Assembly: GCA_031310005.1 (NCBI GenBank)
Contig: CM062380.1
Span: forward strand, 1,240,001 to 1,304,000
Direction of reading: 5' to 3'
Length of the DNA: 64,000 nucleotides
From: Dactylellina haptotyla
Taxonomy: Eukaryota; Ascomycota; Orbiliomycetes; Orbiliales; Orbiliaceae
The notes beneath the pieces were generated by a model that was not told where the DNA came from, did no database searches, and saw only the letters and a program-made list of their open reading frames with translations. Below are positions 1 to 64,000 of the stretch, in pieces; within the stretch, counting starts at the first letter, position 1, and each line of letters begins with the position of its first letter. Made by a program: the position numbers and the translations under genes.

Positions 1-748
<748 letters not shown>

Positions 749-2331
749 CGTGACGGGTGGGATGGGTTCCTCGAGAGCGAGCGAGGAGATGTCGAGGAGG
801 GCGATATCTCAGCTGGGGGAGTAGCAGATCAATAAATAGGCGGTCGTGATATGGTAATTAATACTATCATAAAAAGGGTTGACTGAGGTGATGGCGAGGC
901 GGGGACGCTTTGTTGGGGAAGCGGTACCAGCTGCTGCAGCTGTTGTGACGTCGTGTTGCGTGTGGTTCGATGTGGTGGCGGCGGTCAATTACAGCAACCG
1001 CCTAGGGGAAATACTGATACTAATACTACGAATACTAATAATGATGATGGCGACGATACCGATGCTAAGAGGACCGCTTCTACTGATAAGGATAATAGTA
1101 ATCTAGAAGAGAGAGCGAAAGGAAACGAGACGAGAGTGAGTGGAATCAATCAGCCCGGCGGGAGGAAAGGTGTCGTTGGTTTGGTTGGAGGGAGGAGAGG
1201 AGCGAAAGGTGGGGGAACCGCAGCTCAAAAGAAAAAAAAAGAGGGGCGCTAATCGCCCATTCCACTCCACTTTCTTCTCTGCACCTTTGCCAGCTTGCCA
1301 ATCGACACGGCCAACATGCACGCCAATACCGCCAGTCCGAGCGACTGTCGTGATACCTAACCGTTGTCCGTGAGAGTCTGTACGCCCGCCGTTGCTTTAA
1401 CCTTGCATGCCTTCTGCTGCGTGCGTCGTCGGTGCGGCAGCGAGACCAGCTCCAGCTCTCCGACCGAAATGCCCAACCTAAGCCTGATCTAGTGCGCTTC
1501 CCGGAGGAGTTCCCAAAAAGCTGCCCTCTAGCGTCGCACAGTTGACGGACAACAAGAGCTTAGAAATGCTGACCGCCGCTAAGAGGCCTTCGTTGCACTT
1601 TCTTTTGAATTAGGAAGAACGTGTCTAGAATATTAGCAACCCCAGCTTCGTGTAACTTTGTGACAACAACGCGGCGTTCGCTCACTTGCCTATCCCAGCC
1701 AAGACACAAGTCTGGTTACGAGACTAGAGACTTTCATAGTTTTCAACCATGTTGTAAACAGCGTTTATGACTTTAACGTAAACCGCTAAGCCGGGCAATT
1801 TTCGATTTAATAGAAAGAAAGAGCAATAAGTTGGTTACACAAGGGCTGTTTGCGCCGGCTGAGTGGTTAGGTACTTTGCATAACCTTCTAGAAGCGGCAT
1901 TTCTAGTAATTTTGTTACGAGAATGGAAGAATACGGTCAAAGCCTGCCTGAAAATCTAGTCTCATTAAGCTGTTTTCATTGACTAGTTCGCCTCGTAAAC
2001 CAGATGCCATCTTGTGCTTGCGAAGATCAGGTATCAATTTTAATGGCTACTACTCCGAAGTTTACGCTTACCGTTAGCACACCCGCTTTATGCCTTATTC
2101 AGTGGATCAATCGAAGGATAGCTACCGAATATCATCGCTTCTACGAGCTTCAGGAGTCTTCCTAAGAATCAAGCAGTGGTTTCTTTAAAACTATAAATAT
2201 CCTGGAGGTGGAAGGGGTGTACGTAAGTAGAAAGAATATAATCTGTGACAACCATTTTATAAAACTGCTCAAGCCCAGAGTATTTAAATCAATATCCCTT
2301 CGTTTAGCATTTATCATATCCAGCAGTCTAA
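749..2331. other. Divergent intergenic region between snf1 and the BTB gene
   Basis: No protein or RNA gene is supported here. The first 600 bases upstream of the snf1 start are purine-rich on the plus strand (pyrimidine-rich on the snf1 coding strand) with short A runs near 1228, as expected for a fungal 5' leader and promoter. The rest shows no recognisable element. Confidence 0.5.
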
Positions 2332-2987
2332 ATGACTTTCACGGCGTAGGTTGTCATGGACTATTTGATTCTTTACATTACTAACCGAACATATGTAGGC
2401 CCCTATACATCCCCGGCAATACCGATATCACCCTTCTTATCGGACCGGACGAAACCAGATTTGAAGCGAATTGCAATATTTTAGCGTCACAATCAAAGTT
2501 CTTCTCGACAGCATGCTATGATGAGAAGTTCAAAGAAGCGAAAGAAAAGGTTATAAAGCTGCCGGAGCTTCCTTTCCTTGATACCGTTGAAGTTCTCAAG
2601 TGGCTATATAGAGAAGATCCTCAGATAAAGGGCAACTTCATGGATTCCGGGCCCACTAATAGGATTCTGGAAATACTAAAGGTTGCGGACTATCTCCAAG
2701 TCAATGGCCTTATCAAAGACTATAGTCGTCTTCTAGAAAAAAAGCTTGGAGGCGTCCATCTGAAGAATGGCGAGCAGATCAACAACTGTGTTACCCTCAT
2801 TCATCGAATCTACGAAGCCGGGGGCTCTATTGGCGGGGACGAACTCCAAACATTCGTGAGAAATTTGATCAAAAATGGCAATAAATATCTCAACGTCAGT
2901 TATTTGCGTGGTGGATTTGCAGATATCGAACAGCCAAATGGCAGGTGTTTCAGGGATTTCGTCTATGCATTTTTATTGAATCTATAG
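2332..2987 (+). CDS. BTB/POZ domain protein
   Basis: A 14-nt first exon (2332-2345, ATG ACT TTC ACG GC) is joined over a 53-bp intron (2346-2398, donor GTAGGT, branch site TTACTAAC, acceptor TGTAG) to a second exon 2399-2987, giving 200 residues. The protein begins almost at once with a BTB fold: G-N-T-D-ITLLIGPDETRFEANCNILASQ is split over residues about 11-33, followed by SKFF and later LEILKVADYLQVNGL (about residues 94-108), the usual BTB helix that carries the adaptor surface. BTB proteins dimerise and often recruit cullin-3 ubiquitin ligase; no second domain is present, so partner and substrate are unknown. The downstream frame alone would lack the BTB core, so the upstream exon is needed. 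The tiny first exon is the least certain part. Confidence 0.72.
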
Positions 2988-4128
2988 TTTATGAAGTTAT
3001 GGTTTAATGTGTTAGTTTTGTAGTTTAAATCCTTAAAACTGCTGTTGGTTCGACGAAGAGGGCATATTTTCGAGTTGTCCTGCACGGTTAGATTCTCAGG
3101 AGCATCGAATCTGTTCTAGCTTGTAATTTGCCCTAGCTTACGATATATTTCTCAATTTTGGAATGGCTGGGGGCCAACTAGCCCCTAACGTGAGCTCGAC
3201 CTTTTGAATTTGTTATATAATTATGTGATGATATTTCTTATTTAATAGGTTCCTTCATGCTTCACCAGGCAAGGAGACTAGCGCGAGCTTCACCACAGCG
3301 CAACGCTTTCCATTAAGTGGAATAACTTGCGTTGTCGCGAAACCAAACGCTGCGCACGAAGAACTTATGTTCTTACTATAATTGTGAATAAAAGCAAAAG
3401 AGTAATACCATGTGGCATATTTATGTTTATATATGGTATTCACTCTTTGAGAATGTAATATGTTTGATCAATAATTCGAAAATTCTGTGGAAGAATCTGT
3501 ACCAAGTTTACTCTGTGCTATATTTAGGCTCTCGCGCGATCGCGGGGTATCTACGTAAAGCGAGTGTCAAAATGAGGTTATGAAAAAATCGACAAAACTT
3601 GGTATTATGATACTCCTCGCGCAAACGTTTATTTGACATGTGGACGTTTGCCGGAGATATTATTCTTATCGATCGGAGCGGCAAGCGGGGCTTGAGATTT
3701 AAATTTTTTCTTTCGTTTCTGCAGGCAGCTTAAGCCAGATTAATATTGGACCAGGTGGGCTATTGGGCAGGAGAGAATGCGGCACCGGGCTAGCCAATGG
3801 GATACGAAGCTATACGAGCCGGTGCATTACAGTAGTTACCTCTACACCGGAACATCTAGATGCATCTACACATGGCCAATATTGATATGCCGGGACTTCA
3901 ACGGCGGCCGTCAAGTCAATGTATTATTCAAAAGGACGCAATTGCGAGTATGCCTTACCCCGCTCGTGTGTAACCTCAACAATTATCTTTGCATGCATAC
4001 CAACGTGGCAGTAGTGGTGATAACTGCGGTTTCAATGCATCCGAGTGCATCAAATGATAGATACACAAACGCCACCCATATATACTTATGTACAACCGAT
4101 ACTCCCTAATCTAACTGGATATAAAGTA
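2988..4128. other. Intergenic region, AT-rich
   Basis: This 1.1-kb convergent spacer separates the BTB gene from the NDUFAF2 gene. Open frames here are short, overlap on both strands and carry no recognisable motif. I see no RNA gene or mobile element. Confidence 0.5.
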
Positions 4129-4881
4129 TCACCTCTCTGGGTCCCTCGGCCGCGGCGTCCACTCCCCCGGCTGGAACACCTCACTTGGCCCCGTCGGTCG
4201 TCCCTTCTCCCTCCGCTCCCTCTCCACCCTCAGCATCTCCTCCATCCCCTCCACTGTCGTCTCCTTCATCCCCTTCGTGTTCCCCTCTCCTTTACTGGCA
4301 GCAGATAGTAAGGTATCCGCGGCAACAGCAGCCCCGATCAAGCTGCCATCAGACGCCGCCGTCCTCGCCGCACTCCCCTCCAACCGTCTGATCTCCTCCT
4401 CTCCGGGCCTCTTCAAGTAACTTCCACCTTTCGCCCACCGCTCATCCGCCAGCCTAGCGCGTTCCTGCATCACCTTCTTGCGTATGATATCCCCTTCCAG
4501 CTCGTTAATCGTCGGCGGGTCGTCCCTCGTCGCTCTGAGCCATTGATGCCACTGTGCTGTAAATCCCAAACATACAAGGTCAACATTCCCACCCAATATA
4601 TTTATCCAATATATATTCCCAATTCCAGTGTAAATATACGTACGATCAACTTTAAACTCCTGATAATTCACAAAACTGTGCACCCCGCCCCGGAAATCCA
4701 TTATCCGCCGCGGCCGCGTCGCGACCAGCCGGTCCCGAAACTCCCAGAATGTATTCCCCTCTAGATCCATCCCGATGAAATACCGTTTGCGCCAGGGTAA
4801 CCGTAGCGATTTCCACCGGTAATACATCCGTCTGTACGGCGAGAGTCTCGCGAGTATGAAATCCGACGTTGGGGCCGACAT
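4129..4881 (-). CDS. Mitochondrial complex I assembly factor, NDUFAF2/B17.2L family
   Basis: Exons 4881-4644 and 4556-4129 with an 87-bp intron (4557-4643, donor GTACGT, acceptor TTTACAG). Splicing restores the family sequence V-D-P-Q-W-H-Q-W-L-R. Conserved blocks are YYRWKSLRLPWRKRYFIG and GNTFWEF near the N-terminus, RPRRIMDF, then PQWHQWLRATRDDPPTINEL. These define the NADH:ubiquinone oxidoreductase 17.2-kDa-like family, which helps complex I assembly in mitochondria. The C-terminus ends with FQPGEWTPRPRDPER after a longer, Ala/Glu-rich low-complexity linker. I chose the ATG at 4881 (MSAPTSDF) because the family starts close to the RWK block; an in-frame ATG at 5004 would add 41 residues. 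The intron has no stop and a length divisible by three, so retention would insert 29 residues without breaking the frame. Presence of this gene excludes yeasts that lack complex I. Confidence 0.85.
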   Translation of the reverse strand: MSAPTSDFILARLSPYRRMYYRWKSLRLPWRKRYFIGMDLEGNTFWEFRDRLVATRPRRIMDFRGGVHSFVNYQEFKVDRTYIYTGIGNIYWINILGGNVDLVCLGFTAQWHQWLRATRDDPPTINELEGDIIRKKVMQERARLADERWAKGGSYLKRPGEEEIRRLEGSAARTAASDGSLIGAAVAADTLLSAASKGEGNTKGMKETTVEGMEEMLRVERERREKGRPTGPSEVFQPGEWTPRPRDPER

Positions 4882-5611
4882 TGTATCCGCTGGCCCCTTA
4901 GTATCCCTTCTCGAAGGCGTAGGTCGGAGTGTATCGATGCCGGGGACGGAAGCTGCCGGGCGTCGTCGGTGATATTTGGCGGGAAAGAACCGGGTTGTGA
5001 TCAAAGACGCATGTTTTTTTTAGTTGCTTTCGCTTGTGAGTTTTGGGTCGATGGGGGAGGCAAAACGGTTAAAAAACCCTGGAACGCAAAACCGCGTTCG
5101 AGATATTCCGAACTGCGAGCGCTTTTGGATAGACGTCACATCCACTATCACTATCACTATCACTATCACGAAGCATATACATCTATCACAAAATCGCGTC
5201 ACTTGGCTTATTATTTTTATCAATAAAGTGCGGGGTGTACGTGAGTAGGTTGATAGGTTGATACGTGGTATCAAAATCAGAGATGAAAAGGAATCCATTA
5301 TCGTCTTATCCATCGCTTCAATTAAAGACATAGTAAAATAAAAATAAAAACCAATTTCAAATGAGAGAAAGAAGTAGCCAAATACGCCTGCCCGCCCGCC
5401 TTATCCGCCGTTTCCTTCAATTGTGTTTTCTTCCGATTTTTTTTAAAAAGAAAAAGAAATTCGTGGTGCGTCTTGTTTAAGAAAAGACCAAAGAATCCAA
5501 ATTCATTATTACCTCCTCTCATCGATTCTTACTTATTATAATATCTTGCTCTCAATGCTTGCGTTTCGGCCATAAGCTTACTTCGATCCCCTTCAATACG
5601 AAATCGACCTC
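4882..5611. other. Intergenic region with a short CTATCA repeat
   Basis: This spacer holds the NDUFAF2 promoter on its left side and the 3' region of the MARVEL gene on its right side. It contains a hexamer microsatellite (see separate entry) and A/T-rich tracts. No gene is supported. Confidence 0.5.
5145..5168. repeat. (CTATCA)4 microsatellite
   Basis: Four perfect copies of CTATCA in tandem lie about 260 bp upstream of the NDUFAF2 start. This is a simple repeat likely to vary in copy number between strains. Confidence 0.85.
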
Positions 5612-6353
5612 CTAGACGTGACTCCTGGACGAGGAAACGCCGCCTCTTCGGAAGCCGAGGAAGCTGAAAACCGTCGATACGACGTACGCCGCAAAGAGGA
5701 ACCACAGGAACGCAGTCAGCGCCTGGGCTTCGTGGCAGCGGGCGACCGCGTCCGGGTTTCCGTTGGTGATCGAGTTGCTCGCTACGTATGCCTGTTTTCC
5801 AAATAAAAATAAAAATTAGTAATCACGTCCCCTATTTTCCACGGAGGTATATGACATTTCCCAAGTAAAATGCAAGAAAATAAGCGCAAGGAGAACCCGG
5901 GTTTTTGTTTTGTGTTGGGGGGAGGAGCTTGTCATCCAGGAGAAGAAGGAGTTTGTAACGTACGATATTACCGCAGCTGTGGACGCCCAACCCGGCAGCC
6001 AATGCGGTGCCTGCGGCGAAGGTGAAGAGGGTGTTCAGGCCATCGAGAGCCAGCAGGATCTGAGCGTGTCCCGAGTCGGCGAAGACGGTGAATAGCGTGT
6101 AGAAGCCCGTGAGGAAGGAGAAGATGCTGGTGAAGAGGGCAAAGTTGACCTGTGACGGCGAGCCACCGACGACTTGCTGGGCGACGAGGGCGCCGGAGAG
6201 GGCGAGGGTGAGGATTGTGAGGAAGAACTAGCACATTCCAATTAAATTACCAGATTAGTACGTGTTCCCGCTGATTGGTATGCAGGGAGAGATAAGCAAG
6301 GGCGAATGCCATACCTGTCCGCCTCGGATCGCAGCGTCTGTGAAGTTGACCAT
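5612..6353 (-). CDS. MARVEL-domain membrane protein, Nce102/Fhn1-like
   Basis: Three exons, 6353-6315, 6227-5964 and 5791-5612, all joined in phase 0 over introns of 87 and 172 bp (donors GTATGG and GTACGT), give 160 residues. It starts MVNFTDAAIRGGQ and has about four membrane segments: FFLTILTLALSGALVA, VNFALFTSIFSFLTGFYTLF, a segment around LNTLFTFAAGTALAAGLG, and ALTAFLWFLFAAYVVSTVF. The loop GVHSCGN...SNSITNG and the R-C-H-E-A-Q-A-L-T-A-F pattern are typical of the fungal Nce102/Fhn1 family. These proteins sit in the plasma membrane at eisosomes and respond to sphingolipid state; early work linked Nce102 to non-classical export. Length matches the family (about 170). None of the three exons is recognisable in a single long frame, so an unspliced ORF search misses this gene. 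Confidence 0.85.
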
Positions 6354-7908
6354 GTTGACGGTAGCGATGATGTGTGTGCGTGTATGTGTGTGTGGTGGTG
6401 GTTGGTGGAGGTGAGGTTGGTTACTTGGGAGGGAGATGGGTTGTTGTTGGGTGGGCGTTGTCAGGGCGGATGGGGTCGGATAGCTTTCTTCCCGTAAGGC
6501 TGCAGAACAAGCACCTTCGATTTCGACGCCGGGCAAATACTACAAAATGTAGATAAAATAAAGGGCAGAAATAAGAATAGGTTATAAAAACACGCGGCGG
6601 GTGCGGAAGGGCCCAAACGACAGCGGCGAGAGTGATTGAGCTGGAATGAACAGCACGAGCAGGAAGTACTTTATTTTTTACAGGGCGGCAGGAAGCTTTA
6701 GTACTGTTGGGCCGGGTGGGTGCGGTGCTCTAACAGGAAACTGTAGCCTTCTTCCTGGTGTCTCTGGTACCGTCCGCGGTTTCTTGGAGGCTTCAACGAT
6801 GTCTCGATGCAGCGGGGTGGCAGGCAGGGTCTTCTACGCTCGACTGTGTACGGGAGGAGGTTGGTGTCTCGACTATTGTAGTGTCCTATCTATCTCTTCG
6901 ATCTCGAGACGGGTCGGGCAGCGGGTTCGTTTGAGGTTGAGTATATTCTGCTGAAGACAGAACGGATCCGGGCCCAGGCCTCGTTATTATACCCTCCTCC
7001 TCCTTCTCCGTCCACATTCTGATGACGCCCAGTCCATCAACAGAAATTTCTTCAGACCTTCTCCTCCGCACTAGAAGAATGCCCCCCCTGCTGCTCGCTC
7101 TCGCAAATGCCGCCCGGATGATGCGAGTGTGAGGATGTGCGCCTGCTGATACGGTAAACGACGACGGGTACAGAAATCGGGCCCCGAAAATTGGGCACAT
7201 CGTCATCCGATTCGCATCACCATAGCAAAAAGCAGGGAAGCCTGGCTCGTTGACAAGGTTTACGTCAGAGTGAGACCGCCCAATTGGCTGCCAAGGGCTA
7301 CATGCTGGGCAATCGCAGGAATGCTTTCACTCAGTTGTAGGGGTGCCTTCGAAGCGAACAATATCCTGGCTGGCGGAGTCCGAGTCCCGACCATACCGCT
7401 TCCGTCAGCCCTGCCTCAACGTCCGGTTCCCCGATTCTGAACATTCACCAGTTTGAGCCAAGACCAGAACCGTGGGAAGAGTGTCAGCTCTAGAAAAATG
7501 GTATCAACTATCGAAAGTGATACAAACGCTTGACAGGGTCGAGCACGATTGGAAAGTGTGTATCTGGTACTGCGATAAAAGGGCATTTCTCCACGCTCTG
7601 CGACGGACAGTTTGTCTCGCATGCCAAAGGATTCGAGACCCGCTAACGCAGACGGGCAGGAATGCATCCTACCACGATTTCCTGGTGCACGGCTAGGTGT
7701 TTTGGCTTGCCCCGGTTATCATGCATCTTTACGCTTTTGGCGGTAGACATCTATATCTATCTGGCTAAAATCTGTGAATAAGTAAATGTAAGTATGTGTG
7801 ACTTAGACATTCTCAGAATTCAATTCAACTATCGCTACAACGTCAACTCGGGAGTTGCCAGACATATCGCATCCACTTGCTCGATCCACTCTGGATTAAC
7901 ATCTCCAC
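6354..7908. other. Divergent promoter region with a CA/TG-rich tract
   Basis: The leader just upstream of the MARVEL gene start carries a TG-rich stretch (about 6370-6415), which reads as CA-rich on the coding strand. The remaining 1.5 kb shows only short overlapping frames on both strands with no protein-like conservation that I can recognise. Confidence 0.5.
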
Positions 7909-9384
7909 ATGACATGCACGTATTCGATCGCCCTCAGAATCCTCGCTATCGCCTGCACGGCTAGCCTCGCGACCGCCTTACCCAGTGCGGATACTATCAA
8001 TGCCAGAATTAGCAGTATTAGTATTAGTTCCGATCCAGATCTGACAGACAACACACTTTCCTCGCCAGGCACCCTCTCGCAGGCTAATATTCTCATCTCG
8101 TTCGTGGTTTTTCAACTATGCTTTCTCACCCAAAAGCCCGGCTCGCTTACATACATCGCCCGGCCGACGTGGTTTTGGCGGGTGAATCCTCTACTATGTC
8201 TTTACGAGACCATTGTCATTCTCTATTTCCTTCTTTTCCGACGGCGACCGGCTACCCAGTTTGTCAAGTCTGAATTCAGTCATATGGCGACAGCTTTGTT
8301 ATACGTTCGTCGCCTGCCACTTAAAACTGATATATACGCGGCTGAAAATATCGTGTGCCGTGTGACACCATACGAGCGTATCCCTAGCAGTATCGGGCTC
8401 TCTCTCAGTGAATATGAAAAACTCAACTCTCATAGTTCAAGGGCTACAGTTACGGATCTCGCCGGCCGGTTGTCCTTGTCTCGCTTTTCAGAAACAAAAC
8501 CAGATCTTCCGTGGCTCGTACCCTCCCCATCGTACAGTTGCTTCGAGACTAGGCTTGAATTATGGGCTGCCATACCCATGATTGCAATTTCAATCAAAGC
8601 TCTCTTCGTTCGCGGCGCTCCATTGTTTACCACTGTGTCGACAATCTATTTCACAAACTGGGCGCTACTTCTACTTTTACAAGGGCTGGGGAACTATAGG
8701 CATTTACCGCCTATAGTTGAGAAGGAAACTGAATTGCAAAGGTGTGACGAGGAGCATATCAGAATTTACGCGCGGGATATCGTACGGAATCTCTACAACA
8801 TCCAGCGCCGGTATACAGTTCCCCGTTTCGTTCGTTTACTTTGGTTCTGCATCGTTTTCGACTATCTCGCTGGTGCCCTTATAGAACCTTTCTCACAGAA
8901 CGATGGCTATGGGCTTTTTCTGGTAGTGTATTACCAGGAAATTTTATTGTTCGCAACTATCCTACCAATCGTAGGGTATCTAATCAATGTCGCACTGGAA
9001 TCAAGAAAATCCAACGGTTCCTCGTGGTTCCCCATCTGGATGGACTGGGGACTGCCTACATTCAACTCTGTTACAAAATTAACCTGGGAAGATCCGCGAG
9101 AGGTGTTCGGCCTGCCCTGGTTTTATCTAGTTGATATCCCTCTATTCCTACCGCGGATTTTAGCTGTGGTGCTAATCGGCTGGCTTAAACTAAACGAACT
9201 AGTAAACGTTGGATGGAATGGGTTGATGGGAATTTCTAGCTTTCTGGAGCTTTACACATATTTGATTTTATTCCTGATGATTAGTAACCTCTTCGCCAGT
9301 TCGGGTGCGCAGGGAGTTGTGGATTTGCTAGCTTTGGTCATGGTGATTATACCACTGGGGATTTATGCGAAGGAATGGGCTTGA
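7909..9384 (+). CDS. Multi-pass membrane protein of unknown function
   Basis: A single open frame of 491 residues with no intron signal that is needed. The first 24 residues (LRILAIACTASLATALPS) resemble a signal peptide. Hydrophobic segments follow at about 55-75, 92-112, 225-262, 315-336, 345-370, 405-430, 435-456 and 462-486, so roughly seven or eight membrane spans are likely. A hydrophilic segment at about 115-215 sits between the early and late spans. I recognise no family motif, transporter signature or catalytic residues. The gene lies 350 bp upstream of another unrecognised secreted protein on the same strand. It is probably a lineage-restricted fungal membrane protein; the coding call is secure because of length and hydrophobic pattern, the function is open. 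Confidence 0.75.
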   Translation: MTCTYSIALRILAIACTASLATALPSADTINARISSISISSDPDLTDNTLSSPGTLSQANILISFVVFQLCFLTQKPGSLTYIARPTWFWRVNPLLCLYETIVILYFLLFRRRPATQFVKSEFSHMATALLYVRRLPLKTDIYAAENIVCRVTPYERIPSSIGLSLSEYEKLNSHSSRATVTDLAGRLSLSRFSETKPDLPWLVPSPSYSCFETRLELWAAIPMIAISIKALFVRGAPLFTTVSTIYFTNWALLLLLQGLGNYRHLPPIVEKETELQRCDEEHIRIYARDIVRNLYNIQRRYTVPRFVRLLWFCIVFDYLAGALIEPFSQNDGYGLFLVVYYQEILLFATILPIVGYLINVALESRKSNGSSWFPIWMDWGLPTFNSVTKLTWEDPREVFGLPWFYLVDIPLFLPRILAVVLIGWLKLNELVNVGWNGLMGISSFLELYTYLILFLMISNLFASSGAQGVVDLLALVMVIIPLGIYAKEWA

Positions 9385-9737
9385 AGTTAGGGTAGTTGGA
9401 TTAGCCACCATATATTTGGATCAATAAATTTAGATATTTTGTATCGGTTTATTTGCCCTAGGACGAATCAAGATGCGAAAGTGAACAAAAGCATTTGTGC
9501 CTTAATTTTATTGTTCTCCAATTAGCTCGCCTTCACCGGCCTATAGTTTCCAGCCCAACTTGGTGCATGTAGAAAACGGCCTCAAAACGAAGCATACCCA
9601 TGTCCACATTAACATCTCGTGGTACTCCCGTGCACGGGAGCACGTAGCTGAAAATAAACAATCTTCCAGAATCAAGCCGAGTAGTTTGTGGTAAACCCAG
9701 GTGGCAGCTAAGAACTGCTGCGGTCATATCTGACGAT
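9385..9737. other. Short intergenic spacer between two plus-strand genes
   Basis: AT-rich sequence with no gene on the plus strand. A 139-codon open frame on the other strand spans this spacer and the first exon of the next gene; its translation has no recognisable feature. Confidence 0.5.
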
Positions 9738-12700
9738 ATGGCGAATCTAAAGGTTTCGACGAAATTATTACTATGCGGACTGCTCTCGGCCTCTCGCACG
9801 ACGGCGTATTTTTGGGGTGACATGGGTAGCTGGACTCCTGATGAACAATTCAACGACCCGTGGGTGCCGGACTGGCGTGGCTCGTCAATGGTCGATAGAT
9901 GTATTAGCACACAAATTGGAGATGATGGTGGCAAGGTATGAAACGTCGCCAAAAAACACCTAATTCCCCATCTAAATCATGACATATAAAGACCCCGATC
10001 ACATAGATACCTAACATACTAATTCTATATTCGTGGCGAGAAATAGCTCCAAGCCTTCGGAATAATAAATGGCGCCTACCAACCTACCAAACAACTTGGA
10101 ATGGCACAGAGGTTAACAGAAGGTCATAACGCCGAAGCCATGGTATTCTACACATCAACAGACTGCACGGCCCTCGGAACCGATCAGTTCATCGTTGTGA
10201 AATTCAAGCGCGACGTCCAAAGACGCGCGGGTGGAACAGAGCCCTTTCGCGGCGTGCAGTTCTACGACTTCAACACCATCCAGGGCCTCAACATGAACGA
10301 TTACAATAGTTTCCAAGAGATCAATTCGAAATCTTATGATTGGAGATGGGTGCAGCGGTCAGGTGTGCCGAATACATCGGGTAGAGCTGTAGTGTTCTCC
10401 GCATACGACGATGGGAGTTTTTCAACCGTGGCCTATATGTCCGTGAAAACGGCCGACACGGTGTCCGCCTTCCATATTTCTGGATATCTGGCGAAGAACG
10501 ACCCCAGGCCGGCGATTGGGAAGCTTCAGACTATGTTGAGGGAAGCGGTATTCGCACGTCCGCCTGCTACAGGAAACAGGGTTCAGCAATTGAATGGCGC
10601 TAACTCAGGGACGATCAGTCTTGGGAATGGGGGGAGTATCTCATTTCAAAAACAAAACCCTCAACCAGATACGCACTTGGCTGGGCAGGTTAACTATGGA
10701 CCTGATGGACCACCGATAAGGTGGAATCGGGGTAGGCTTCCGCAGGGGAGATCGGGTGGGAATGGTGGTAGCGATAACCTGTCCGCATCGTCGATTCAGG
10801 GACAGAGTCCAATTACAAACCCAAGTACAATTGCCAATCCGATTTCCAATCAGGTTTCGAATTCGGTTTCCATTCCCATTCCGAGCAGTATTCCAGGTTC
10901 TGGGTCGAATACAAGGAGTATTCCTTATATCATGAATTCAGGGAGCACTCAGAATCTGAACGCTAGACCATCGAATCTCGGACAAAGTCCAAATATGGTC
11001 ATTCGGCCTCCAAATCCTGGTCCAGGTCAATTTCCAAACATCTTTGCAGGCAGAAACCCAAGTCCGAGCACAAATACACCTCAAAGTCGTAGCCCTATAC
11101 TTAACCAAGGGCAGAATACTGGACCGAATATGAGCCAGCGTAACATGATGCAGGGGCAAAATCAACAAGGTCAACCGGTCCCACAGCTAATAACAAATCC
11201 GAACTACGGACCTGATAGAAAGATCCCAAAGGAGTTATTACTTCAGATGCAGCAACTTCGCCAGCAACAGAAGGACAACCGTGGGGTCTTGAGACCAGCA
11301 TACCTGGAAAATACAGCTACCGCGCAGCAGCCATCTACACAGCGCCAGCAGCGACCTCGCTCTGGTCGTCCTCCCACACCTCAACAATATTTCCCTAATC
11401 ACTATACTAATCCTCAAGCTATAAACGAAGTCGACATGGGATTGAATATAAATCCAATGAACCTGCCTAGACTACAAGGCAGGCCTAAAATACCACCAGT
11501 CGGTAGCCTAGGCTCCATCACGGTTATAAATGGTATACCACACTACCCTGGTAGTCCTAGTGGCAGTCCCAGCCAAGAGAATGGCGATAACACACAGATT
11601 CAGAATGAAAATGGGAGAATAGAAGAAGAGCCACCAGAAGAGCCTCGAATACCACCTATCGAATTCGAGTTCGAGTCAGGTAATATTCCAGAGGAAGGAC
11701 CCACGGGATTCTTCAATGATATGTTTGGGAAGAATTTGCCCTTCTTAGAACAGTCTGCGGAACAACCCAAGCTGAGCATCCCCACAACATTGGATCCTAT
11801 GGTAGAGGACTTGTACGGCGATCCTAGAGAGAATGAAGTAAACTTCCCAGTTAGAGGATGGCGCGGAGAGCCAACATCACCAACCCTCAGAGAACAGGAT
11901 GTATACGGTTCAGTGCCCGATCCCGATGTGCCAGAGGGTCTCAGTGAGCTCATAGCCACAGTGGAAGAGTTCCTATTGAACCCACCTGAATTGGAAGAAG
12001 AAAAGTCCGAGTATGATGATTCAAATCTTCTAGATGCTTTCATGTGGCCATCAACTTTGCCGCCTCCAGATTTACCGCCACTGGCGAGATACACACCTCC
12101 GCGCGCCGTTCCAGGTAAGTTAATAGACACACCTTTCAGATGTCTCAACTGGATGCTAAATACAAATGATATAGGCACCCTGCAAGAAATCACGACGGAA
12201 GAGCAAGAGCACTTCCCCGGCTTCTTTGATGAATCGATCATGCAAAACAAAATGGAAGAAGAATTTGACGGCGACCAACAAGAAGACCGCGTAGACATTT
12301 ACGACTTCGACAACATTCCGTCAAGACGCCTCACCCCTGATACTCAGCTCTTCCAAGACTGGCGGTACAACGGCGTACCCATTCTCGGTAACTTGCAAAC
12401 TTTACCGACCAGCTACCTCGATCCAAACTGGGACGCTATAGACACGGAAACCCGCAACCTAATCAATCAGATCACAGCCGACTGGAAATCGTTCTACCGC
12501 CAGAAATGGATGCTGGTCGTCGAACAAGCCGATAAAATCTCCCGCGAGGTGAAGGCTAGTTGGGACGACGTATACCCATTCCGCGCGCAGGCTGTCGCCC
12601 AGGTCCAAGCGATTCTAGCTGATGTTGAGAGAAGCGGCGAGCTAAACCAGCCGAAGAAGCAGGCGAGACTCCTAAAGGATCTGGAGAGGATTCGGGACGA

Positions 12701-12914
12701 TATTCAGAAAATAGACTCGAAGTTGATCAAGCTGAGGGAGTTGAAGGTACAGACAGATACTGTGAAGAAGAAGACAATGGAGACATGGCAGAATCTATGG
12801 TATAGGCGGTTGAGAGATTTGGAGTTGAGATATTCTACTTGGAGGGATCTGGCGACGAAGAATATCGAGCGGACGCAGGCGAGGTTGATGTCGCGAGATG
12901 ACGGGCAACTGTAG
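9738..12914 (+). CDS. Large secreted protein, Pro/Asn/Gln-rich, unknown function
   Basis: Exons 9738-9935, 10047-12114 and 12175-12914 give 1001 residues. Intron 1 (111 bp, GTATGA...ATAG) joins GDDGGK to LQAFGIING in phase 0. Intron 2 (12115-12174, GTAAGT...ATATAG) is 60 bp with no stop, so retention would add 20 residues. Residues 1-23 form a signal peptide (LLLCGLLSASRTTAYF). A compact N-terminal region runs to about residue 200 with two or three cysteines and the stretch DWRWVQRSGVPNTSGRAVVF. A long Pro/Asn/Ser/Gln-rich, presumably disordered middle follows, then an acidic part, and the last 160 residues look like a charged coiled coil (KQARLLKDLERIRDDIQKID). I know no family for it. An extracellular or wall-associated role is an inference from the leader and composition. 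Confidence 0.78.
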
Positions 12915-13316
12915 TAACCTATCTTTTATATTTAGTTTAATATGCTTGTATTTTCGGTACCTTGCATCGAGTAGCTATATAATCCGTATATCTATACAAA
13001 CTGTGTGCCTCCAGTGGAATAGTTTCAATTATGTCCCCAATACTTATCGATCTATCAGAGAGTGTATCCCCGCGTTGTCTGTGTGACATTTCCGGTCCTC
13101 ACACAAAGAATCCATGCAACTGCGGCAAAAAGCAAATCGCCCACCAAAACGGGAAGATTACTTCATCCTTCGCTCATTGCACTTTTGCACATGCGCGTGC
13201 GGCCTTCGCTTGAACATTCGCCTTCCTGCCGACCCAATTTTTTCGATATCTTCTCTTCACAATAATTCCTCCAAAGACGCAAGGACAAATTCAATTGGCA
13301 TAACCATACCTTCACA
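12915..13316. other. Spacer upstream of SDHAF2
   Basis: About 400 bp containing the 3' end of the secreted-protein gene and the SDHAF2 promoter. Nothing else is recognisable. Confidence 0.5.
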
Positions 13317-14387
13317 ATGCTACCAATCCGCTCTCTCACACGCACGTTAACCTCCAAGCGTCTGCTGCCCGCGCTCTCTCCCCAATTCTCAACGACCTCG
13401 CACGCAGCTCGCCCGAGCCGAAGTGATGTACCCTCCAACAATGACCCGAAGAGCCCCAATCAACCCCATATCTCCAATGTTCACTCGACGTTAACCAGCG
13501 ATATGCCATCTGTTGGCAAGGCGCCTCCGCCGCCAGAGTTTATCGGGAGCGTGGATCCTAAATATGCTACTAAATCTGCGTATCCGACGACAGGCAAGGA
13601 CGGCGAGGTCAGCGGGTCGATAAAGTCCGGACATGGCGGCGCGGTTGATGCATCGGAGAGTGAATGGGCGAAGTTCATCGCAGAGCCGATTAAACGGGTA
13701 GGAGAAGATGATAAGACCATGCGGGCCAGATTAGTTTGTATGTGAACATTCTTTACCAAAAGCCTACAATTGTTTTATCCATAACTTTCTAACGTTTGAT
13801 TATATATAGACCAATCACGGAAACGAGGAATACTGGAAACAGATCTACTGCTGTCTACTTTCGCAGACGAAAACTTGGCGAGAATGACGGTGGCGCAGAT
13901 GCAAGAGTACGATTCGTTTTTGGACGAGAATGACTGGGATATCTACTACTGGTGCACCCAAGACCCGCCGGTGAACGTTGTCGATAATAAAGATTCCAGC
14001 GCGGATATACCAGTAAAAGACGGGTCGGCGGTCACAGAGGCCACGACGTATAATACGCCCAACTCGAGGAAGACTGCAAGCCTGGTACACCCAGACGGGA
14101 AGATCCAACCACCGCCTGGCGTTCAGCATTTAGGAAGTATCGAGCAGCCGATGATGAAGACGAATAGGAATCCTGAGGATATCACGGGAAGCCGTGCGAT
14201 CGAATGGGCGCAAACGGTTGGAAGTGTCAAAATCGCGTATAAACCCGTACCGGAGAAGTGGAAGAACAGCTGGGTGTTGCAAGCCCTTAGGGATCATGTC
14301 GAGACCAGAAGAGCTAGAGCAGGAGACATCGATAGCTCCAGACTTAAGGCGAAAGGAATGGGCAGAATGCCTGATTTAAGAACTTAA
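13317..14387 (+). CDS. Succinate dehydrogenase assembly factor 2 (SDHAF2/Sdh5)
   Basis: Exons 13317-13737 and 13810-14387 (72-bp intron, GTATGT...ATATAG) encode 332 residues. The splice creates V-Y-Q-S-R-K-R-G-I-L-E-T-D-L-L-L-S, and the next block ADENLARMT...YDSFLDENDWDIYYW completes the family core. SDHAF2 promotes covalent attachment of FAD to the flavoprotein subunit of succinate dehydrogenase in the mitochondrial matrix. The first 30 residues are rich in Arg, Ser, Thr and Leu without acidic residues, as in a mitochondrial presequence. A stretch of about 75 residues separates the IYYW core from the conserved end EWAQTVGSVKIAYKPVPEKWKNSWVL; a linker at this place is usual in filamentous fungi. 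About 95 polar residues also precede the core. Confidence 0.93.
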
Positions 14388-14505
14388 TAACATTTTGCTA
14401 CTCTCATAAATTCAGAATGCAAGCATCGTACATTTACATTGTACTATCTCTGATATAGCTCCCGATTTCAACAATTCTATAGTGCATCTTTCTACGTCGT
14501 AAAGG

Positions 14506-16068
14506 TCAAGGCGCATCATCCCTCCATTCGGTGAAATAATCCCACGTCGACCACAACTTAACCCCTTCCCTTGGCGGTTTCTTATACGCCATCGGATCCG
14601 GTACGTAACACTGCTTACCCGCAGTCGCATACATCTCCGCACCGCTCCACTCCGGATACGTCTCCAACCAGGCGATGATATCCCTGTCCCTATTATAATG
14701 ATTCCAGGGTATCGCAAAATGTTCATCCGGGGTAATACTCATCCGACCCAGAAACACATTCGCAGCAAGCATTATATCCAGAAACATTTCAATCATCATC
14801 GGGAACACGCCCGTGAACACTTTATTCAACAGCTTCGCGTATGCGACGTACATGTCACCCGTCAACCTCCCTCCGCTGTTCCATTGTTTCCAGGGAGCTC
14901 CTGTTATCTTCCCCTTGGAGTTTATCCCGCCGTACGGGCGGATATCAAAGTCCTTCCCGACGACGAATCGATTCTGGTAGTAGTCTGCGTATCCGATATC
15001 CTCGCGACCCTTACCGGGCGCTGATACCGCCGGGTACGTTATACCTGCTGGATTTTTCAATTTGTTCGTTTCCGGGAATTTTTTGATCTCTTTATTAACC
15101 AATGCTTGGACTTTGGCGATAACTGATCCTAGCGCCGATATGGCCTTGGGTAATGCGTACCACATGTTGACGATACCGTTACCACCAATGACTATAGTAC
15201 TAGTGCCGTTGATATCGCCAGTTTTGAAAATCCCTTGAAGTACTTTCCTGTACGTTGCCGGGTTCAACGGCCATTCCGGGACAATGGGGTACCCCGTGCC
15301 TTCCGTGCCAGATATATACGGTTGCTTAAAGGGATTCGAAGCCGCCGTTCTGGCGATACTCCTGCCGTTGTAAACCCACTCGACGGCCGACCAGGCTTCT
15401 TCGTGGAGAAGGAGGATCTCCTTATTAAGTGATTGCAGACCTTGCGGCCGTTTCTTCTTCATATCCTCTATTAACATGTCGGCTTGTTTCATGATCTCCA
15501 CCAGATCCTTGCTGGCTACCATTAACAGCCAGAGCGGGCACCAGTCGTTTTCTCTGATACGAAGGGCTTCTTCGAAGACTGTCCATTGGTCGGGTGAGAC
15601 TACTATACTTGTCGCCCAGAAGTTTTCATGTGGCACTTCCCATTCGGATTTGGGTGGTAGTCTCGCCTTTTGAGACTCTCGGAGAGCTGCGAGAGATCTG
15701 CTCGCCCAGTCTTTGATGTCTTGTTGGTTTCGGGCTAACTGTTCGGGACCCCAATCGTCTTCGATGCCGATACTGATATCATCATTTTGGACTCCTTCTT
15801 GTGCCTGGCCGGGGACGTCTTGTGTTTGGACTCCGAGTTCAGTTTGAACATCTTGCGGGTGTTGGATCACGGGTTGATTATCGATTGGTGCTGGAATGTT
15901 AGGATTTGGGATAGTCGGTCCTGGTATATTGGGATTCGTGTCACCGGGCGGCGCAGGATTCGCAGGATTGGTCTTAATATCGCTCTGGATTAATCCTTGG
16001 CTTCGAACACTTGTGACAAGTAGAGCGATAATGAGGAAGAGCCTCGCGAAGATAGTAACACTATGCAT
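14506..16068 (-). CDS. Secreted protein of unknown function, 520 residues
   Basis: A single open frame without needed introns. The first 23 residues (FLIIALLVTSVRSQ) are a clear signal peptide. Residues about 25-110 are Pro/Asn/Gln-rich with repeated N-P-x-x-P-x-P wording. From about residue 115 the sequence looks folded and is rich in aromatic residues, for example PHENFWATSIVVSPDQWTVF and VEWVYNGRSIARTA, then GYADYYQNRFVVGKDFD near 365-380. Only a few cysteines are present. I recognise no catalytic motif or family. It lies tail-to-tail with SDHAF2. The leader plus low-complexity stalk plus aromatic-rich domain suggests an extracellular protein; anything more would be guesswork. Confidence 0.75.
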   Translation of the reverse strand: MHSVTIFARLFLIIALLVTSVRSQGLIQSDIKTNPANPAPPGDTNPNIPGPTIPNPNIPAPIDNQPVIQHPQDVQTELGVQTQDVPGQAQEGVQNDDISIGIEDDWGPEQLARNQQDIKDWASRSLAALRESQKARLPPKSEWEVPHENFWATSIVVSPDQWTVFEEALRIRENDWCPLWLLMVASKDLVEIMKQADMLIEDMKKKRPQGLQSLNKEILLLHEEAWSAVEWVYNGRSIARTAASNPFKQPYISGTEGTGYPIVPEWPLNPATYRKVLQGIFKTGDINGTSTIVIGGNGIVNMWYALPKAISALGSVIAKVQALVNKEIKKFPETNKLKNPAGITYPAVSAPGKGREDIGYADYYQNRFVVGKDFDIRPYGGINSKGKITGAPWKQWNSGGRLTGDMYVAYAKLLNKVFTGVFPMMIEMFLDIMLAANVFLGRMSITPDEHFAIPWNHYNRDRDIIAWLETYPEWSGAEMYATAGKQCYVPDPMAYKKPPREGVKLWSTWDYFTEWRDDAP

Positions 16069-16741
16069 CTTGTGCTACTATCGAATACAACTCTTACACG
16101 TGGAGGTCCTGGATCAGACATCCCATGCAGCATGGTCGGGACTCCACACTATCACCTTGTGCTCTCGTAGAATTCTATCAATTACCTCCATATCTCTCTT
16201 GAATGGGAGAAACGGGTAAACAAGTTTGGTGGATGGGATGGGTCTGAGAAACACCTCATAGTCACTAAAACCATCTCAGCAGTAGGTTTACAAAGTGAAA
16301 AAGGAAGGAACGAGTCTGTAGAAATATTTTGAATTCCGAAGAGAGATGATTCTTTTTGACCCAAAATAACCAAAGGCTAAAAAACATCGACAGAAAAGCA
16401 AAGTAGTGAAAAGAGAGCGGACTGCTGCCCACCAGCCCCATGAGATATATATATACAAATTGAAGAACAGAGCGATTGACTTTTCAAGCAAGAAAGTAGT
16501 TCGCCGTGTAGTCCAAGAAAGAAAACCCACAACTGATCCAAGACCAGTGACTTTTTGTGCATATGTTCATCCACAGAGGAGGATATAGAAACGTGTGAAA
16601 TCCCCTGCTGTGCCGCGAGTTGTCGTATCGTATGTACACCCCTTCAGCCGAAAGGGGAAGAGGGAGAAGAACGCCCCCAGCCGTTTATTACTACACGGAA
16701 TGAAGGGTTCAAAGTAGTTTTGTATGAGAGCAGGAGGTAAA
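16069..16741. other. Intergenic region
   Basis: Promoter side of the 520-residue secreted protein gene and 3' side of the PRELI gene. Open frames here overlap on both strands and have no recognisable content. Confidence 0.5.
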
Positions 16742-17616
16742 TCAGACGCCAACGCCGGCATCGATGCCCTCCGCCTTGGGTATCTCCTCACGCACCCGTC
16801 TCCACACAGCCTTCCAGCCGACCTCGCCATCTCCGACCCTCTCAACGCCTCTCGCTCCGATTAAACCGATCTTACGCAATCGATCCAGCACTAATTGCAT
16901 ACCCTTGGTGCTGCTTCCAACATGTTCCGCCGTGCGCCGGGCGCCCAACTGCTCAATCGTCCTCTGCACCCCTTGCTTACCCCAACCGAAACCAAACCCG
17001 AATAAACCTCTCTTCTCTTGCTGTTGCTGGTGGGCTTCCTGGATTTCGGCCTCAGTGGGTTGGTTCTGGTTCCTCCGATTGCCGAATCTACTATCGAACC
17101 GAACTGTGGTTCTGACGTTTGTGATATCGCCGGCTTCTGAAGGGGTGTATGTTTGCTGTTCGATCACGCTGAGGATGGAGGTATGGTCGAGATTCCGCGT
17201 TTCGGTTTCCATGACCATGGTCCGCGGGTTTACTTTGGAGGTTTCGAGGATATATGAGTCGGAGATGGAAGGGAGGAGGCGGGTTAGGGCGGCGGGGAGC
17301 TTGCCGCGTTTGTGGTGGATTCGGACGGTGTGCAAACAGCCGGTATCGTCGATATGGCGTGAGATGACATCGGAGGAGATTACGTGGGTCGAGTAGGGGC
17401 TGCATAAGAGGTAGTTTGTTAGTTATAAGAGATATATAGCATTTGTAGGTGGGTGAGGAGGGGAACGTACTTTGGATAGCGGAGGAAGTAGGCAAGGGTG
17501 ACGGCATGCCAGGTGTAGCTATCGAGTACACATTAGCATAACAATCATATCTAATTGGAGTTATTGAAGGAGAGTACGCACTCGTAGGAGAATCCGTTTT
17601 CGTAAAATTTGACCAT
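16742..17616 (-). CDS. PRELI/MSF1-domain lipid transfer protein (Ups/Slowmo family)
   Basis: Exons 17616-17582, 17518-17471 and 17399-16742 (introns 63 and 71 bp) give 246 residues. The first three exons assemble MVKFYENGFSYDYTWHAVTL, then AYFLRYPNPYSTHVISSDVI and GCLHTVRIHHKRGKLP, which is the PRELI/MSF1 signature at the very N-terminus. Later conserved wording includes SYILETSKVNPRTMVMETETRNLDH and VRTTVRFDSRFG. Family members (Ups1, Ups2, Ups3; human PRELI and SLMO) carry phosphatidic acid or phosphatidylserine across the mitochondrial intermembrane space with Mdm35. Position of the exons within the fold is normal. The C-terminal 70 residues extend beyond yeast Ups1 and include a Gln-rich stretch. 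Which Ups paralogue this corresponds to cannot be decided by eye. Confidence 0.92.
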
Positions 17617-18340
17617 TGTGGCGGCGGGATATGTAGATAGAGAGCTAGGTGGGGATGGTTCCAAGGTTATATCGCAGCGTATTTCATAAAGAGAGCAACG
17701 AAAGACTGCATCGGCCAGAGACAGCTACAGCGCTGGTCAGCGTCCACCGGTCCTCTCTGACGGGTGTGTTCTCGATGTCGATAGAGATGACGATGCGGAA
17801 GAGAAAAGGAAGGATGAGGTGATTGTGGTGCGCGAGACAATCGATCAATCAGCGGCCGGGTTCCAACGGCCGGGCAGCAAATTCTTGCCACACGCAAACG
17901 CCCGCAGCAAAAAGCCTGGCTGTGGGGTACCTTAACGCCTACCGCATCTCTCGGCGATAAGAGGAAGGCTGTGTTGCCGCGTTGTTGCGTTGCTGTGTTG
18001 CACATCGCTGTCTCGGGCTGCGTTGTGATTGGCGGACGGCGTGTTGTTCGTGTTCGGGACGACCTCGCAAAGAGGCCAGCTTAACAAAGCGGCCCGTTTG
18101 GCTGTGCAGCTCTGCGAATTGACGGACGACGTGAAGAAGGCCTTCCACTCCATCAAACATCACGACAGGACGACCGCCAGACCGACGACGACGAGGAGTG
18201 CGCACGACCAATCTCCGCATCCGCCTCGACTTCATCCCTCCCTCCTCCCCCGTCACCGAACGAACTCCCAGGGAGACCCGCCAATTGACCCGTCCCGCAG
18301 ATATACCAAAAGCTCCCTGAGCTGCTCCCTCCCTTAAACC
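17617..18340. other. Divergent promoter region between the PRELI gene and erv25
   Basis: About 720 bp that serve two divergent genes. Several short frames are open on both strands but none carries a recognisable motif. Confidence 0.5.
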
Positions 18341-19071
18341 ATGAAGCTCCTACCGACCCTCACCCTCCTGACCACCACGGCATCGCTGGCGTCGGCGCTC
18401 AAATTCGATCTGTTCGCCCAGTCACAGGGCCAGCCGCATCGATGTATCCGGAACTTTGCCTCGAAGGACACCCTTGTCGTAGTCACCGCTATCATCGGTG
18501 GCACCAAAGGCGATGGCCAGAAAGTCAACATTCACGTGCGTTATCCCACCGCCCATCCGTTATCTCTAGCACTCTTCCATATATCACCCCGGATACTAAT
18601 ATAGTATAATCTGCAATATAGATTAAAGACGCAGTTGGTAACGAATACGGAAAACCCAAGGATGTAGCCGGCGAGACCCGCATGGCGTTCACCGCCCACG
18701 CCGACGCCGCATTCGACGTCTGCTTCGAAAACATTGCCACAAACTACCACCGCGGCGGCACACAGGTCAGCCGGTCCGTGGAGCTCGACGTCGACATCGG
18801 TGCCGACGCACGTGACTGGAGCGCCATCCAGGCCGCCGAGAAACTCAAGCCCGTAGAAATCGAACTCAGACGGATCGAGGAGTTGGTCGGCGAGATTGTC
18901 AGCGAGATGGAGTATCTGCGCACCCGAGAACAGAAGCTGAGAGATACCAACGAGAGCACGAACGAGCGTGTCAAGTGGTTCGCCTTCGCGACCATTAGCA
19001 CGTTGATCGGATTAGGGGCGTGGCAGGTCGTCTATCTGAGGAGTTATTTCAGGAGCAAGCACCTCATCTAA
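18341..19071 (+). CDS. erv25: p24-family COPII cargo receptor Erv25
   Basis: Exons 18341-18535 and 18622-19071 (86-bp intron, GTGCGT...ATATAG, phase 0) encode 214 residues. There is a signal peptide ([17 protein letters not shown], residues 3-19), a GOLD domain with paired cysteines (H-R-C-I-R-N-F near residue 31 and F-D-V-C-F-E-N near 100), a coiled-coil segment ([20 protein letters not shown]) and a single C-terminal membrane span ([20 protein letters not shown]). The cytosolic tail [10 protein letters not shown] resembles that of Erv25 (di-aromatic ER exit signal plus basic retrieval signal). p24 proteins form hetero-oligomers that cycle between ER and Golgi and help load cargo such as GPI-anchored proteins. 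Length matches yeast Erv25 (about 211). Confidence 0.93.
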
Positions 19072-19396
19072 ATACCACTCTTGTTTGTCATAGAAAACTG
19101 AAAGGGCGGGCAAAAGGTACTAAAATTTTAGCATACTATGCATAATCTCTCTTTTTTCTTTACCTCTTTGCATATATATATTATTATGTATCAGAAGCTT
19201 AGCTTTTTAATCCTACGGCGAGTCTAAAAGTACACCCTAGCCTCTTTTAAATGTTAATTGAATGATTTTGTGCATGATGGAATCGCGACTTATAAGGATT
19301 GCCCCGCCCTCTCCGTGGAGAGACTGGATGTGTAATCTTTGATCAATGCTTATTCGGCTCTAAATCTTTGGTATCATATGAAGTATTTACACCGAA
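19072..19396. other. Convergent 3' spacer between erv25 and the tryptophanyl-tRNA synthetase gene
   Basis: AT-rich, with no gene or recognisable element. Confidence 0.5.
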
Positions 19397-21060
19397 TCAA
19401 GAACTCGCTTTCGCCGCAGCAGCTGCCGCCTTCTCCGCATCTTTCTTCTCCTTTGTGATTCTCGCGCGCTCTTCTTGCTGCTCGGTCCCCCATTGCAGTG
19501 GTCTAGCCTTCATAAATTCATCTAATTCCTCATCACTTACGATCTTCCTCCTATCCTGGAACTCCTTGGTAAACGCCTGTAGAGTCTCAATGCACATCTT
19601 CTTCAACTCTCCCGTCAGCAACTCTCCTTTGCGGTAAGATTGTCCGATCTTTTCTAGTTCCTCATCATCCTCAAGGAAGAACGATAGGTAGTGGAAAGAA
19701 ACGTCCACATCCGGATTGCCTCCGTATTTACGCTGTTCCTCAACGGTCGTTTGGCCGCCAGAGAAAGCGTACTTGTTGATTTTCCGTTGGCTACAAACAA
19801 GTCCCCATTATTAGCTGATATACTCTCGTATGATGATATATCAAGATGATATATCAAGAGAACGAGAACCTACATTTCCTTGGGCGTATCGGTCATGTAA
19901 ATACTGCTATTCGGATCACTAGCGCTCATCTTGCTTCCCGGTCCACCCAACGCAGGGAAGAACATGGAATGAATCAACGCCGGTTTTTGGAACTTTAGCC
20001 TTGGCGCCGTATCACGCGATAGACGGAAGTACGGGTCCTGGTCGATAGCGCAGGGGATCAAACAAGGTATCGAAGCGACCTTCTTAGTATCCGTGCCAAA
20101 AATGTGTGGGAAAGTTGTCGCGAAAGCGGTAGCAATCTGCACAGCTGCGAAGAAGACTTTTCCGATATTCGCTCTGTTCAAATATATCTCATATCAGTAA
20201 ATGTACCTTTTACCAGAAGTAAACCTAGAATAGAAATTTAACATACGAATCGTCAAATCCAAAGACGCTCTTGCTCTGATTCGTAGTGATGCACTTCGCC
20301 ACCGCCATAACGTTCTCGTAAAACGCACCCCCCATGAAATCAAAGTCGCTGAATATAAACGTCTTTTTCATGTCGAACCCTACGGCGATGATATCCTTCG
20401 CATTCTGCCGAGCGAATTTCTTCACATCCGGAATCTTCAGGTCCTGCTTGAACAGAAACTTCTCGTCGTCCGTAAGCATAATCACCAGCGGCACATCAAA
20501 TACATCCTGTAACCATCTTTATACCCCCTTCAACGTTAGCATTTGTTATCCCGTATTCTATCTCACCCCAATTGACAATTTAGGGAGAATAAAAGATATA
20601 TGAAAAGGTAAGATAAAACAGACTTTGTGAATAAAAACGGCACCATATGCCCCATGTGCATACTATCCGAACTCGGTCCTCGCCCTGTGTACAAGAAGAA
20701 TGGCTTCCCTTGCTCGTATCGGTCCAGTATACTCTCCAGATCTCGATGGCTGAAGAAATATCCTCGTCTGAGGAACCGATGCGGCTTCTTGCCTGTCACC
20801 CGTTCGAATTTGGCCAGTAACTCCGGCGAGATTTTACGGGTTCCGAACTGCTGGATTAATTTATCGTAGTCTATAGCTTGCACTTTGCCGTCAACCACGG
20901 CGCCCTGTACGTTCCATGGATCGATATTCTGTTCTGCGTTCGAGGTAGCTGTGGCGCCCTCGGTCACCGGAGGGGCTGCGGTGCCTGGGAGGGCGGAAGG
21001 TTGGGGGTCCGCGGAGAGGGACAGCGGTTGGATCGAGGGCGGTTCTGTGGGTTCCGACAT
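19397..21060 (-). CDS. wrs1: Cytosolic tryptophanyl-tRNA synthetase
   Basis: Four exons, 21060-20624, 20516-20247, 20173-19874 and 19790-19397, with introns of 107, 73 and 83 bp, give 466 residues. The class I signatures are present: the HIGH-like M-H-M-G-H in [17 protein letters not shown] and the KMSKS-like loop [14 protein letters not shown]. Other eukaryotic-type blocks are [30 protein letters not shown], and [17 protein letters not shown] near the end. The enzyme attaches tryptophan to tRNA-Trp for cytosolic translation. The start at 21060 (MSEPTEPPS) is preferred; an upstream in-frame ATG at 21177 would add 39 residues. Intron 1 has the weak donor GTCTGT, but only this splice joins FLFTK to WLQDVFDVP. 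The Ala/Lys-rich C-terminal tail ends at 19397. Confidence 0.95.
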
Positions 21061-22039
21061 GGTTGCAATCGGTGGTGATATGTGCGAGAGCTTTAGGTTG
21101 GCGCAATGATGCGACGTTGGTTTTGGTGGTTCTTTTTTAAATATTTTGGCGGGGTGGAAGGGAAGGCGGGGAGTCACGTTGGCGACTCACCTTTCGAGGC
21201 CCAATCGGTTCGATGTGGCAACACAGTCGGCAGTCGGTGGGTCGGGCAAGGTCGAACTTAGGCTATAAAACTCTCAAACGTTTGATTCAGCAATCAGGCT
21301 ATCGCTGAGGGCGATATCTTTCAATACCGTTTCGAATTTCTGGCTGGGTAGTTTCTGTCAAGCTTGGGGCTAAATTAATGGGACAAGAGTTTTCCACTAG
21401 CCTACATTCCATGGATTTCTAATTGGGTGTAATCGGATACATAGGATGATACGGCCCGTATCTGGTTTCTCCCATCGCTTCAGCACGCTTTGGCTGTAGA
21501 TTAAAGATTTTTTATTAGGAAATCGCAGATGCAGGTAGTATATTAGGAATAAGGAAGAGTTGCCTTGGCATATGGATACATCAACAATCAGGGGAAACCG
21601 AATTGGCCCTTCAACCGATTGCGTAATTTCTCTTCGAGTTTATTTTTGGTTGTTTCATCCTACTTTTACTATAACAGGAAGATATATATTTCTGGACATA
21701 TAGATGATAATATATGCAGCACCATGTAAGGGGGAAAGATAACTTGATAAGATTAATTTAATCGATAGGCAACTGGATACCATGCAGTTGAATTCAAAAA
21801 TTATTTCTTTACGGACAGTATCAAGCTTAGAATTCTATGGAGGCAAAACATATTCTGGCATACTTTTTTCTATTCCTAATCAAGTGGCTTTGTTGTTACA
21901 ATCTTGCTTGGTCTACACATCTGTATCCTGAAAAAAAAGAAGAAAAAAGGAGCTAGAAATAGGAATCTTCCGCTATCAAAATATTACTCTCAAAAGCCTA
22001 CCATTCTAACCGACTCTGATACTTTCTCTTATCTTTTAT
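21061..22039. other. Intergenic region
   Basis: Promoter side of the tryptophanyl-tRNA synthetase gene and 3' side of the mucin-like gene. A/T-rich with a short A-rich run near 21931. No gene is supported. Confidence 0.5.
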
Positions 22040-25000
22040 TTAGAAAAGCCGACGGTAGTATCCACCATCACCATAGCCATCATTACTAGGCTTGCTTGGT
22101 TTGGGCTTCGGTGGGGCAGGGCAAGTCTTCATAGCATCCTGCATCTGCTTCTTATTCTTAGAGATATCATTGGCATCCTTGCAAGCGGTGTACTGGATGG
22201 AACAATGCTCCTTGAGTTCTGTGGTGGTAAAGCACTTCTTGCTCTTACCGCTTCCCGTGCATCTCTTTGAGGTTGCATAGGACTTCTCGCACTTCTTCCG
22301 CTGTTCGACACAAGCGTTAGAGCAAGCAGTCTGGAACTCCTCAATAGTGTACTTATACGAGGTACGGCAAGTGGACTCGATGCCCTTGAGTTTGATGAGT
22401 ATGTAAGACTTGGAGTCTTTGGTCCAGACAATCGAGGCTGGAAAACCGCCGATAGGGTAGGATGGGACCCCCTTCTTCTTGGCTTGATCGGACCGATTTG
22501 GCATGCGGCAGCAGCTGTTCTTTGGAGGACCATCTGGCTTATTAGGCTTGCTGGGCTTGGTAGGTTTGCTAGGCTTAGTTGATGTTGTGTGGTGCTTGGT
22601 AGTCTTGCTCGACTTTGACTTAGTCGTCTTCCAAGAAGTTTTCCAGGTCTTCGTCGTCTTGCTGTACTTGGTGTGAGGTTTGGAGGTGGTCTTCTTGGTA
22701 GAGACAGAAGTAGTAGAAGAAGAAGTCTGAGAGCTGCTGGAAACAGTCTTGACACTAACGCTGTTATTGCTAGTAGTGGTTGGTGCGCTACTTGTACCTT
22801 TTGAGGTGGTGGTGGTGCTGCTACTTGGTGGAGGAGCAGTGCTTGTATCTCCACCTGGGCTCGTGCTACTACCGCCACTTGACGTGGTAGATGAGCTATC
22901 GCTTGGCGGTGGCGCTGTAGAGCTGGTACCATCGGTGGAACTAGTAGTGCTACCTAATGGAGTCGTAGTGCTGCTGTTGTCAGTAGGGGTGGTTGTGCTG
23001 CTAGATTCATCTGGCGGAACACTTGAGCTGTCGCTTGGTGGAGCGGTGGAGCTATCGCTAGATGGCATAGTAGAGCTCGAACCATACGCCGGGGTAGTAG
23101 TACTACTGGTATCATCTGGGGGAACAGTAGAGCTATCACTTGGTGGGACAGTAGAACTGCTATCTGGGGGAGGAGCGGTAGAGCTATCTTCAGAAGGAGG
23201 GGTAGTAGAACTGTCACTTGGAGGAGCTGTGGAACTATCGCTAGGGGGAAGGGTATAGCTAGAATCAGAAGGCGAGGTGCTGCTAGGTCCATCTGGAGGT
23301 ACCGTAGAGCTATCACTCGGTGGAGCAGTTGAGCTGTCTCCAGGGGGAGGGGCAGTAGAACTGTCGCTAGGGGGCACCGTGGAGCTAGCATCGCCAGGGG
23401 ATGTAGAGCTGGGCCCATCTGGGGGTACGGTAGAGCTATCTCCGGGAGGGGGTGCCGTGGAGCTGTCACTGGGTGGAGCAGTTGAGCTCTCATCGGGAGG
23501 GGTAGTAGAAGAAGTATCACCCGAACTAGTACTGGAGAAGTCCTTTGGCGTTACAACGGAGCTTGAATCGTAAACTGGCGTAGTGGTACTGCTGGCGTCA
23601 TCTGGAGGAGTTGTGCTGCTAACATCTGGTGGGCTGGTGGTGCTAGAGTTATCTGTCGGCGTGGTGGTACTGCTCGTATCATCTGGAGGCACAGTCGAGC
23701 TATCACTAGGAGGGGCAGTCGAGCTGTCCTGGGGAGGAGGAGCTGTCGAACTATCGCTAGGAGGGGCTGTAGAACTCTCATCAGGAGGAGGAGCTGTCGA
23801 GCTATCGCTAGGAGGAGCTGTTGTGCTATCACTAGGAGGGGCCGTTGAGCTATCGCTAGGAGGAGCCGTAGAACTCTCATCGGGAGGAGGAGCAGTCGAG
23901 CTATCCTCAGGAGGGGGAGCCGTAGAGCTATCGCTAGGTGGCTCAGTCGAACTTGAACCGTAGGCCGACTCGGTAGTGCTGCTAGTGTCATCAGGAGGAG
24001 TGGTAGAAGAACCATAAGGATTTGTGCTAGAGAAGTCCTTTGGCGACACATAAGAGCTATCTGGTGGTGTAGTTGAGCTTGTGTCATCGCCCGGGCTGGT
24101 AGTGGTCGGGCCATCTGGAGGCACAGTAGAGCTATCACTTGGTGGCTCTGTGGAGCTGTCGCTAGGTGGCATGGTCGAGCTGTCTCCAGGAGGAGCCGTT
24201 GAGCTATCTCCAGGAGGGCCAGTTGATGTGGACTCGTCAGGTGGCGTCGTGGTGCTGCTAGCGCCATCTGGCGGTACGGTAGAACTGTCGCTCGGAGGAG
24301 CCGTCGAGCTATCACTTGGTGGTTCTGTCGAGCTGTCGTCAGGCGGAGTGGTAGAGCTGTCTCCAGGAGGAGCTGTCGAACTGTCTCCAGGAGGGGCAGT
24401 TGAAGTGGACTCATCAGGTGGTGCCGTGGTGCTGCTGGCACCATCTGGTGGTACAGTAGAGCTATCGCTTGGGGGCTCTGTAGAGCTGTCACTAGGTGGC
24501 ATGGTAGAGCTGTCTCCTGGGGGAGCAGTAGAACTCGAATCGTAGGCCGGAGTAGTGGTGCTGCTCATGTCATCTGGGGGGACAGTTGAGCTATCACTGG
24601 GCGGTACGGTAGAGCTATCACTTGGAGGCATAGTTGAACTATCGTCAGGAGGAGGCGCTGTGGAACTGTCACCGGGAGGAGCAGTTGAAGAAGGTTCATC
24701 AGTGGGACTCGTTGTGCTGGGGCCATCCGGAGGGACAGTGGAACTGTCGCTTGGGGGCTCTGTCGAACTGTCCCCGGGAGGAGCCGTAGATGTATCACCA
24801 GGAGGCACATCTGTAGGATATGTGGTTGGGACATCAGTGGAGCTAACACTGTCAGTAGGACTCGTGGTTGTCACATCGGATGGCGGTACGGTAGAGGAAT
24901 CGCCAGGTGGGACCGGCGTGGTATCAACGCCTGGCGAAGTGGTACTGGTTTCGTCCGTCGGTGTTACAACCGAGCTATCACCAGGTGGCACCGAGGAGCT

Positions 25001-25339
25001 CGTATCCATTGGAGGTTCAGAGGTAGTGCTCATGTCTCCCGTGCTAGTGGAGCTAGTATCATCTGTTGGAGTCGTAGTAGTGTCCGGCGGCGCTGTAGAA
25101 CTCGGGCTATCTGGAGGAACGCTGGTGCTATCCATAGGAAGGGTGCTGCTTGAATCACCTCCACTCCCGTAGCCGTCATCACCGTAACCATCTTCGCCAT
25201 AGTACCCGTCATCAACATACGAGGCGGCATCTTGCCTTCTTTGGATATGGTGACCTGGCTCAGCTATTGCTGCCGGGGCGGCTGCGGCAGCAGAAGCCAG
25301 CGCAAGTGCCATTCCGGCAACCAAAGTGCTGATACGCAT
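22040..25339 (-). CDS. Mucin-like secreted Ser/Thr/Pro repeat protein
   Basis: One uninterrupted frame of 1099 residues. A signal peptide (residues 1-20, MALALASAAAAAPA) is followed by H-I-Q-R-R-Q, a possible Kex2 site, and a Gly/Tyr/Asp-rich stretch (DDGYYGEDGYGDDGYGSGG). Residues about 60-790 consist of 8-9-residue units of the type P-P-S-D-S-S-T-A, expected to be heavily O-glycosylated and extended. A Ser/Thr/Lys-rich segment leads into a C-terminal region with about eleven cysteines (SNACVEQRKKCEKSYATSKRC as core), and the protein ends with a second Gly/Tyr motif (DGYGDGGYYRRLF). This layout fits a cell-wall or adhesive mucin. The short C-terminus lacks the hydrophobic tail expected of a GPI signal. 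No named domain is recognised. Antisense frames stay open only because of the repeat codon pattern. Confidence 0.85.
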   Translation of the reverse strand: MRISTLVAGMALALASAAAAAPAAIAEPGHHIQRRQDAASYVDDGYYGEDGYGDDGYGSGGDSSSTLPMDSTSVPPDSPSSTAPPDTTTTPTDDTSSTSTGDMSTTSEPPMDTSSSVPPGDSSVVTPTDETSTTSPGVDTTPVPPGDSSTVPPSDVTTTSPTDSVSSTDVPTTYPTDVPPGDTSTAPPGDSSTEPPSDSSTVPPDGPSTTSPTDEPSSTAPPGDSSTAPPPDDSSTMPPSDSSTVPPSDSSTVPPDDMSSTTTPAYDSSSTAPPGDSSTMPPSDSSTEPPSDSSTVPPDGASSTTAPPDESTSTAPPGDSSTAPPGDSSTTPPDDSSTEPPSDSSTAPPSDSSTVPPDGASSTTTPPDESTSTGPPGDSSTAPPGDSSTMPPSDSSTEPPSDSSTVPPDGPTTTSPGDDTSSTTPPDSSYVSPKDFSSTNPYGSSTTPPDDTSSTTESAYGSSSTEPPSDSSTAPPPEDSSTAPPPDESSTAPPSDSSTAPPSDSTTAPPSDSSTAPPPDESSTAPPSDSSTAPPPQDSSTAPPSDSSTVPPDDTSSTTTPTDNSSTTSPPDVSSTTPPDDASSTTTPVYDSSSVVTPKDFSSTSSGDTSSTTPPDESSTAPPSDSSTAPPPGDSSTVPPDGPSSTSPGDASSTVPPSDSSTAPPPGDSSTAPPSDSSTVPPDGPSSTSPSDSSYTLPPSDSSTAPPSDSSTTPPSEDSSTAPPPDSSSTVPPSDSSTVPPDDTSSTTTPAYGSSSTMPSSDSSTAPPSDSSSVPPDESSSTTTPTDNSSTTTPLGSTTSSTDGTSSTAPPPSDSSSTTSSGGSSTSPGGDTSTAPPPSSSTTTTSKGTSSAPTTTSNNSVSVKTVSSSSQTSSSTTSVSTKKTTSKPHTKYSKTTKTWKTSWKTTKSKSSKTTKHHTTSTKPSKPTKPSKPNKPDGPPKNSCCRMPNRSDQAKKKGVPSYPIGGFPASIVWTKDSKSYILIKLKGIESTCRTSYKYTIEEFQTACSNACVEQRKKCEKSYATSKRCTGSGKSKKCFTTTELKEHCSIQYTACKDANDISKNKKQMQDAMKTCPAPPKPKPSKPSNDGYGDGGYYRRLF
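22880..25080 (-). repeat. Coding VNTR: 24-27-bp units encoding PP-(S/G/D)-DSST-x
   Basis: The central part of the mucin-like gene is built from imperfect tandem units of 8 or 9 codons. Higher-order blocks are also visible: the segment starting V-P-P-D-G-A-S-S-T-T occurs twice (near 24440 and 24260 on the minus strand) and the two copies differ by gain or loss of one 8-codon unit. Copy-number change by slippage or unequal exchange is therefore likely. Confidence 0.85.
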
Positions 25340-28288
25340 AGTGAACGATTATTCGGGGAGTTCTCACTATATGTATTCAATATGCAATATTCAAACGCTA
25401 ATGAGTGTAAATATCCTGATATTGCGAAAGCAAAATTGTCGTTAAACAACCAAATGAGAGTGGTGATTCATCAAACAGACTAGAAGAACCAAAGGAAGTA
25501 TCGGACAAAAAAATGCCCACAAAAGAGAGAGAGGATGCTCAGTAAGAGCCCAAAGGATCGGGTGATGATGATAAAAAAACCGGATGCTGGATCAAGGGGG
25601 CCATCGACCCTATATAAAGATCGTGAATGTCGCCATCGACCCGAAGGTCCATTGTATATGCCCGGGTTGCATAAATTCCACAACATTGGCAGCTACAAGC
25701 ATAAGCCAGTGCCGCCGAGGCTGCCATGGCTGCCATGGCTCCTATGGCTCCGACGAGCGACATAGCTTTCGTGTGAATGTCACTTGGTGTTCCGGTTAGC
25801 CGTTGATGTGCATTCGGGAAGTCGGCTCTCGCGAAGTTTGGGGGAAGTACAATAAGTGTGTTGTGTGATGTTGGAGCCCTTTCTGGGCGCGCTAACCGAT
25901 GGGTTTGTTGGCTTCATAGAGGCGGTCTTAAGAGCGGCGAACACTAACAACACTAGTCAGGCTTAAGCTTTCCTTTCCAGCTGTTAACTCTGGAACTCGG
26001 AACAGGTTGATGACGAGGCCTTTCTCTACTCTAAAAGATGGGACGGTTTCTCAAGACAGGCAGCTCGGATCTAGCAGTAAATGTAGATCGAAGTTAGTGA
26101 CCCGGCTAGGACATCTTTTCTAAGGGACTATCGGCTTCGCGCACAACATATGTCCAGATATCGGTACCTTTACCGAGTGCGCTATCTATTCTATAGTCAG
26201 CCTCAGAACTTTGTGCTTCGTCGGGTTGGTTTAAGGGAAAAGTCTTGGCCAGCGAGGCAACAAGGAGTCCATGCATACCTCCAATAGACCACTCATTCTT
26301 TGATGAGGATACGCAAGTCGAGTGCCTCAGATGAGCATTCGAAAGCGAATTTTGCTTCGTCCTGCCCAGTATTTTGCTTAAAGTCCTATTTGAAACCGGA
26401 CTATAACATTCGCAAGTTTAATAAACGAGGTGGATAGAACTTTATTGACTCAAATACATCTAAATGTACCCGAGTTACCCAGTTACTGTCGTATAAGCAA
26501 CCTGATTCCGAACTCCGAGACTATAAGATTCTCTTTAAACGCCACTTACGTATATTAGAGAAAACTTCTCGCCAAAACGTTTTGACAGGCTAGATCTTGC
26601 ATCTTTTCGGTGCTTGATTGTTTCTCTCCTTGGATAGCGGCCGCGCGGCGCATCCGGGAAAACATTTTGAACTCCACAGCTACCAACTGCGATGTTGGAA
26701 GGTTGGTCGGCAGTAAACAGTTTCAAATATCGTAAACGGGTTCAGAACGAATATCATTGATTGATGTTTACTTCCAGGCGAGTTGTCCAGTATCGATACG
26801 GGTCCATAATTCCCTGGGAATTGATTGATTCGGTCTGTGCGCCTTTTGAAAGAGATCTTTGCTGATAGAGGCGCCTCGAATCGAGACGTGATAAGACCAC
26901 CCCGTCAGGACAGAATATGGTAGATCTCCACACAAGCTGGGAGCTTGGCTTCCCCGAAGAGAGACCCTACTTCCCCCAGAAATAACTAAATCGCATGTAC
27001 GTCGTTAAACCGGATCATAGACCAGTGCCAGTGAAGCAGGTCTTAATTAAGCTCAAGAGAACCCGTTCTTCAAATATTTTCGGGATATTCTCCGTCCGCC
27101 TTGGTGAAGTTAGAACATGCGAAAGCCGAGTTGGAGAGATTAGCTCCAATCTATGAGGACCTCCAACTGTCGACATTTCACGATATGTCGCTATCAAGTG
27201 TAGGCCCCAATTCTGGATCTTCGGGTTGGTTCTCGGTCGCAAGGTACGCGTACAGAATACTGGTTTCAAGTGATGCGCGTCGCTGCAGTCTGAATTGTTG
27301 TCCAAACGTATGTTTTGGGCAACATATTCTCTCCTCTTTGGCCAATCGGATGGGTGGCCATCCGCAGCGTGCATGACCCAAACAACACAGGATTCTTATC
27401 CCCTTACAGCGAGCCAATTCTCCAGTCCAGTAACCAGACTTGCCAATTCTCATAACTAGAACCGAGGAGAAAATGCTAAAGCCATTTATCGCTGCAGCGC
27501 TCTTGGAGATCAGAACTTGTGGGGTTCGGCTTGACTAGTACTAGTTCGAATCAACAAAGAAAGCCATTTTGTGTCTACTTTACCATGCTGACTATAAGTT
27601 ACGAGCTATACACACCGAGGCGATTGCCAAGATAGTTGCAATTGTACTCTATGGTAGTAGGTATTTAGTTTATTATGATTAAGCATCATATTTTATAACC
27701 CAATAGGCTGCTCTCCCTCGGCGTATAGCTATTCTTTACCTGTAATTATAGCCTCAAACGGGGACCATGTCGAGCATCTCATCTCTCGATAGCCTATCCA
27801 TGAACGGATCGAATCGAATTTCGCCAACGTGCTGGATAAAATAGCCAATGAGCCAATCGTAAAATGGCGAAACCTGAATTCAGCCGCCCAGTCTTGGAAT
27901 AGGGACCGACGGAAGAATTTTGCAGAGCATTTGTTCACCAACCTATTGTCTGAACACTGGTCGCCCGGAATTGCGGGGTCGCTTCCCGGTTGAAATGGTG
28001 AGCGGCACCCCTGCTACGTGTTGAATATAGGGTATGAGAACTTCACGACCTGCCGACCTAGGAGCCCTGTTCCCAGATGGCGGCATCATATTGTGCGCAC
28101 AAAGCTAAAATATATCGCGAACCACGGTTAGGGGAGCCGTTAAAAACGCAGAATTACATATTCTGGTATCTGGTTTTTTTTTTTACATAAGAACCATGGA
28201 TTGCCCTACATCTTCTTATTCTCTCGGTCTCCCAGTTAGAAACTGTGCGTATTGAATTCCAACAATACCCAACACATAGTGCACCATT
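25340..28288. other. Long intergenic region with no clear gene
   Basis: Almost 3 kb between the mucin-like gene and the GH16 gene. A small minus-strand frame (25763-25539, 74 codons) begins with an Ala/Met-rich hydrophobic stretch but has no other support. At 27679-27993 the plus strand reads as a plausible protein fragment broken by one in-frame TAG (27790). I find no transposase, terminal repeat or RNA gene. Confidence 0.5.
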
Positions 28289-29284
28289 ATGGCTGCGAAA
28301 ACCGTCCTCTCCTTAGGTTTCCTATCCCTTGCCGCTGCACAAGCTGCAGTTTACGGCCAATGCGGTGGCATCGGCTGGACGGGTCCCACAACCTGCGCCT
28401 CGGGCTCTTCGTGCGTTAAAAGTAACGATTACTACTCGCAATGTTTACCCGGTTCTGGAGGCGCTACCACCACGACAACAAAGACGACCACTAAAGCAAC
28501 TACCACCACAGCCGCTGCCGCTGCGACGGGATGGGAAGAAGTTATCGGAGAAGGCAGCTTCAGCAGCTTCAGTAGTTTCTGGAACTATCTCTACCCATGG
28601 GGCTCAGACCATAACGGATCCGCGAGAATGAAGCAGGACAAAGTGTCTGTCTCCGGTGGTGTTTTGACGCTCAAAGCGGACCGTCTAAGCACACAAGATG
28701 GCTACGTAAGTATTGCAAGATCTAATTTGACTATAATTTGGGTTTGCAGCTGACAATCATACTAGTCAACCGCCAACCCCAAGCCAGCCATTTGGTACTG
28801 GTCCGGCGCAGTCCACGCCAAGCAAACCGTCGTGATCAATGATCAGTTCCCTAACTGGGAAATCCGCGGTGAATTCAAAGCCCCAACAGCTAAGGGCACC
28901 TGGCCCGCGTTTTGGCTCACCGGAACGCAAAGTTGGCCTCCAGAGATCGATATCCTGGAGTTCAAGGGTACCACGAACAACTGGTTCAATACCTTTAGAA
29001 GCTCTAGTGATGTTAGCACCACGCAGGTGACTGTTAGCAATGCTGCTACTACCTTCCACCAATATAGAATTTGGGCTACCAAGGCGAATGCCAACGACGT
29101 TACCGTCCACTTTTATGTTGATGGGGTCTGGAAGGGTCAGCATAATGCTGCTGGATTTGTGAACAAACCGATGTGGATCATTATCAATCTGCAGATGGAG
29201 GGTAGCTCTGGAAGCCCAGGACCCAGTGGAACAACTACCTACCAAGCACAGAAAGTCTATGTTGGCCGTACAAGAGCCTACTAA
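28289..29284 (+). CDS. Secreted glycoside hydrolase family 16 enzyme with N-terminal CBM1
   Basis: Exons 28289-28705 and 28766-29284 (60-bp intron, GTAAGT...ACTAG, phase 0) give 311 residues. A signal peptide (1-19) is followed by a fungal cellulose-binding module (CBM1, about 20-54) with cysteines 25, 36, 42 and 52 and the wording [16 protein letters not shown] Thr-rich linker (about 59-80) leads to a GH16 domain (about 82-311) with the catalytic motif E-I-D-I-L-E: Glu199 is the expected nucleophile and Glu204 the acid/base. Conserved neighbours are [16 protein letters not shown] and [14 protein letters not shown]16 enzymes act on beta-1,3/1,4-linked glucans and related polymers; the exact substrate cannot be read here. 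The module suggests action near cellulose in plant walls. Acceptors other than 28765 break the [10 protein letters not shown] frame. Confidence 0.92.
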
Positions 29285-30328
29285 ATTACACCCGGCTAGG
29301 TGTGAATAAAACTTAGTAACTTGTGAAAAGAACTAGGTGGATTGGTGTAGAATTTTTGTATATAGGAAACTCTTGTTAAATATTCTTTCAAGCTCACCAA
29401 GTGTTGCTCGCGAACATTATAATTAATAAGTTATCATGAATGACCTCGAGACGGTCAAAAATAACCTTCCTCGGCTTTCTGCAGAATAATGTCCGAAATA
29501 ATGTGTTGTTATACCGCGTTAAGGCACCTTTTGACGTAGGAATGCTGAAAATTTAAAGGTAAATATGATAATAGGTTCTGAAAAGTGCAAATATATATAT
29601 GTGTCTGATCTATCTCGATCCTCGAGATAAGGACGTTGGAAAAATGTGGTATATGCGTATCGTCACAACGATTTAACGGAGATGTTGTGTCCAAGTGACA
29701 CTGGCTTGAGCACCTTCCGTTCTCGCTTCGAGAACCCTTTCCAAACTCGTATAGTGACAATTTTTGATGGGCATCGACTATGAGAATTACTCATTTTCTT
29801 GCGACCGAAAGAAGTCGAAAATTGTCCTGTCACCCCGCAGTCAAGTACATATTGCGCGATATATCGACATGTAATATAGTAGCGCCACTGTAGCTCTAGC
29901 CGACGTGCGTTTTGGGAAATACGTCCTCGACTCTCGTATTTGGCCTCCAGGGTCCTTCGATCTGGCTGCAGTGCTAGCGGCCAGTAGGCTGTGCTGACGG
30001 AGGGTTGGGCCAGCTAGTTTCAGGTGCTCGGTACCTCTGACTCCATCCGATGTGCCGGGCTATATATAGGGAACTAGCCTAATCCGACCTCCTTTCCCTT
30101 CGCTTTTGCACCGCTCTTAGTTTTCGATATATTATTATCAGTATCCCAGACGTAGACGCGGGCCGTGTGCGGATTACTTTGCCTCTTTCAACATCTCGAT
30201 CTTAGAGCTTTGCTACTTGGGCTTCGCATTTCGGAACTCGAGTTAGGTTGCACCTCGCCGCAACACAAGCAGCCGCTGTCACCGTCATCAACCCAGCCAA
30301 CATCATCACCACCTCATACGCCGCCGCC
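29285..30328. other. Intergenic region upstream of the SH3 gene
   Basis: About 1 kb containing the 3' end of the GH16 gene and the promoter of the SH3 gene, with a TATA-like element (separate entry) and a pyrimidine-rich leader after it. No further gene is supported. Confidence 0.5.
30061..30070 (+). promoter_or_regulatory. TATA-like element upstream of the SH3 gene
   Basis: The sequence TATATATAGG lies about 268 bp before the proposed start codon and is followed by a C/T-rich stretch, a common arrangement in fungal promoters. Assignment is by position only. Confidence 0.3.
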
Positions 30329-31082
30329 ATGGTCGACTTCCAAGCTGCGATGGCCACCAGGGCCCTCCGGAACATCAGAACCGTACGATGCTGTACTTCC
30401 ACCGCTTCGTGATGCCTAGCTAACCCGCTTTCAGGAATTGGAGTTTCTTTCCGAGACCGGCCACCTCACTGCTAATCAGTTGTCCGCGATCTTGTCGAAC
30501 CTCCCTCCATCGGACCTTCCAAAAGCCACCTCCGCTATGGCCAACACCTCTGTTACAAACACCCGACATGAGACTCCTATAACCCAATCACCAGTTCCTC
30601 TCCCTACCGCTACACCTTCTTTCAACGAGAAGACAAACCCAATTCAAACACCAGCTTACAACGCTAGTCCTCCGGCGTATACCCACCCGCCAACCCTCTC
30701 CGTTGTCACAGCACTATATCCTTATTCTGCCAGCGACGCCGGAGATCTGGCCCTCAACACCGGCGATACGATCAACGTTACCGAATATGTAAATGCCGAC
30801 TGGTGGCGTGGTGTTAATCCGACAACCGGACAAACTGGTATCTTCCCCAAGAACTATGTTAAACCGGCCGCAGCATCCAACAACGAGAAGGACGGGTACG
30901 GGTACGGAAACGTGCCTCTGCAGGTTGCGAACAGTGGTAGCAGCAACCAGCCGCCAGCCGAGCCTCAACAGCCGAGTAAATTCGAAGAAGGCGGCAAGAA
31001 GTTTGGAAAGAAATTGGGAAATGCTGCTATTTTCGGTGCTGGCGCGACTATTGGTGGAAAGATTGTCAACGGTATTTTCTAG
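30329..31082 (+). CDS. SH3-domain protein, Lsb1/Pin3-like
   Basis: Exons 30329-30382 and 30435-31082 (52-bp intron with CTAAC branch site) give 233 residues. Splicing creates the N-terminus MVDFQAAMATRALRNIRTEL followed by EFLSETGHL, which matches the N-terminal element of yeast Lsb1 and Pin3 (Lsb2). An SH3 domain spans about residues 115-170 (VTALYPYSASDAGDLALNTGD, DWWRGVNPTTGQTGIFPKNYVKP), including the ALYPY, WW and P-x-N-Y ligand-binding residues. The C-terminus has Gly-rich hydrophobic wording (AAIFGAGATIGGKIVNGIF). Yeast relatives bind the WASP homologue Las17, restrain actin nucleation and act in prion behaviour. The Pro/Thr-rich segment between the two parts is probably flexible. The downstream frame alone would miss the conserved first 18 residues. 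Confidence 0.88.
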
Positions 31083-31554
31083 AGGTGGTTGTGCGCTGGA
31101 CTTAGGGTTATTTTTTATGTTTTTTCTTCGTGAATATTATCCGTTCCTTGTTCGATGCTCCTCCTGTGATTTTATAACGTATCTAATGTACATTTGCTAT
31201 GATCTATTTTGACGACAGATTGATTGGGAGCATCGGAATTTGTGATTAGAATGTGGAGATTTTCAAACGATAACGATTAAATTTACAAAAAAAGAAAGCT
31301 ATGAGCCAAGAAATCTATTATACAAGCTGTTGAAGATGCATATGCCAATATGACTTTTTGTTGAAACTAACAGCAGACTGAAAAGAAACGAAACAAAATC
31401 ATATGCCTACAACGAAAACTCCTACGCTGCCAGACCCGACCCTTCCCAATGATACATGTTGAAGTAAACTTACACCTTTGCCCACCTGCCATGCATGTTG
31501 AAATTAAAAATATTGCCTATCACAATCCCTTCTACAAGGCTACTTCCTCCTTAG
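31083..31554. other. Convergent 3' spacer
   Basis: AT-rich spacer between the SH3 gene and the GFA-domain gene; no element recognised. Confidence 0.5.
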
Positions 31555-33486
31555 CTAATCGCTGTCCACGAAATCTTGGTGTATGCTTCTCTTCTCGTTC
31601 ACCTCATCCCCGCCATAGTGTTGAAGCTTTACCTCACTAGTACATCCATCGACTTTTACAACCCCTTCATCTCGTCGATTGCCAACTCTCGTCCCCAGCC
31701 TCGCCCCCACCTCTACTTCGCCTGCCATATCGCAGTGGAACTCTTTCAAGAATCCTACCTCTTTTAATGCAGACTTTGGATCATCCATACTGCCTACCAT
31801 GATATCTATCATTCCATGAATCGAAGCTGAAGTTCGATAAGTAATGCTGCCGCCACACCAAGAGCAGAACCCACGATAGCTGGTTCTTCCATCTCTAGTC
31901 GTTAGGGCAAACTCTTTGAATGGCCATGGTACAGGTAGAGTGATATTCTGAGGATCGGCATCAAAGTCCTCAGAATCCTTGTTAGTGGTACAGCAACGGT
32001 CATTCTCCTGCTGGTGGAGGAGTTGTGTTTCCCAACGAAGGATTTCGAGCGACGAGGCGGTTGGAGATGCTACAGTTGGGATTGATACGATATCGCAGCC
32101 GCTGGGTTGCATCTTTGGTGATTCCGTACACCCATCATCCGCCGAATTTTGAGGGCATGCGTCTGGTTCGCTGATGGGTTCTGGGGGCTGAGGGGAAGGA
32201 GTAGTTGCTAGGGCGGGTGATTTCCCTTTATCTTTGGAAGAGATTGCTGCGGTTGCTTTACCTTTCATTTTCGCTAGATTTGAGTTACTCGCCTTAGCTT
32301 TTCTGTCGACACGGTTAAGCCATTGGCGATGTATTAACCTACTCCATAATCCTTCTTTAGCTTTGCCCTTCCCTTTATCCTTGCCCTTACCTTTGGTAGG
32401 CTCTTCGACAGCTGGTGATTGTTCTCGTGGCGATATCAGTGGTGATTGCGCTTGTGGGGTCGACGGTGCCGAGGGAGTACCTTCACCAGGTACCATTTCG
32501 CTGCCTGAAGCAGTGTGATCCACACTGCCTCTTCCGCCGACTCCTCTATCCCGTTTCCAGATTCTGCGGTGGTATCCTGTATTCCCGCTCCATGGTGTCT
32601 TTCCTAGGCTTGGGCGTCTACTACCTTCCGCTGGCGGGGGTGGGACCTGTTCCTGTAACTCTTCGTCCTCGTTACAACAACATCCAAGGGCATTATCTAT
32701 CCCGTTGAACTCTGTTTCGAACTCTGGGTCTTGTTGGACGACTTCGAGGGTGCTTTGTAACTTGCTTTTCTGCTTTTGGTATTGCGAGAACTGCCTTGGG
32801 CTTGATGACGGGACCGCAGTCTCGTCTCTTAGAACTTTAGATAGCTGGTAAGCCGTAGTAGACGGCGGAGGTGCCTCGGTCTCTGCAATGTTTGGAACTG
32901 ATATGAGCGACGATCTGCTTCCCCTTCTGCTTCGATTGGATCTCTCTGGGATAGCTGGACTCTCTGGTTCTGGTTCAACTATTTTGGCCCTAGATGTCCA
33001 TTTTACCATATCCCGAGGAAATTTCAGGGAGGTTCTAGCCAAGGCTGAAACAGCATTCCTACACGAATAGCAGTAGCTGCGAGAAATTATCCATATTAGT
33101 AAATTATCCTAAGGTCTCCCTTCACTTGATTTATAGTTCTAGCAATAATCGCTTCAGAAATCTCCCACGACTCACCAGTGTGAGAAGCCAACTAGTTGTT
33201 GGTATAGCTCCGTCTTCTGGAATTCTGCAGGGATAGTAATCCGGTAACGGAGCAGAGTGCACAAACAACCACCATCTATGATAATTGGCTGGAATTCTGT
33301 TTCTTCGCTCCCTTCGAGAGTCCGCTTTTCTTGAACATCAGCGCGCTCTTTTCCCTTTCCCTTGGACTCCTGCGTGCTCGAACTCATGGTGGCCTCTCTG
33401 GAAACAATGCGGGCCCCGGACGCAGAAGCTGTAGCTGTGAAAGGATTATCCTCGTCTTTAACTAGCATTTTCACAGCAGTTTTCAA
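31555..33486 (-). CDS. GFA/CENP-V zinc-domain protein with a large internal insertion
   Basis: Exons 33486-33176 and 33076-31555 (99-bp intron, GTGAGT...CTCGCAG) give 610 residues. The splice generates S-H-C-Y-C-Y-S-C-R-N-A-V. The zinc-ligand pattern of the GFA (glutathione-dependent formaldehyde-activating, CENP-V/Mss4-like) fold is visible: C74 and C76 in DGGCLCTLLRY, then C104, C106 and C109, and finally C508 and C511 in FCSWCGGSITYR. Between the second and third group sits an insertion of about 345 residues rich in Lys, Pro, Ser and Gly (for example KGKGKDKGKGKAKE), which most GFA proteins lack. GFA domains bind zinc and occur in small enzymes or adaptors of often unknown substrate. The start at 33486 is uncertain; an in-frame ATG at 33387 would remove 33 polar residues. 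Confidence 0.8.
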
Positions 33487-35202
33487 TGACCTTTTATAGT
33501 CTTGGAAATGCTAATAACCTACAAAGTTAGTACTGCACAGTCTTGTCGAAGCTCGGTAAGCTCCAATTGAACCCCCATAACGATAATTGACAATGTCGAT
33601 AATCGATCCTTCAACTAAGGAGTCCCAATAATAATAATATAGTATTGGTAATCAATCCGGGTTCTGTAAGCAAGTAGGATGGCGAATCGCATCAATTGAG
33701 GCTGTACACATTTTGTTATGATGATTGCGTATACACTGGCAACTCACTTAAAGTACTCGCGGTTTCCAAATTCGCGAATTGGATGCCACGATTGTAAATA
33801 TCGGATTAAATGTCAGAAACGGGTAATTCTGTGGAACATAAATTCGCCGCAGAACTCTGCGTCGGTGCAAAAGCGTAACAAAAGTGAAATTTCTAGAATC
33901 CGAAATGGATGGTTTCTCAAGCACGAATTTCAAAGGTTGGAATGAATATATTCGAACCAAAGGGGAATGATGAGTCAGGTTGTTGTGTTGTCTGGCCTGG
34001 GAGGACGTATGAGTCCGGTCCGACGACAATTTATCCTCAACTGACAACTTTGCCCCGGTTAGACGAGGTCAATCTTAATCGGACCAGGTTTTTATTCTGC
34101 AATTCGGTTTTAGGAATGTAAGTGGAGTTGGGCACCGAGCTTTGCCACTACCGCGCCGAACGGGGAACCGCGAACCAACAAGCCTGGTCATGGAGGACCG
34201 GGGCAGGGTGAACGGGACGGTGCTAACTCGATAACATAAGACCTCAAAGTTGGTATCCGGAGCACGTTGCTGCCGTAAGCCGTACGCATATTAATCTCCA
34301 GCATGGTAATTGGCTCGTGTGTACGTGAAGGATTCACGATAATAACGGGGCAAATATTAGATAATATCAATTACAACGAAGAGGGCCGTTCGTGGTAAAG
34401 GTGATTCGCTAGCATTTCCCGGTTCGGAGAGCGCACGAGCTCGGATGAACCGGCTTGCATATAACCGAGACGCATGGGAGCTGGTAGCTGACCTGCGTAG
34501 CTTGCTGCTCTAATACCAAAAATTATCTTGAACGAGTTAGTTCACACGTCCCGTGCAATCAGATCATCTTCGATCTTAATACGTGAACATACAGCCATTC
34601 TAACCTGAATCGATACAATGTGTATTGTAGCCTAGCTCTCCGTGCGCGATCAGATGATTCTCTGGAATATTTCGTGATTTCTTGAAAACCGAAACAATAT
34701 TTTGATTTCGTAAACAAGTTTGATTCGTAAGCGTAGTAATTCCTTTATAGCATTTGTCTGCTCTCTGTCGTGGTTTGGCGCCACCAACATGCCCGATAAC
34801 AACATGCCTCCCTAGGCCTGTTCCCTGTCTCTTCAATGGCCGCGAAAGCGTTCATCAGTATCCTTAATCGGCGCCGCAGTTGTCCGGCCTGGCTGCGCAG
34901 CTGCCTGAGTCATCAGCGCCAGTGGCCAATCTCGCTTTTTGCGACTCTACTTGGCCTTGGCTTGCAGATGAGAGCTATGATTATAACGTTAAAACTTGTC
35001 GAGATTAGAGCAGATAATGTGTGGTTATTGGACAGCGTCGCCACGCACTCTGCGCAGCCGGCTGCGGTTTCAAGAGTTCGCTCCCAGGCCCTCTGATACT
35101 CCCTATTGAGCTACTGAACTATACTTGAACCCTCCATTCATTGTCGTTGGTTCCAATACAGTAAGGGTTTATGATTATCAATATGACATTGGAAACATAT
35201 CA
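33487..35202. other. Intergenic region upstream of the first tRNA-Phe
   Basis: About 1.7 kb without a supported gene. Short open frames occur on both strands, including an 86-codon frame at 34836, but none has recognisable content. Confidence 0.5.
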
Positions 35203-35293
35203 GCGGGTTTAGCTCAGTTGGGAGAGCGTCAGACTGAAGCCAAACTTCAATCACTAAATCTGAAGGTCATGTGTTCGATCCACATAAACCGCA
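35203..35293 (+). tRNA. tRNA-Phe(GAA), intron-containing
   Basis: The sequence folds as a canonical tRNA: D arm GCTC/GAGC, anticodon stem TCAGA/TCTGA, loop C-T-G-A-A-G + A with anticodon GAA, and T arm ATGTG-TTCGATC-CACAT. An 18-nt intron (35240-35257) follows the base 3' to the anticodon, the normal place, and contains CTTCA, which can pair with the anticodon. The acceptor stem starts GCGGGTT and ends AAACCGC with discriminator A; position 5:68 is a G/A mismatch. The gene end is followed by a T5 tract. A second copy lies 1.1 kb downstream. Confidence 0.93.
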
Positions 35294-35297
35294 TATC

Positions 35298-35302
35298 TTT
35301 TT
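35298..35302 (+). terminator. RNA polymerase III T-tract terminator
   Basis: Five T residues begin five bases after the tRNA-Phe discriminator base; a T9 run follows at 35308-35316 as a backup. Confidence 0.7.
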
Positions 35303-35552
35303 GCAACTTTTTTTTTAAAGTTTTGGCGTCGATGTTGTCTACCTGATCTGGACGAACAGACGATGAGAAGAAACATTCAACACGAAGACAACACATTGCT
35401 TGTGCTTAATTTTTCAGTGAGAGTTAGCGTTGTGTCTCACCACTAATTAATATCGCACTTTTATTCAATCGGACCTTAGATATCCTACTGGTCATATATA
35501 ATTAATCTCTGGTTGGTAGTGAGTAAGTTACTCTCTTAATTACGTGCTGGGG

Positions 35553-35572
35553 ATATATATATATATATATAT
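35553..35572. repeat. (AT)10 microsatellite
   Basis: Twenty bases of perfect AT dinucleotide repeat between the tRNA genes. Confidence 0.85.
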
Positions 35573-36325
35573 CTTAGGGAACCAAGTAGATTTGTCTCCA
35601 GCTGGGGTTAACCTTCGAACAATAATCAAGTAACTAGGGCTAAGTATGTTATCCTATGAGTATAAATCATGCCCGCGGTTCTATCTCTATATCTCTAAGC
35701 TTAACAATAGATACTAGAGACACGGTACCTATAATATTCTGTATGCGCTGTGTTCTTCTCTATTAGTCAAACGCTAAATCACAATCCAGAGCCAGTGTTG
35801 GAGACTAATCATGATCTAGAGAGCTAGCTATTGCGATAAATATATAGCGCCTGCGCGCACTGAGCCTGAGCCTGACTGTCTATTTATAACCGACACTCTA
35901 AATTAAAAAAAAACTCTGGATAAAGTGATCAGAATTGCCATATATATATGTTGCCGAACCGAGCTAGGGTTCTGTCCGCGACCAGCTGATTAGAGTGCAT
36001 TCCGGTTTGATTTCTATGCCTTACTTATAGACTGGTATCCACAGCCGAAGACTTTTCATACAACGGAGCTAGCCAGCTGTCGCTCAGCCTTCAAAGCTAT
36101 GGATTTTGAAAAACTTTCAGTTGCCTTAATTTGTTTCGCTAAAATCGCAGAACCCTAGGGTCAACAGGGCTTATTTCACACGAGCTTCGCTAACACCTGA
36201 AATTTGATAGCAAAATATCAATCCAGCTAATTGAATGACGACAAAGAAATTATATGGAGATAGACATCTGGCAGATGCGTAACCTTATCCATAGATCCAA
36301 ATTATTTGCCGATGAAAATACATCA

Positions 36326-36416
36326 GCGGGTTTAGCTCAGTTGGGAGAGCGTCAGACTGAAGCCAAACTTCAATCATTAAATCTGAAGGTCGTGTGTTCG
36401 ATCCACACAAACCGCA
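36326..36416 (+). tRNA. tRNA-Phe(GAA), intron-containing, second copy
   Basis: Same layout as the copy at 35203: 37 bases to the purine after the anticodon, an 18-nt intron (36363-36380) differing at one base, then the 3' half. The T stem is GTGTG/CACAC here versus ATGTG/CACAT in the other copy, a paired change that keeps base pairing and argues that both genes are under selection. The acceptor stem has the same G/A mismatch at 5:68. Confidence 0.93.
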
Positions 36417-37904
36417 AAATCTTTTTGTTCAGATCGATTCGATATTTTTTCTTCTGATGATCTTTGCTTTTCTTTTTTTTGAGATTCTATGATCGTGTTG
36501 CCCTTAAGTTTTGTGCTACATGTGGGATTTTGACAGCCCCAACACGAATTTGAATTTTAGTCTCATTTTCAGAGAGAACCTTTATCGCAGTATGGTTGGA
36601 GTAAAAGCATATTACGACTATTTATAGCACGAATTTAAGAACTTTAAACTTGAGTATCCATTTGTTAGTTTTGGATGGTTGTATTGTAGCTTTGTTCTAG
36701 AGCACAGAATAAGATGTTTATTTTTCAGCTAGCTAAGGTAGTGCGTACCAGAACTACTTGTCTCGTAAACAACAAATAACTACAAGAGTTCGTTTACCGC
36801 AGGCATGTTATGTAGTTTATAAGAAAAGATTACCGAAGTGCGTCTTAGCTCTACTTTTGTGATACTGGCCTGCTGAAAAGAGGAGCTGATGGGATCGGGT
36901 GCTAACAGTCCATCTAAGACTATAAACTAGAATTCCGAGAAACCATCGTTACATGAATACAACCATTTTCTATCTTAGAATATAATGCGTACGGATAAAT
37001 AAGATTCCGTATAATCTTTCGACGCGCAAGCCATAACCTTGATTCAAACCGAATTTGATAAATGACCTAATCGTGAATCCGATTCGTTTCTCGATTGAAC
37101 CAGCCATCTCAACTTGGAACCTATCCAACTCCAACCTCTCGTCTCGAGCCTCAAGAAAAAAAAAAGTCCATGCACAACGCATCACGGGAAGCTAGCTTAC
37201 CTTCGTGCATTGCATATGCAGCTAAACTTCCCACCCGCCATTCGGCGGTGTGGCGTTCTAGGCAGCGACATCACCTCTAGCTTCTAAAATTGATAATCAA
37301 AATGCAAATGCAAGTTCAAGAGCCGATAGCTCTAGCTATCGATCGCTGCTTACAACAGGGTATCACAGGCGGTGGGGAGCTTGTTATTGTCCGATGGCCG
37401 CGCCGAAACAAGGACCGGCTATTGCCTTGTCTAGCCCTACGCTATCCGAAATTCCGGCACCGGATGCTTGAAAGTACTTGTACAAGTACTTGAGCACAAG
37501 GTTGATACCATGGTTAACACCGAATGTGGGGGTTACGCAGATAACGGGTTTAAGATAGGAACCAATCAAAAGAAAATCGCTTTTTTAGTTATAGCACAAT
37601 CTTACACTAGGAAGATGTCCAGCATTGCGACTCGCTTCCAATAATCGTACTCGGAGTTTCAAAAACTTGAAGGTCGAAAGAAGAACAAAAGCAAACCAGT
37701 CGCCAGGGTGTTATCATCAACAGCTTGAACGAAGAAAGAAGTAATAGACAAAAAAGCAAAAGCGAACCAAAAAGGAAAGAAATATACAAGAAAGCAGCGG
37801 GAATTTAAACAGACGAATCGAAACTCTAATCATCACTACCCATGCTGCACTCATCTCACTAATCCACTAATCGATACTTCCAAAGGAAGCTATATGTCAG
37901 CAAC
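36417..37904. other. Intergenic region downstream of the tRNA genes
   Basis: About 1.5 kb, AT-rich, ending at the 3' end of the calponin-domain gene. No gene is supported. Confidence 0.5.
36422..36426 (+). terminator. RNA polymerase III T-tract terminator
   Basis: A T5 run starts six bases after the end of the second tRNA-Phe gene. Confidence 0.7.
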
Positions 37905-39908
37905 CTACTTCTGCCCTTTGGGGCCTATAATTTGTCTTCTGGCTCCAAACGAGACCTGTTCGGTCCCCTGATTCGCGCCACCCAAGTACCTGCCGATAAA
38001 GTATGGTTAGCAGTCTAGAAATCGTGAAGAGCCTTTTAAGACTTCTAGAGTATCACTTCGCTTACCCATATTGATGAATATCCCAAGGCATTTCACCACC
38101 GTCTTTGATCTCCTTATCAGTCATGACCTTCCTATCCTCCGCCAGTTGCTCTTGATTTTTCTCCCATTCTCGTTGCCTCTGTCGCTCCATTTCCATCTCG
38201 CGCTGGACGATACTCATAGTCCCGCTGGGAGGTGGTCTTGCAGCGGCAGCCGATCCTCCACGCGCACCCTTGAACCCCCACCGTGTACCGGATAGCGGGG
38301 AAGAGGTAGTTGCGGCTGGGGTGGCATTTCGAGGAGGGGTCGCTGGAGGTGCAGGGCTTGCGGACTTCTTTTGTCGGGTGAAAATGTCTTCCGCTTCGTC
38401 TTCGTCTTGCATTTCGCGTTGACGTTGTGCGGCTCGGCCGGTGTGGGTCAATGAAACTGTCGCTGGGTTTGGCTTTGGAGGTACGGGCCGAGATTGGTTC
38501 TCCTGCCATGCGCTGCGGAGGTATTCACGTTCATCGGTATCAGTGGGCGGGGTGATTGTTCGGGGTGTGGACTTCTGAGATGGTTGCTGCTGGTCGAGGA
38601 AGGCGCGCTCGCGAGCTCGAGCTTCTTCCAATTGACGCTCTAGCTCTTTGATACGATCGCTCTCCGAAGAAGCTGCCATATGTTCTTGGTTCGATGCTCT
38701 AACGCGGTTGGATTCCTGGTACTCATGGCGGTCTTGATTCGCGCGCTCTTCTTGGAGGCGTTTCTCATATTCCAGTCTCCTCGCGTCTTCCGCCTCTCTT
38801 AGTGCGCGGGCTTCCTCCCTCAGACGGATCTTCTCTTTCTCAGCCATATCTTTCTCCTGGAGCTCAAGGTCGCGACGTGTTCGAATAGCCTGTTCATCGT
38901 CCATCTTCCTCCTTCGCTGATCCTCTTCTTTACGAAGCCACATGTCTTCCGCCCGCCTCTGTCGTTCTCTCTCCTCTTCGGCAGCCAAGGTATCTTCTAA
39001 GACTCTTCGAGCGTCAACTTGCTCCTCATGCTGTTTCCGCTTTTCCTCCTTCTCTCTCAAGCTAGGAACGTACGGTCCGGCGGTAGTAATCTGCCGTCTG
39101 GCGCCCATGACGACACCTTGAGTGCCCTGTGATGCACCTCCCATATACCCATATTGATGAATGTTCCACGCAGGTGCGGTAGTGAGTTCATCGACAGGCT
39201 TGGACCACGTCGATACTGCCTGTTTGCTTGGGACTGGAGGTTTGGATTTGCCGGCAGGAGATCCCATGGATGGAGTTGCCGCTTTGGGACCAATGGCTGT
39301 GGAGAAGGCGGAGGGGTTTCGGGAGTGGGCGATGCGAGAAAATGCACCGATTGTCTGGAGAACCTGAGCTGGGTCCTATTCGGATCGTTAGTCTATTCAA
39401 TTAAAATTTCACAAGATGTTGGTCTGAACGTACTTTGTAATCGTATAGATCGACGGTAAGGAATAGATCGTGCTCCGGAAGCTTCAAAGAGTCTTTGCAA
39501 ACTCGTAGGAACATTGCAATATTTTCTCTCTATATTGGGGTCTTTCTGTCAGCTGTTCCGTATATAATGAACTGTAGGCTGGAGTGACATGTACTACGAA
39601 CCTGCACAAATGGCATGTCGGAATCTTTGTATTTTGCTACCCCGGGTGATAGCTTGTTCACCAGTCTGTAAATATCCAAAGTTTTCAATTAGATTTGTAC
39701 TGTCTTTTTGATATATCCGGGGTATCCGGGCTGCTACATACCTACAGAGGACGGTCCCGTCGTGCAAGGCCTCCATGAGATCTCCACCGCCCAGAGATTC
39801 GTTGAGCACGCTTTCGATCCATGATTTGGTTTCCTGCTCCGCCTGGACGGTGTACTTGCCCAGTCGGAGCTTCGCGAGGTCTTTATCCAGGGAAGAGACG
39901 GACGCCAT
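37905..39908 (-). CDS. Calponin-homology (transgelin/Scp1-type) protein with two calponin repeats
   Basis: Five exons, 39908-39742, 39665-39602, 39529-39434, 39375-38066 and 37989-37905 (introns 76, 72, 58 and 76 bp), give 573 residues. A single type-3 CH domain covers about residues 10-130 (KSWIESVLNESL, DLMEALHDGTVLCRLVNKL, MPFVQRENIAMFL, LFLTVDLYDYKDPAQVLQTI). A calponin-like actin-binding repeat follows at about 180-205 (NIHQYGYMGGASQGTQGVVM then GARRQI). Next comes about 330 residues of charged, probably coiled-coil and disordered sequence (EKEKIRLREEARALREAED). A second calponin repeat at about 540-566 (IHQYGYLGGANQGTEQVSFG then ARRQI) is completed only by the last small exon. Yeast Scp1 has one CH domain and one repeat and bundles actin filaments. 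An unspliced reading would stop at D-I-H-Q-Y-G and lose the second repeat. Confidence 0.9.
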
Positions 39909-40583
39909 GGGGATGGGGGGTTTGCGGCGGTAACGTTTATAAAATTCGAACGACGCTATCGTGCGGTGACAATGGTTTATCCTGGCAACACCCCGCAATT
40001 ATGGTCTTGATATTGGAGTTAGGAGCGGTATTTACACTGAATCCCGGAGACAATGGTGAAAGTAGTGACGACGGTAGTGACGATAGTAGCGGGTGAACGA
40101 GAGAGGTGCGATGAGGGGAGTTGGCGGGATTTAAGCTTACACAGCTTAAGCGTCGCGGGTAAATGAGGATCGCTGAGACAATCGACAGGGCTGAGTTGTG
40201 CCCTGCGGTGCTGTGACGTACGCCGATGAGTTGCCTCACAAGCAGCAGAGAAGAGGCACCGGATTAGGCAGCTCCTTGCAGACCGGGGGAGCAGAGGCAC
40301 AGAGACGAGATGACTGGGTGCAATTTGCGGTGTTCATGCTGCTGGAAGCATCTAGACCTATTCTCATTCCCACGACCGTGGCTTCAAGGGGGCGAGTCAT
40401 TCTGCGACAGTAGACACACGGGCCCGGGTTCTGGTATAAGTCGCAAACACTCGCGCGGCACTCGTTCCGACTGCGTACACCCGGAACACCTTCTCCAACC
40501 AGCGAGCTTTCAAATCAGCTAGCCTCAGGCCTCGAAATTTATACACACGTATCACAAATTTGCATCCTCTATATTTTATCACA
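39909..40583. other. Divergent promoter region
   Basis: Shared upstream region of the calponin-domain gene (minus) and the small membrane protein gene (plus). No other feature is recognised. Confidence 0.5.
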
Positions 40584-41143
40584 ATGTCGGGGGAAGTCAT
40601 AAAAGCAGAGCAACTGGAGGCGGAGCGTTCGCTTGTCGCCATTCGAGCAGTGCGTACACGTAACTATCAGTATACTAGTAAGACAACTTGTTAATGATAT
40701 AAATGAATACATAAATGCAGGAATTGGAGAAGCTGCACCGCTTGTCACCGCAGAACCTCCCTAAAGCTTCATTCGCGAGCATCGTCTCGCTGCTGCCGAC
40801 ATCCCAGGACATCCTCGCCCCGCCACAAGCCGCCACCGCCACCGCGTCCGCCTTTGCAACACTCCGCTTCTTGCGCCGCGTGTTGATTGGCACCATCTTC
40901 CGCCTCTGGTGGATCAGCATATACTCGCTCGCCCTCGTCGGTGGTACCACCGTGGGTATCGTCTTTCTCGTCTATCTTCTCACCAAACTGCCGTGGCAGA
41001 CAACGTATACCGGCCAGGGACAGGGGTGGCAGCGACACAGTGACGGTTACTACTACTGGGGCATGCCGCAAGAGTCATACACATCAACCGTTCAGGCGAC
41101 GGTCAAGACAGATATACCCGAGATTGAGTCTCGAGATCTGTAG
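40584..41143 (+). CDS. Small membrane protein of unknown function
   Basis: Exons 40584-40649 and 40721-41143 (71-bp intron, GTGCGT...ATGCAG, phase 0) give 162 residues. The N-terminus MSGEVIKAEQLEAERSLVAI continues into ELEKLHRLSPQNLPKASF, a charged amphipathic region. One or two closely spaced hydrophobic segments follow (RVLIGTIFRLWWISIYSLAL and VGGTTVGIVFLVYLLTKL, about residues 75-112). The C-terminal 45 residues are Tyr/Gln/Gly-rich and then polar. No signal peptide is present. I do not recognise the family. The exon join is supported by phase and by continuity of the heptad-like Glu/Leu pattern. Confidence 0.72.
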
Positions 41144-41234
41144 TTACTTTGTAGCATCTTCTAATTTATTACCTAGCTGTATTTCATTCCATATAGAATA
41201 TATATCCCTTGTCATTCAAGATAGTATCCCATGT

Positions 41235-42827
41235 TTATGTTTCAAACCCTAGATGCCTTCCGTCCTCCTCCTCAGGATCTATATCTGATAGAATCAAAGT
41301 GGAGACCGACCCATCCCACAGCGGTCGAATCAAAGCATCCACATTTAGAATATCATTTGCATCCGCGATGTTCATCGGCCCGTTCGGCAAGGGCTGGATC
41401 ATTGGACTTTCTGGGATAGCAGGAAGTTGGACAGGTACCTGCTCCAATTCATCCTCTCTCTGATCGAACGTAAATGATGGGTTTACTCCATCGCCTTCAC
41501 CAATGACTTCCCTCCACATCTCCGCTATATTATCTCTTTGTCCAGCAGATGGCCACGATTCTGAGCTTCTAGGTGACCACCTCCCAAGTCCGACGCCCCA
41601 TTCCTCAGAAATATCTTCTTCCAGCCGATTATCTCGCAGCTGGTCCCTGTCCAGAGTCCATGGTGGGCGTACCTCATGCGCAAGGAAGCTGTCCAGCATC
41701 CGTGCCTCTCGTTCAGGGCTCGACTCTGGCTCAGGTGCCAGCTCTATTCCCACATCCAGTTCTTTGAATTCTTCGTTGTCGTTCATGGTATCGGTATTAA
41801 GAAGTGACCCCGAAGTGGGTGTCTCCTGTCCCAGGAGTCTAGTGATATGATCGTCGAAAATATCCGGGTCGTCTATTGCTGCTCCTAGGCCTGTGCCCTC
41901 ATAAAAGGGATCAAATGCCCACCGCTTCCCACCAATAACCACACCAGGGGGCAGGATCACCTCTTTCGGAAATTTCTTAGGAATATTCCGTACCCCAGCC
42001 CGCACAGGTTCCTCTACTTCCATGATATCAGGTACTCCCCTATCCTCCACTATCTCACCTTCTTCCCCACTCAATCCTCCATTCCTTCGTATTTCAGTAT
42101 CCTCTTCAGCGAGAGTACCTGCTGGAACTATACCCCCTTGCAGATCATGTAATCCAATCCCCTCCAATCCAGCATCTCCGCCCTGCCCTACATCCCAACT
42201 TCTCAATTGCTCCCCAACCCACGCATTCAAAACCTTCATCCCACCAAATCCCCTACCCAACTCAGGCGGACTCCCATACCGCTCCAAATACCCTGCCGGG
42301 TACCCGCCGCCTTCCTCAGGCGCATCCCTAACCTCATCGACATACACCCATGATCCATTCTTCTTTCTGAATATCTTATTCTCCGCGGAGCTTGAATAGT
42401 GCCGAATTAACGGTATCTTACGCAGCCCGAACACATCCTCAGTGAGATCGTATACCTTCCAAAAACTATACTCACTTTCCAATCCCAGATCTCTAAGATT
42501 GATGAATGTTACTCCGGAGTTGTTTGATAGTGTGATTATTATCGTAGGATCACTAGCGCAATTAATGGATGGTGACTTCCATAGTTGTAAGGCCAGTGGG
42601 GTCGCGGTCTCAGTGATTGTACTGTAGATTGCGAGACCGAGTAAGGGAATGCGCGAGTGTGGAATTGCGTAGCATTGAAGCCATGAGCCGCCGGGATCGA
42701 GGCGCCTTGTAACCGGTGGCAGGTTCTTCTGGGCTATGGAAATGTAGAAAGCGTGGATTTGGATGATGTAGTTGGTTATCAATGCGATTGTAATCAGGAT
42801 GTAGCGGTTGGCTACCTGTAGTCTCAT
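41235..42827 (-). CDS. Secreted or membrane-anchored protein of unknown function, 530 residues
   Basis: A single frame with no needed intron. Residues 1-26 (YILITIALITNYIIQIHAFY) form a signal peptide or anchor. A compact region to about residue 160 carries two cysteines (LQCYAIPHSRIPLLGLAIYS; SINCASDPTIIITLSNNSG) and an N-S-S/N-N-S glycosylation-like wording. From about residue 160 on the sequence is rich in Gly, Pro, Asp and Glu, probably disordered, and the last 250 residues are strongly acidic (EDTEIRRNGGLSGEEGEIVE). The N-terminal part resembles, loosely, the N-terminal part of the 1001-residue secreted protein at 9738-12914 in order and spacing of hydrophobic and Cys positions. No domain family is recognised. 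Confidence 0.72.
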   Translation of the reverse strand: MRLQVANRYILITIALITNYIIQIHAFYISIAQKNLPPVTRRLDPGGSWLQCYAIPHSRIPLLGLAIYSTITETATPLALQLWKSPSINCASDPTIIITLSNNSGVTFINLRDLGLESEYSFWKVYDLTEDVFGLRKIPLIRHYSSSAENKIFRKKNGSWVYVDEVRDAPEEGGGYPAGYLERYGSPPELGRGFGGMKVLNAWVGEQLRSWDVGQGGDAGLEGIGLHDLQGGIVPAGTLAEEDTEIRRNGGLSGEEGEIVEDRGVPDIMEVEEPVRAGVRNIPKKFPKEVILPPGVVIGGKRWAFDPFYEGTGLGAAIDDPDIFDDHITRLLGQETPTSGSLLNTDTMNDNEEFKELDVGIELAPEPESSPEREARMLDSFLAHEVRPPWTLDRDQLRDNRLEEDISEEWGVGLGRWSPRSSESWPSAGQRDNIAEMWREVIGEGDGVNPSFTFDQREDELEQVPVQLPAIPESPMIQPLPNGPMNIADANDILNVDALIRPLWDGSVSTLILSDIDPEEEDGRHLGFET

Positions 42828-43183
42828 GATCGTAGATCTACAGACGTCGCATGGTATATACCTATAGACGCGATGATAATATCCTGAGGTTCAAACTACT
42901 GTTTTGTCATGGCTTTTTCGGTGAGGTGAAATGAGAAAATTTCGGGACCTAATGGGGAGGATAGATAAAAGCATACTACTGCTGCGTCGATATGAGGCTA
43001 TACTTGTAGAAAATATCATAACTTCTGGCCAAAAACCACGCTTGCATAAATACATTAAATACTAAAGAAATAACTTGGATATCATACTATACAAGTCTGT
43101 CAAAGGTGATATTTCAACGCCCAAACGAAATGCCCATATAGATAACGCCACTTTGCTCCTGTAGAATTAACAAAATTACTCTA
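42828..43183. other. Spacer between two minus-strand genes
   Basis: AT-rich; holds the promoter of the 530-residue protein gene and the 3' end of the DUF3431 gene. Nothing else recognised. Confidence 0.5.
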
Positions 43184-44466
43184 TCATAACCGATCCGCCA
43201 TTCCTCCAAATAAATCCACCAAGCTCCTCTTTGCAGCACCACAGTCGTACGTCCGACAGATACAACTTTGGTAATTACCCTCACAACTAAAACGCCATCC
43301 ATATTAGCAATCTATCAATCAATTTAAATGTGCTTAGAATGGAAAACGAAGACTTACTGTACCATCGGCATCCCAAACATAACATGCCAGAAATACTCAA
43401 ATACCCTCCCGGGATCTTCCTCGTCCGTAGTCAATAGCCAATCCATCAGATTCTCGTAATAGGATTTCGGGTTTTCCCTAATTTTCTCCTTCGTTACTGC
43501 AAACTGCGCGCAACATGCCACCCCAACGGCGTTTGGCAACGCCTTGTCCCCGTGCATATGCTTCCAGAGCTTCTTCCAGCCGATTTCTATCCTGCCCTTT
43601 TCGAACTTATCTCCATTGGGGTGCAGTTCGGCAGGACACCCGGGGTTTCCGTTACACCGTAGATTTACGTAGCCCTTCTCGCGGATGTTATCGAGACGGA
43701 GGAGTTCGAGCATTTTAATGGCGGAGTATACGGCGCTTTGGGGTTCGTTGTGCCAGGCCCTATTCGGTTTTTAAACAATGGTCTTATTAGCTCTCTATGC
43801 TTGGGAATTCATGATCAAAGGATACTAGGAGGGGTCGGTCATACTGTGGATACCCGCCTCGATGGGCGTGTATGAATACGTTTATTTCGGAGAGATCATC
43901 GTAGTAGTCAATCAGATAGGTGAGGTAGGCCATTGCTTCTCTGCCCTTGTTAACTGAAACGTGGAGATACCCTTCTACCATTCGGTCGTCTACTGCATAT
44001 ACTGCTGGGCGCCATCTATTTCTTTATGTTAGCGTATTTTCTTGCACTTTCCTGGAGTGCTGCGCATTGGCGGTTTTTCATACTCCGGAAGCGATTGCTG
44101 AACCCAACTTGTGTCCTCGGATTTTATCTTGCCCATGATAACAGTTTTCTCATACGTCTTTTTCGGCGAGGTTTTGGCGGCTTCCGATGAAGTCTGCACT
44201 TTTGATAGGGGTTTTTCCGTTGCAGTTGGGCGAGTGTTGGAATCCGTCGTTGCAATTGCGATTGTAAGTGGGATATCCGGTTCAATGTTGTCGACCAGGT
44301 CGGAAGCTGTAGTTTCCACGTGGATCTCCTTTTGTGTAACATCTGATCTTAGGGTACTCGGTATGAAGATCGCTTTTTCGTAGAATGTGTAGACCCATAT
44401 TGCTAGTAGTAGAAGTGTTCCAACCGTCCCGATCCTGAAGACGCCAGGTTTCCCGGAACAAAGCAT
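43184..44466 (-). CDS. DUF3431-family type II membrane protein
   Basis: Four exons, 44466-44084, 44015-43854, 43759-43358 and 43286-43184 (introns 68, 94 and 71 bp), give 349 residues. A single N-terminal membrane span (VGTLLLLAIWVYTFYEKAIF, residues 14-33) is followed by a Ser/Thr-rich stem. The lumenal domain starts with SEDTSWVQQSLPEWRPAVY, then AVDDRMVEGYLHVSVNKGRE, AYLTYLIDYYDDLSEINVFI, HAHRGGAWHNEP, YVNLRCNGNPGCPAELHP, GVACCAQFAVTKEKIRENP and VFEYFWHVMFGMPMVHCEG. These are hallmark blocks of the DUF3431 family, widespread in ascomycetes and of unknown activity; Golgi location is inferred from topology. The end CEGNYQSCICRTYDCG is cysteine-rich. All four exons are required to assemble the family signature; the donor at 44083 is chosen because it gives L-P-E-W and a 68-bp intron. 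Confidence 0.9.
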
Positions 44467-45970
44467 TGTTGCAGTTTCCCCCCGGGAGCTTTTTGCATTA
44501 TTGCCGTTTTATCCGTATTAAGGTCCTTTATTCCAACATAGAAGTGTTCGTCAATTATACATCATTGACGTATTTGAGACCTGGTAGCTGGTATTCCACT
44601 CTGTGGAACGTTATCGAATCGGTGTAGCTGGGATCCGGAGGAATTGTCTCAAGTCTTGGTTTTTATGTATCGTTGGATGGCGAGGCTGCCAATTTCCTTC
44701 GTGAAATCGTGGTGTTTGGAGAACAAATAAAAGTGCAAGGCTCTCCCTAAGCAGTTTAATATAGTCAAGGTATCTATAGTATAGTATTAAAAACTGACAA
44801 AATGAAGGAGAGAGGATAGAAAGGTAATTATGAAACGATTCACGAACTCAGGTTGAGCATTTAAACGAAGACCTTTTTTTTCCTTCCATCTTTCTCACCC
44901 ACACGCAATCAAATCCAACATGGCGCCTATGCTGGGGGACGGAAATGTCTCCAATCCCACCCATGTGGGACTAGACTATCGCGGACGGGACCCACAACCT
45001 TAACAAAAGGATTCTATTGTACCCGCCCATCCAAGTTGCACACAGAGCGGTTTAGCCTGTGTTCCCATTGGTCGGAGGACAGAGGTTCCTACCTGTTGAG
45101 GTTTAAGCGGTGCCGCTAGCCCCCAATTACAAACAACACAGATAACCCAATATTAAATGAACATCCTGCGCAAAGCAACTTGAAGTTGGACAATTTACGT
45201 GATGCTCCAGGGCAGAGCGGCAATAAGCAATGTTGGGGGATATGATTGGGTTCTCGAGGGAATCCTAGCTGACGGTCGGTGACTTTCGCGCCGGCTACAC
45301 GACAGGGTCGCGTCGCGGAAATCCATTCCAAGGTCGATTTGGAAGCTCGCATTTCGAGGCCAGACAGGGATGAGGGGTGGCACATTAGCTGTGCCGCATC
45401 AACGTAGGAACCACACATCTTCCAAGCGGAAGGGTTTCAACGATGAGATTCACACTACTCGATCTCCTCGTAGAACATATCCGGAGATTTTCTCGAAAAA
45501 TATTTTGACCTCTACGAACTTTCTCTACGACGGTTATAATTACAAGCCTTTTCGATCGCAATTAAGCGTCTACATGCCTGAGAATATCTTGGCACTAGCC
45601 CAGCATGGTGTGCATACGTAACCCCTCATCATTGCTACCGAAAATGCCCCAAGATCGCGGACAGAGACTCCACATTTCAGAGAGGACCCTGGTTCCGTTT
45701 GTAAGCCCTCAAATTTGATGAGAAAACGAATTTATAATGATTACTACCATCGCGTCGGTATTTACCGTGCGTTCTACTTTTCAATTGGAATATTCATATA
45801 TTTATTTATTTGCAGGGCTCGAAGCCTAACATTTCCCGAGCGGTATATATGCAGGTGTAAAATAATAAGTTTTTTTATCTCGACGCGGTTCTCTTATTAT
45901 CTACTTTTTATCCAAACTTAAACAATAACATGTACGGCTATTACTGGAATATGACAATTACGTTTCAATT
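44467..45970. other. Long AT-rich spacer, likely left border of the biosynthetic cluster
   Basis: About 1.5 kb between the DUF3431 gene and the MDR oxidoreductase gene. Open frames of 60-100 codons overlap on both strands without recognisable motif. No mobile element is seen. Confidence 0.45.
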
Positions 45971-47261
45971 TCAGTCAATAAGCTTAGTGATCAGCTTTCC
46001 TGTATTTTCACTACCAACAAAGTTAGCAACGTTTTGTTATTTGCTGAACCAACAGCAAGGAAATTCAAACTAACCCTTTGCCTAGCTTGATCATCCCTTG
46101 TGGAACATCTTCAATAGTTGCTTCCCAGACTTGCTTCAGAGGCTTGATCTTTCCTTCCTGAACCCAAGTTTGGATGTCGCCGAACCCCTTCATCCACTCA
46201 TCTTGGAATTGGAAGATAATAAAACCTTCAACCTTAACTTTACTAAGAATCTGTAAAGTCACATAAGTTAACACCTGCCATTCCGCGCGAACCTAAGGCG
46301 AATTTCAAAAGTCCCACTTACAATTTGCGTCCAAGCCTTTGGTGTTATCTTGTTGGCGCCGGTGCCGGTTGCATCATATGTGCTAATCGCGCCACAGGCG
46401 ACAACTCGTCCAAAATCCTTCATTCTTTTCAAAGTCAAATCCAAGATCTCGCCGCCAACATTATCAAAATACACATCAATCCAATCCGGCGTGGCTTTCT
46501 CTAGATCCTCGGCGAAAGATTGTGATTTATAGTTTAACGCGATATCGCAGCCGTACTCTTTAAGGATGGCGCATTTCTCCTCAGTCCCAGCTATACCAAT
46601 AACATTCTCGACTCCGAGAACATGCTTGGCAATCTGACAGGCTACAATACCCGTTGCTCCTGCCGCGCCAGAGATAACGATAGTCTTATCCTTTGGCGTT
46701 GCTGCTCCGACCTTGAGGAGGCCAAAGTACGCTGTTAAAGCCTGTTTTCCCAATTGAGTTAGCGCCGCTTTCGATATTTCTGTCAGAGGTACTCACTGTG
46801 TGACCTAAAGAAAGCCAATCTGCTGGTGGAATAGTAACTTTGAATAAAGCCTTCGACGAAGGAATAATTGAATACTGAGTCCAGCCGAGATCCGCCTGGA
46901 TCAAATCACCCTTCTGGAACTCTGGGTCTCTGGATTCGATAACTTCCCCAACACAAATGGCGTCCATGAGCTCACCAGGCATAATTGGCTAAAGATCATT
47001 GGTGTATGTTATTAGTATGTACAATTTCTAGAAAAATGATTAGGATATAATATGCACCTTACGATACGATCGGCCTTCAGGGAAGTATTTGCTGATCCAA
47101 ACCCGCTGCGCGGGATCATTCGACATATGTGTTGTTTTAACAAGGAGTTCGCCGTCTTTTAGGTCTACGAGACCTTTGGTTACTAACTGGAAGGTCTTTT
47201 CCGGGTTCATGTTGTCGGTAGGCGACTCCTTGAGGAGCCATTGTTTCGTGGTGTAAGGCAT
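45971..47261 (-). CDS. NADP-dependent MDR-family reductase (alkenal/prostaglandin reductase-like)
   Basis: Five exons, 47261-47058, 46988-46797, 46741-46322, 46250-46075 and 46010-45971 (introns 69, 55, 71 and 64 bp), give 343 residues. Conserved wording is that of zinc-free medium-chain reductases such as leukotriene B4 dehydrogenase/prostaglandin reductase: MSNDPAQRVWI, the acyl-side loop IMPGELMDAICVGEVIES, ALTAYFGLLKVG, the nucleotide-binding AAGATG (158-163), GCDIALNYKS, DVYFDNVGGEILD and GRVVACGAIS. These enzymes reduce the alpha,beta double bond of enals and enones with NADPH. No structural zinc cysteine set is present, as expected. The last exon is 40 nt and supplies ENTGKLITKLID. It is the first of five minus-strand genes toward the PKS and could act on a polyketide enone, or be an independent detoxification enzyme. 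Confidence 0.9.
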
Positions 47262-48343
47262 TTTAATTGAGATCGTTTGAAGTTAGGTATACAATATTAG
47301 GTATTGTTAAAATTATTTATTTTTATACTGTGAAGCAAAGAATGATTGATGATTTAATAAATGAGTTTTGATATTTGTGGGTTCTCGAATATACTGTTTC
47401 CTTTTAAATTAGAATCTAGAGTTTTTTATAGTGGTTTTGTGAACCTATGTTATATAGCCAAAAAGGTTGTGAAAGCCATCGACAACACATGAGGCAAGAG
47501 TTGACGGATCCATCATGCAAGACCGGCGGGAAATGGTCCGAGGTCGCCAGGGTTGTTGGAAAAAGCCGCCGACTTTACAACCTGACCTTGGGCATTCGCT
47601 ACATATTTTCTAGTATACAAATACCCTAGCAGGACTATGCATCAGTGTCCGAAAGTCCGATCGAATCCGAAGGCAATTTCGAGCATATTCAGAATATATC
47701 TACCAATGGACAAACTTAAGCAGACGGTCGACTATTTAGTATTTATCTGCCTAGAATGGGCCTACAGCAGTATCGATTCTAGATCCCTAACATCGGCTGC
47801 AAACCATGTAGGTCTTTCACCTTGTCAAATTTCGCGATGTATCCGTAGATCTACATACAGCAGAGATAAGCAGATTGATTTAGTAATTTCTATTCTGCCG
47901 AATTAATTACAAGTGTTGCTTGTGATCCTAAGAACTGTAGAGCAGGTCACTTTCTCTTTTTTGTATAGTTTACACAATTCAACTTCCATATTTGTGCATA
48001 TGCGGATGTTCGATTCCTTTTACAAAGGATTGATTAAATTATTATCCAACTAACTACACAATTGAAGCAAAAAGTAGCTCTAATGTAAGTAAGTTTCCAA
48101 CCCATCAAACACTGATATAAACGCGCTTGAAAGATTAGTAAAGCCAAGAGTGAAAAGATAAGTCTCAGTGAGTTGCCAATCTTGGTTGTATTGATCGCCA
48201 GCCTGGAAATTGGAGAGAAAAAGGAGATCATGAAAAAGAAATTTGCCTTCTCCTTGTGGAAAAAGATATGCTCGCAGTATCCAAGAGCCTTTTTAATTTG
48301 AAGATTAGCCGGAGACATGGATTTCGGTTAATAGAGCTGACTA
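47262..48343. other. AT-rich spacer
   Basis: About 1.1 kb between the MDR and SDR genes. Short frames at 47447-47906 have no recognisable content. Confidence 0.5.
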
Positions 48344-49548
48344 TCAAACTTGGACATAATTCATCACCAGCTCTTGGAGCCATGATGGCCATCTACAGTC
48401 CAACGGAATTTTTACTATTAGTTCTACTTCCACTTATAAAAATAATGCGGCGTAGCGAGCTAGGAGTTAACATACCCTCGGATCCCTGTTATAAACGAAT
48501 AAGTGCCCGGAATCAAGAGCGGACCACGACTATATCCTCCTAGAATTAAGTCTACCATTGGTTTAACCACGTCGTCCAATTCCAAGATTGGAACGCCCCT
48601 CTTCCGTAGTGGGCCCTCCCAGTCCTTAGCTACCATTGGAGTATTTGTCCAGCTTGGGTTGATCAAACTAGTTCTGACTTTATCCGCTTTGTAGACATGC
48701 CGTAGTTCTTGCCGCAGTACTTCGTGAAAAGCGACAAGTCCATGTTTTGTGACACAATACTCGCCGAGTCCACCCACTGAGATAAAACTGGCAAGACTCG
48801 CGACAGATATAACGTGTCCGTGGTTGTTCTTTATCATTGCCGGAAGAAATTCTTGTACCATCGTGAAATGACTTACGAGGTTGACATCCATTAATTTTTT
48901 AATATTCGGAATATCATAATCAAGGAGGTACCCTTTACTCGCCATCGCGGCGTTGTTAACTAAGATAGTTGGGTCCCCGTGCTCCTTGCGGATTTGGGCG
49001 GCAATTTTTGATATTCCAATATTGTCACTGATATCACAGCTATACCAATGTACATTTTTAACTGTGTCATAGCCATTAGAGTCCAATTTGATGAAGAAGG
49101 TGGAAGATGTCATTAACTTACGATTTGCAACCTCAGCTTTCAGTGGGCTTCTACTGATAGTAATAACTTTAACACCCCGTTTGGCAAGTAATTCGGTCAT
49201 GCGTTCGCCATACCCACTGCTAGCCCCAGTAATCAACACTATTTCCCTTTTCCAATCGTATGTATCTTTTCTCCAGTTATTTTCTGCGCCCCATGACAAA
49301 TATGAACTTATCTTCAAACAAATACCAATACAAAATGCACCAGTAATACCGGAGAGCCCGGTTTCAAGCATTGTAGAAGAAATATAGCGAATAAATACGT
49401 CCAACACCGGTTTTCTGATCTCGGTGGGAGCGAAATTAAGGGCAACAATGAAACCTGAAACTAGCGGGTTGACAACACATGATACTGCTATACCAGCAGC
49501 CACTGACATAAGACTACTAATAATAGGGGCCATGATGATAATCTTCAA
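48344..49548 (-). CDS. Membrane-anchored short-chain dehydrogenase/reductase (SDR16C-like)
   Basis: Exons 49548-49122, 49061-48476 and 48392-48344 (introns 60 and 83 bp) give 353 residues. N-terminal hydrophobic stretches (MAPIISSLMSVAAGIAVSCV and SGITGAFCIGICLKISSYL) suggest anchoring in ER or lipid-droplet membrane. The classical SDR core follows: GASSGYG (108-114) for the cofactor, C-D-I-S-D, N-N-A-A (178-181), the catalytic serine near 231, and Tyr244 with Lys248 in GEYCVTKHGLVAF. Order and wording resemble retinol dehydrogenase/DHRS-type fungal SDRs. The first intron is stopless and divisible by three; removing it restores ANLKNVHWYSCDISD. The second donor (GTATGT) joins IRG to WPSWLQELVMNYVQV. 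Its place beside the PKS suggests oxidation or reduction of a polyketide alcohol or ketone, by inference. Confidence 0.87.
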
Positions 49549-50516
49549 AAACCGGTGCCAAAGTATGCTTTGAGGTCGCTCAATTTGATATAAAATACTG
49601 CCGTTCTTGTGCTAGAATATAAGTGCGACCTAAAAATCCGAACGGAGAGCAATAAATCGATGTATCCTATAATTAAGAATGAACAGAAAAAAATATACGT
49701 TCTCGAATATATATACCATAACTTTCCACTGGAACTTTCGGCATACGGTATAGATCTATTCAATCAACTTAGTTCCGAACAAGATACCAATGTACTTGTC
49801 GTATGTTGAATCAAGACTCCGATTTTCTGAGGTCCGAAATGTCTATCGATGACTACCTATCTTAAAATATTACCCGAAGTTGTGGAGGGGGTAAACATAT
49901 ACCAATTGCAGTTAAAAACTTTAATAATCGGCTTTGTTGGTTGTCCTTGGGGTCCTTATCTTGATACCTTCCTAACCAATGTAACGCTTCTAGGAACCCC
50001 TGCTCGCCAAAGAAACCCGAAATTCAAAATTTCAAAGATCGGCATCGCGGCATTCCGATCGACTAAGAGCTACAAAAGGAAGGAGTAGACTTGAACCACC
50101 AATGCACGATATCCGAAGTTTGGCCGAAGGTGCATGAAGCGAAATCCCTGCAACTATTGTCGTAAATAGTTTAAAGTTTGTAATGTCCAGCTGGATATGG
50201 AATGTGATAATTCTGCCGTATTGCGTGGTTGTGCCTATCACAGGTTCGAGTGTTTCGTGCTTGTGAGTATGCCAGTTTCAAGTCACCAGCTAGCAGTGCC
50301 AACGTTTTTTTACTACGGCTTGATCAATTTAACACATCCGATACTTCAACGAGAACTAGACACTCACTACTTAGCCCGCAGAATTGGTTCTCACTAAGTA
50401 CCACATGAGCTTTTCGAATATTCAAAGTATCGACCGTATTGAATTATTCGTCTAAATTACCCTTTAAAGGTTCCAAAGAGATAAAGAGATATATTCGTGT
50501 ATTTGAATAAGATACG
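49549..50516. other. AT-rich spacer
   Basis: About 1 kb holding the SDR promoter and the 3' end of the next gene. No gene is supported. Confidence 0.5.
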
Positions 50517-51213
50517 TTAACATTTTGGATTTGAAATTGGCCAGATATTTTCACCTTCTGGCAGTGGTGTTGCAGTGCCATTCAGAATAATACTCGTATA
50601 CGCGTAAAATCCAACATAGTGTATGAGTGCCCCAGCTCCAGCCTTCCCGAATTCTTCCTCTGCCCGTTTCCACAAACTCTCCGAAAGCGGGCCTTTCGTG
50701 CCAGGTGTAGAGCCAGCTCCGACAAGGGCTCTAGCTATCTCCCAAGAAATAATTTCTTGTTCAGTTCCTCCCGAAGGTGGTCTGCCTTCCAAAATATCTT
50801 GTATCTGACAGTCTTGCAACCCTACGTTCTTCGCGACGCGGGCATGGCTGTAGAGCTCGAACGCAGCGCCATAGTGCTCTCCCACAGCTAATATAGCAAC
50901 TTCCCGACATCGAGTTGAAAATTCAGATATGCTTGCGAGAGACGATCCACTGAGGAAGTATCCGATGGCTACGGAGCGTGGAAGGTATAGGAAATGAGTA
51001 TATGGGCCTACCAATGCCCCAGTGTCTTGATTCTGGATTGTGAAGCTATATTTGAAAGGTCAATATTTGGTAGTATGGAAAATAAAGGAGGTAATATATC
51101 AAAACTTACGTGCCTTGAAAGTACTGTCCGATTTCATTGAGTAAATAATCATGAGTATCTTTTTGGTAAGGGTTAAGAGCATTTGGGGCGAGCGGAGAGT
51201 ATCGCTCCAGCAT
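50517..51213 (-). CDS. Carboxymuconolactone decarboxylase-like (CMD/AhpD fold) protein
   Basis: Exons 51213-51110 and 51045-50517 (64-bp intron, GTAAGT...ATATAG) give 210 residues. The start MLERYSPLAPNALNPYQKD is followed by GALVGPYTHFLYLPRSVAIG and then the CMD core TRCREVAILAVGEHYGAAFE, LYSHARVAKNVGLQDCQI and DILEG. The AhpD C-x-x-C redox pair is absent, so it belongs with the carboxymuconolactone decarboxylase-like side of the family, where a His and Glu near the core helix take part. Such stand-alone proteins are frequent in fungal genomes and occur in biosynthetic clusters, where a few have been given roles in cyclisation or decarboxylation. The function here is unassigned. Its position 1 kb downstream of the PKS 3' end, on the same strand, makes it a candidate tailoring protein. 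Confidence 0.85.
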
Positions 51214-52180
51214 TCTTCCGGCTATTTTGATTAGTTCGATAAAGTTTTGATTTACAATGATCCAATTCGTCTATAGAACTTTAGTAAAAGGGATTTATTT
51301 GTATATTTATAATTACGAGCTCTGTGTGGGTCATTGCCTTCGGGCCTAAAAGCTACGGAAAGCCTCCAACAAGCCGAAATTTATTGCCAATATAACCAAC
51401 TACCTCGGAGGAAACTTGAGAGAGGCATGTGCGTAAAAAAAAAAAAAAAAAAAGAAGTAAACTCTTATTGTCCTATCTAGAAGCTCGGCGCCGGCAGCGA
51501 AGATAATAATTTTCTACCCCCGAGTAAATAATTTCTATTGTCTTCGGTGTTCTTAGAATCTAATAAATAATTTGTCACGTTAACCAAATTCCGGAGGCAA
51601 ATAAATAATACACAATATGGAAATAATAATTTCCTACGGGACAAGATATTAAAACCTTTTCTGGACCGGGTTATAGCTTTAGAGCGTGGAGACTGTAGAT
51701 GTTAAATTCAAGCGCTCGGTCAACAATCGAAAGAAACTTCAGGGTTCATTATTTTGCATAGCAACCTACGGAGACCTATAGAAGTGACAATAGGTAGTGC
51801 TGTCTACTAATTTTGATGAAGCAAATTAGGCAATTATTTGATTTGGTCTGCTGTGGTAAACTAAGACTGTCTTTGAGGGTTACATATGGTATTCCCTTAT
51901 ATATATGTGCCCTTAGGCCAGTTTCATTCCTGGATATTGCGTATTGCTCTGATGCTATGAGTCGACGATAATACGTAGGAAATTCTAAGGACAATAGGAT
52001 ACCAAAGGAAAAATAAAACAGATTGGGTATTGCTAGGGAGAATATTACATATGAAAGACAAAGAAAGAGAATAGGCTGCCAGCTTAAGATACTCTATGAG
52101 AATATTCTACTTAATTTATAACATACAAAGTTCATGAAAAATATTCATTGATTTGATGTTCGATACTTCAAGACAATTTG
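51214..52180. other. AT-rich spacer with an A19 run
   Basis: No gene is supported between the CMD-like gene and the PKS stop codon. A run of 19 A residues lies at 51435-51453. Confidence 0.5.
51435..51453. repeat. Poly(A) homopolymer, 19 bp
   Basis: Nineteen consecutive A residues in the spacer upstream of the CMD-like gene. Such runs are slippage-prone and can also mark an old retrocopy tail, but no retrocopy is visible beside it. Confidence 0.8.
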
Positions 52181-55100
52181 TTATTTGGCTCGACTTGTAC
52201 TTCTCTCTACCACGGAGCTTGCCAAAGCAGTAAGACTGGGCGCACCCAAAATTTGGAAAGTTGGTACATCTGATCGGAAGTATCGCATAAACCAACTTCT
52301 CAACTCCATCGTTTGGAGGGAATCTACACCATATGCCTGAACAGGTTTGGTCAAATCCATCTCGTCTTGTTCCATGCCGGCAATAGTTGAAGCAAGTCTG
52401 TTGGTCAACGCAGCTATGACAATATCACAGGCCTCCCTCTCAGATTTTGCTGCGGAAAACTGTGAAGCAATATCCATTTTCCCAACAGCCTTAGATTCAA
52501 TATTTTTAAGAAGACGTAGCGCTTGAAACATGGGATTTCTTCCCCATATCGTGCCAAGAGGGTCTAACTCCGGATCGGTATAAAGTAATTTCATGCCGAG
52601 AGTGACTTGGGCCTGTTCAATTGGTAGCAATGGCTGACTGCAGTAGTAGTCCAGTAGCGCAATAATGTCGGGTGTTTCAACTCCGTGATACGTATTTTGC
52701 GCCAGCAAAAGTTCCCTTTCGTCTTTGTGGTCCGCTTCGGCCAAGTATCCATCGGTTGTTACTACTCCCATCATTACAGATACTGCTTTCAATCCGTGAG
52801 CCACGCGGTGGTGCGCCAGAGCATCCATATATGTGTTGGCGGCATTATAATTTGCTTGAGTTCTTGCACCAAACACAGCCTGGACTGATGAAAAGAGAAT
52901 AAAAAAGTCTAGGTCTTTTGGTAGGAGGCTATGAAGGTTCCAACTACCTGCGACCTTGGGAGAAGTTGCCTCTGTCCACTCTTGGTGTGTCATTTCCGTG
53001 AAGAGTGCACTCTGCAGATCCTATTAGTTGTGGTCAATTTACAGCTGTTATGAAGAAATTTAACATACCCTCAATACCATTGTAGATTGAAGGCATCCCC
53101 TGATGGGAGGGATGGTTCCCGCGAGCTTCCGCAGCGTGGCATCGAGCATGCCGTAGTCGGAGATGTCACACGCCGGTGTGATGCAGTTGACACCCATGGC
53201 TTCTAATTCAGAAACTAGAGCTTTCGAGGACTTCGTCTGTGGACCAGACCTCGATAATAAAACCAGATGTTTTGCACCTCTCTCTGCCATCCACCGCGCT
53301 GCAACACGACCGAGTCCTCCTAGGCCACCTGCAATAACATAAGTAGCATTGGGTCCAAAAGAAGTCATTTTCGGTGGCGACAATACCGCCTGTTTTTGGG
53401 GAGATGATTAGAAATCCAGCAGATATATTCGCAAGGATATTATGAGTATTTCTTACCTGAACCTCGCTCTCAGGGTTAGTCTCTACAACGATTTTGCCGC
53501 TCGATTTTCCCGTTGCGATAAAGCGGAAGGCATCTACCACCTGCGAAATGTCGAACTTGTGAATTGGGCTATTTTGCGTTGTGGATCCGGATTCGTCGAC
53601 TGCAGCAGGAGATCTGACTGGCCGGAAATTACCTTGCGTAAAATGCAAAAGAACTTCGTCCACTAACTTTGCGACATGTCTTGGTCTTGTGATAAACATA
53701 TGGCCTAAATCGACTGCGCTGAAGGAACAATTCTTCTCAAATTGTGCCATGGGGAGTCTCTTTTGGCCCTGAATATCCTTTTTGCCAATCTCCACAAACC
53801 GCCCGAATGGTGCAATGGATTCCCATGATCCAAATAGTGCTTCTCCTGATAAAGAGTTGAATACAACATCGACACCACGCCCTTGTGTAAGGCGACTGAT
53901 CTCCTTTACGAAGGCAGTATCTCTGCTGTTGAAGATGCACTCCGTAGGGATACCATACTCTCGGATAAGTAGTTCCCGTTTTTCGGGCGTACTCGCCGTC
54001 GCGAATATCCTCGCTTGAAGGTGCTTGGCGACCTGGATGGCAGCCTGACCAGTCCCACCCGCTGCAGAATGGATCAGGACCGTTTCGCCTGGCACAATTT
54101 TAGCAACATACTGTAGAGAATGCCAAGCAGTTGCAAAATTGATCGGGATAGATGCAGCCTCAGCCAAACTAAGGCACTCTGGGATAACTGATACGCTCGA
54201 AGCTTGGGTTCTATAAAAGGTTCGATAGCCGTCTGTAGAAAACCCACAGACACGATCACCCGGTATCAGACCATGACCCTCAACGTCACGACCAACACTA
54301 GAGACAATCCCTGCCATTTCGCTGCCAATGCTATTCTCATTCAGAGCTCCTAGAGCAATCAAACAATCTTTAAAGTTCAACCCAATCGCCTTGATTTCTA
54401 TCTTGATTTCATTATCTTTAAGACATAGTCCAAAGTCATTTTCCTCGTCTTTTACAAACCGTAGTGTATCTAGAACTCCAGGCGATCCAACTGTAATCTT
54501 CAGAGGTGTCTTTGAACCCCATGGTACGCTTGTCTTTGCGAGAGCCAGTCGGCCTGACTGCACTTTCTTCGTTAGTTCAGCATTTTCTTTTAACTGCAAA
54601 AACTCTATCTTTCCAGATTTTTCTTCTTGGTGCGAGTTAGAGCGGCCACACAGGCCATTACAATCATCTGAGGCTATATATCTAAATGTTTGCGGGAGGT
54701 TGAAACTATCAGTTTCAGAAAGTAAATATTGGCAAATCTTAGATATAGCCCCAGAACGGTCGGTTGTCTTGTTACTCGCGATCGATAAGGTAGCAAAGCT
54801 TGCCATGCTATTCTCCTGGCGAACGACTCTTGAGAGGCCATCGACCAAATGTTGTGAAGGAAAATCAACAGACTGTGGAGTAGAGGTTAGTATCCAGAGT
54901 ACATGATTGTTTGTATTCAATGTCTTTTGAATCATCGACAGAGTCTCACTATTGACATTCGAGAGAATAGATTTTCTGTCAAGATCCCATAGAATCACTT
55001 TGATGTCAGCAGAGACTTGAGCTTCAATCTGTGCTGACTCAATGACCTCGCATTTTGCCTTCATTCCCAGGCAGGATTTTAAACAATTTGCTAATTCAAC

Positions 55101-58100
55101 CGTAGCGAAATTCGGCTGATAAATATGGATTTCGATCAAGGGTAATTTATCGTTATCAATTGAATCGTTTAGCGTCATGGAAAGAGGTGTCCAAGCAAAA
55201 TCCCAACAATGGTGAAGTTCATTCAATGAAGCTTCTTCCAAGATATCTTCACCGGATACTCGAACCATCTCATAACCAGTGATCTCAATCTTTGGTGTTC
55301 CCTGAGAATCAGTCACAGAAACGGAATGCTCGCCACCCCGGTATCCGTAGAAGTTCAAGCGTGCTGTAGCGGACAAGCTTGATGCTTCTGTATGGTTTAA
55401 GCCATTGTTAGATAACCACAATGTCTTCAAGCGAGAAGGTACCATTGTTGGCATATCAGGTGCTTCTCGCATAACATTAGCGAGAGGAAGCTGAAGAAAA
55501 GCATCGAGTGTTGTAGGATGAACTACGTGAGAATAGTCGTAGGCGCGAGTTCCGTGTCCACGACGCGATCCAAACTCAGCTTTCTCGTATACAGCCACAC
55601 TTGCTTCGGTTTCTCCAGCGGCTAAAAGTTTGATATCATTGATTCTCCGGAATAGTGGCCCATATTCATACCCAGCTTTCCTGATTCCCTCGAAAAATTT
55701 CTCGGTTGATAAATGGATTGGGACCGCCTTGTTGTTCTTAGGCCGTTCAATTCTGCTAGGATCAGCATCTGACTCCATTCGAATCAGTCCTTTACAGTTC
55801 TTTTTCCATTGTTCACCTTCATATGAGAAAACATTAAATTCGAACCAGCAATCAGGTTTAATTGATTCTTCTCCCATGAGCTTTAAGTTAATTTGAGTTT
55901 CAAACTCAGCAGGAGCCTCAGGTACTTGCATTGCCGTAAGGAATTCGATATCTCGAAGAGAATACGCTGCTGGCGTCATATCGAAAATTTCCTGCGAATA
56001 TTGCTTCATAGCCTCAATCGCCATCGCTAACATTCCAGCACCGGGATAAATCACAACACTGTTAATACTATGGTCATCAATCCATTCCGATTCTCCTCGG
56101 TGCAAAAAATTACGCCATGAAGCCGAGTAGGGATTCCAATCTGGTGATGGATTTCCTAGCAATTCATTGGGACGATAATTGCGCAATCTCTCATTTTTGC
56201 TCCGCTGGCTCTCGCTCCAGTACGTACGCGAATGGGAAAAAGGATAGGGCGGTAAATCGACAAGAGGAATTGTCTTTCCACCTTCATCGCCATTGAGATA
56301 TGAGATATTCGGCTTCAGTCCGCAGGCGTTCAGATTTCCTGTAGCTTGGAGTATGGAATTCAATGCTGAAATTCCTCGAATTAGAGCCGAATCATATTGA
56401 ATATCGCTTGCATGTCCAGATTTAAAAGTCTTGAAAATTTCTCGTAGTGGGCCTTTTAGGGCGCTGTGTGGGCCAATCTCCAGTACGTTTGTGATAAGGA
56501 TTCCTTTCTCTTGACGTCTGTTCAACCGTTTTGGACTCTTGGCAGCCAATGCGAGACGGTCTATTGCTCCGACGTTCTTGGTAAAGTGAACTGTTGAGCA
56601 CATATTTTCAATCCAATAGTCTAGTTCTCGTAAACGATCTCCCGAGACTTCTTTCCCGTCCATGTAGGAGATCATCCGGATAGAATCGACTTTAGTGTTT
56701 AGGCGCGCCTTAAGCTCTCCAGCTCGAGAGAAGTGCTCTTTTGCAACAGTTGTCATGTGCGGTGAATGATATGCGCATGTAACCTTTAATTTTCGGGCGA
56801 AGATGCTCTTCTCATCTAGGGCAGTCTTAAGAAAATCGATATGATCTTTGTTACCAGCAATTGTGACGTTACTAGGGCTGTTAACACAGGCGACATGAAG
56901 ATCGTCGCAACCCTTTGTTGCCATGATTTTGAGGTAACCTAGGGCCTCTGTTTCACCAACCCCCACAGACATCATAGTCCCATTGCTGCTTTTAGATGCT
57001 TCAGCTCCACCAATGCCTCTATAGTAGGCAATTTTAATAGCGCTCTGGTGTGAAATAGCACCTTTGCAATATCTATATTGCTTCCGGTTAGAAACTCACC
57101 CAAATTCAATCGATCAACAAGTCACTTACGCTGCTGCAACTTCGCCAGATGAGTGGCCTAGAACCAGGCTAGGCTTTATGTTAATTCGTTCCATAAGGTC
57201 AACAAGGGCAACTTGCAGAGCACAGCTCATCGGTTGACTGATCTCAGGGTCGCTGATTCGAGGATTTGATTCTTTGTTCATCTCTTCTTCCAAGTTCCAA
57301 GTACAGCCAAGTTCATCAAGATACCTCGCAGAATCTTTGATGCTCCGCAGAAAGACTGGATATTGCATCAGTTCAACCCCCATCTTTGCCCATTGCGCAC
57401 CTTGACCCGTAAAAACAAACGCAACTTCCGGGTTATCGATGGACCGGCGAGGAATCGAGGGTTCTATAGATTGCAAAGACCTCTTTGAATCAACAATCGC
57501 GTATGATCTCCATGGCAACTGAGTTCGGAAATTGTTCAAAGTGAAGGCTAATCGCTGGCAAAATTCACTAGTTTTAATATTATCGTAGTCCGAGTCCTGG
57601 AAATAAGTGCTAAAAGAGCTAGTGATTCGCTTAATCCCTCCTTTATCAGCTGCAGATAGAGGCAGAAGATATGGTCGAGAGCTCTCTGTGGAATAGCTAG
57701 TTTCTTGATTTTGGGCGATGGTTCCATCAGCCAAAACAGAGTTCGGGTACCCCTTAAAGCTAAGAACAGGGGGACTTTTAACTGTGTTATGGTAACCATC
57801 AAGACCCCTGTCCGTCAAAAAGTTGTAGGCGTCATCGAGGACTACATGCGCATTAGTACCTCCAAAGCCGAAAGAATTAACGGATGCTCTGCGTAATCCT
57901 TCCGTTGGCCAAGATAGCGCTTCCGTCGGAAACTGATAAACGGTCCCTCGTCAGTATATAACTAAGCGGCCCGGATGTCTCCTAACACAGAACTTCTTCT
58001 TACATTCAGTCGGTAATGCTTGTGATCGATATTTGGATTGAGGTCCACGAGATCAGCGATAGGGGGAATTATACCACGTTCTAGTATAAGTATGGATTTT

Positions 58101-59551
58101 ATAATACCAGCAATACCGCTAGCAGCTTCAAGATGCCCAATATTCGCTTTACTCGCGCCACTGTGTATAAAGAATTGAATTAGCTTCGTAAGGAATAGAT
58201 AAGACCTGGCACCATGGATAGGGTATTACATATAAAGTGGATCACTCTCGCTACGAACAGCTCTAAAGGAAGCACCAATCGCATGAGACTCTATCGGGTC
58301 CCCTAACAATGTTCCAGTACCATGGGCTTCGCAGAAGCGGGTTGGTTCCATCGATAAGCCGGCTTTTTTATAAGTATCTTTGATCATCTCAAATTGGGAG
58401 TCTCCGCTTGGTTGAGTGATTCCAGGGGTGTATCCATCTGAATTTGTTCCTGTTGAACGTATCACAGCCCGAATCATGTTTTTGTCTCGAATAGCATCAG
58501 AGAGTCGTTTCACCAATATCACGCCAAATCCCTCTGAGCGAGCGTAGCCATTCGCACGAGAGTCGAAGCTATGACAACGATTATCCGGCGAGAGGAATCC
58601 CATATTATCCAAATAGAGAAATAAATCTGGCATCAGCATTAGGCTGGTACCAGCTACAATACCCTGCAGAATATATCAGCATCACATATTTCTTATATTT
58701 CGCTTACTCGAGTTAATTGCAAGAGAAAAACTGCAAAAAAACTGCAAAAAAAAGCCATGGTAAACTCAAATTCGAGCGTGATCTTACTAAGTTCGTCTCC
58801 CCGTTCCTCAGCAGTTGGCAAGCTAAGTCCATCGCAACTAAGCTACTTGAGCACGCCGTTTCAACGGACATACTAGGGCCTTTCAAATTGAAAAACCAGC
58901 TTAGTCTGTTGGCCAAGATACTGACTTCAGTTCCGGTTACAGAGTATTTTGCAGCTGCCTCGGCATCTCTGGAGATCGCAAGTCTATAGTCGTAAGATAG
59001 ACAACCAACGTGAACTGAAGTTTTGGTCCCGTTAATCTCATCAAGATGTAAGCCAGCTAAGAGGTTTAAGCATCAGTCTAAACCTCAAGTCGATAGCGAA
59101 AGCATGATAAAAATTGGATGAAAGCCAAATACCATTTTCTATTGCATGGTAAGTTGACTCAAGCAGAAGTCTTTGTTGAGGATCCATAGCCACCGCTTCT
59201 TCCGCAGTTATTGAAAAGAATGGGGCGTCAAAGGCGCCAACATTCCCTTTCATGAAATACCCTTTTGGTTTGTTGAGCTTTATCCAAATTTCATTAGCGA
59301 TTATGATAAATAATATCCTAAGGGATGAATTTAAATACCTCCGTGTCAGATTTCCCACCATGGATGTTTAAGAACGACTTCAAATTCATTCTATCGTCAG
59401 GTATCTGTGATAGACCGGTATCTCCATCCATCATAACTTGCCAGAAAGCTTCTGGGCTTTCAATTCCAGAAGGAAATTTAAAGGCAAAACCAATTATAGC
59501 AAGTGGCTCCAAGCCCGCCTGCTGCGTTTCTACCATCTTATTTTGAGTCAT
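52181..59551 (-). CDS. Highly reducing type I polyketide synthase (KS-AT-DH-psiKR-ER-KR-ACP)
   Basis: Nine exons: 59551-59339, 59277-59133, 59056-58788, 58663-58230, 58160-58004, 57932-57130, 57072-53457, 53389-53069, 53020-52181, with eight introns of 48-124 bp. All phases agree and give 2265 residues without a break. KS (about 14-440): Cys188 in VETACSSS, His323 in EAHGTGT, His363 in KANIGH. AT (about 545-870): Ser667 in GHSSGE, His776 in CAYHSPH. DH (about 975-1270): His1008 in [15 protein letters not shown] and Asp1197 in [11 protein letters not shown] non-catalytic KR-like part (about 1295-1480) precedes ER (about 1535-1855) with [13 protein letters not shown] (about 1880-2080): GGLGGLG, Ser2031, Tyr2044, Asn2048. 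ACP: Ser2220 in [11 protein letters not shown]. No methyltransferase and no thioesterase or reductase release domain follows. A reduced, unmethylated chain is expected, though the amount of reduction per cycle cannot be read. Confidence 0.95.
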
Positions 59552-60890
59552 TGTGATGCCGAAAAGCGGACAAAATATCTATACTATTGGACGGAGTAGA
59601 TATTTATTGGGACGCAATTCAGGTATCCCGATTTGAAGATGAGCGGAGCAAGTCTGGGCTGATTATTTGTGTGTTATGTATTAATCATACTAATCATAGG
59701 AATACTGTGGGTACCTTTCGGAAATGTCGTTGTTTGTAGGATAATATTAATATTCTAAATGCAAGTACAATATAGTCTTTTTATCGCATATTCGACGGTT
59801 TTGTGCCCCAATAACATTACAGTCCACCGAATTTAAAGTTTAGTATCGGTATAAAGCATAGTACAACACCGAGCCTCCGAAACACTTCGGCGACAAGGAG
59901 GTACCATAGTAGAATTCTTACCCGCTTTCGAGTTCTGCGTTAATATTGACGGACGTTGAAAATCCTTCCTGGTAGCAATAAAGGAAACATATGAAACAGC
60001 TTGAACCCAAATTAGTGTAATACGTAAGGATATCCGAAAATCCGATGCACAAACGGACCTTCCCCAGGAATCACATCCGAGGCATGTCGAGTAGGAGCAT
60101 ACTCGTCTGTAGACTAGACTAGGAGCACATATGTGTTGCCTATTGAGCTACGGAGGGCACATTTGTTTCTCAGCTTTGCAACTATGGTTTAGAGTACGGA
60201 TGTGAGAAATTGGGATAATATTTCGACTAAGTGTCATATTCTGGATTTTGGCAGAAAATTTTCCAAAATCCAAACATTCAAAATTACAAAATGAATGCGA
60301 GCTCTTAGCAGCCATCATCCAAATTCGATAAAGCGTTGTGAAATGGCTGATGTACTCTCGTATTCTGATTAGCCAGGTACCCCTGTCTGAGTACTCATGG
60401 TAGTAGGCTGTCAACTGCCAATATGCTCTGGTCATGCAAGCAATTCTATCCTGGCTGTTTCTAGCCTCTTGAAGCTAGTCTTTATGATTCTCAGATATCG
60501 ATTAGCTTTGTTAGCGCTAGCTTCAGACTGCTACACATTATTTCTGACTCGTGTCTGCATTGCTAGCGCTTTGGTTCTGGAGAAAGCCCTGGCTGTACAC
60601 GTAGAGTCGAAAAAGTTCGGAGGGGGCCGGGCGACCCGATCGTGGGCCCTATTATAACAGTAGACTGATAGTCTAATCTGGACCAACATTCTACCATATA
60701 CAGCAACTATTCCCCATGAGTACTACAATATAGTCTGAACGGCTTGAGATATTTTCTAGTAGTCATCAGCTATGAGGGTTACAAGAGTTTTCTAGAATTT
60801 TCTCTAAACTACCTTTAAAAGAGGAAGCTCCGCATGCAAATTATACTATATTCGACGTTTTCGAATAATCTAGACTAATAGCACTACCTG
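59552..60890. other. PKS promoter region
   Basis: About 1.3 kb between the PKS start and the hydrolase stop. It must hold the PKS promoter. An 86-codon plus-strand frame at 60397 shows no recognisable content. I did not find a clear palindromic activator site by eye. Confidence 0.5.
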
Positions 60891-61736
60891 TTACATAGAT
60901 GCTGCGTCAACTTCCAAAAGGGTACGCCGGATAACATTCACAGCGGCTTGGAGCACCTCTGGAGTTCTTCTACTTGGTACTGTGTGCCCTTCTGTGTGCA
61001 CATGCGAATGTCTAACTTGAGGAAGACATAGTTTCTCGAGAACAGCACTCATTGAAGGCCCCCATTTATCATTAGTCGCCCAGACATGAGCCGTTGGGAT
61101 ATTTATCTGTGATAAATCGTAATTTTTATCCAGCCAGATTACCTCACCCCGGTGTAGTGCACTCCAGCTGACAGGACCTCCTGCTGCCAAGAATATGCAA
61201 CATTTGAAGGGGTTCTTCCAATTTCCCTGATTGCTGTCCAACGCTTTGCCGAGCAGTAAGGTAGAAGTAAGTGCACACCCATGCGAAAATCCAATTACTC
61301 CATCATATGGTCCCTCATCTACAATATATTGTTCCAAGTCTCCTATTGCTTGAAGCATGCTTTCCGCATTATAAGGATCGTAGTATGCAAGATACTCATC
61401 GTCATCCGAAAACAGGTCCCCAAGTTCTATCCAATCAGTTCAAAATCAGTTTATTGCAAATAAGAACCGGGGTGTTGGACTTACCTGGAGCCTTTGGCCA
61501 TGCCATCGTTCCATCAACAAAATCATACGTATGTCCATCACCGATTTCAGCTCTGATCGCAGCTATTTACAAATTTTAGAAATTATCCGTTGTATTCATT
61601 AGAAGTTCTACCGAACCTATCTGTGTTTCAAAAACCTATTTTCTCAAGAATAAGTCCTTATCATCTTCCGCAACTAAAATGCACATTCTCTTACCTTGCT
61701 ATTGGTACCAAGACCGTGTAGACAAAGAAAACGCAT
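60891..61736 (-). CDS. FSH1/LovG-type serine hydrolase (candidate PKS product-release esterase)
   Basis: Four exons, 61736-61695, 61635-61617, 61562-61485 and 61426-60891 (introns 59, 54 and 58 bp), give 224 residues. Exon 2 is a 19-nt micro-exon (V-F-E-T-Q-I plus one base). The assembled start MRFLCLHGLGTNSKVFETQI, then AAIRAEIGDGHTYDFVDGTM, is the standard FSH1 opening. The triad is visible: Ser94 in GFSHG, Asp166 in WATNDKW and His194 in HTEGHTVP. FSH1-fold hydrolases include LovG, which releases the product of the lovastatin HR-PKS in trans. The neighbouring HR-PKS has no release domain, so a role as its offloading esterase is a reasonable inference, not shown by sequence. Same strand as the PKS, 1.3 kb upstream of its start. 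Confidence 0.9.
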
Positions 61737-63864
61737 CTCAATGGATAATCTGAAAGAACTATGTAAATTAAACACCGCAGGCCTAAATTTTGTTGGAATT
61801 TCGAGATCACAACTCTGAGATATTAGGAAAGATTTCACGGATATCCATCAAACTGATATATGATATAGCAATAATATATAGTCTAGTGAAATATACTTTT
61901 CAGAGGATACTTCCTAGCTTTCGGTGCTTTTCCCTGGCATGCATTTCGAGTTCGGACACCGGATACTTCACAACCCGCCCTGTCGGTGATTCCAAAATGC
62001 CGGTTATCTCGTAAAACTGAACGATCGATAAATGTCTCAAACAATAAGTCTATTGCCATTTCTAAAATTGTAGGCACTTTGCTAATGTGAGCTCGGATTT
62101 GCTATATATTAATATACTGCCATACGTCCGAATTATCTTGGATCTCACGTGTGCCCTCGGTGTAAGAACTACAGATTCATATCCATAATTTACACGGCTC
62201 AGGTTATTCTTGCGTAAATTATAAAGTATGTTAGACATAAGCCCATTACCTGACGTCTTTGCAATAGGCGTATGGTTCTGACCGACCCTCGTCTCGGCAG
62301 GTTTCGGCTCATGAGATACAGCACAACCTCAAATCCTTGAACTCTACTTGCAAAGTTGCCAATACATATGCATGTTGTGCATGCGAATCTCAGATCTATG
62401 TATAACTGTTTATAGATACAAGCTTAGATTTCGAAGGCGCATCAGAAATGTGGCGAACGAAATCTCGACCTCGCAGACCATAGAATTGAAGTCAGATGTA
62501 CCTATACATGCGAAATCAGAGATAAGGAATGGAACGCTAGCGTGATGCATCTAGATCGACGGGACAGATATATTGCTTTTATTCAAAAATCAAATTTCTT
62601 ATGTTCATCTAATCAATAATATATTGGTATCTCGAGAAGAAAATACCCGTACCTCGGGTTTTCCCATGAAGGTCCTCGGCTAGCGGCCCGCACCCGGTCA
62701 AAAGTTTTTCGTTGACACATTACCCTGCAAAAACAAAATTCACAGAACAGATGTCACCCCAGCAGGCCGGCAGTGATCAAATATTAGACGAGACCAAAAT
62801 GCAACGATTGGTCGGAATGTTTCTCCTCTATATTTCGCATTTAGCCGGTACAAAGGCCTACGTCGCGTAATAAACGTTTTTCCGATTCGGGGCCAGAACA
62901 ACTAGTCCCAAATTACCATAGCTTAGCAGCAAATACTCAAGTCGAAAGCATCTACCGAACCCCACAACTTTCTTCTAGTATAAATAAAGGGACTGCGAAT
63001 ATAGTCTTTAAATGCCTCAACTATTCGGTGCTACTGATGGTCAAGTTCTGAAAGAACTCGGAACTGATATGAATAGTTTCTTATATCCAAATTTAGTTGT
63101 CATTGTCAACCTACTATAGTTATATTATAATTTAAGCTCAATATATTGATATCTGCAATGAGCTCAATAAATAAAACAAGAACATTCATACCAGCATTAT
63201 TCTATTGGATGGGGAGCTCTCTGTACCATATCCTAGGCGATCACGATACCAGACATGCGAGCTATAGGGAGCCTCGGTCCTTACTAGCAAAGATTAAATC
63301 CATACTCAAAATGGTAAATCCTTCGGACCCTGAGAATTACTTTATTATGAGATCGGCAGTCTACGCATTGAGCTTGAGGGCAATCTAGGCCGTTATCTTG
63401 ACACAGGTTTTCCGAGATCCAACAATATCCTAAGCTTAGAGTGGAACCTATTGTTCGAGAACAAAGAAAAGAAAAAAGAAAAAATACAAGCTAAAATCCA
63501 GGCAACACTGCGGCTATTGTAGGTTATGCTACTCTTACTTCCCTCGCGCTCCCCTTCGCCCCTCATCTTACTATCGGAAGCATCCTAGCCATGTGTATCT
63601 GTTAATTAAAGCTTCAAATCAAATTGATATTATTCCAAGACTAACGACAAGAAAGTAACTGCAAAAATCCATCTACATGTGTGCAAGAAATGGCAAAGGG
63701 TCGAAAAGATGTTCACACTGAACCAGACATCCGGCCTTTGTTCTTTGGAGCTGGGAACGCAATCAATTAAAGACAAGAACATAAAGGACCATTTCTATAT
63801 CGCACAGGGGATTTATGGGGACATGAAGACGGCCGATTAAACTTGCAATCCAGGTGCTACTAGG
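61737..63864. other. AT-rich region right of the hydrolase gene
   Basis: More than 2 kb without a recognised gene. A plus-strand frame of 80 codons (63146-63388) looks weakly protein-like but has no family signature and no clear partner exon. Confidence 0.45.
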
Positions 63865-64000
63865 CTACTTGACTTTTTTTAAGATTAATATTGTTTGTAC
63901 AATCTCGATCTCCATCTTTTTGATATCCTTGAGGATCGTATCGCTAATTCCAACTGTAGACGTTAAGCCCAGAGTACCATCAGATGGAATTTTTACCAGA
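63865..64000 (-). CDS. Possible C-terminal exon of an unknown gene, cut by the right edge
   Basis: The minus strand is open from the window edge to a TAG at 63867-63865, giving 45 codons with balanced composition (LVKIPSDGTLGLTSTVGISD, then a Lys/Ile/Glu-rich tail ending KKVK). The length alone is not significant and no family is recognised. It is listed because it runs off the edge next to a biosynthetic cluster and could be the end of a further cluster gene. Confidence 0.3.
   Translation of the reverse strand, partial: LVKIPSDGTLGLTSTVGISDTILKDIKKMEIEIVQTILILKKVK

Follow-up and report, generated by a model that had tools for sequence, protein, structure and literature searches.

The window, a 64,000-nucleotide stretch of the genome of the nematode-trapping fungus Dactylellina haptotyla, was found to carry most of what we read as one regulated six-gene polyketide cluster (locus A), comprising genes for a Zn2Cys6 regulator, an FSH1-type serine hydrolase, a highly reducing PKS (HR-PKS), a protein of the carboxymuconolactone decarboxylase (CMD) fold, a short-chain dehydrogenase (SDR) and an MDR, with proposed steps for the FSH1 and CMD proteins. 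We put the probability of this reading at roughly 0.6. The product is probably a fatty, polyketide-type small molecule.

Gene set and gene models

An earlier note on this DNA had described five consecutive genes on one strand with complete exon models. When these genes were rebuilt exon by exon, all five were recovered at the same coordinates on the minus strand (Table 1), and all five translations were free of internal stops, bearing out both points. The models were built by hand without transcripts; all of their introns are GT-AG, and intron 2 of the FSH1 gene has a weak 5' site (GTTCGG). The five genes are thus real, but the set was incomplete, as a sixth gene, encoding the Zn2Cys6 regulator, is cut by the window edge. 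The N-terminus of the regulator carries a six-cysteine binuclear cluster with the spacing C-X2-C-X6-C-X8-C-X2-C-X6-C, and it matched Pfam Zn_clus with an E value of 0.001 and 19.5 bits, just below the cut-off of 21.

Table 1. Features of locus A, numbered from the first letter of the window
Feature	Position	Strand	Basis or remark
Zn2Cys6 regulator (TF), 501 aa, exons 65428-65174 and 65115-63865	63865-65428	-	Cys spacing, Pfam Zn_clus
3' end of the regulator gene inside the window	63865-64000	-	Most of the gene lies beyond the window edge; extended numbering
FSH1-type serine hydrolase, 224 aa, 4 exons	61736-61695, 61635-61617, 61562-61485, 61426-60891	-	PF03959
PKS promoter, 6 TTCGG half-sites	59552-60551	.	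Site count; putative regulator sites, exploratory
HR-PKS, 2265 aa, 9 exons	59551-52181	-	Pfam domains, KS matches, motifs
CMD-fold protein, 210 aa, 2 exons	51213-51110, 51045-50517	-	Family profile, predicted fold
SDR promoter, 8 TTCGG half-sites	49534-50516	.	Site count; putative regulator sites, exploratory
SDR, 357 aa, 1 exon	49533-48460	-	adh_short, solved relatives, hydropathy
MDR, 343 aa, 5 exons	47261-45971	-	ADH_N_2 and ADH_zinc_N, solved relatives

Recurrence of the cluster in the genome

Close relatives of the locus A PKS were found at four further loci of the same genome (B to E), and the five HR-PKS share 50.9-64.9% pairwise identity over 2152-2199 residues. At sister locus D, a Tyr replaces the His of the DH motif and the ER nucleotide motif is degraded, as seen by projection. 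An FSH1 gene lies 1.1-9.4 kb from each of the five related HR-PKS, so that five of the seven FSH1 genes found in the genome are at these loci and two are elsewhere. All five CMD genes found in the genome, with 41-67% identity to one another, lie 1.0-19.9 kb from an HR-PKS. Locus E has a PKS and an FSH1 gene without a CMD gene, and a further locus, F, has a CMD gene near a distant PKS without an FSH1 gene. A chance neighbourhood was also considered. If genes were placed independently, all five CMD genes would fall 20 kb or less from one of 10 PKS loci with a probability of about 2e-10; since duplicated blocks are not independent, the pattern was treated as one or two linkage events kept through duplication.

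The identity matrices of PKS and FSH1 agree across loci A to E (r 0.975; 2 of 120 permutations as high), as do those of PKS and CMD across loci A to D (r 0.963; 1 of 24 permutations as high). With locus F added, the PKS-CMD concordance was r 0.64, and 21 of 120 permutations were as high. Four genes related to the regulator were found in the genome, three of them at or near clusters A, C and D. This joint recurrence of PKS, FSH1, CMD and, in part, regulator relatives gives good support to the earlier proposal of an HR-PKS cluster with an FSH1/LovG-type hydrolase. The PKS, FSH1, CMD and regulator genes therefore probably belong together, and the membership of the SDR and MDR is less certain.

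Regulator and TTCGG half-sites

The motif TTCGG was found 27 times in 5.95 kb of locus A promoters, against a background of 2.17 per kb over 65 windows; it was chosen after a k-mer scan of these same promoters, in which one AT-rich 5-mer ranks higher, and the count is exploratory. The promoters of clusters C and D contained 39 sites in 8.72 kb, so that enrichment was seen at the three clusters with a regulator gene at or near them; the pooled promoters of B, E and F, with 10 sites in 5.99 kb, were not enriched. Within locus A, the regulator, CMD and MDR promoters have 3 sites each, which is near background. The longer form TTTCGG showed no enrichment in the sister promoter set, and no CGG-Nx-CCG palindrome shared among the promoters was found. 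On sequence grounds, the TTCGG half-sites are perhaps targets of the Zn2Cys6 regulator, which would switch the genes on, possibly by way of these sites.

SDR and MDR as members or neighbours

The SDR matched adh_short (Pfam, E 2e-37), with 17-beta-HSD11 and 13 as its best solved relatives; its N-terminus is hydrophobic by hydropathy, and the protein is probably membrane-bound. The MDR matched ADH_N_2 and ADH_zinc_N (Pfam) and falls in the prostaglandin reductase/2-alkenal reductase family (best solved relative 4b7c, 1.5e-62; PGR1-type structures about 1e-51 to 1e-53).

The earlier note had placed all five window genes in one pathway. This proposal is supported in part: PKS, FSH1 and CMD recur together, but the two reductase genes do not follow the same pattern. 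No relative of the locus A SDR was found in the other cluster loci read, and its best in-genome relatives are on C7 and C9, away from KS loci. Loci B, C, D and F share a different type of SDR, which is absent from A over 112 kb. The MDR has its best paralogue outside the clusters, with 63% identity, at C1:2.757 Mb, and the MDR promoter is one of those with a near-background site count. It could be, at clearly less than even odds, that the functional cluster consists of the regulator, FSH1, PKS and CMD genes only, the SDR and MDR being chance neighbours that serve general lipid or aldehyde metabolism. Against this, both genes lie on the same strand as the rest with ordinary spacing, the SDR promoter is rich in TTCGG (Table 1), and an MDR gene is present in cluster D as well. 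The near-background MDR promoter, together with the poor fit of the CMD protein to PcaC-type entries described below, lowered our confidence in the six-gene reading and in an acid-base step of the CMD protein, and raised it in the four-gene set.

The HR-PKS and release of its chain

The PKS is a single chain with the domain order KS-AT-DH-(psiKR)-ER-KR-ACP, in which KS, AT, DH, ADH_zinc_N (as ER), KR and PP-binding were matched in Pfam; neither a methyltransferase domain nor a release domain was matched there. The motif residues are kept in the KS (Cys/His/His), AT (Ser/His), DH (His/Asp), KR (Ser/Tyr/Asn) and ACP (Ser). Together with the Ser, Asp and His of the hydrolase triad, whose motifs are kept in all five cluster copies, this confirms, for the PKS and the hydrolase, the statement that the catalytic residues are intact. 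One Gly position of the 10-residue DH motif is Ser in this PKS, a position at which Gly is usual. The best PDB matches of the KS were 7zma and LovB 7cpx (E 2e-110 for 7cpx). Because no methyltransferase was matched and the KS, AT, DH, ER, KR and ACP motifs are kept, the HR-PKS would be expected to build an unbranched chain that is reduced or partly unsaturated. The accessible text of PMC10580851 reports a cMT domain in a relative from strain CBS 200.50; such a domain was not found in the PKS of locus A.

The hydrolase matched FSH1 (PF03959, E 1.6e-28, Pfam). From its family and its co-duplication with the PKS, it would cut the chain off the ACP as a free acid in the manner of LovG. LovG releases an HR-PKS product by hydrolysis, and HR-PKS clusters with FSH1 hydrolases are already known. 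FSH1 proteins also have diverse substrates, and the two FSH1 genes away from PKS loci are in keeping with an editing or ester-cleaving enzyme, the chain being freed by another route. We consider this unlikely, given that the PKS has no release-domain match in Pfam, that an FSH1 gene lies near all five closely related PKS, and that FSH1 divergence follows PKS divergence.

The CMD-fold protein

All five members of the CMD family matched PF02627 at E <= 1, with a best value of 6.6e-9. The protein of the window itself gave E values of 0.009 and 0.006 (16.4-16.9 bits), below the Pfam cut-off of 23 bits, and it was also below NCBIfam cut-offs, reaching 12.2 bits of the 155.7 needed for TIGR02425 (PcaC equivalog). 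Searching solved structures with its sequence returned two matches at E about 0.06, both unrelated, and searching them with the family profile returned zero. The fold was predicted from exon 2 only, with a mean pLDDT of 70. When this model was compared by Foldseek, 22 of ranks 1-29 were titled AhpD, CMD-family, peroxidase-related or antioxidant, and the remaining seven were PA0269 and the debrominase Bmp8, which we take to belong to the same superfamily. These ranks had probabilities of 0.98-1.00, yet the best E value was 4e-3 and nothing was found at E <= 0.001. Entries of the PcaC kind fitted poorly (4g9q at rank 30, probability 0.38; 2q0t at rank 34, probability 0.41). The protein is predicted to have the AhpD/CMD helical fold.

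On inspection of the sequences, the CxxC redox pair was missing from all five members. The His after the absent-cysteine site is invariant, and four of the five also have a Glu at the fourth position ahead of this His. The AhpD-type and peroxidase-related matches, which rank above PcaC-type entries, might suggest an AhpD-like protein that serves in protection, as a peroxidase or through thiol chemistry, and has no biosynthetic step. AhpD chemistry needs the CxxC pair, and this reading was set low on account of the missing cysteines; it is improbable also because the CMD genes of the genome were found only near HR-PKS. Among genome contigs searched for bacterial CMD relatives, 94 stretches fitted the pattern and one encodes a relative, from Microbacterium album (31% identity), whose neighbourhood gave no lead on inspection by eye.

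Proposed pathway

The CMD protein would work by acid-base chemistry and not as a peroxidase, its substrate being either the acid released by FSH1 or the beta-keto chain while still bound. Such a step, most simply a decarboxylation or an isomerisation of a double bond or lactone, is doubtful at present. The SDR and the enone-reductase-type MDR would then set the oxidation level, which is the least certain step. That locus A is a silent duplicate with no present product, as the degradation projected for sister D might suggest for members of this family, is very unlikely, as its checked motifs and reading frames are intact.

We propose tentatively, as a possibility well short of even odds, that a non-redox CMD protein is a dedicated HR-PKS partner here and perhaps in relatives. 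It would decarboxylate, isomerise or cyclise the FSH1-released chain, would have multiplied together with the PKS and hydrolase in loci A to D, three of them with a regulator at or near the cluster, and would have been borrowed with an SDR by the distant PKS of locus F. If this is true, the CMD partner would represent a new kind of tailoring reaction and a larger family of metabolites, which may have a use in predation. The recurrence of CMD genes near HR-PKS points to a helper role. The five in-genome CMD versions make the CMD step directly testable, and the clusters marked by the regulator form a group that could be activated.

Comparison with known systems

The cluster had been called probably new, which needs qualifying. 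PKS BGC 2.1 of D. haptotyla YMF1.03409 is already listed from antiSMASH (PMC10580851) and should be the same locus, given its contig number and the finding of no other PKS on C2. The gene list, regulator, partner genes and product are not given in the accessible text of that paper, where the cores of 2.1, 3.1, 4.2 and 4.3 are described as resembling two proteins of strain CBS 200.50. Nosporins C and D, polyketides of the same strain YMF1.03409, were considered as the product and set aside, as nothing in the accessible text of PMC10672892 ties them to locus A. In the literature search, within the accessible parts of its sources, no polyketide linked to a gene in D. haptotyla was found; nor was a description of a CMD-fold partner multiplying with an HR-PKS, with most subscription journals outside the scope of the search.

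The CMD protein resembles the CMD/AhpD superfamily (PF02627) in its family match and predicted fold. It differs from AhpD in having no CxxC pair, and from PcaC in its score far under the equivalog cut-off and its poor structural match. The SDR and MDR have 17-beta-HSD11/13 and prostaglandin reductase/2-alkenal reductase as best solved relatives, and are here found beside a PKS. A close parallel to locus A lies in lovastatin LovB/LovG, with which it shares an HR-PKS related to LovB, a separate FSH1-family hydrolase and, as proposed here, release by hydrolysis. Unlike that of the lovastatin system, the locus A PKS has its ER in cis with no methyltransferase matched, none of the six genes is of the LovC type, and the partners are a CMD-fold protein, an SDR and an MDR.

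Genes of the polyketide locus

The five genes that the earlier note had described as an HR-PKS cluster at 45971..61736 were recovered at exactly those coordinates when rebuilt on the minus strand with GT-AG introns. A sixth gene, encoding a Zn2Cys6 regulator (TF), was found upstream of the FSH1 hydrolase gene, with only its final 136 bases inside the window. The Pfam score of the regulator was slightly short of the cut-off (19.5 against 21 bits), but its cysteines are spaced in the canonical Zn2Cys6 pattern.

The PKS of this locus (locus A) matched Pfam models for KS, AT, DH, ER, KR and the phosphopantetheine site; an sdrA-like Rossmann match was read as psi-KR, and no Pfam match to a methyltransferase model was obtained. 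The catalytic residues were intact, as had been claimed: KS Cys and His, AT Ser and His, DH His and Asp, KR Ser-Tyr-Asn and ACP Ser were all present. The FSH1 hydrolase retained GFSHG, ND and GH. The closest solved relatives of the SDR were 17-beta-HSD11 and 13, and its residues 1-35 were strongly hydrophobic by hydropathy. The MDR grouped with prostaglandin reductase 1 and 2-alkenal reductases.

Genes of locus A (extended window numbering past 64000) and related loci on contigs of the same genome
Feature	Position	Strand	Model or gene content
TF	65428-65174, 65115-63865		two exons
FSH1 hydrolase	61736-60891	-	rebuilt, GT-AG introns
HR-PKS	59551-52181	-	rebuilt, 2265 aa
CMD-like	51213-50517	-	rebuilt
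SDR	49533-48460	-	rebuilt
MDR	47261-45971	-	rebuilt
Locus A	45971-65428		TF, FSH1, PKS, CMD, SDR, MDR
Locus B	C10, 1.763-1.778 Mb		PKS, FSH1, CMD, SDR2 (second SDR type)
Locus C	C8, 0.503-0.520 Mb		PKS, FSH1, SDR2, CMD, acyltransferase-like; TF and SDR2 relatives at 0.484-0.488 Mb
Locus D	C3, 0.073-0.110 Mb		PKS, TF relative, FSH1, aldo/keto reductase, P450, CMD, acyltransferase-like, SDR2, MDR
Locus E	C4, 2.610-2.620 Mb		FSH1, PKS, FMN-dependent dehydrogenase; without CMD
Locus F	C4, 3.601-3.616 Mb		SDR2, CMD, distant PKS; without FSH1

Two ORFs lay beyond the regulator, one with no Pfam match and the other for a 2OG-Fe(II) oxygenase; the left flank held a DUF3431 ORF and another ORF that Pfam did not match. 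In the 112 kb around locus A, the P450, acyltransferase-like, aldo/keto reductase and SDR2 types of the sister clusters had no match at E 1e-4.

Other frames were also noted. A 1102-aa frame (window 22040-25348, minus strand) with a signal-like start and long Pro/Ser/Thr repeats of the D-S-S-T-x-P-P type perhaps encodes a surface protein. Large frames at window 10047-12914 and L009:5729-7711, the latter without a Pfam match, were alike in style by eye and are possibly lineage-specific. At approximately 94-101 kb in extended numbering, several adjoining frames (L012:2214-3200, 6644-7516, 7796-8659 and 8981-9481) began with an F-box-like pattern, e.g. PRELQIEILSYLSFEDH.

Sister clusters and co-travelling genes

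KS searches of the genome (11 contigs, 39,806,839 bases) gave 27 rows, counted as 11 loci; the one on C7 was taken as a candidate fatty acid synthase. Neighbourhoods were read at six KS loci, A included, with ORFs of at least 130 aa considered in the sister loci and a 1,851-base gap left in D; C8 0.489-0.501 Mb lies outside what was read at C. Accessory families were named from Pfam; for the SDR2 copies at loci C, D and F, and for the acyltransferase-like gene at D, the name rests on similarity. The acyltransferase-like gene of C matched PapA_C at 2e-7.

The PKSs of loci A-E were 51-65% identical in pairs over 2152-2199 residues, and that of F was 33-36% identical to them. By eye, tblastn HSP breaks matched 7 of 8 intron positions of the locus A PKS in D and E and approximately 5 of 8 in B and C, a pattern that speaks for descent by duplication. 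Five of the seven FSH1 genes found in the genome lie in A-E, and PKS and FSH1 identities were correlated across these loci (r 0.975; 2 of 120 permutations as high, observed order included). All five CMD genes found (from 7 rows) lie about 1.0-19.9 kb from an HR-PKS. PKS and CMD identities were correlated across A-D (r 0.963; 1 of 24 permutations as high), and the correlation fell to 0.64 when F was added (21 of 120 as high); the CMD-SDR2 pair may therefore have been taken up a second time, at F, by another PKS. The gene content also varies in a way that speaks against a fixed module: CMD is missing in E, FSH1 in F and SDR2 in A.

The 8 TF rows amount to four genes: one each at A and D, one lying 17 kb from the C PKS, and one on C1 that is not near any KS locus found. 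The six SDR2 genes were 51-100% identical to the B copy, itself counted; loci B, C, D and F hold four of them, and of the remaining two, one adjoins the C8 TF relative and the other is on C7.

Locus D (C3:68001-110738) is larger, with its P450, aldo/keto reductase, acyltransferase-like, SDR2, MDR and TF-relative genes. In the tblastn projection of its PKS, made with no full gene model, Tyr replaced the DH-motif His next to an intron boundary and the ER nucleotide motif was degraded. At C8:483993-488326 the TF relative and an additional SDR2 gene stand together, 15-19 kb from the PKS of C. At F (C4:3596001-3616000), CMD and SDR2 stand beside the distant HR-PKS, with FSH1 absent nearby.

The CMD-fold protein

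Each of the five members matched the CMD Pfam model with E <= 1, the best reaching 6.6e-9; the window protein, with E 0.006, fell short of the cut-off. NCBIfam PcaC matches, all weak, were obtained in three of five. Exon 2 of the window protein was modelled with AlphaFold2 from a two-sequence alignment (mean pLDDT 70, pTM 0.69). Among Foldseek ranks 1-29 (best E 4e-3; TM 0.52-0.69 by query), 22 were AhpD, CMD-family, peroxidase-related or antioxidant proteins and seven were PA0269 and Bmp8, of the same superfamily. PcaC-type decarboxylase entries ranked lower (4g9q, rank 30, probability 0.38; 2q0t, rank 34, 0.41).

At the position of the AhpD CxxC, the members carry AAFE, APYE, APYE, APYE and VEFM; a His after it is present in all five, and a Glu four residues ahead of that His in four. 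Without cysteines there, thiol peroxidase chemistry is unlikely, and acid-base chemistry is left as a tentative alternative. A Microbacterium album protein (L056:4839-5483), the sole bacterial relative confirmed in the bacterial search, was 31-32% identical to the family and kept Glu and His, with no CxxC.

A candidate promoter motif

No CGG palindrome common to the six locus A promoters was found. TTCGG was picked by a k-mer scan of these promoters in an exploratory analysis with uncorrected p values; it occurred 27 times in 5.95 kb, against a background of 2.17 per kb (65 same-contig windows of similar G+C). SDR had 8 copies, PKS 6 and FSH1 4; TF, CMD and MDR, with 3 each, were near background. 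Sister promoters were counted with the TF distribution already known: C and D, with TF relatives at or near them, had 39 in 8.72 kb, compared to 10 in 5.99 kb in B, E and F, where no TF relative was found (binomial p 0.002, uncorrected; C alone just P 0.04). By joint score TTCGG ranked 2 of 512 5-mers, below AAATT. In 15 sister promoters (14.7 kb), TTTCGG was not enriched (11, P 0.70) and CTTCGG was (13, P 0.0009, uncorrected).

Proposed pathway and known clusters

Gene structures, families, motifs and recurrence make up the observed part of the cluster account. FSH1 would free an unbranched chain, CMD would act on the acid or on a beta-keto chain, SDR and MDR would tune the oxidation level, and the TF would turn the gene set on.

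Newly found PKS BGCs in D. haptotyla include 2.1, 3.1, 4.2, 4.3, 8.3 and 10.2, and the accessible part of that paper names no product for 2.1 (PMC10580851). The KS search placed one PKS on C2, so BGC 2.1 should be locus A. Nosporins come from the strain of this genome, and nothing in the accessible text links them to locus A (PMC10672892). The cluster had been called probably new. It is of an ordinary type, antiSMASH-listed in 2023 if the numbering holds, but no report of a CMD partner multiplying with the PKS was found in the literature searched. For strain CBS 200.50, PMC10580851 reports a related protein with a cMT domain; no methyltransferase domain was found in the PKS of locus A.
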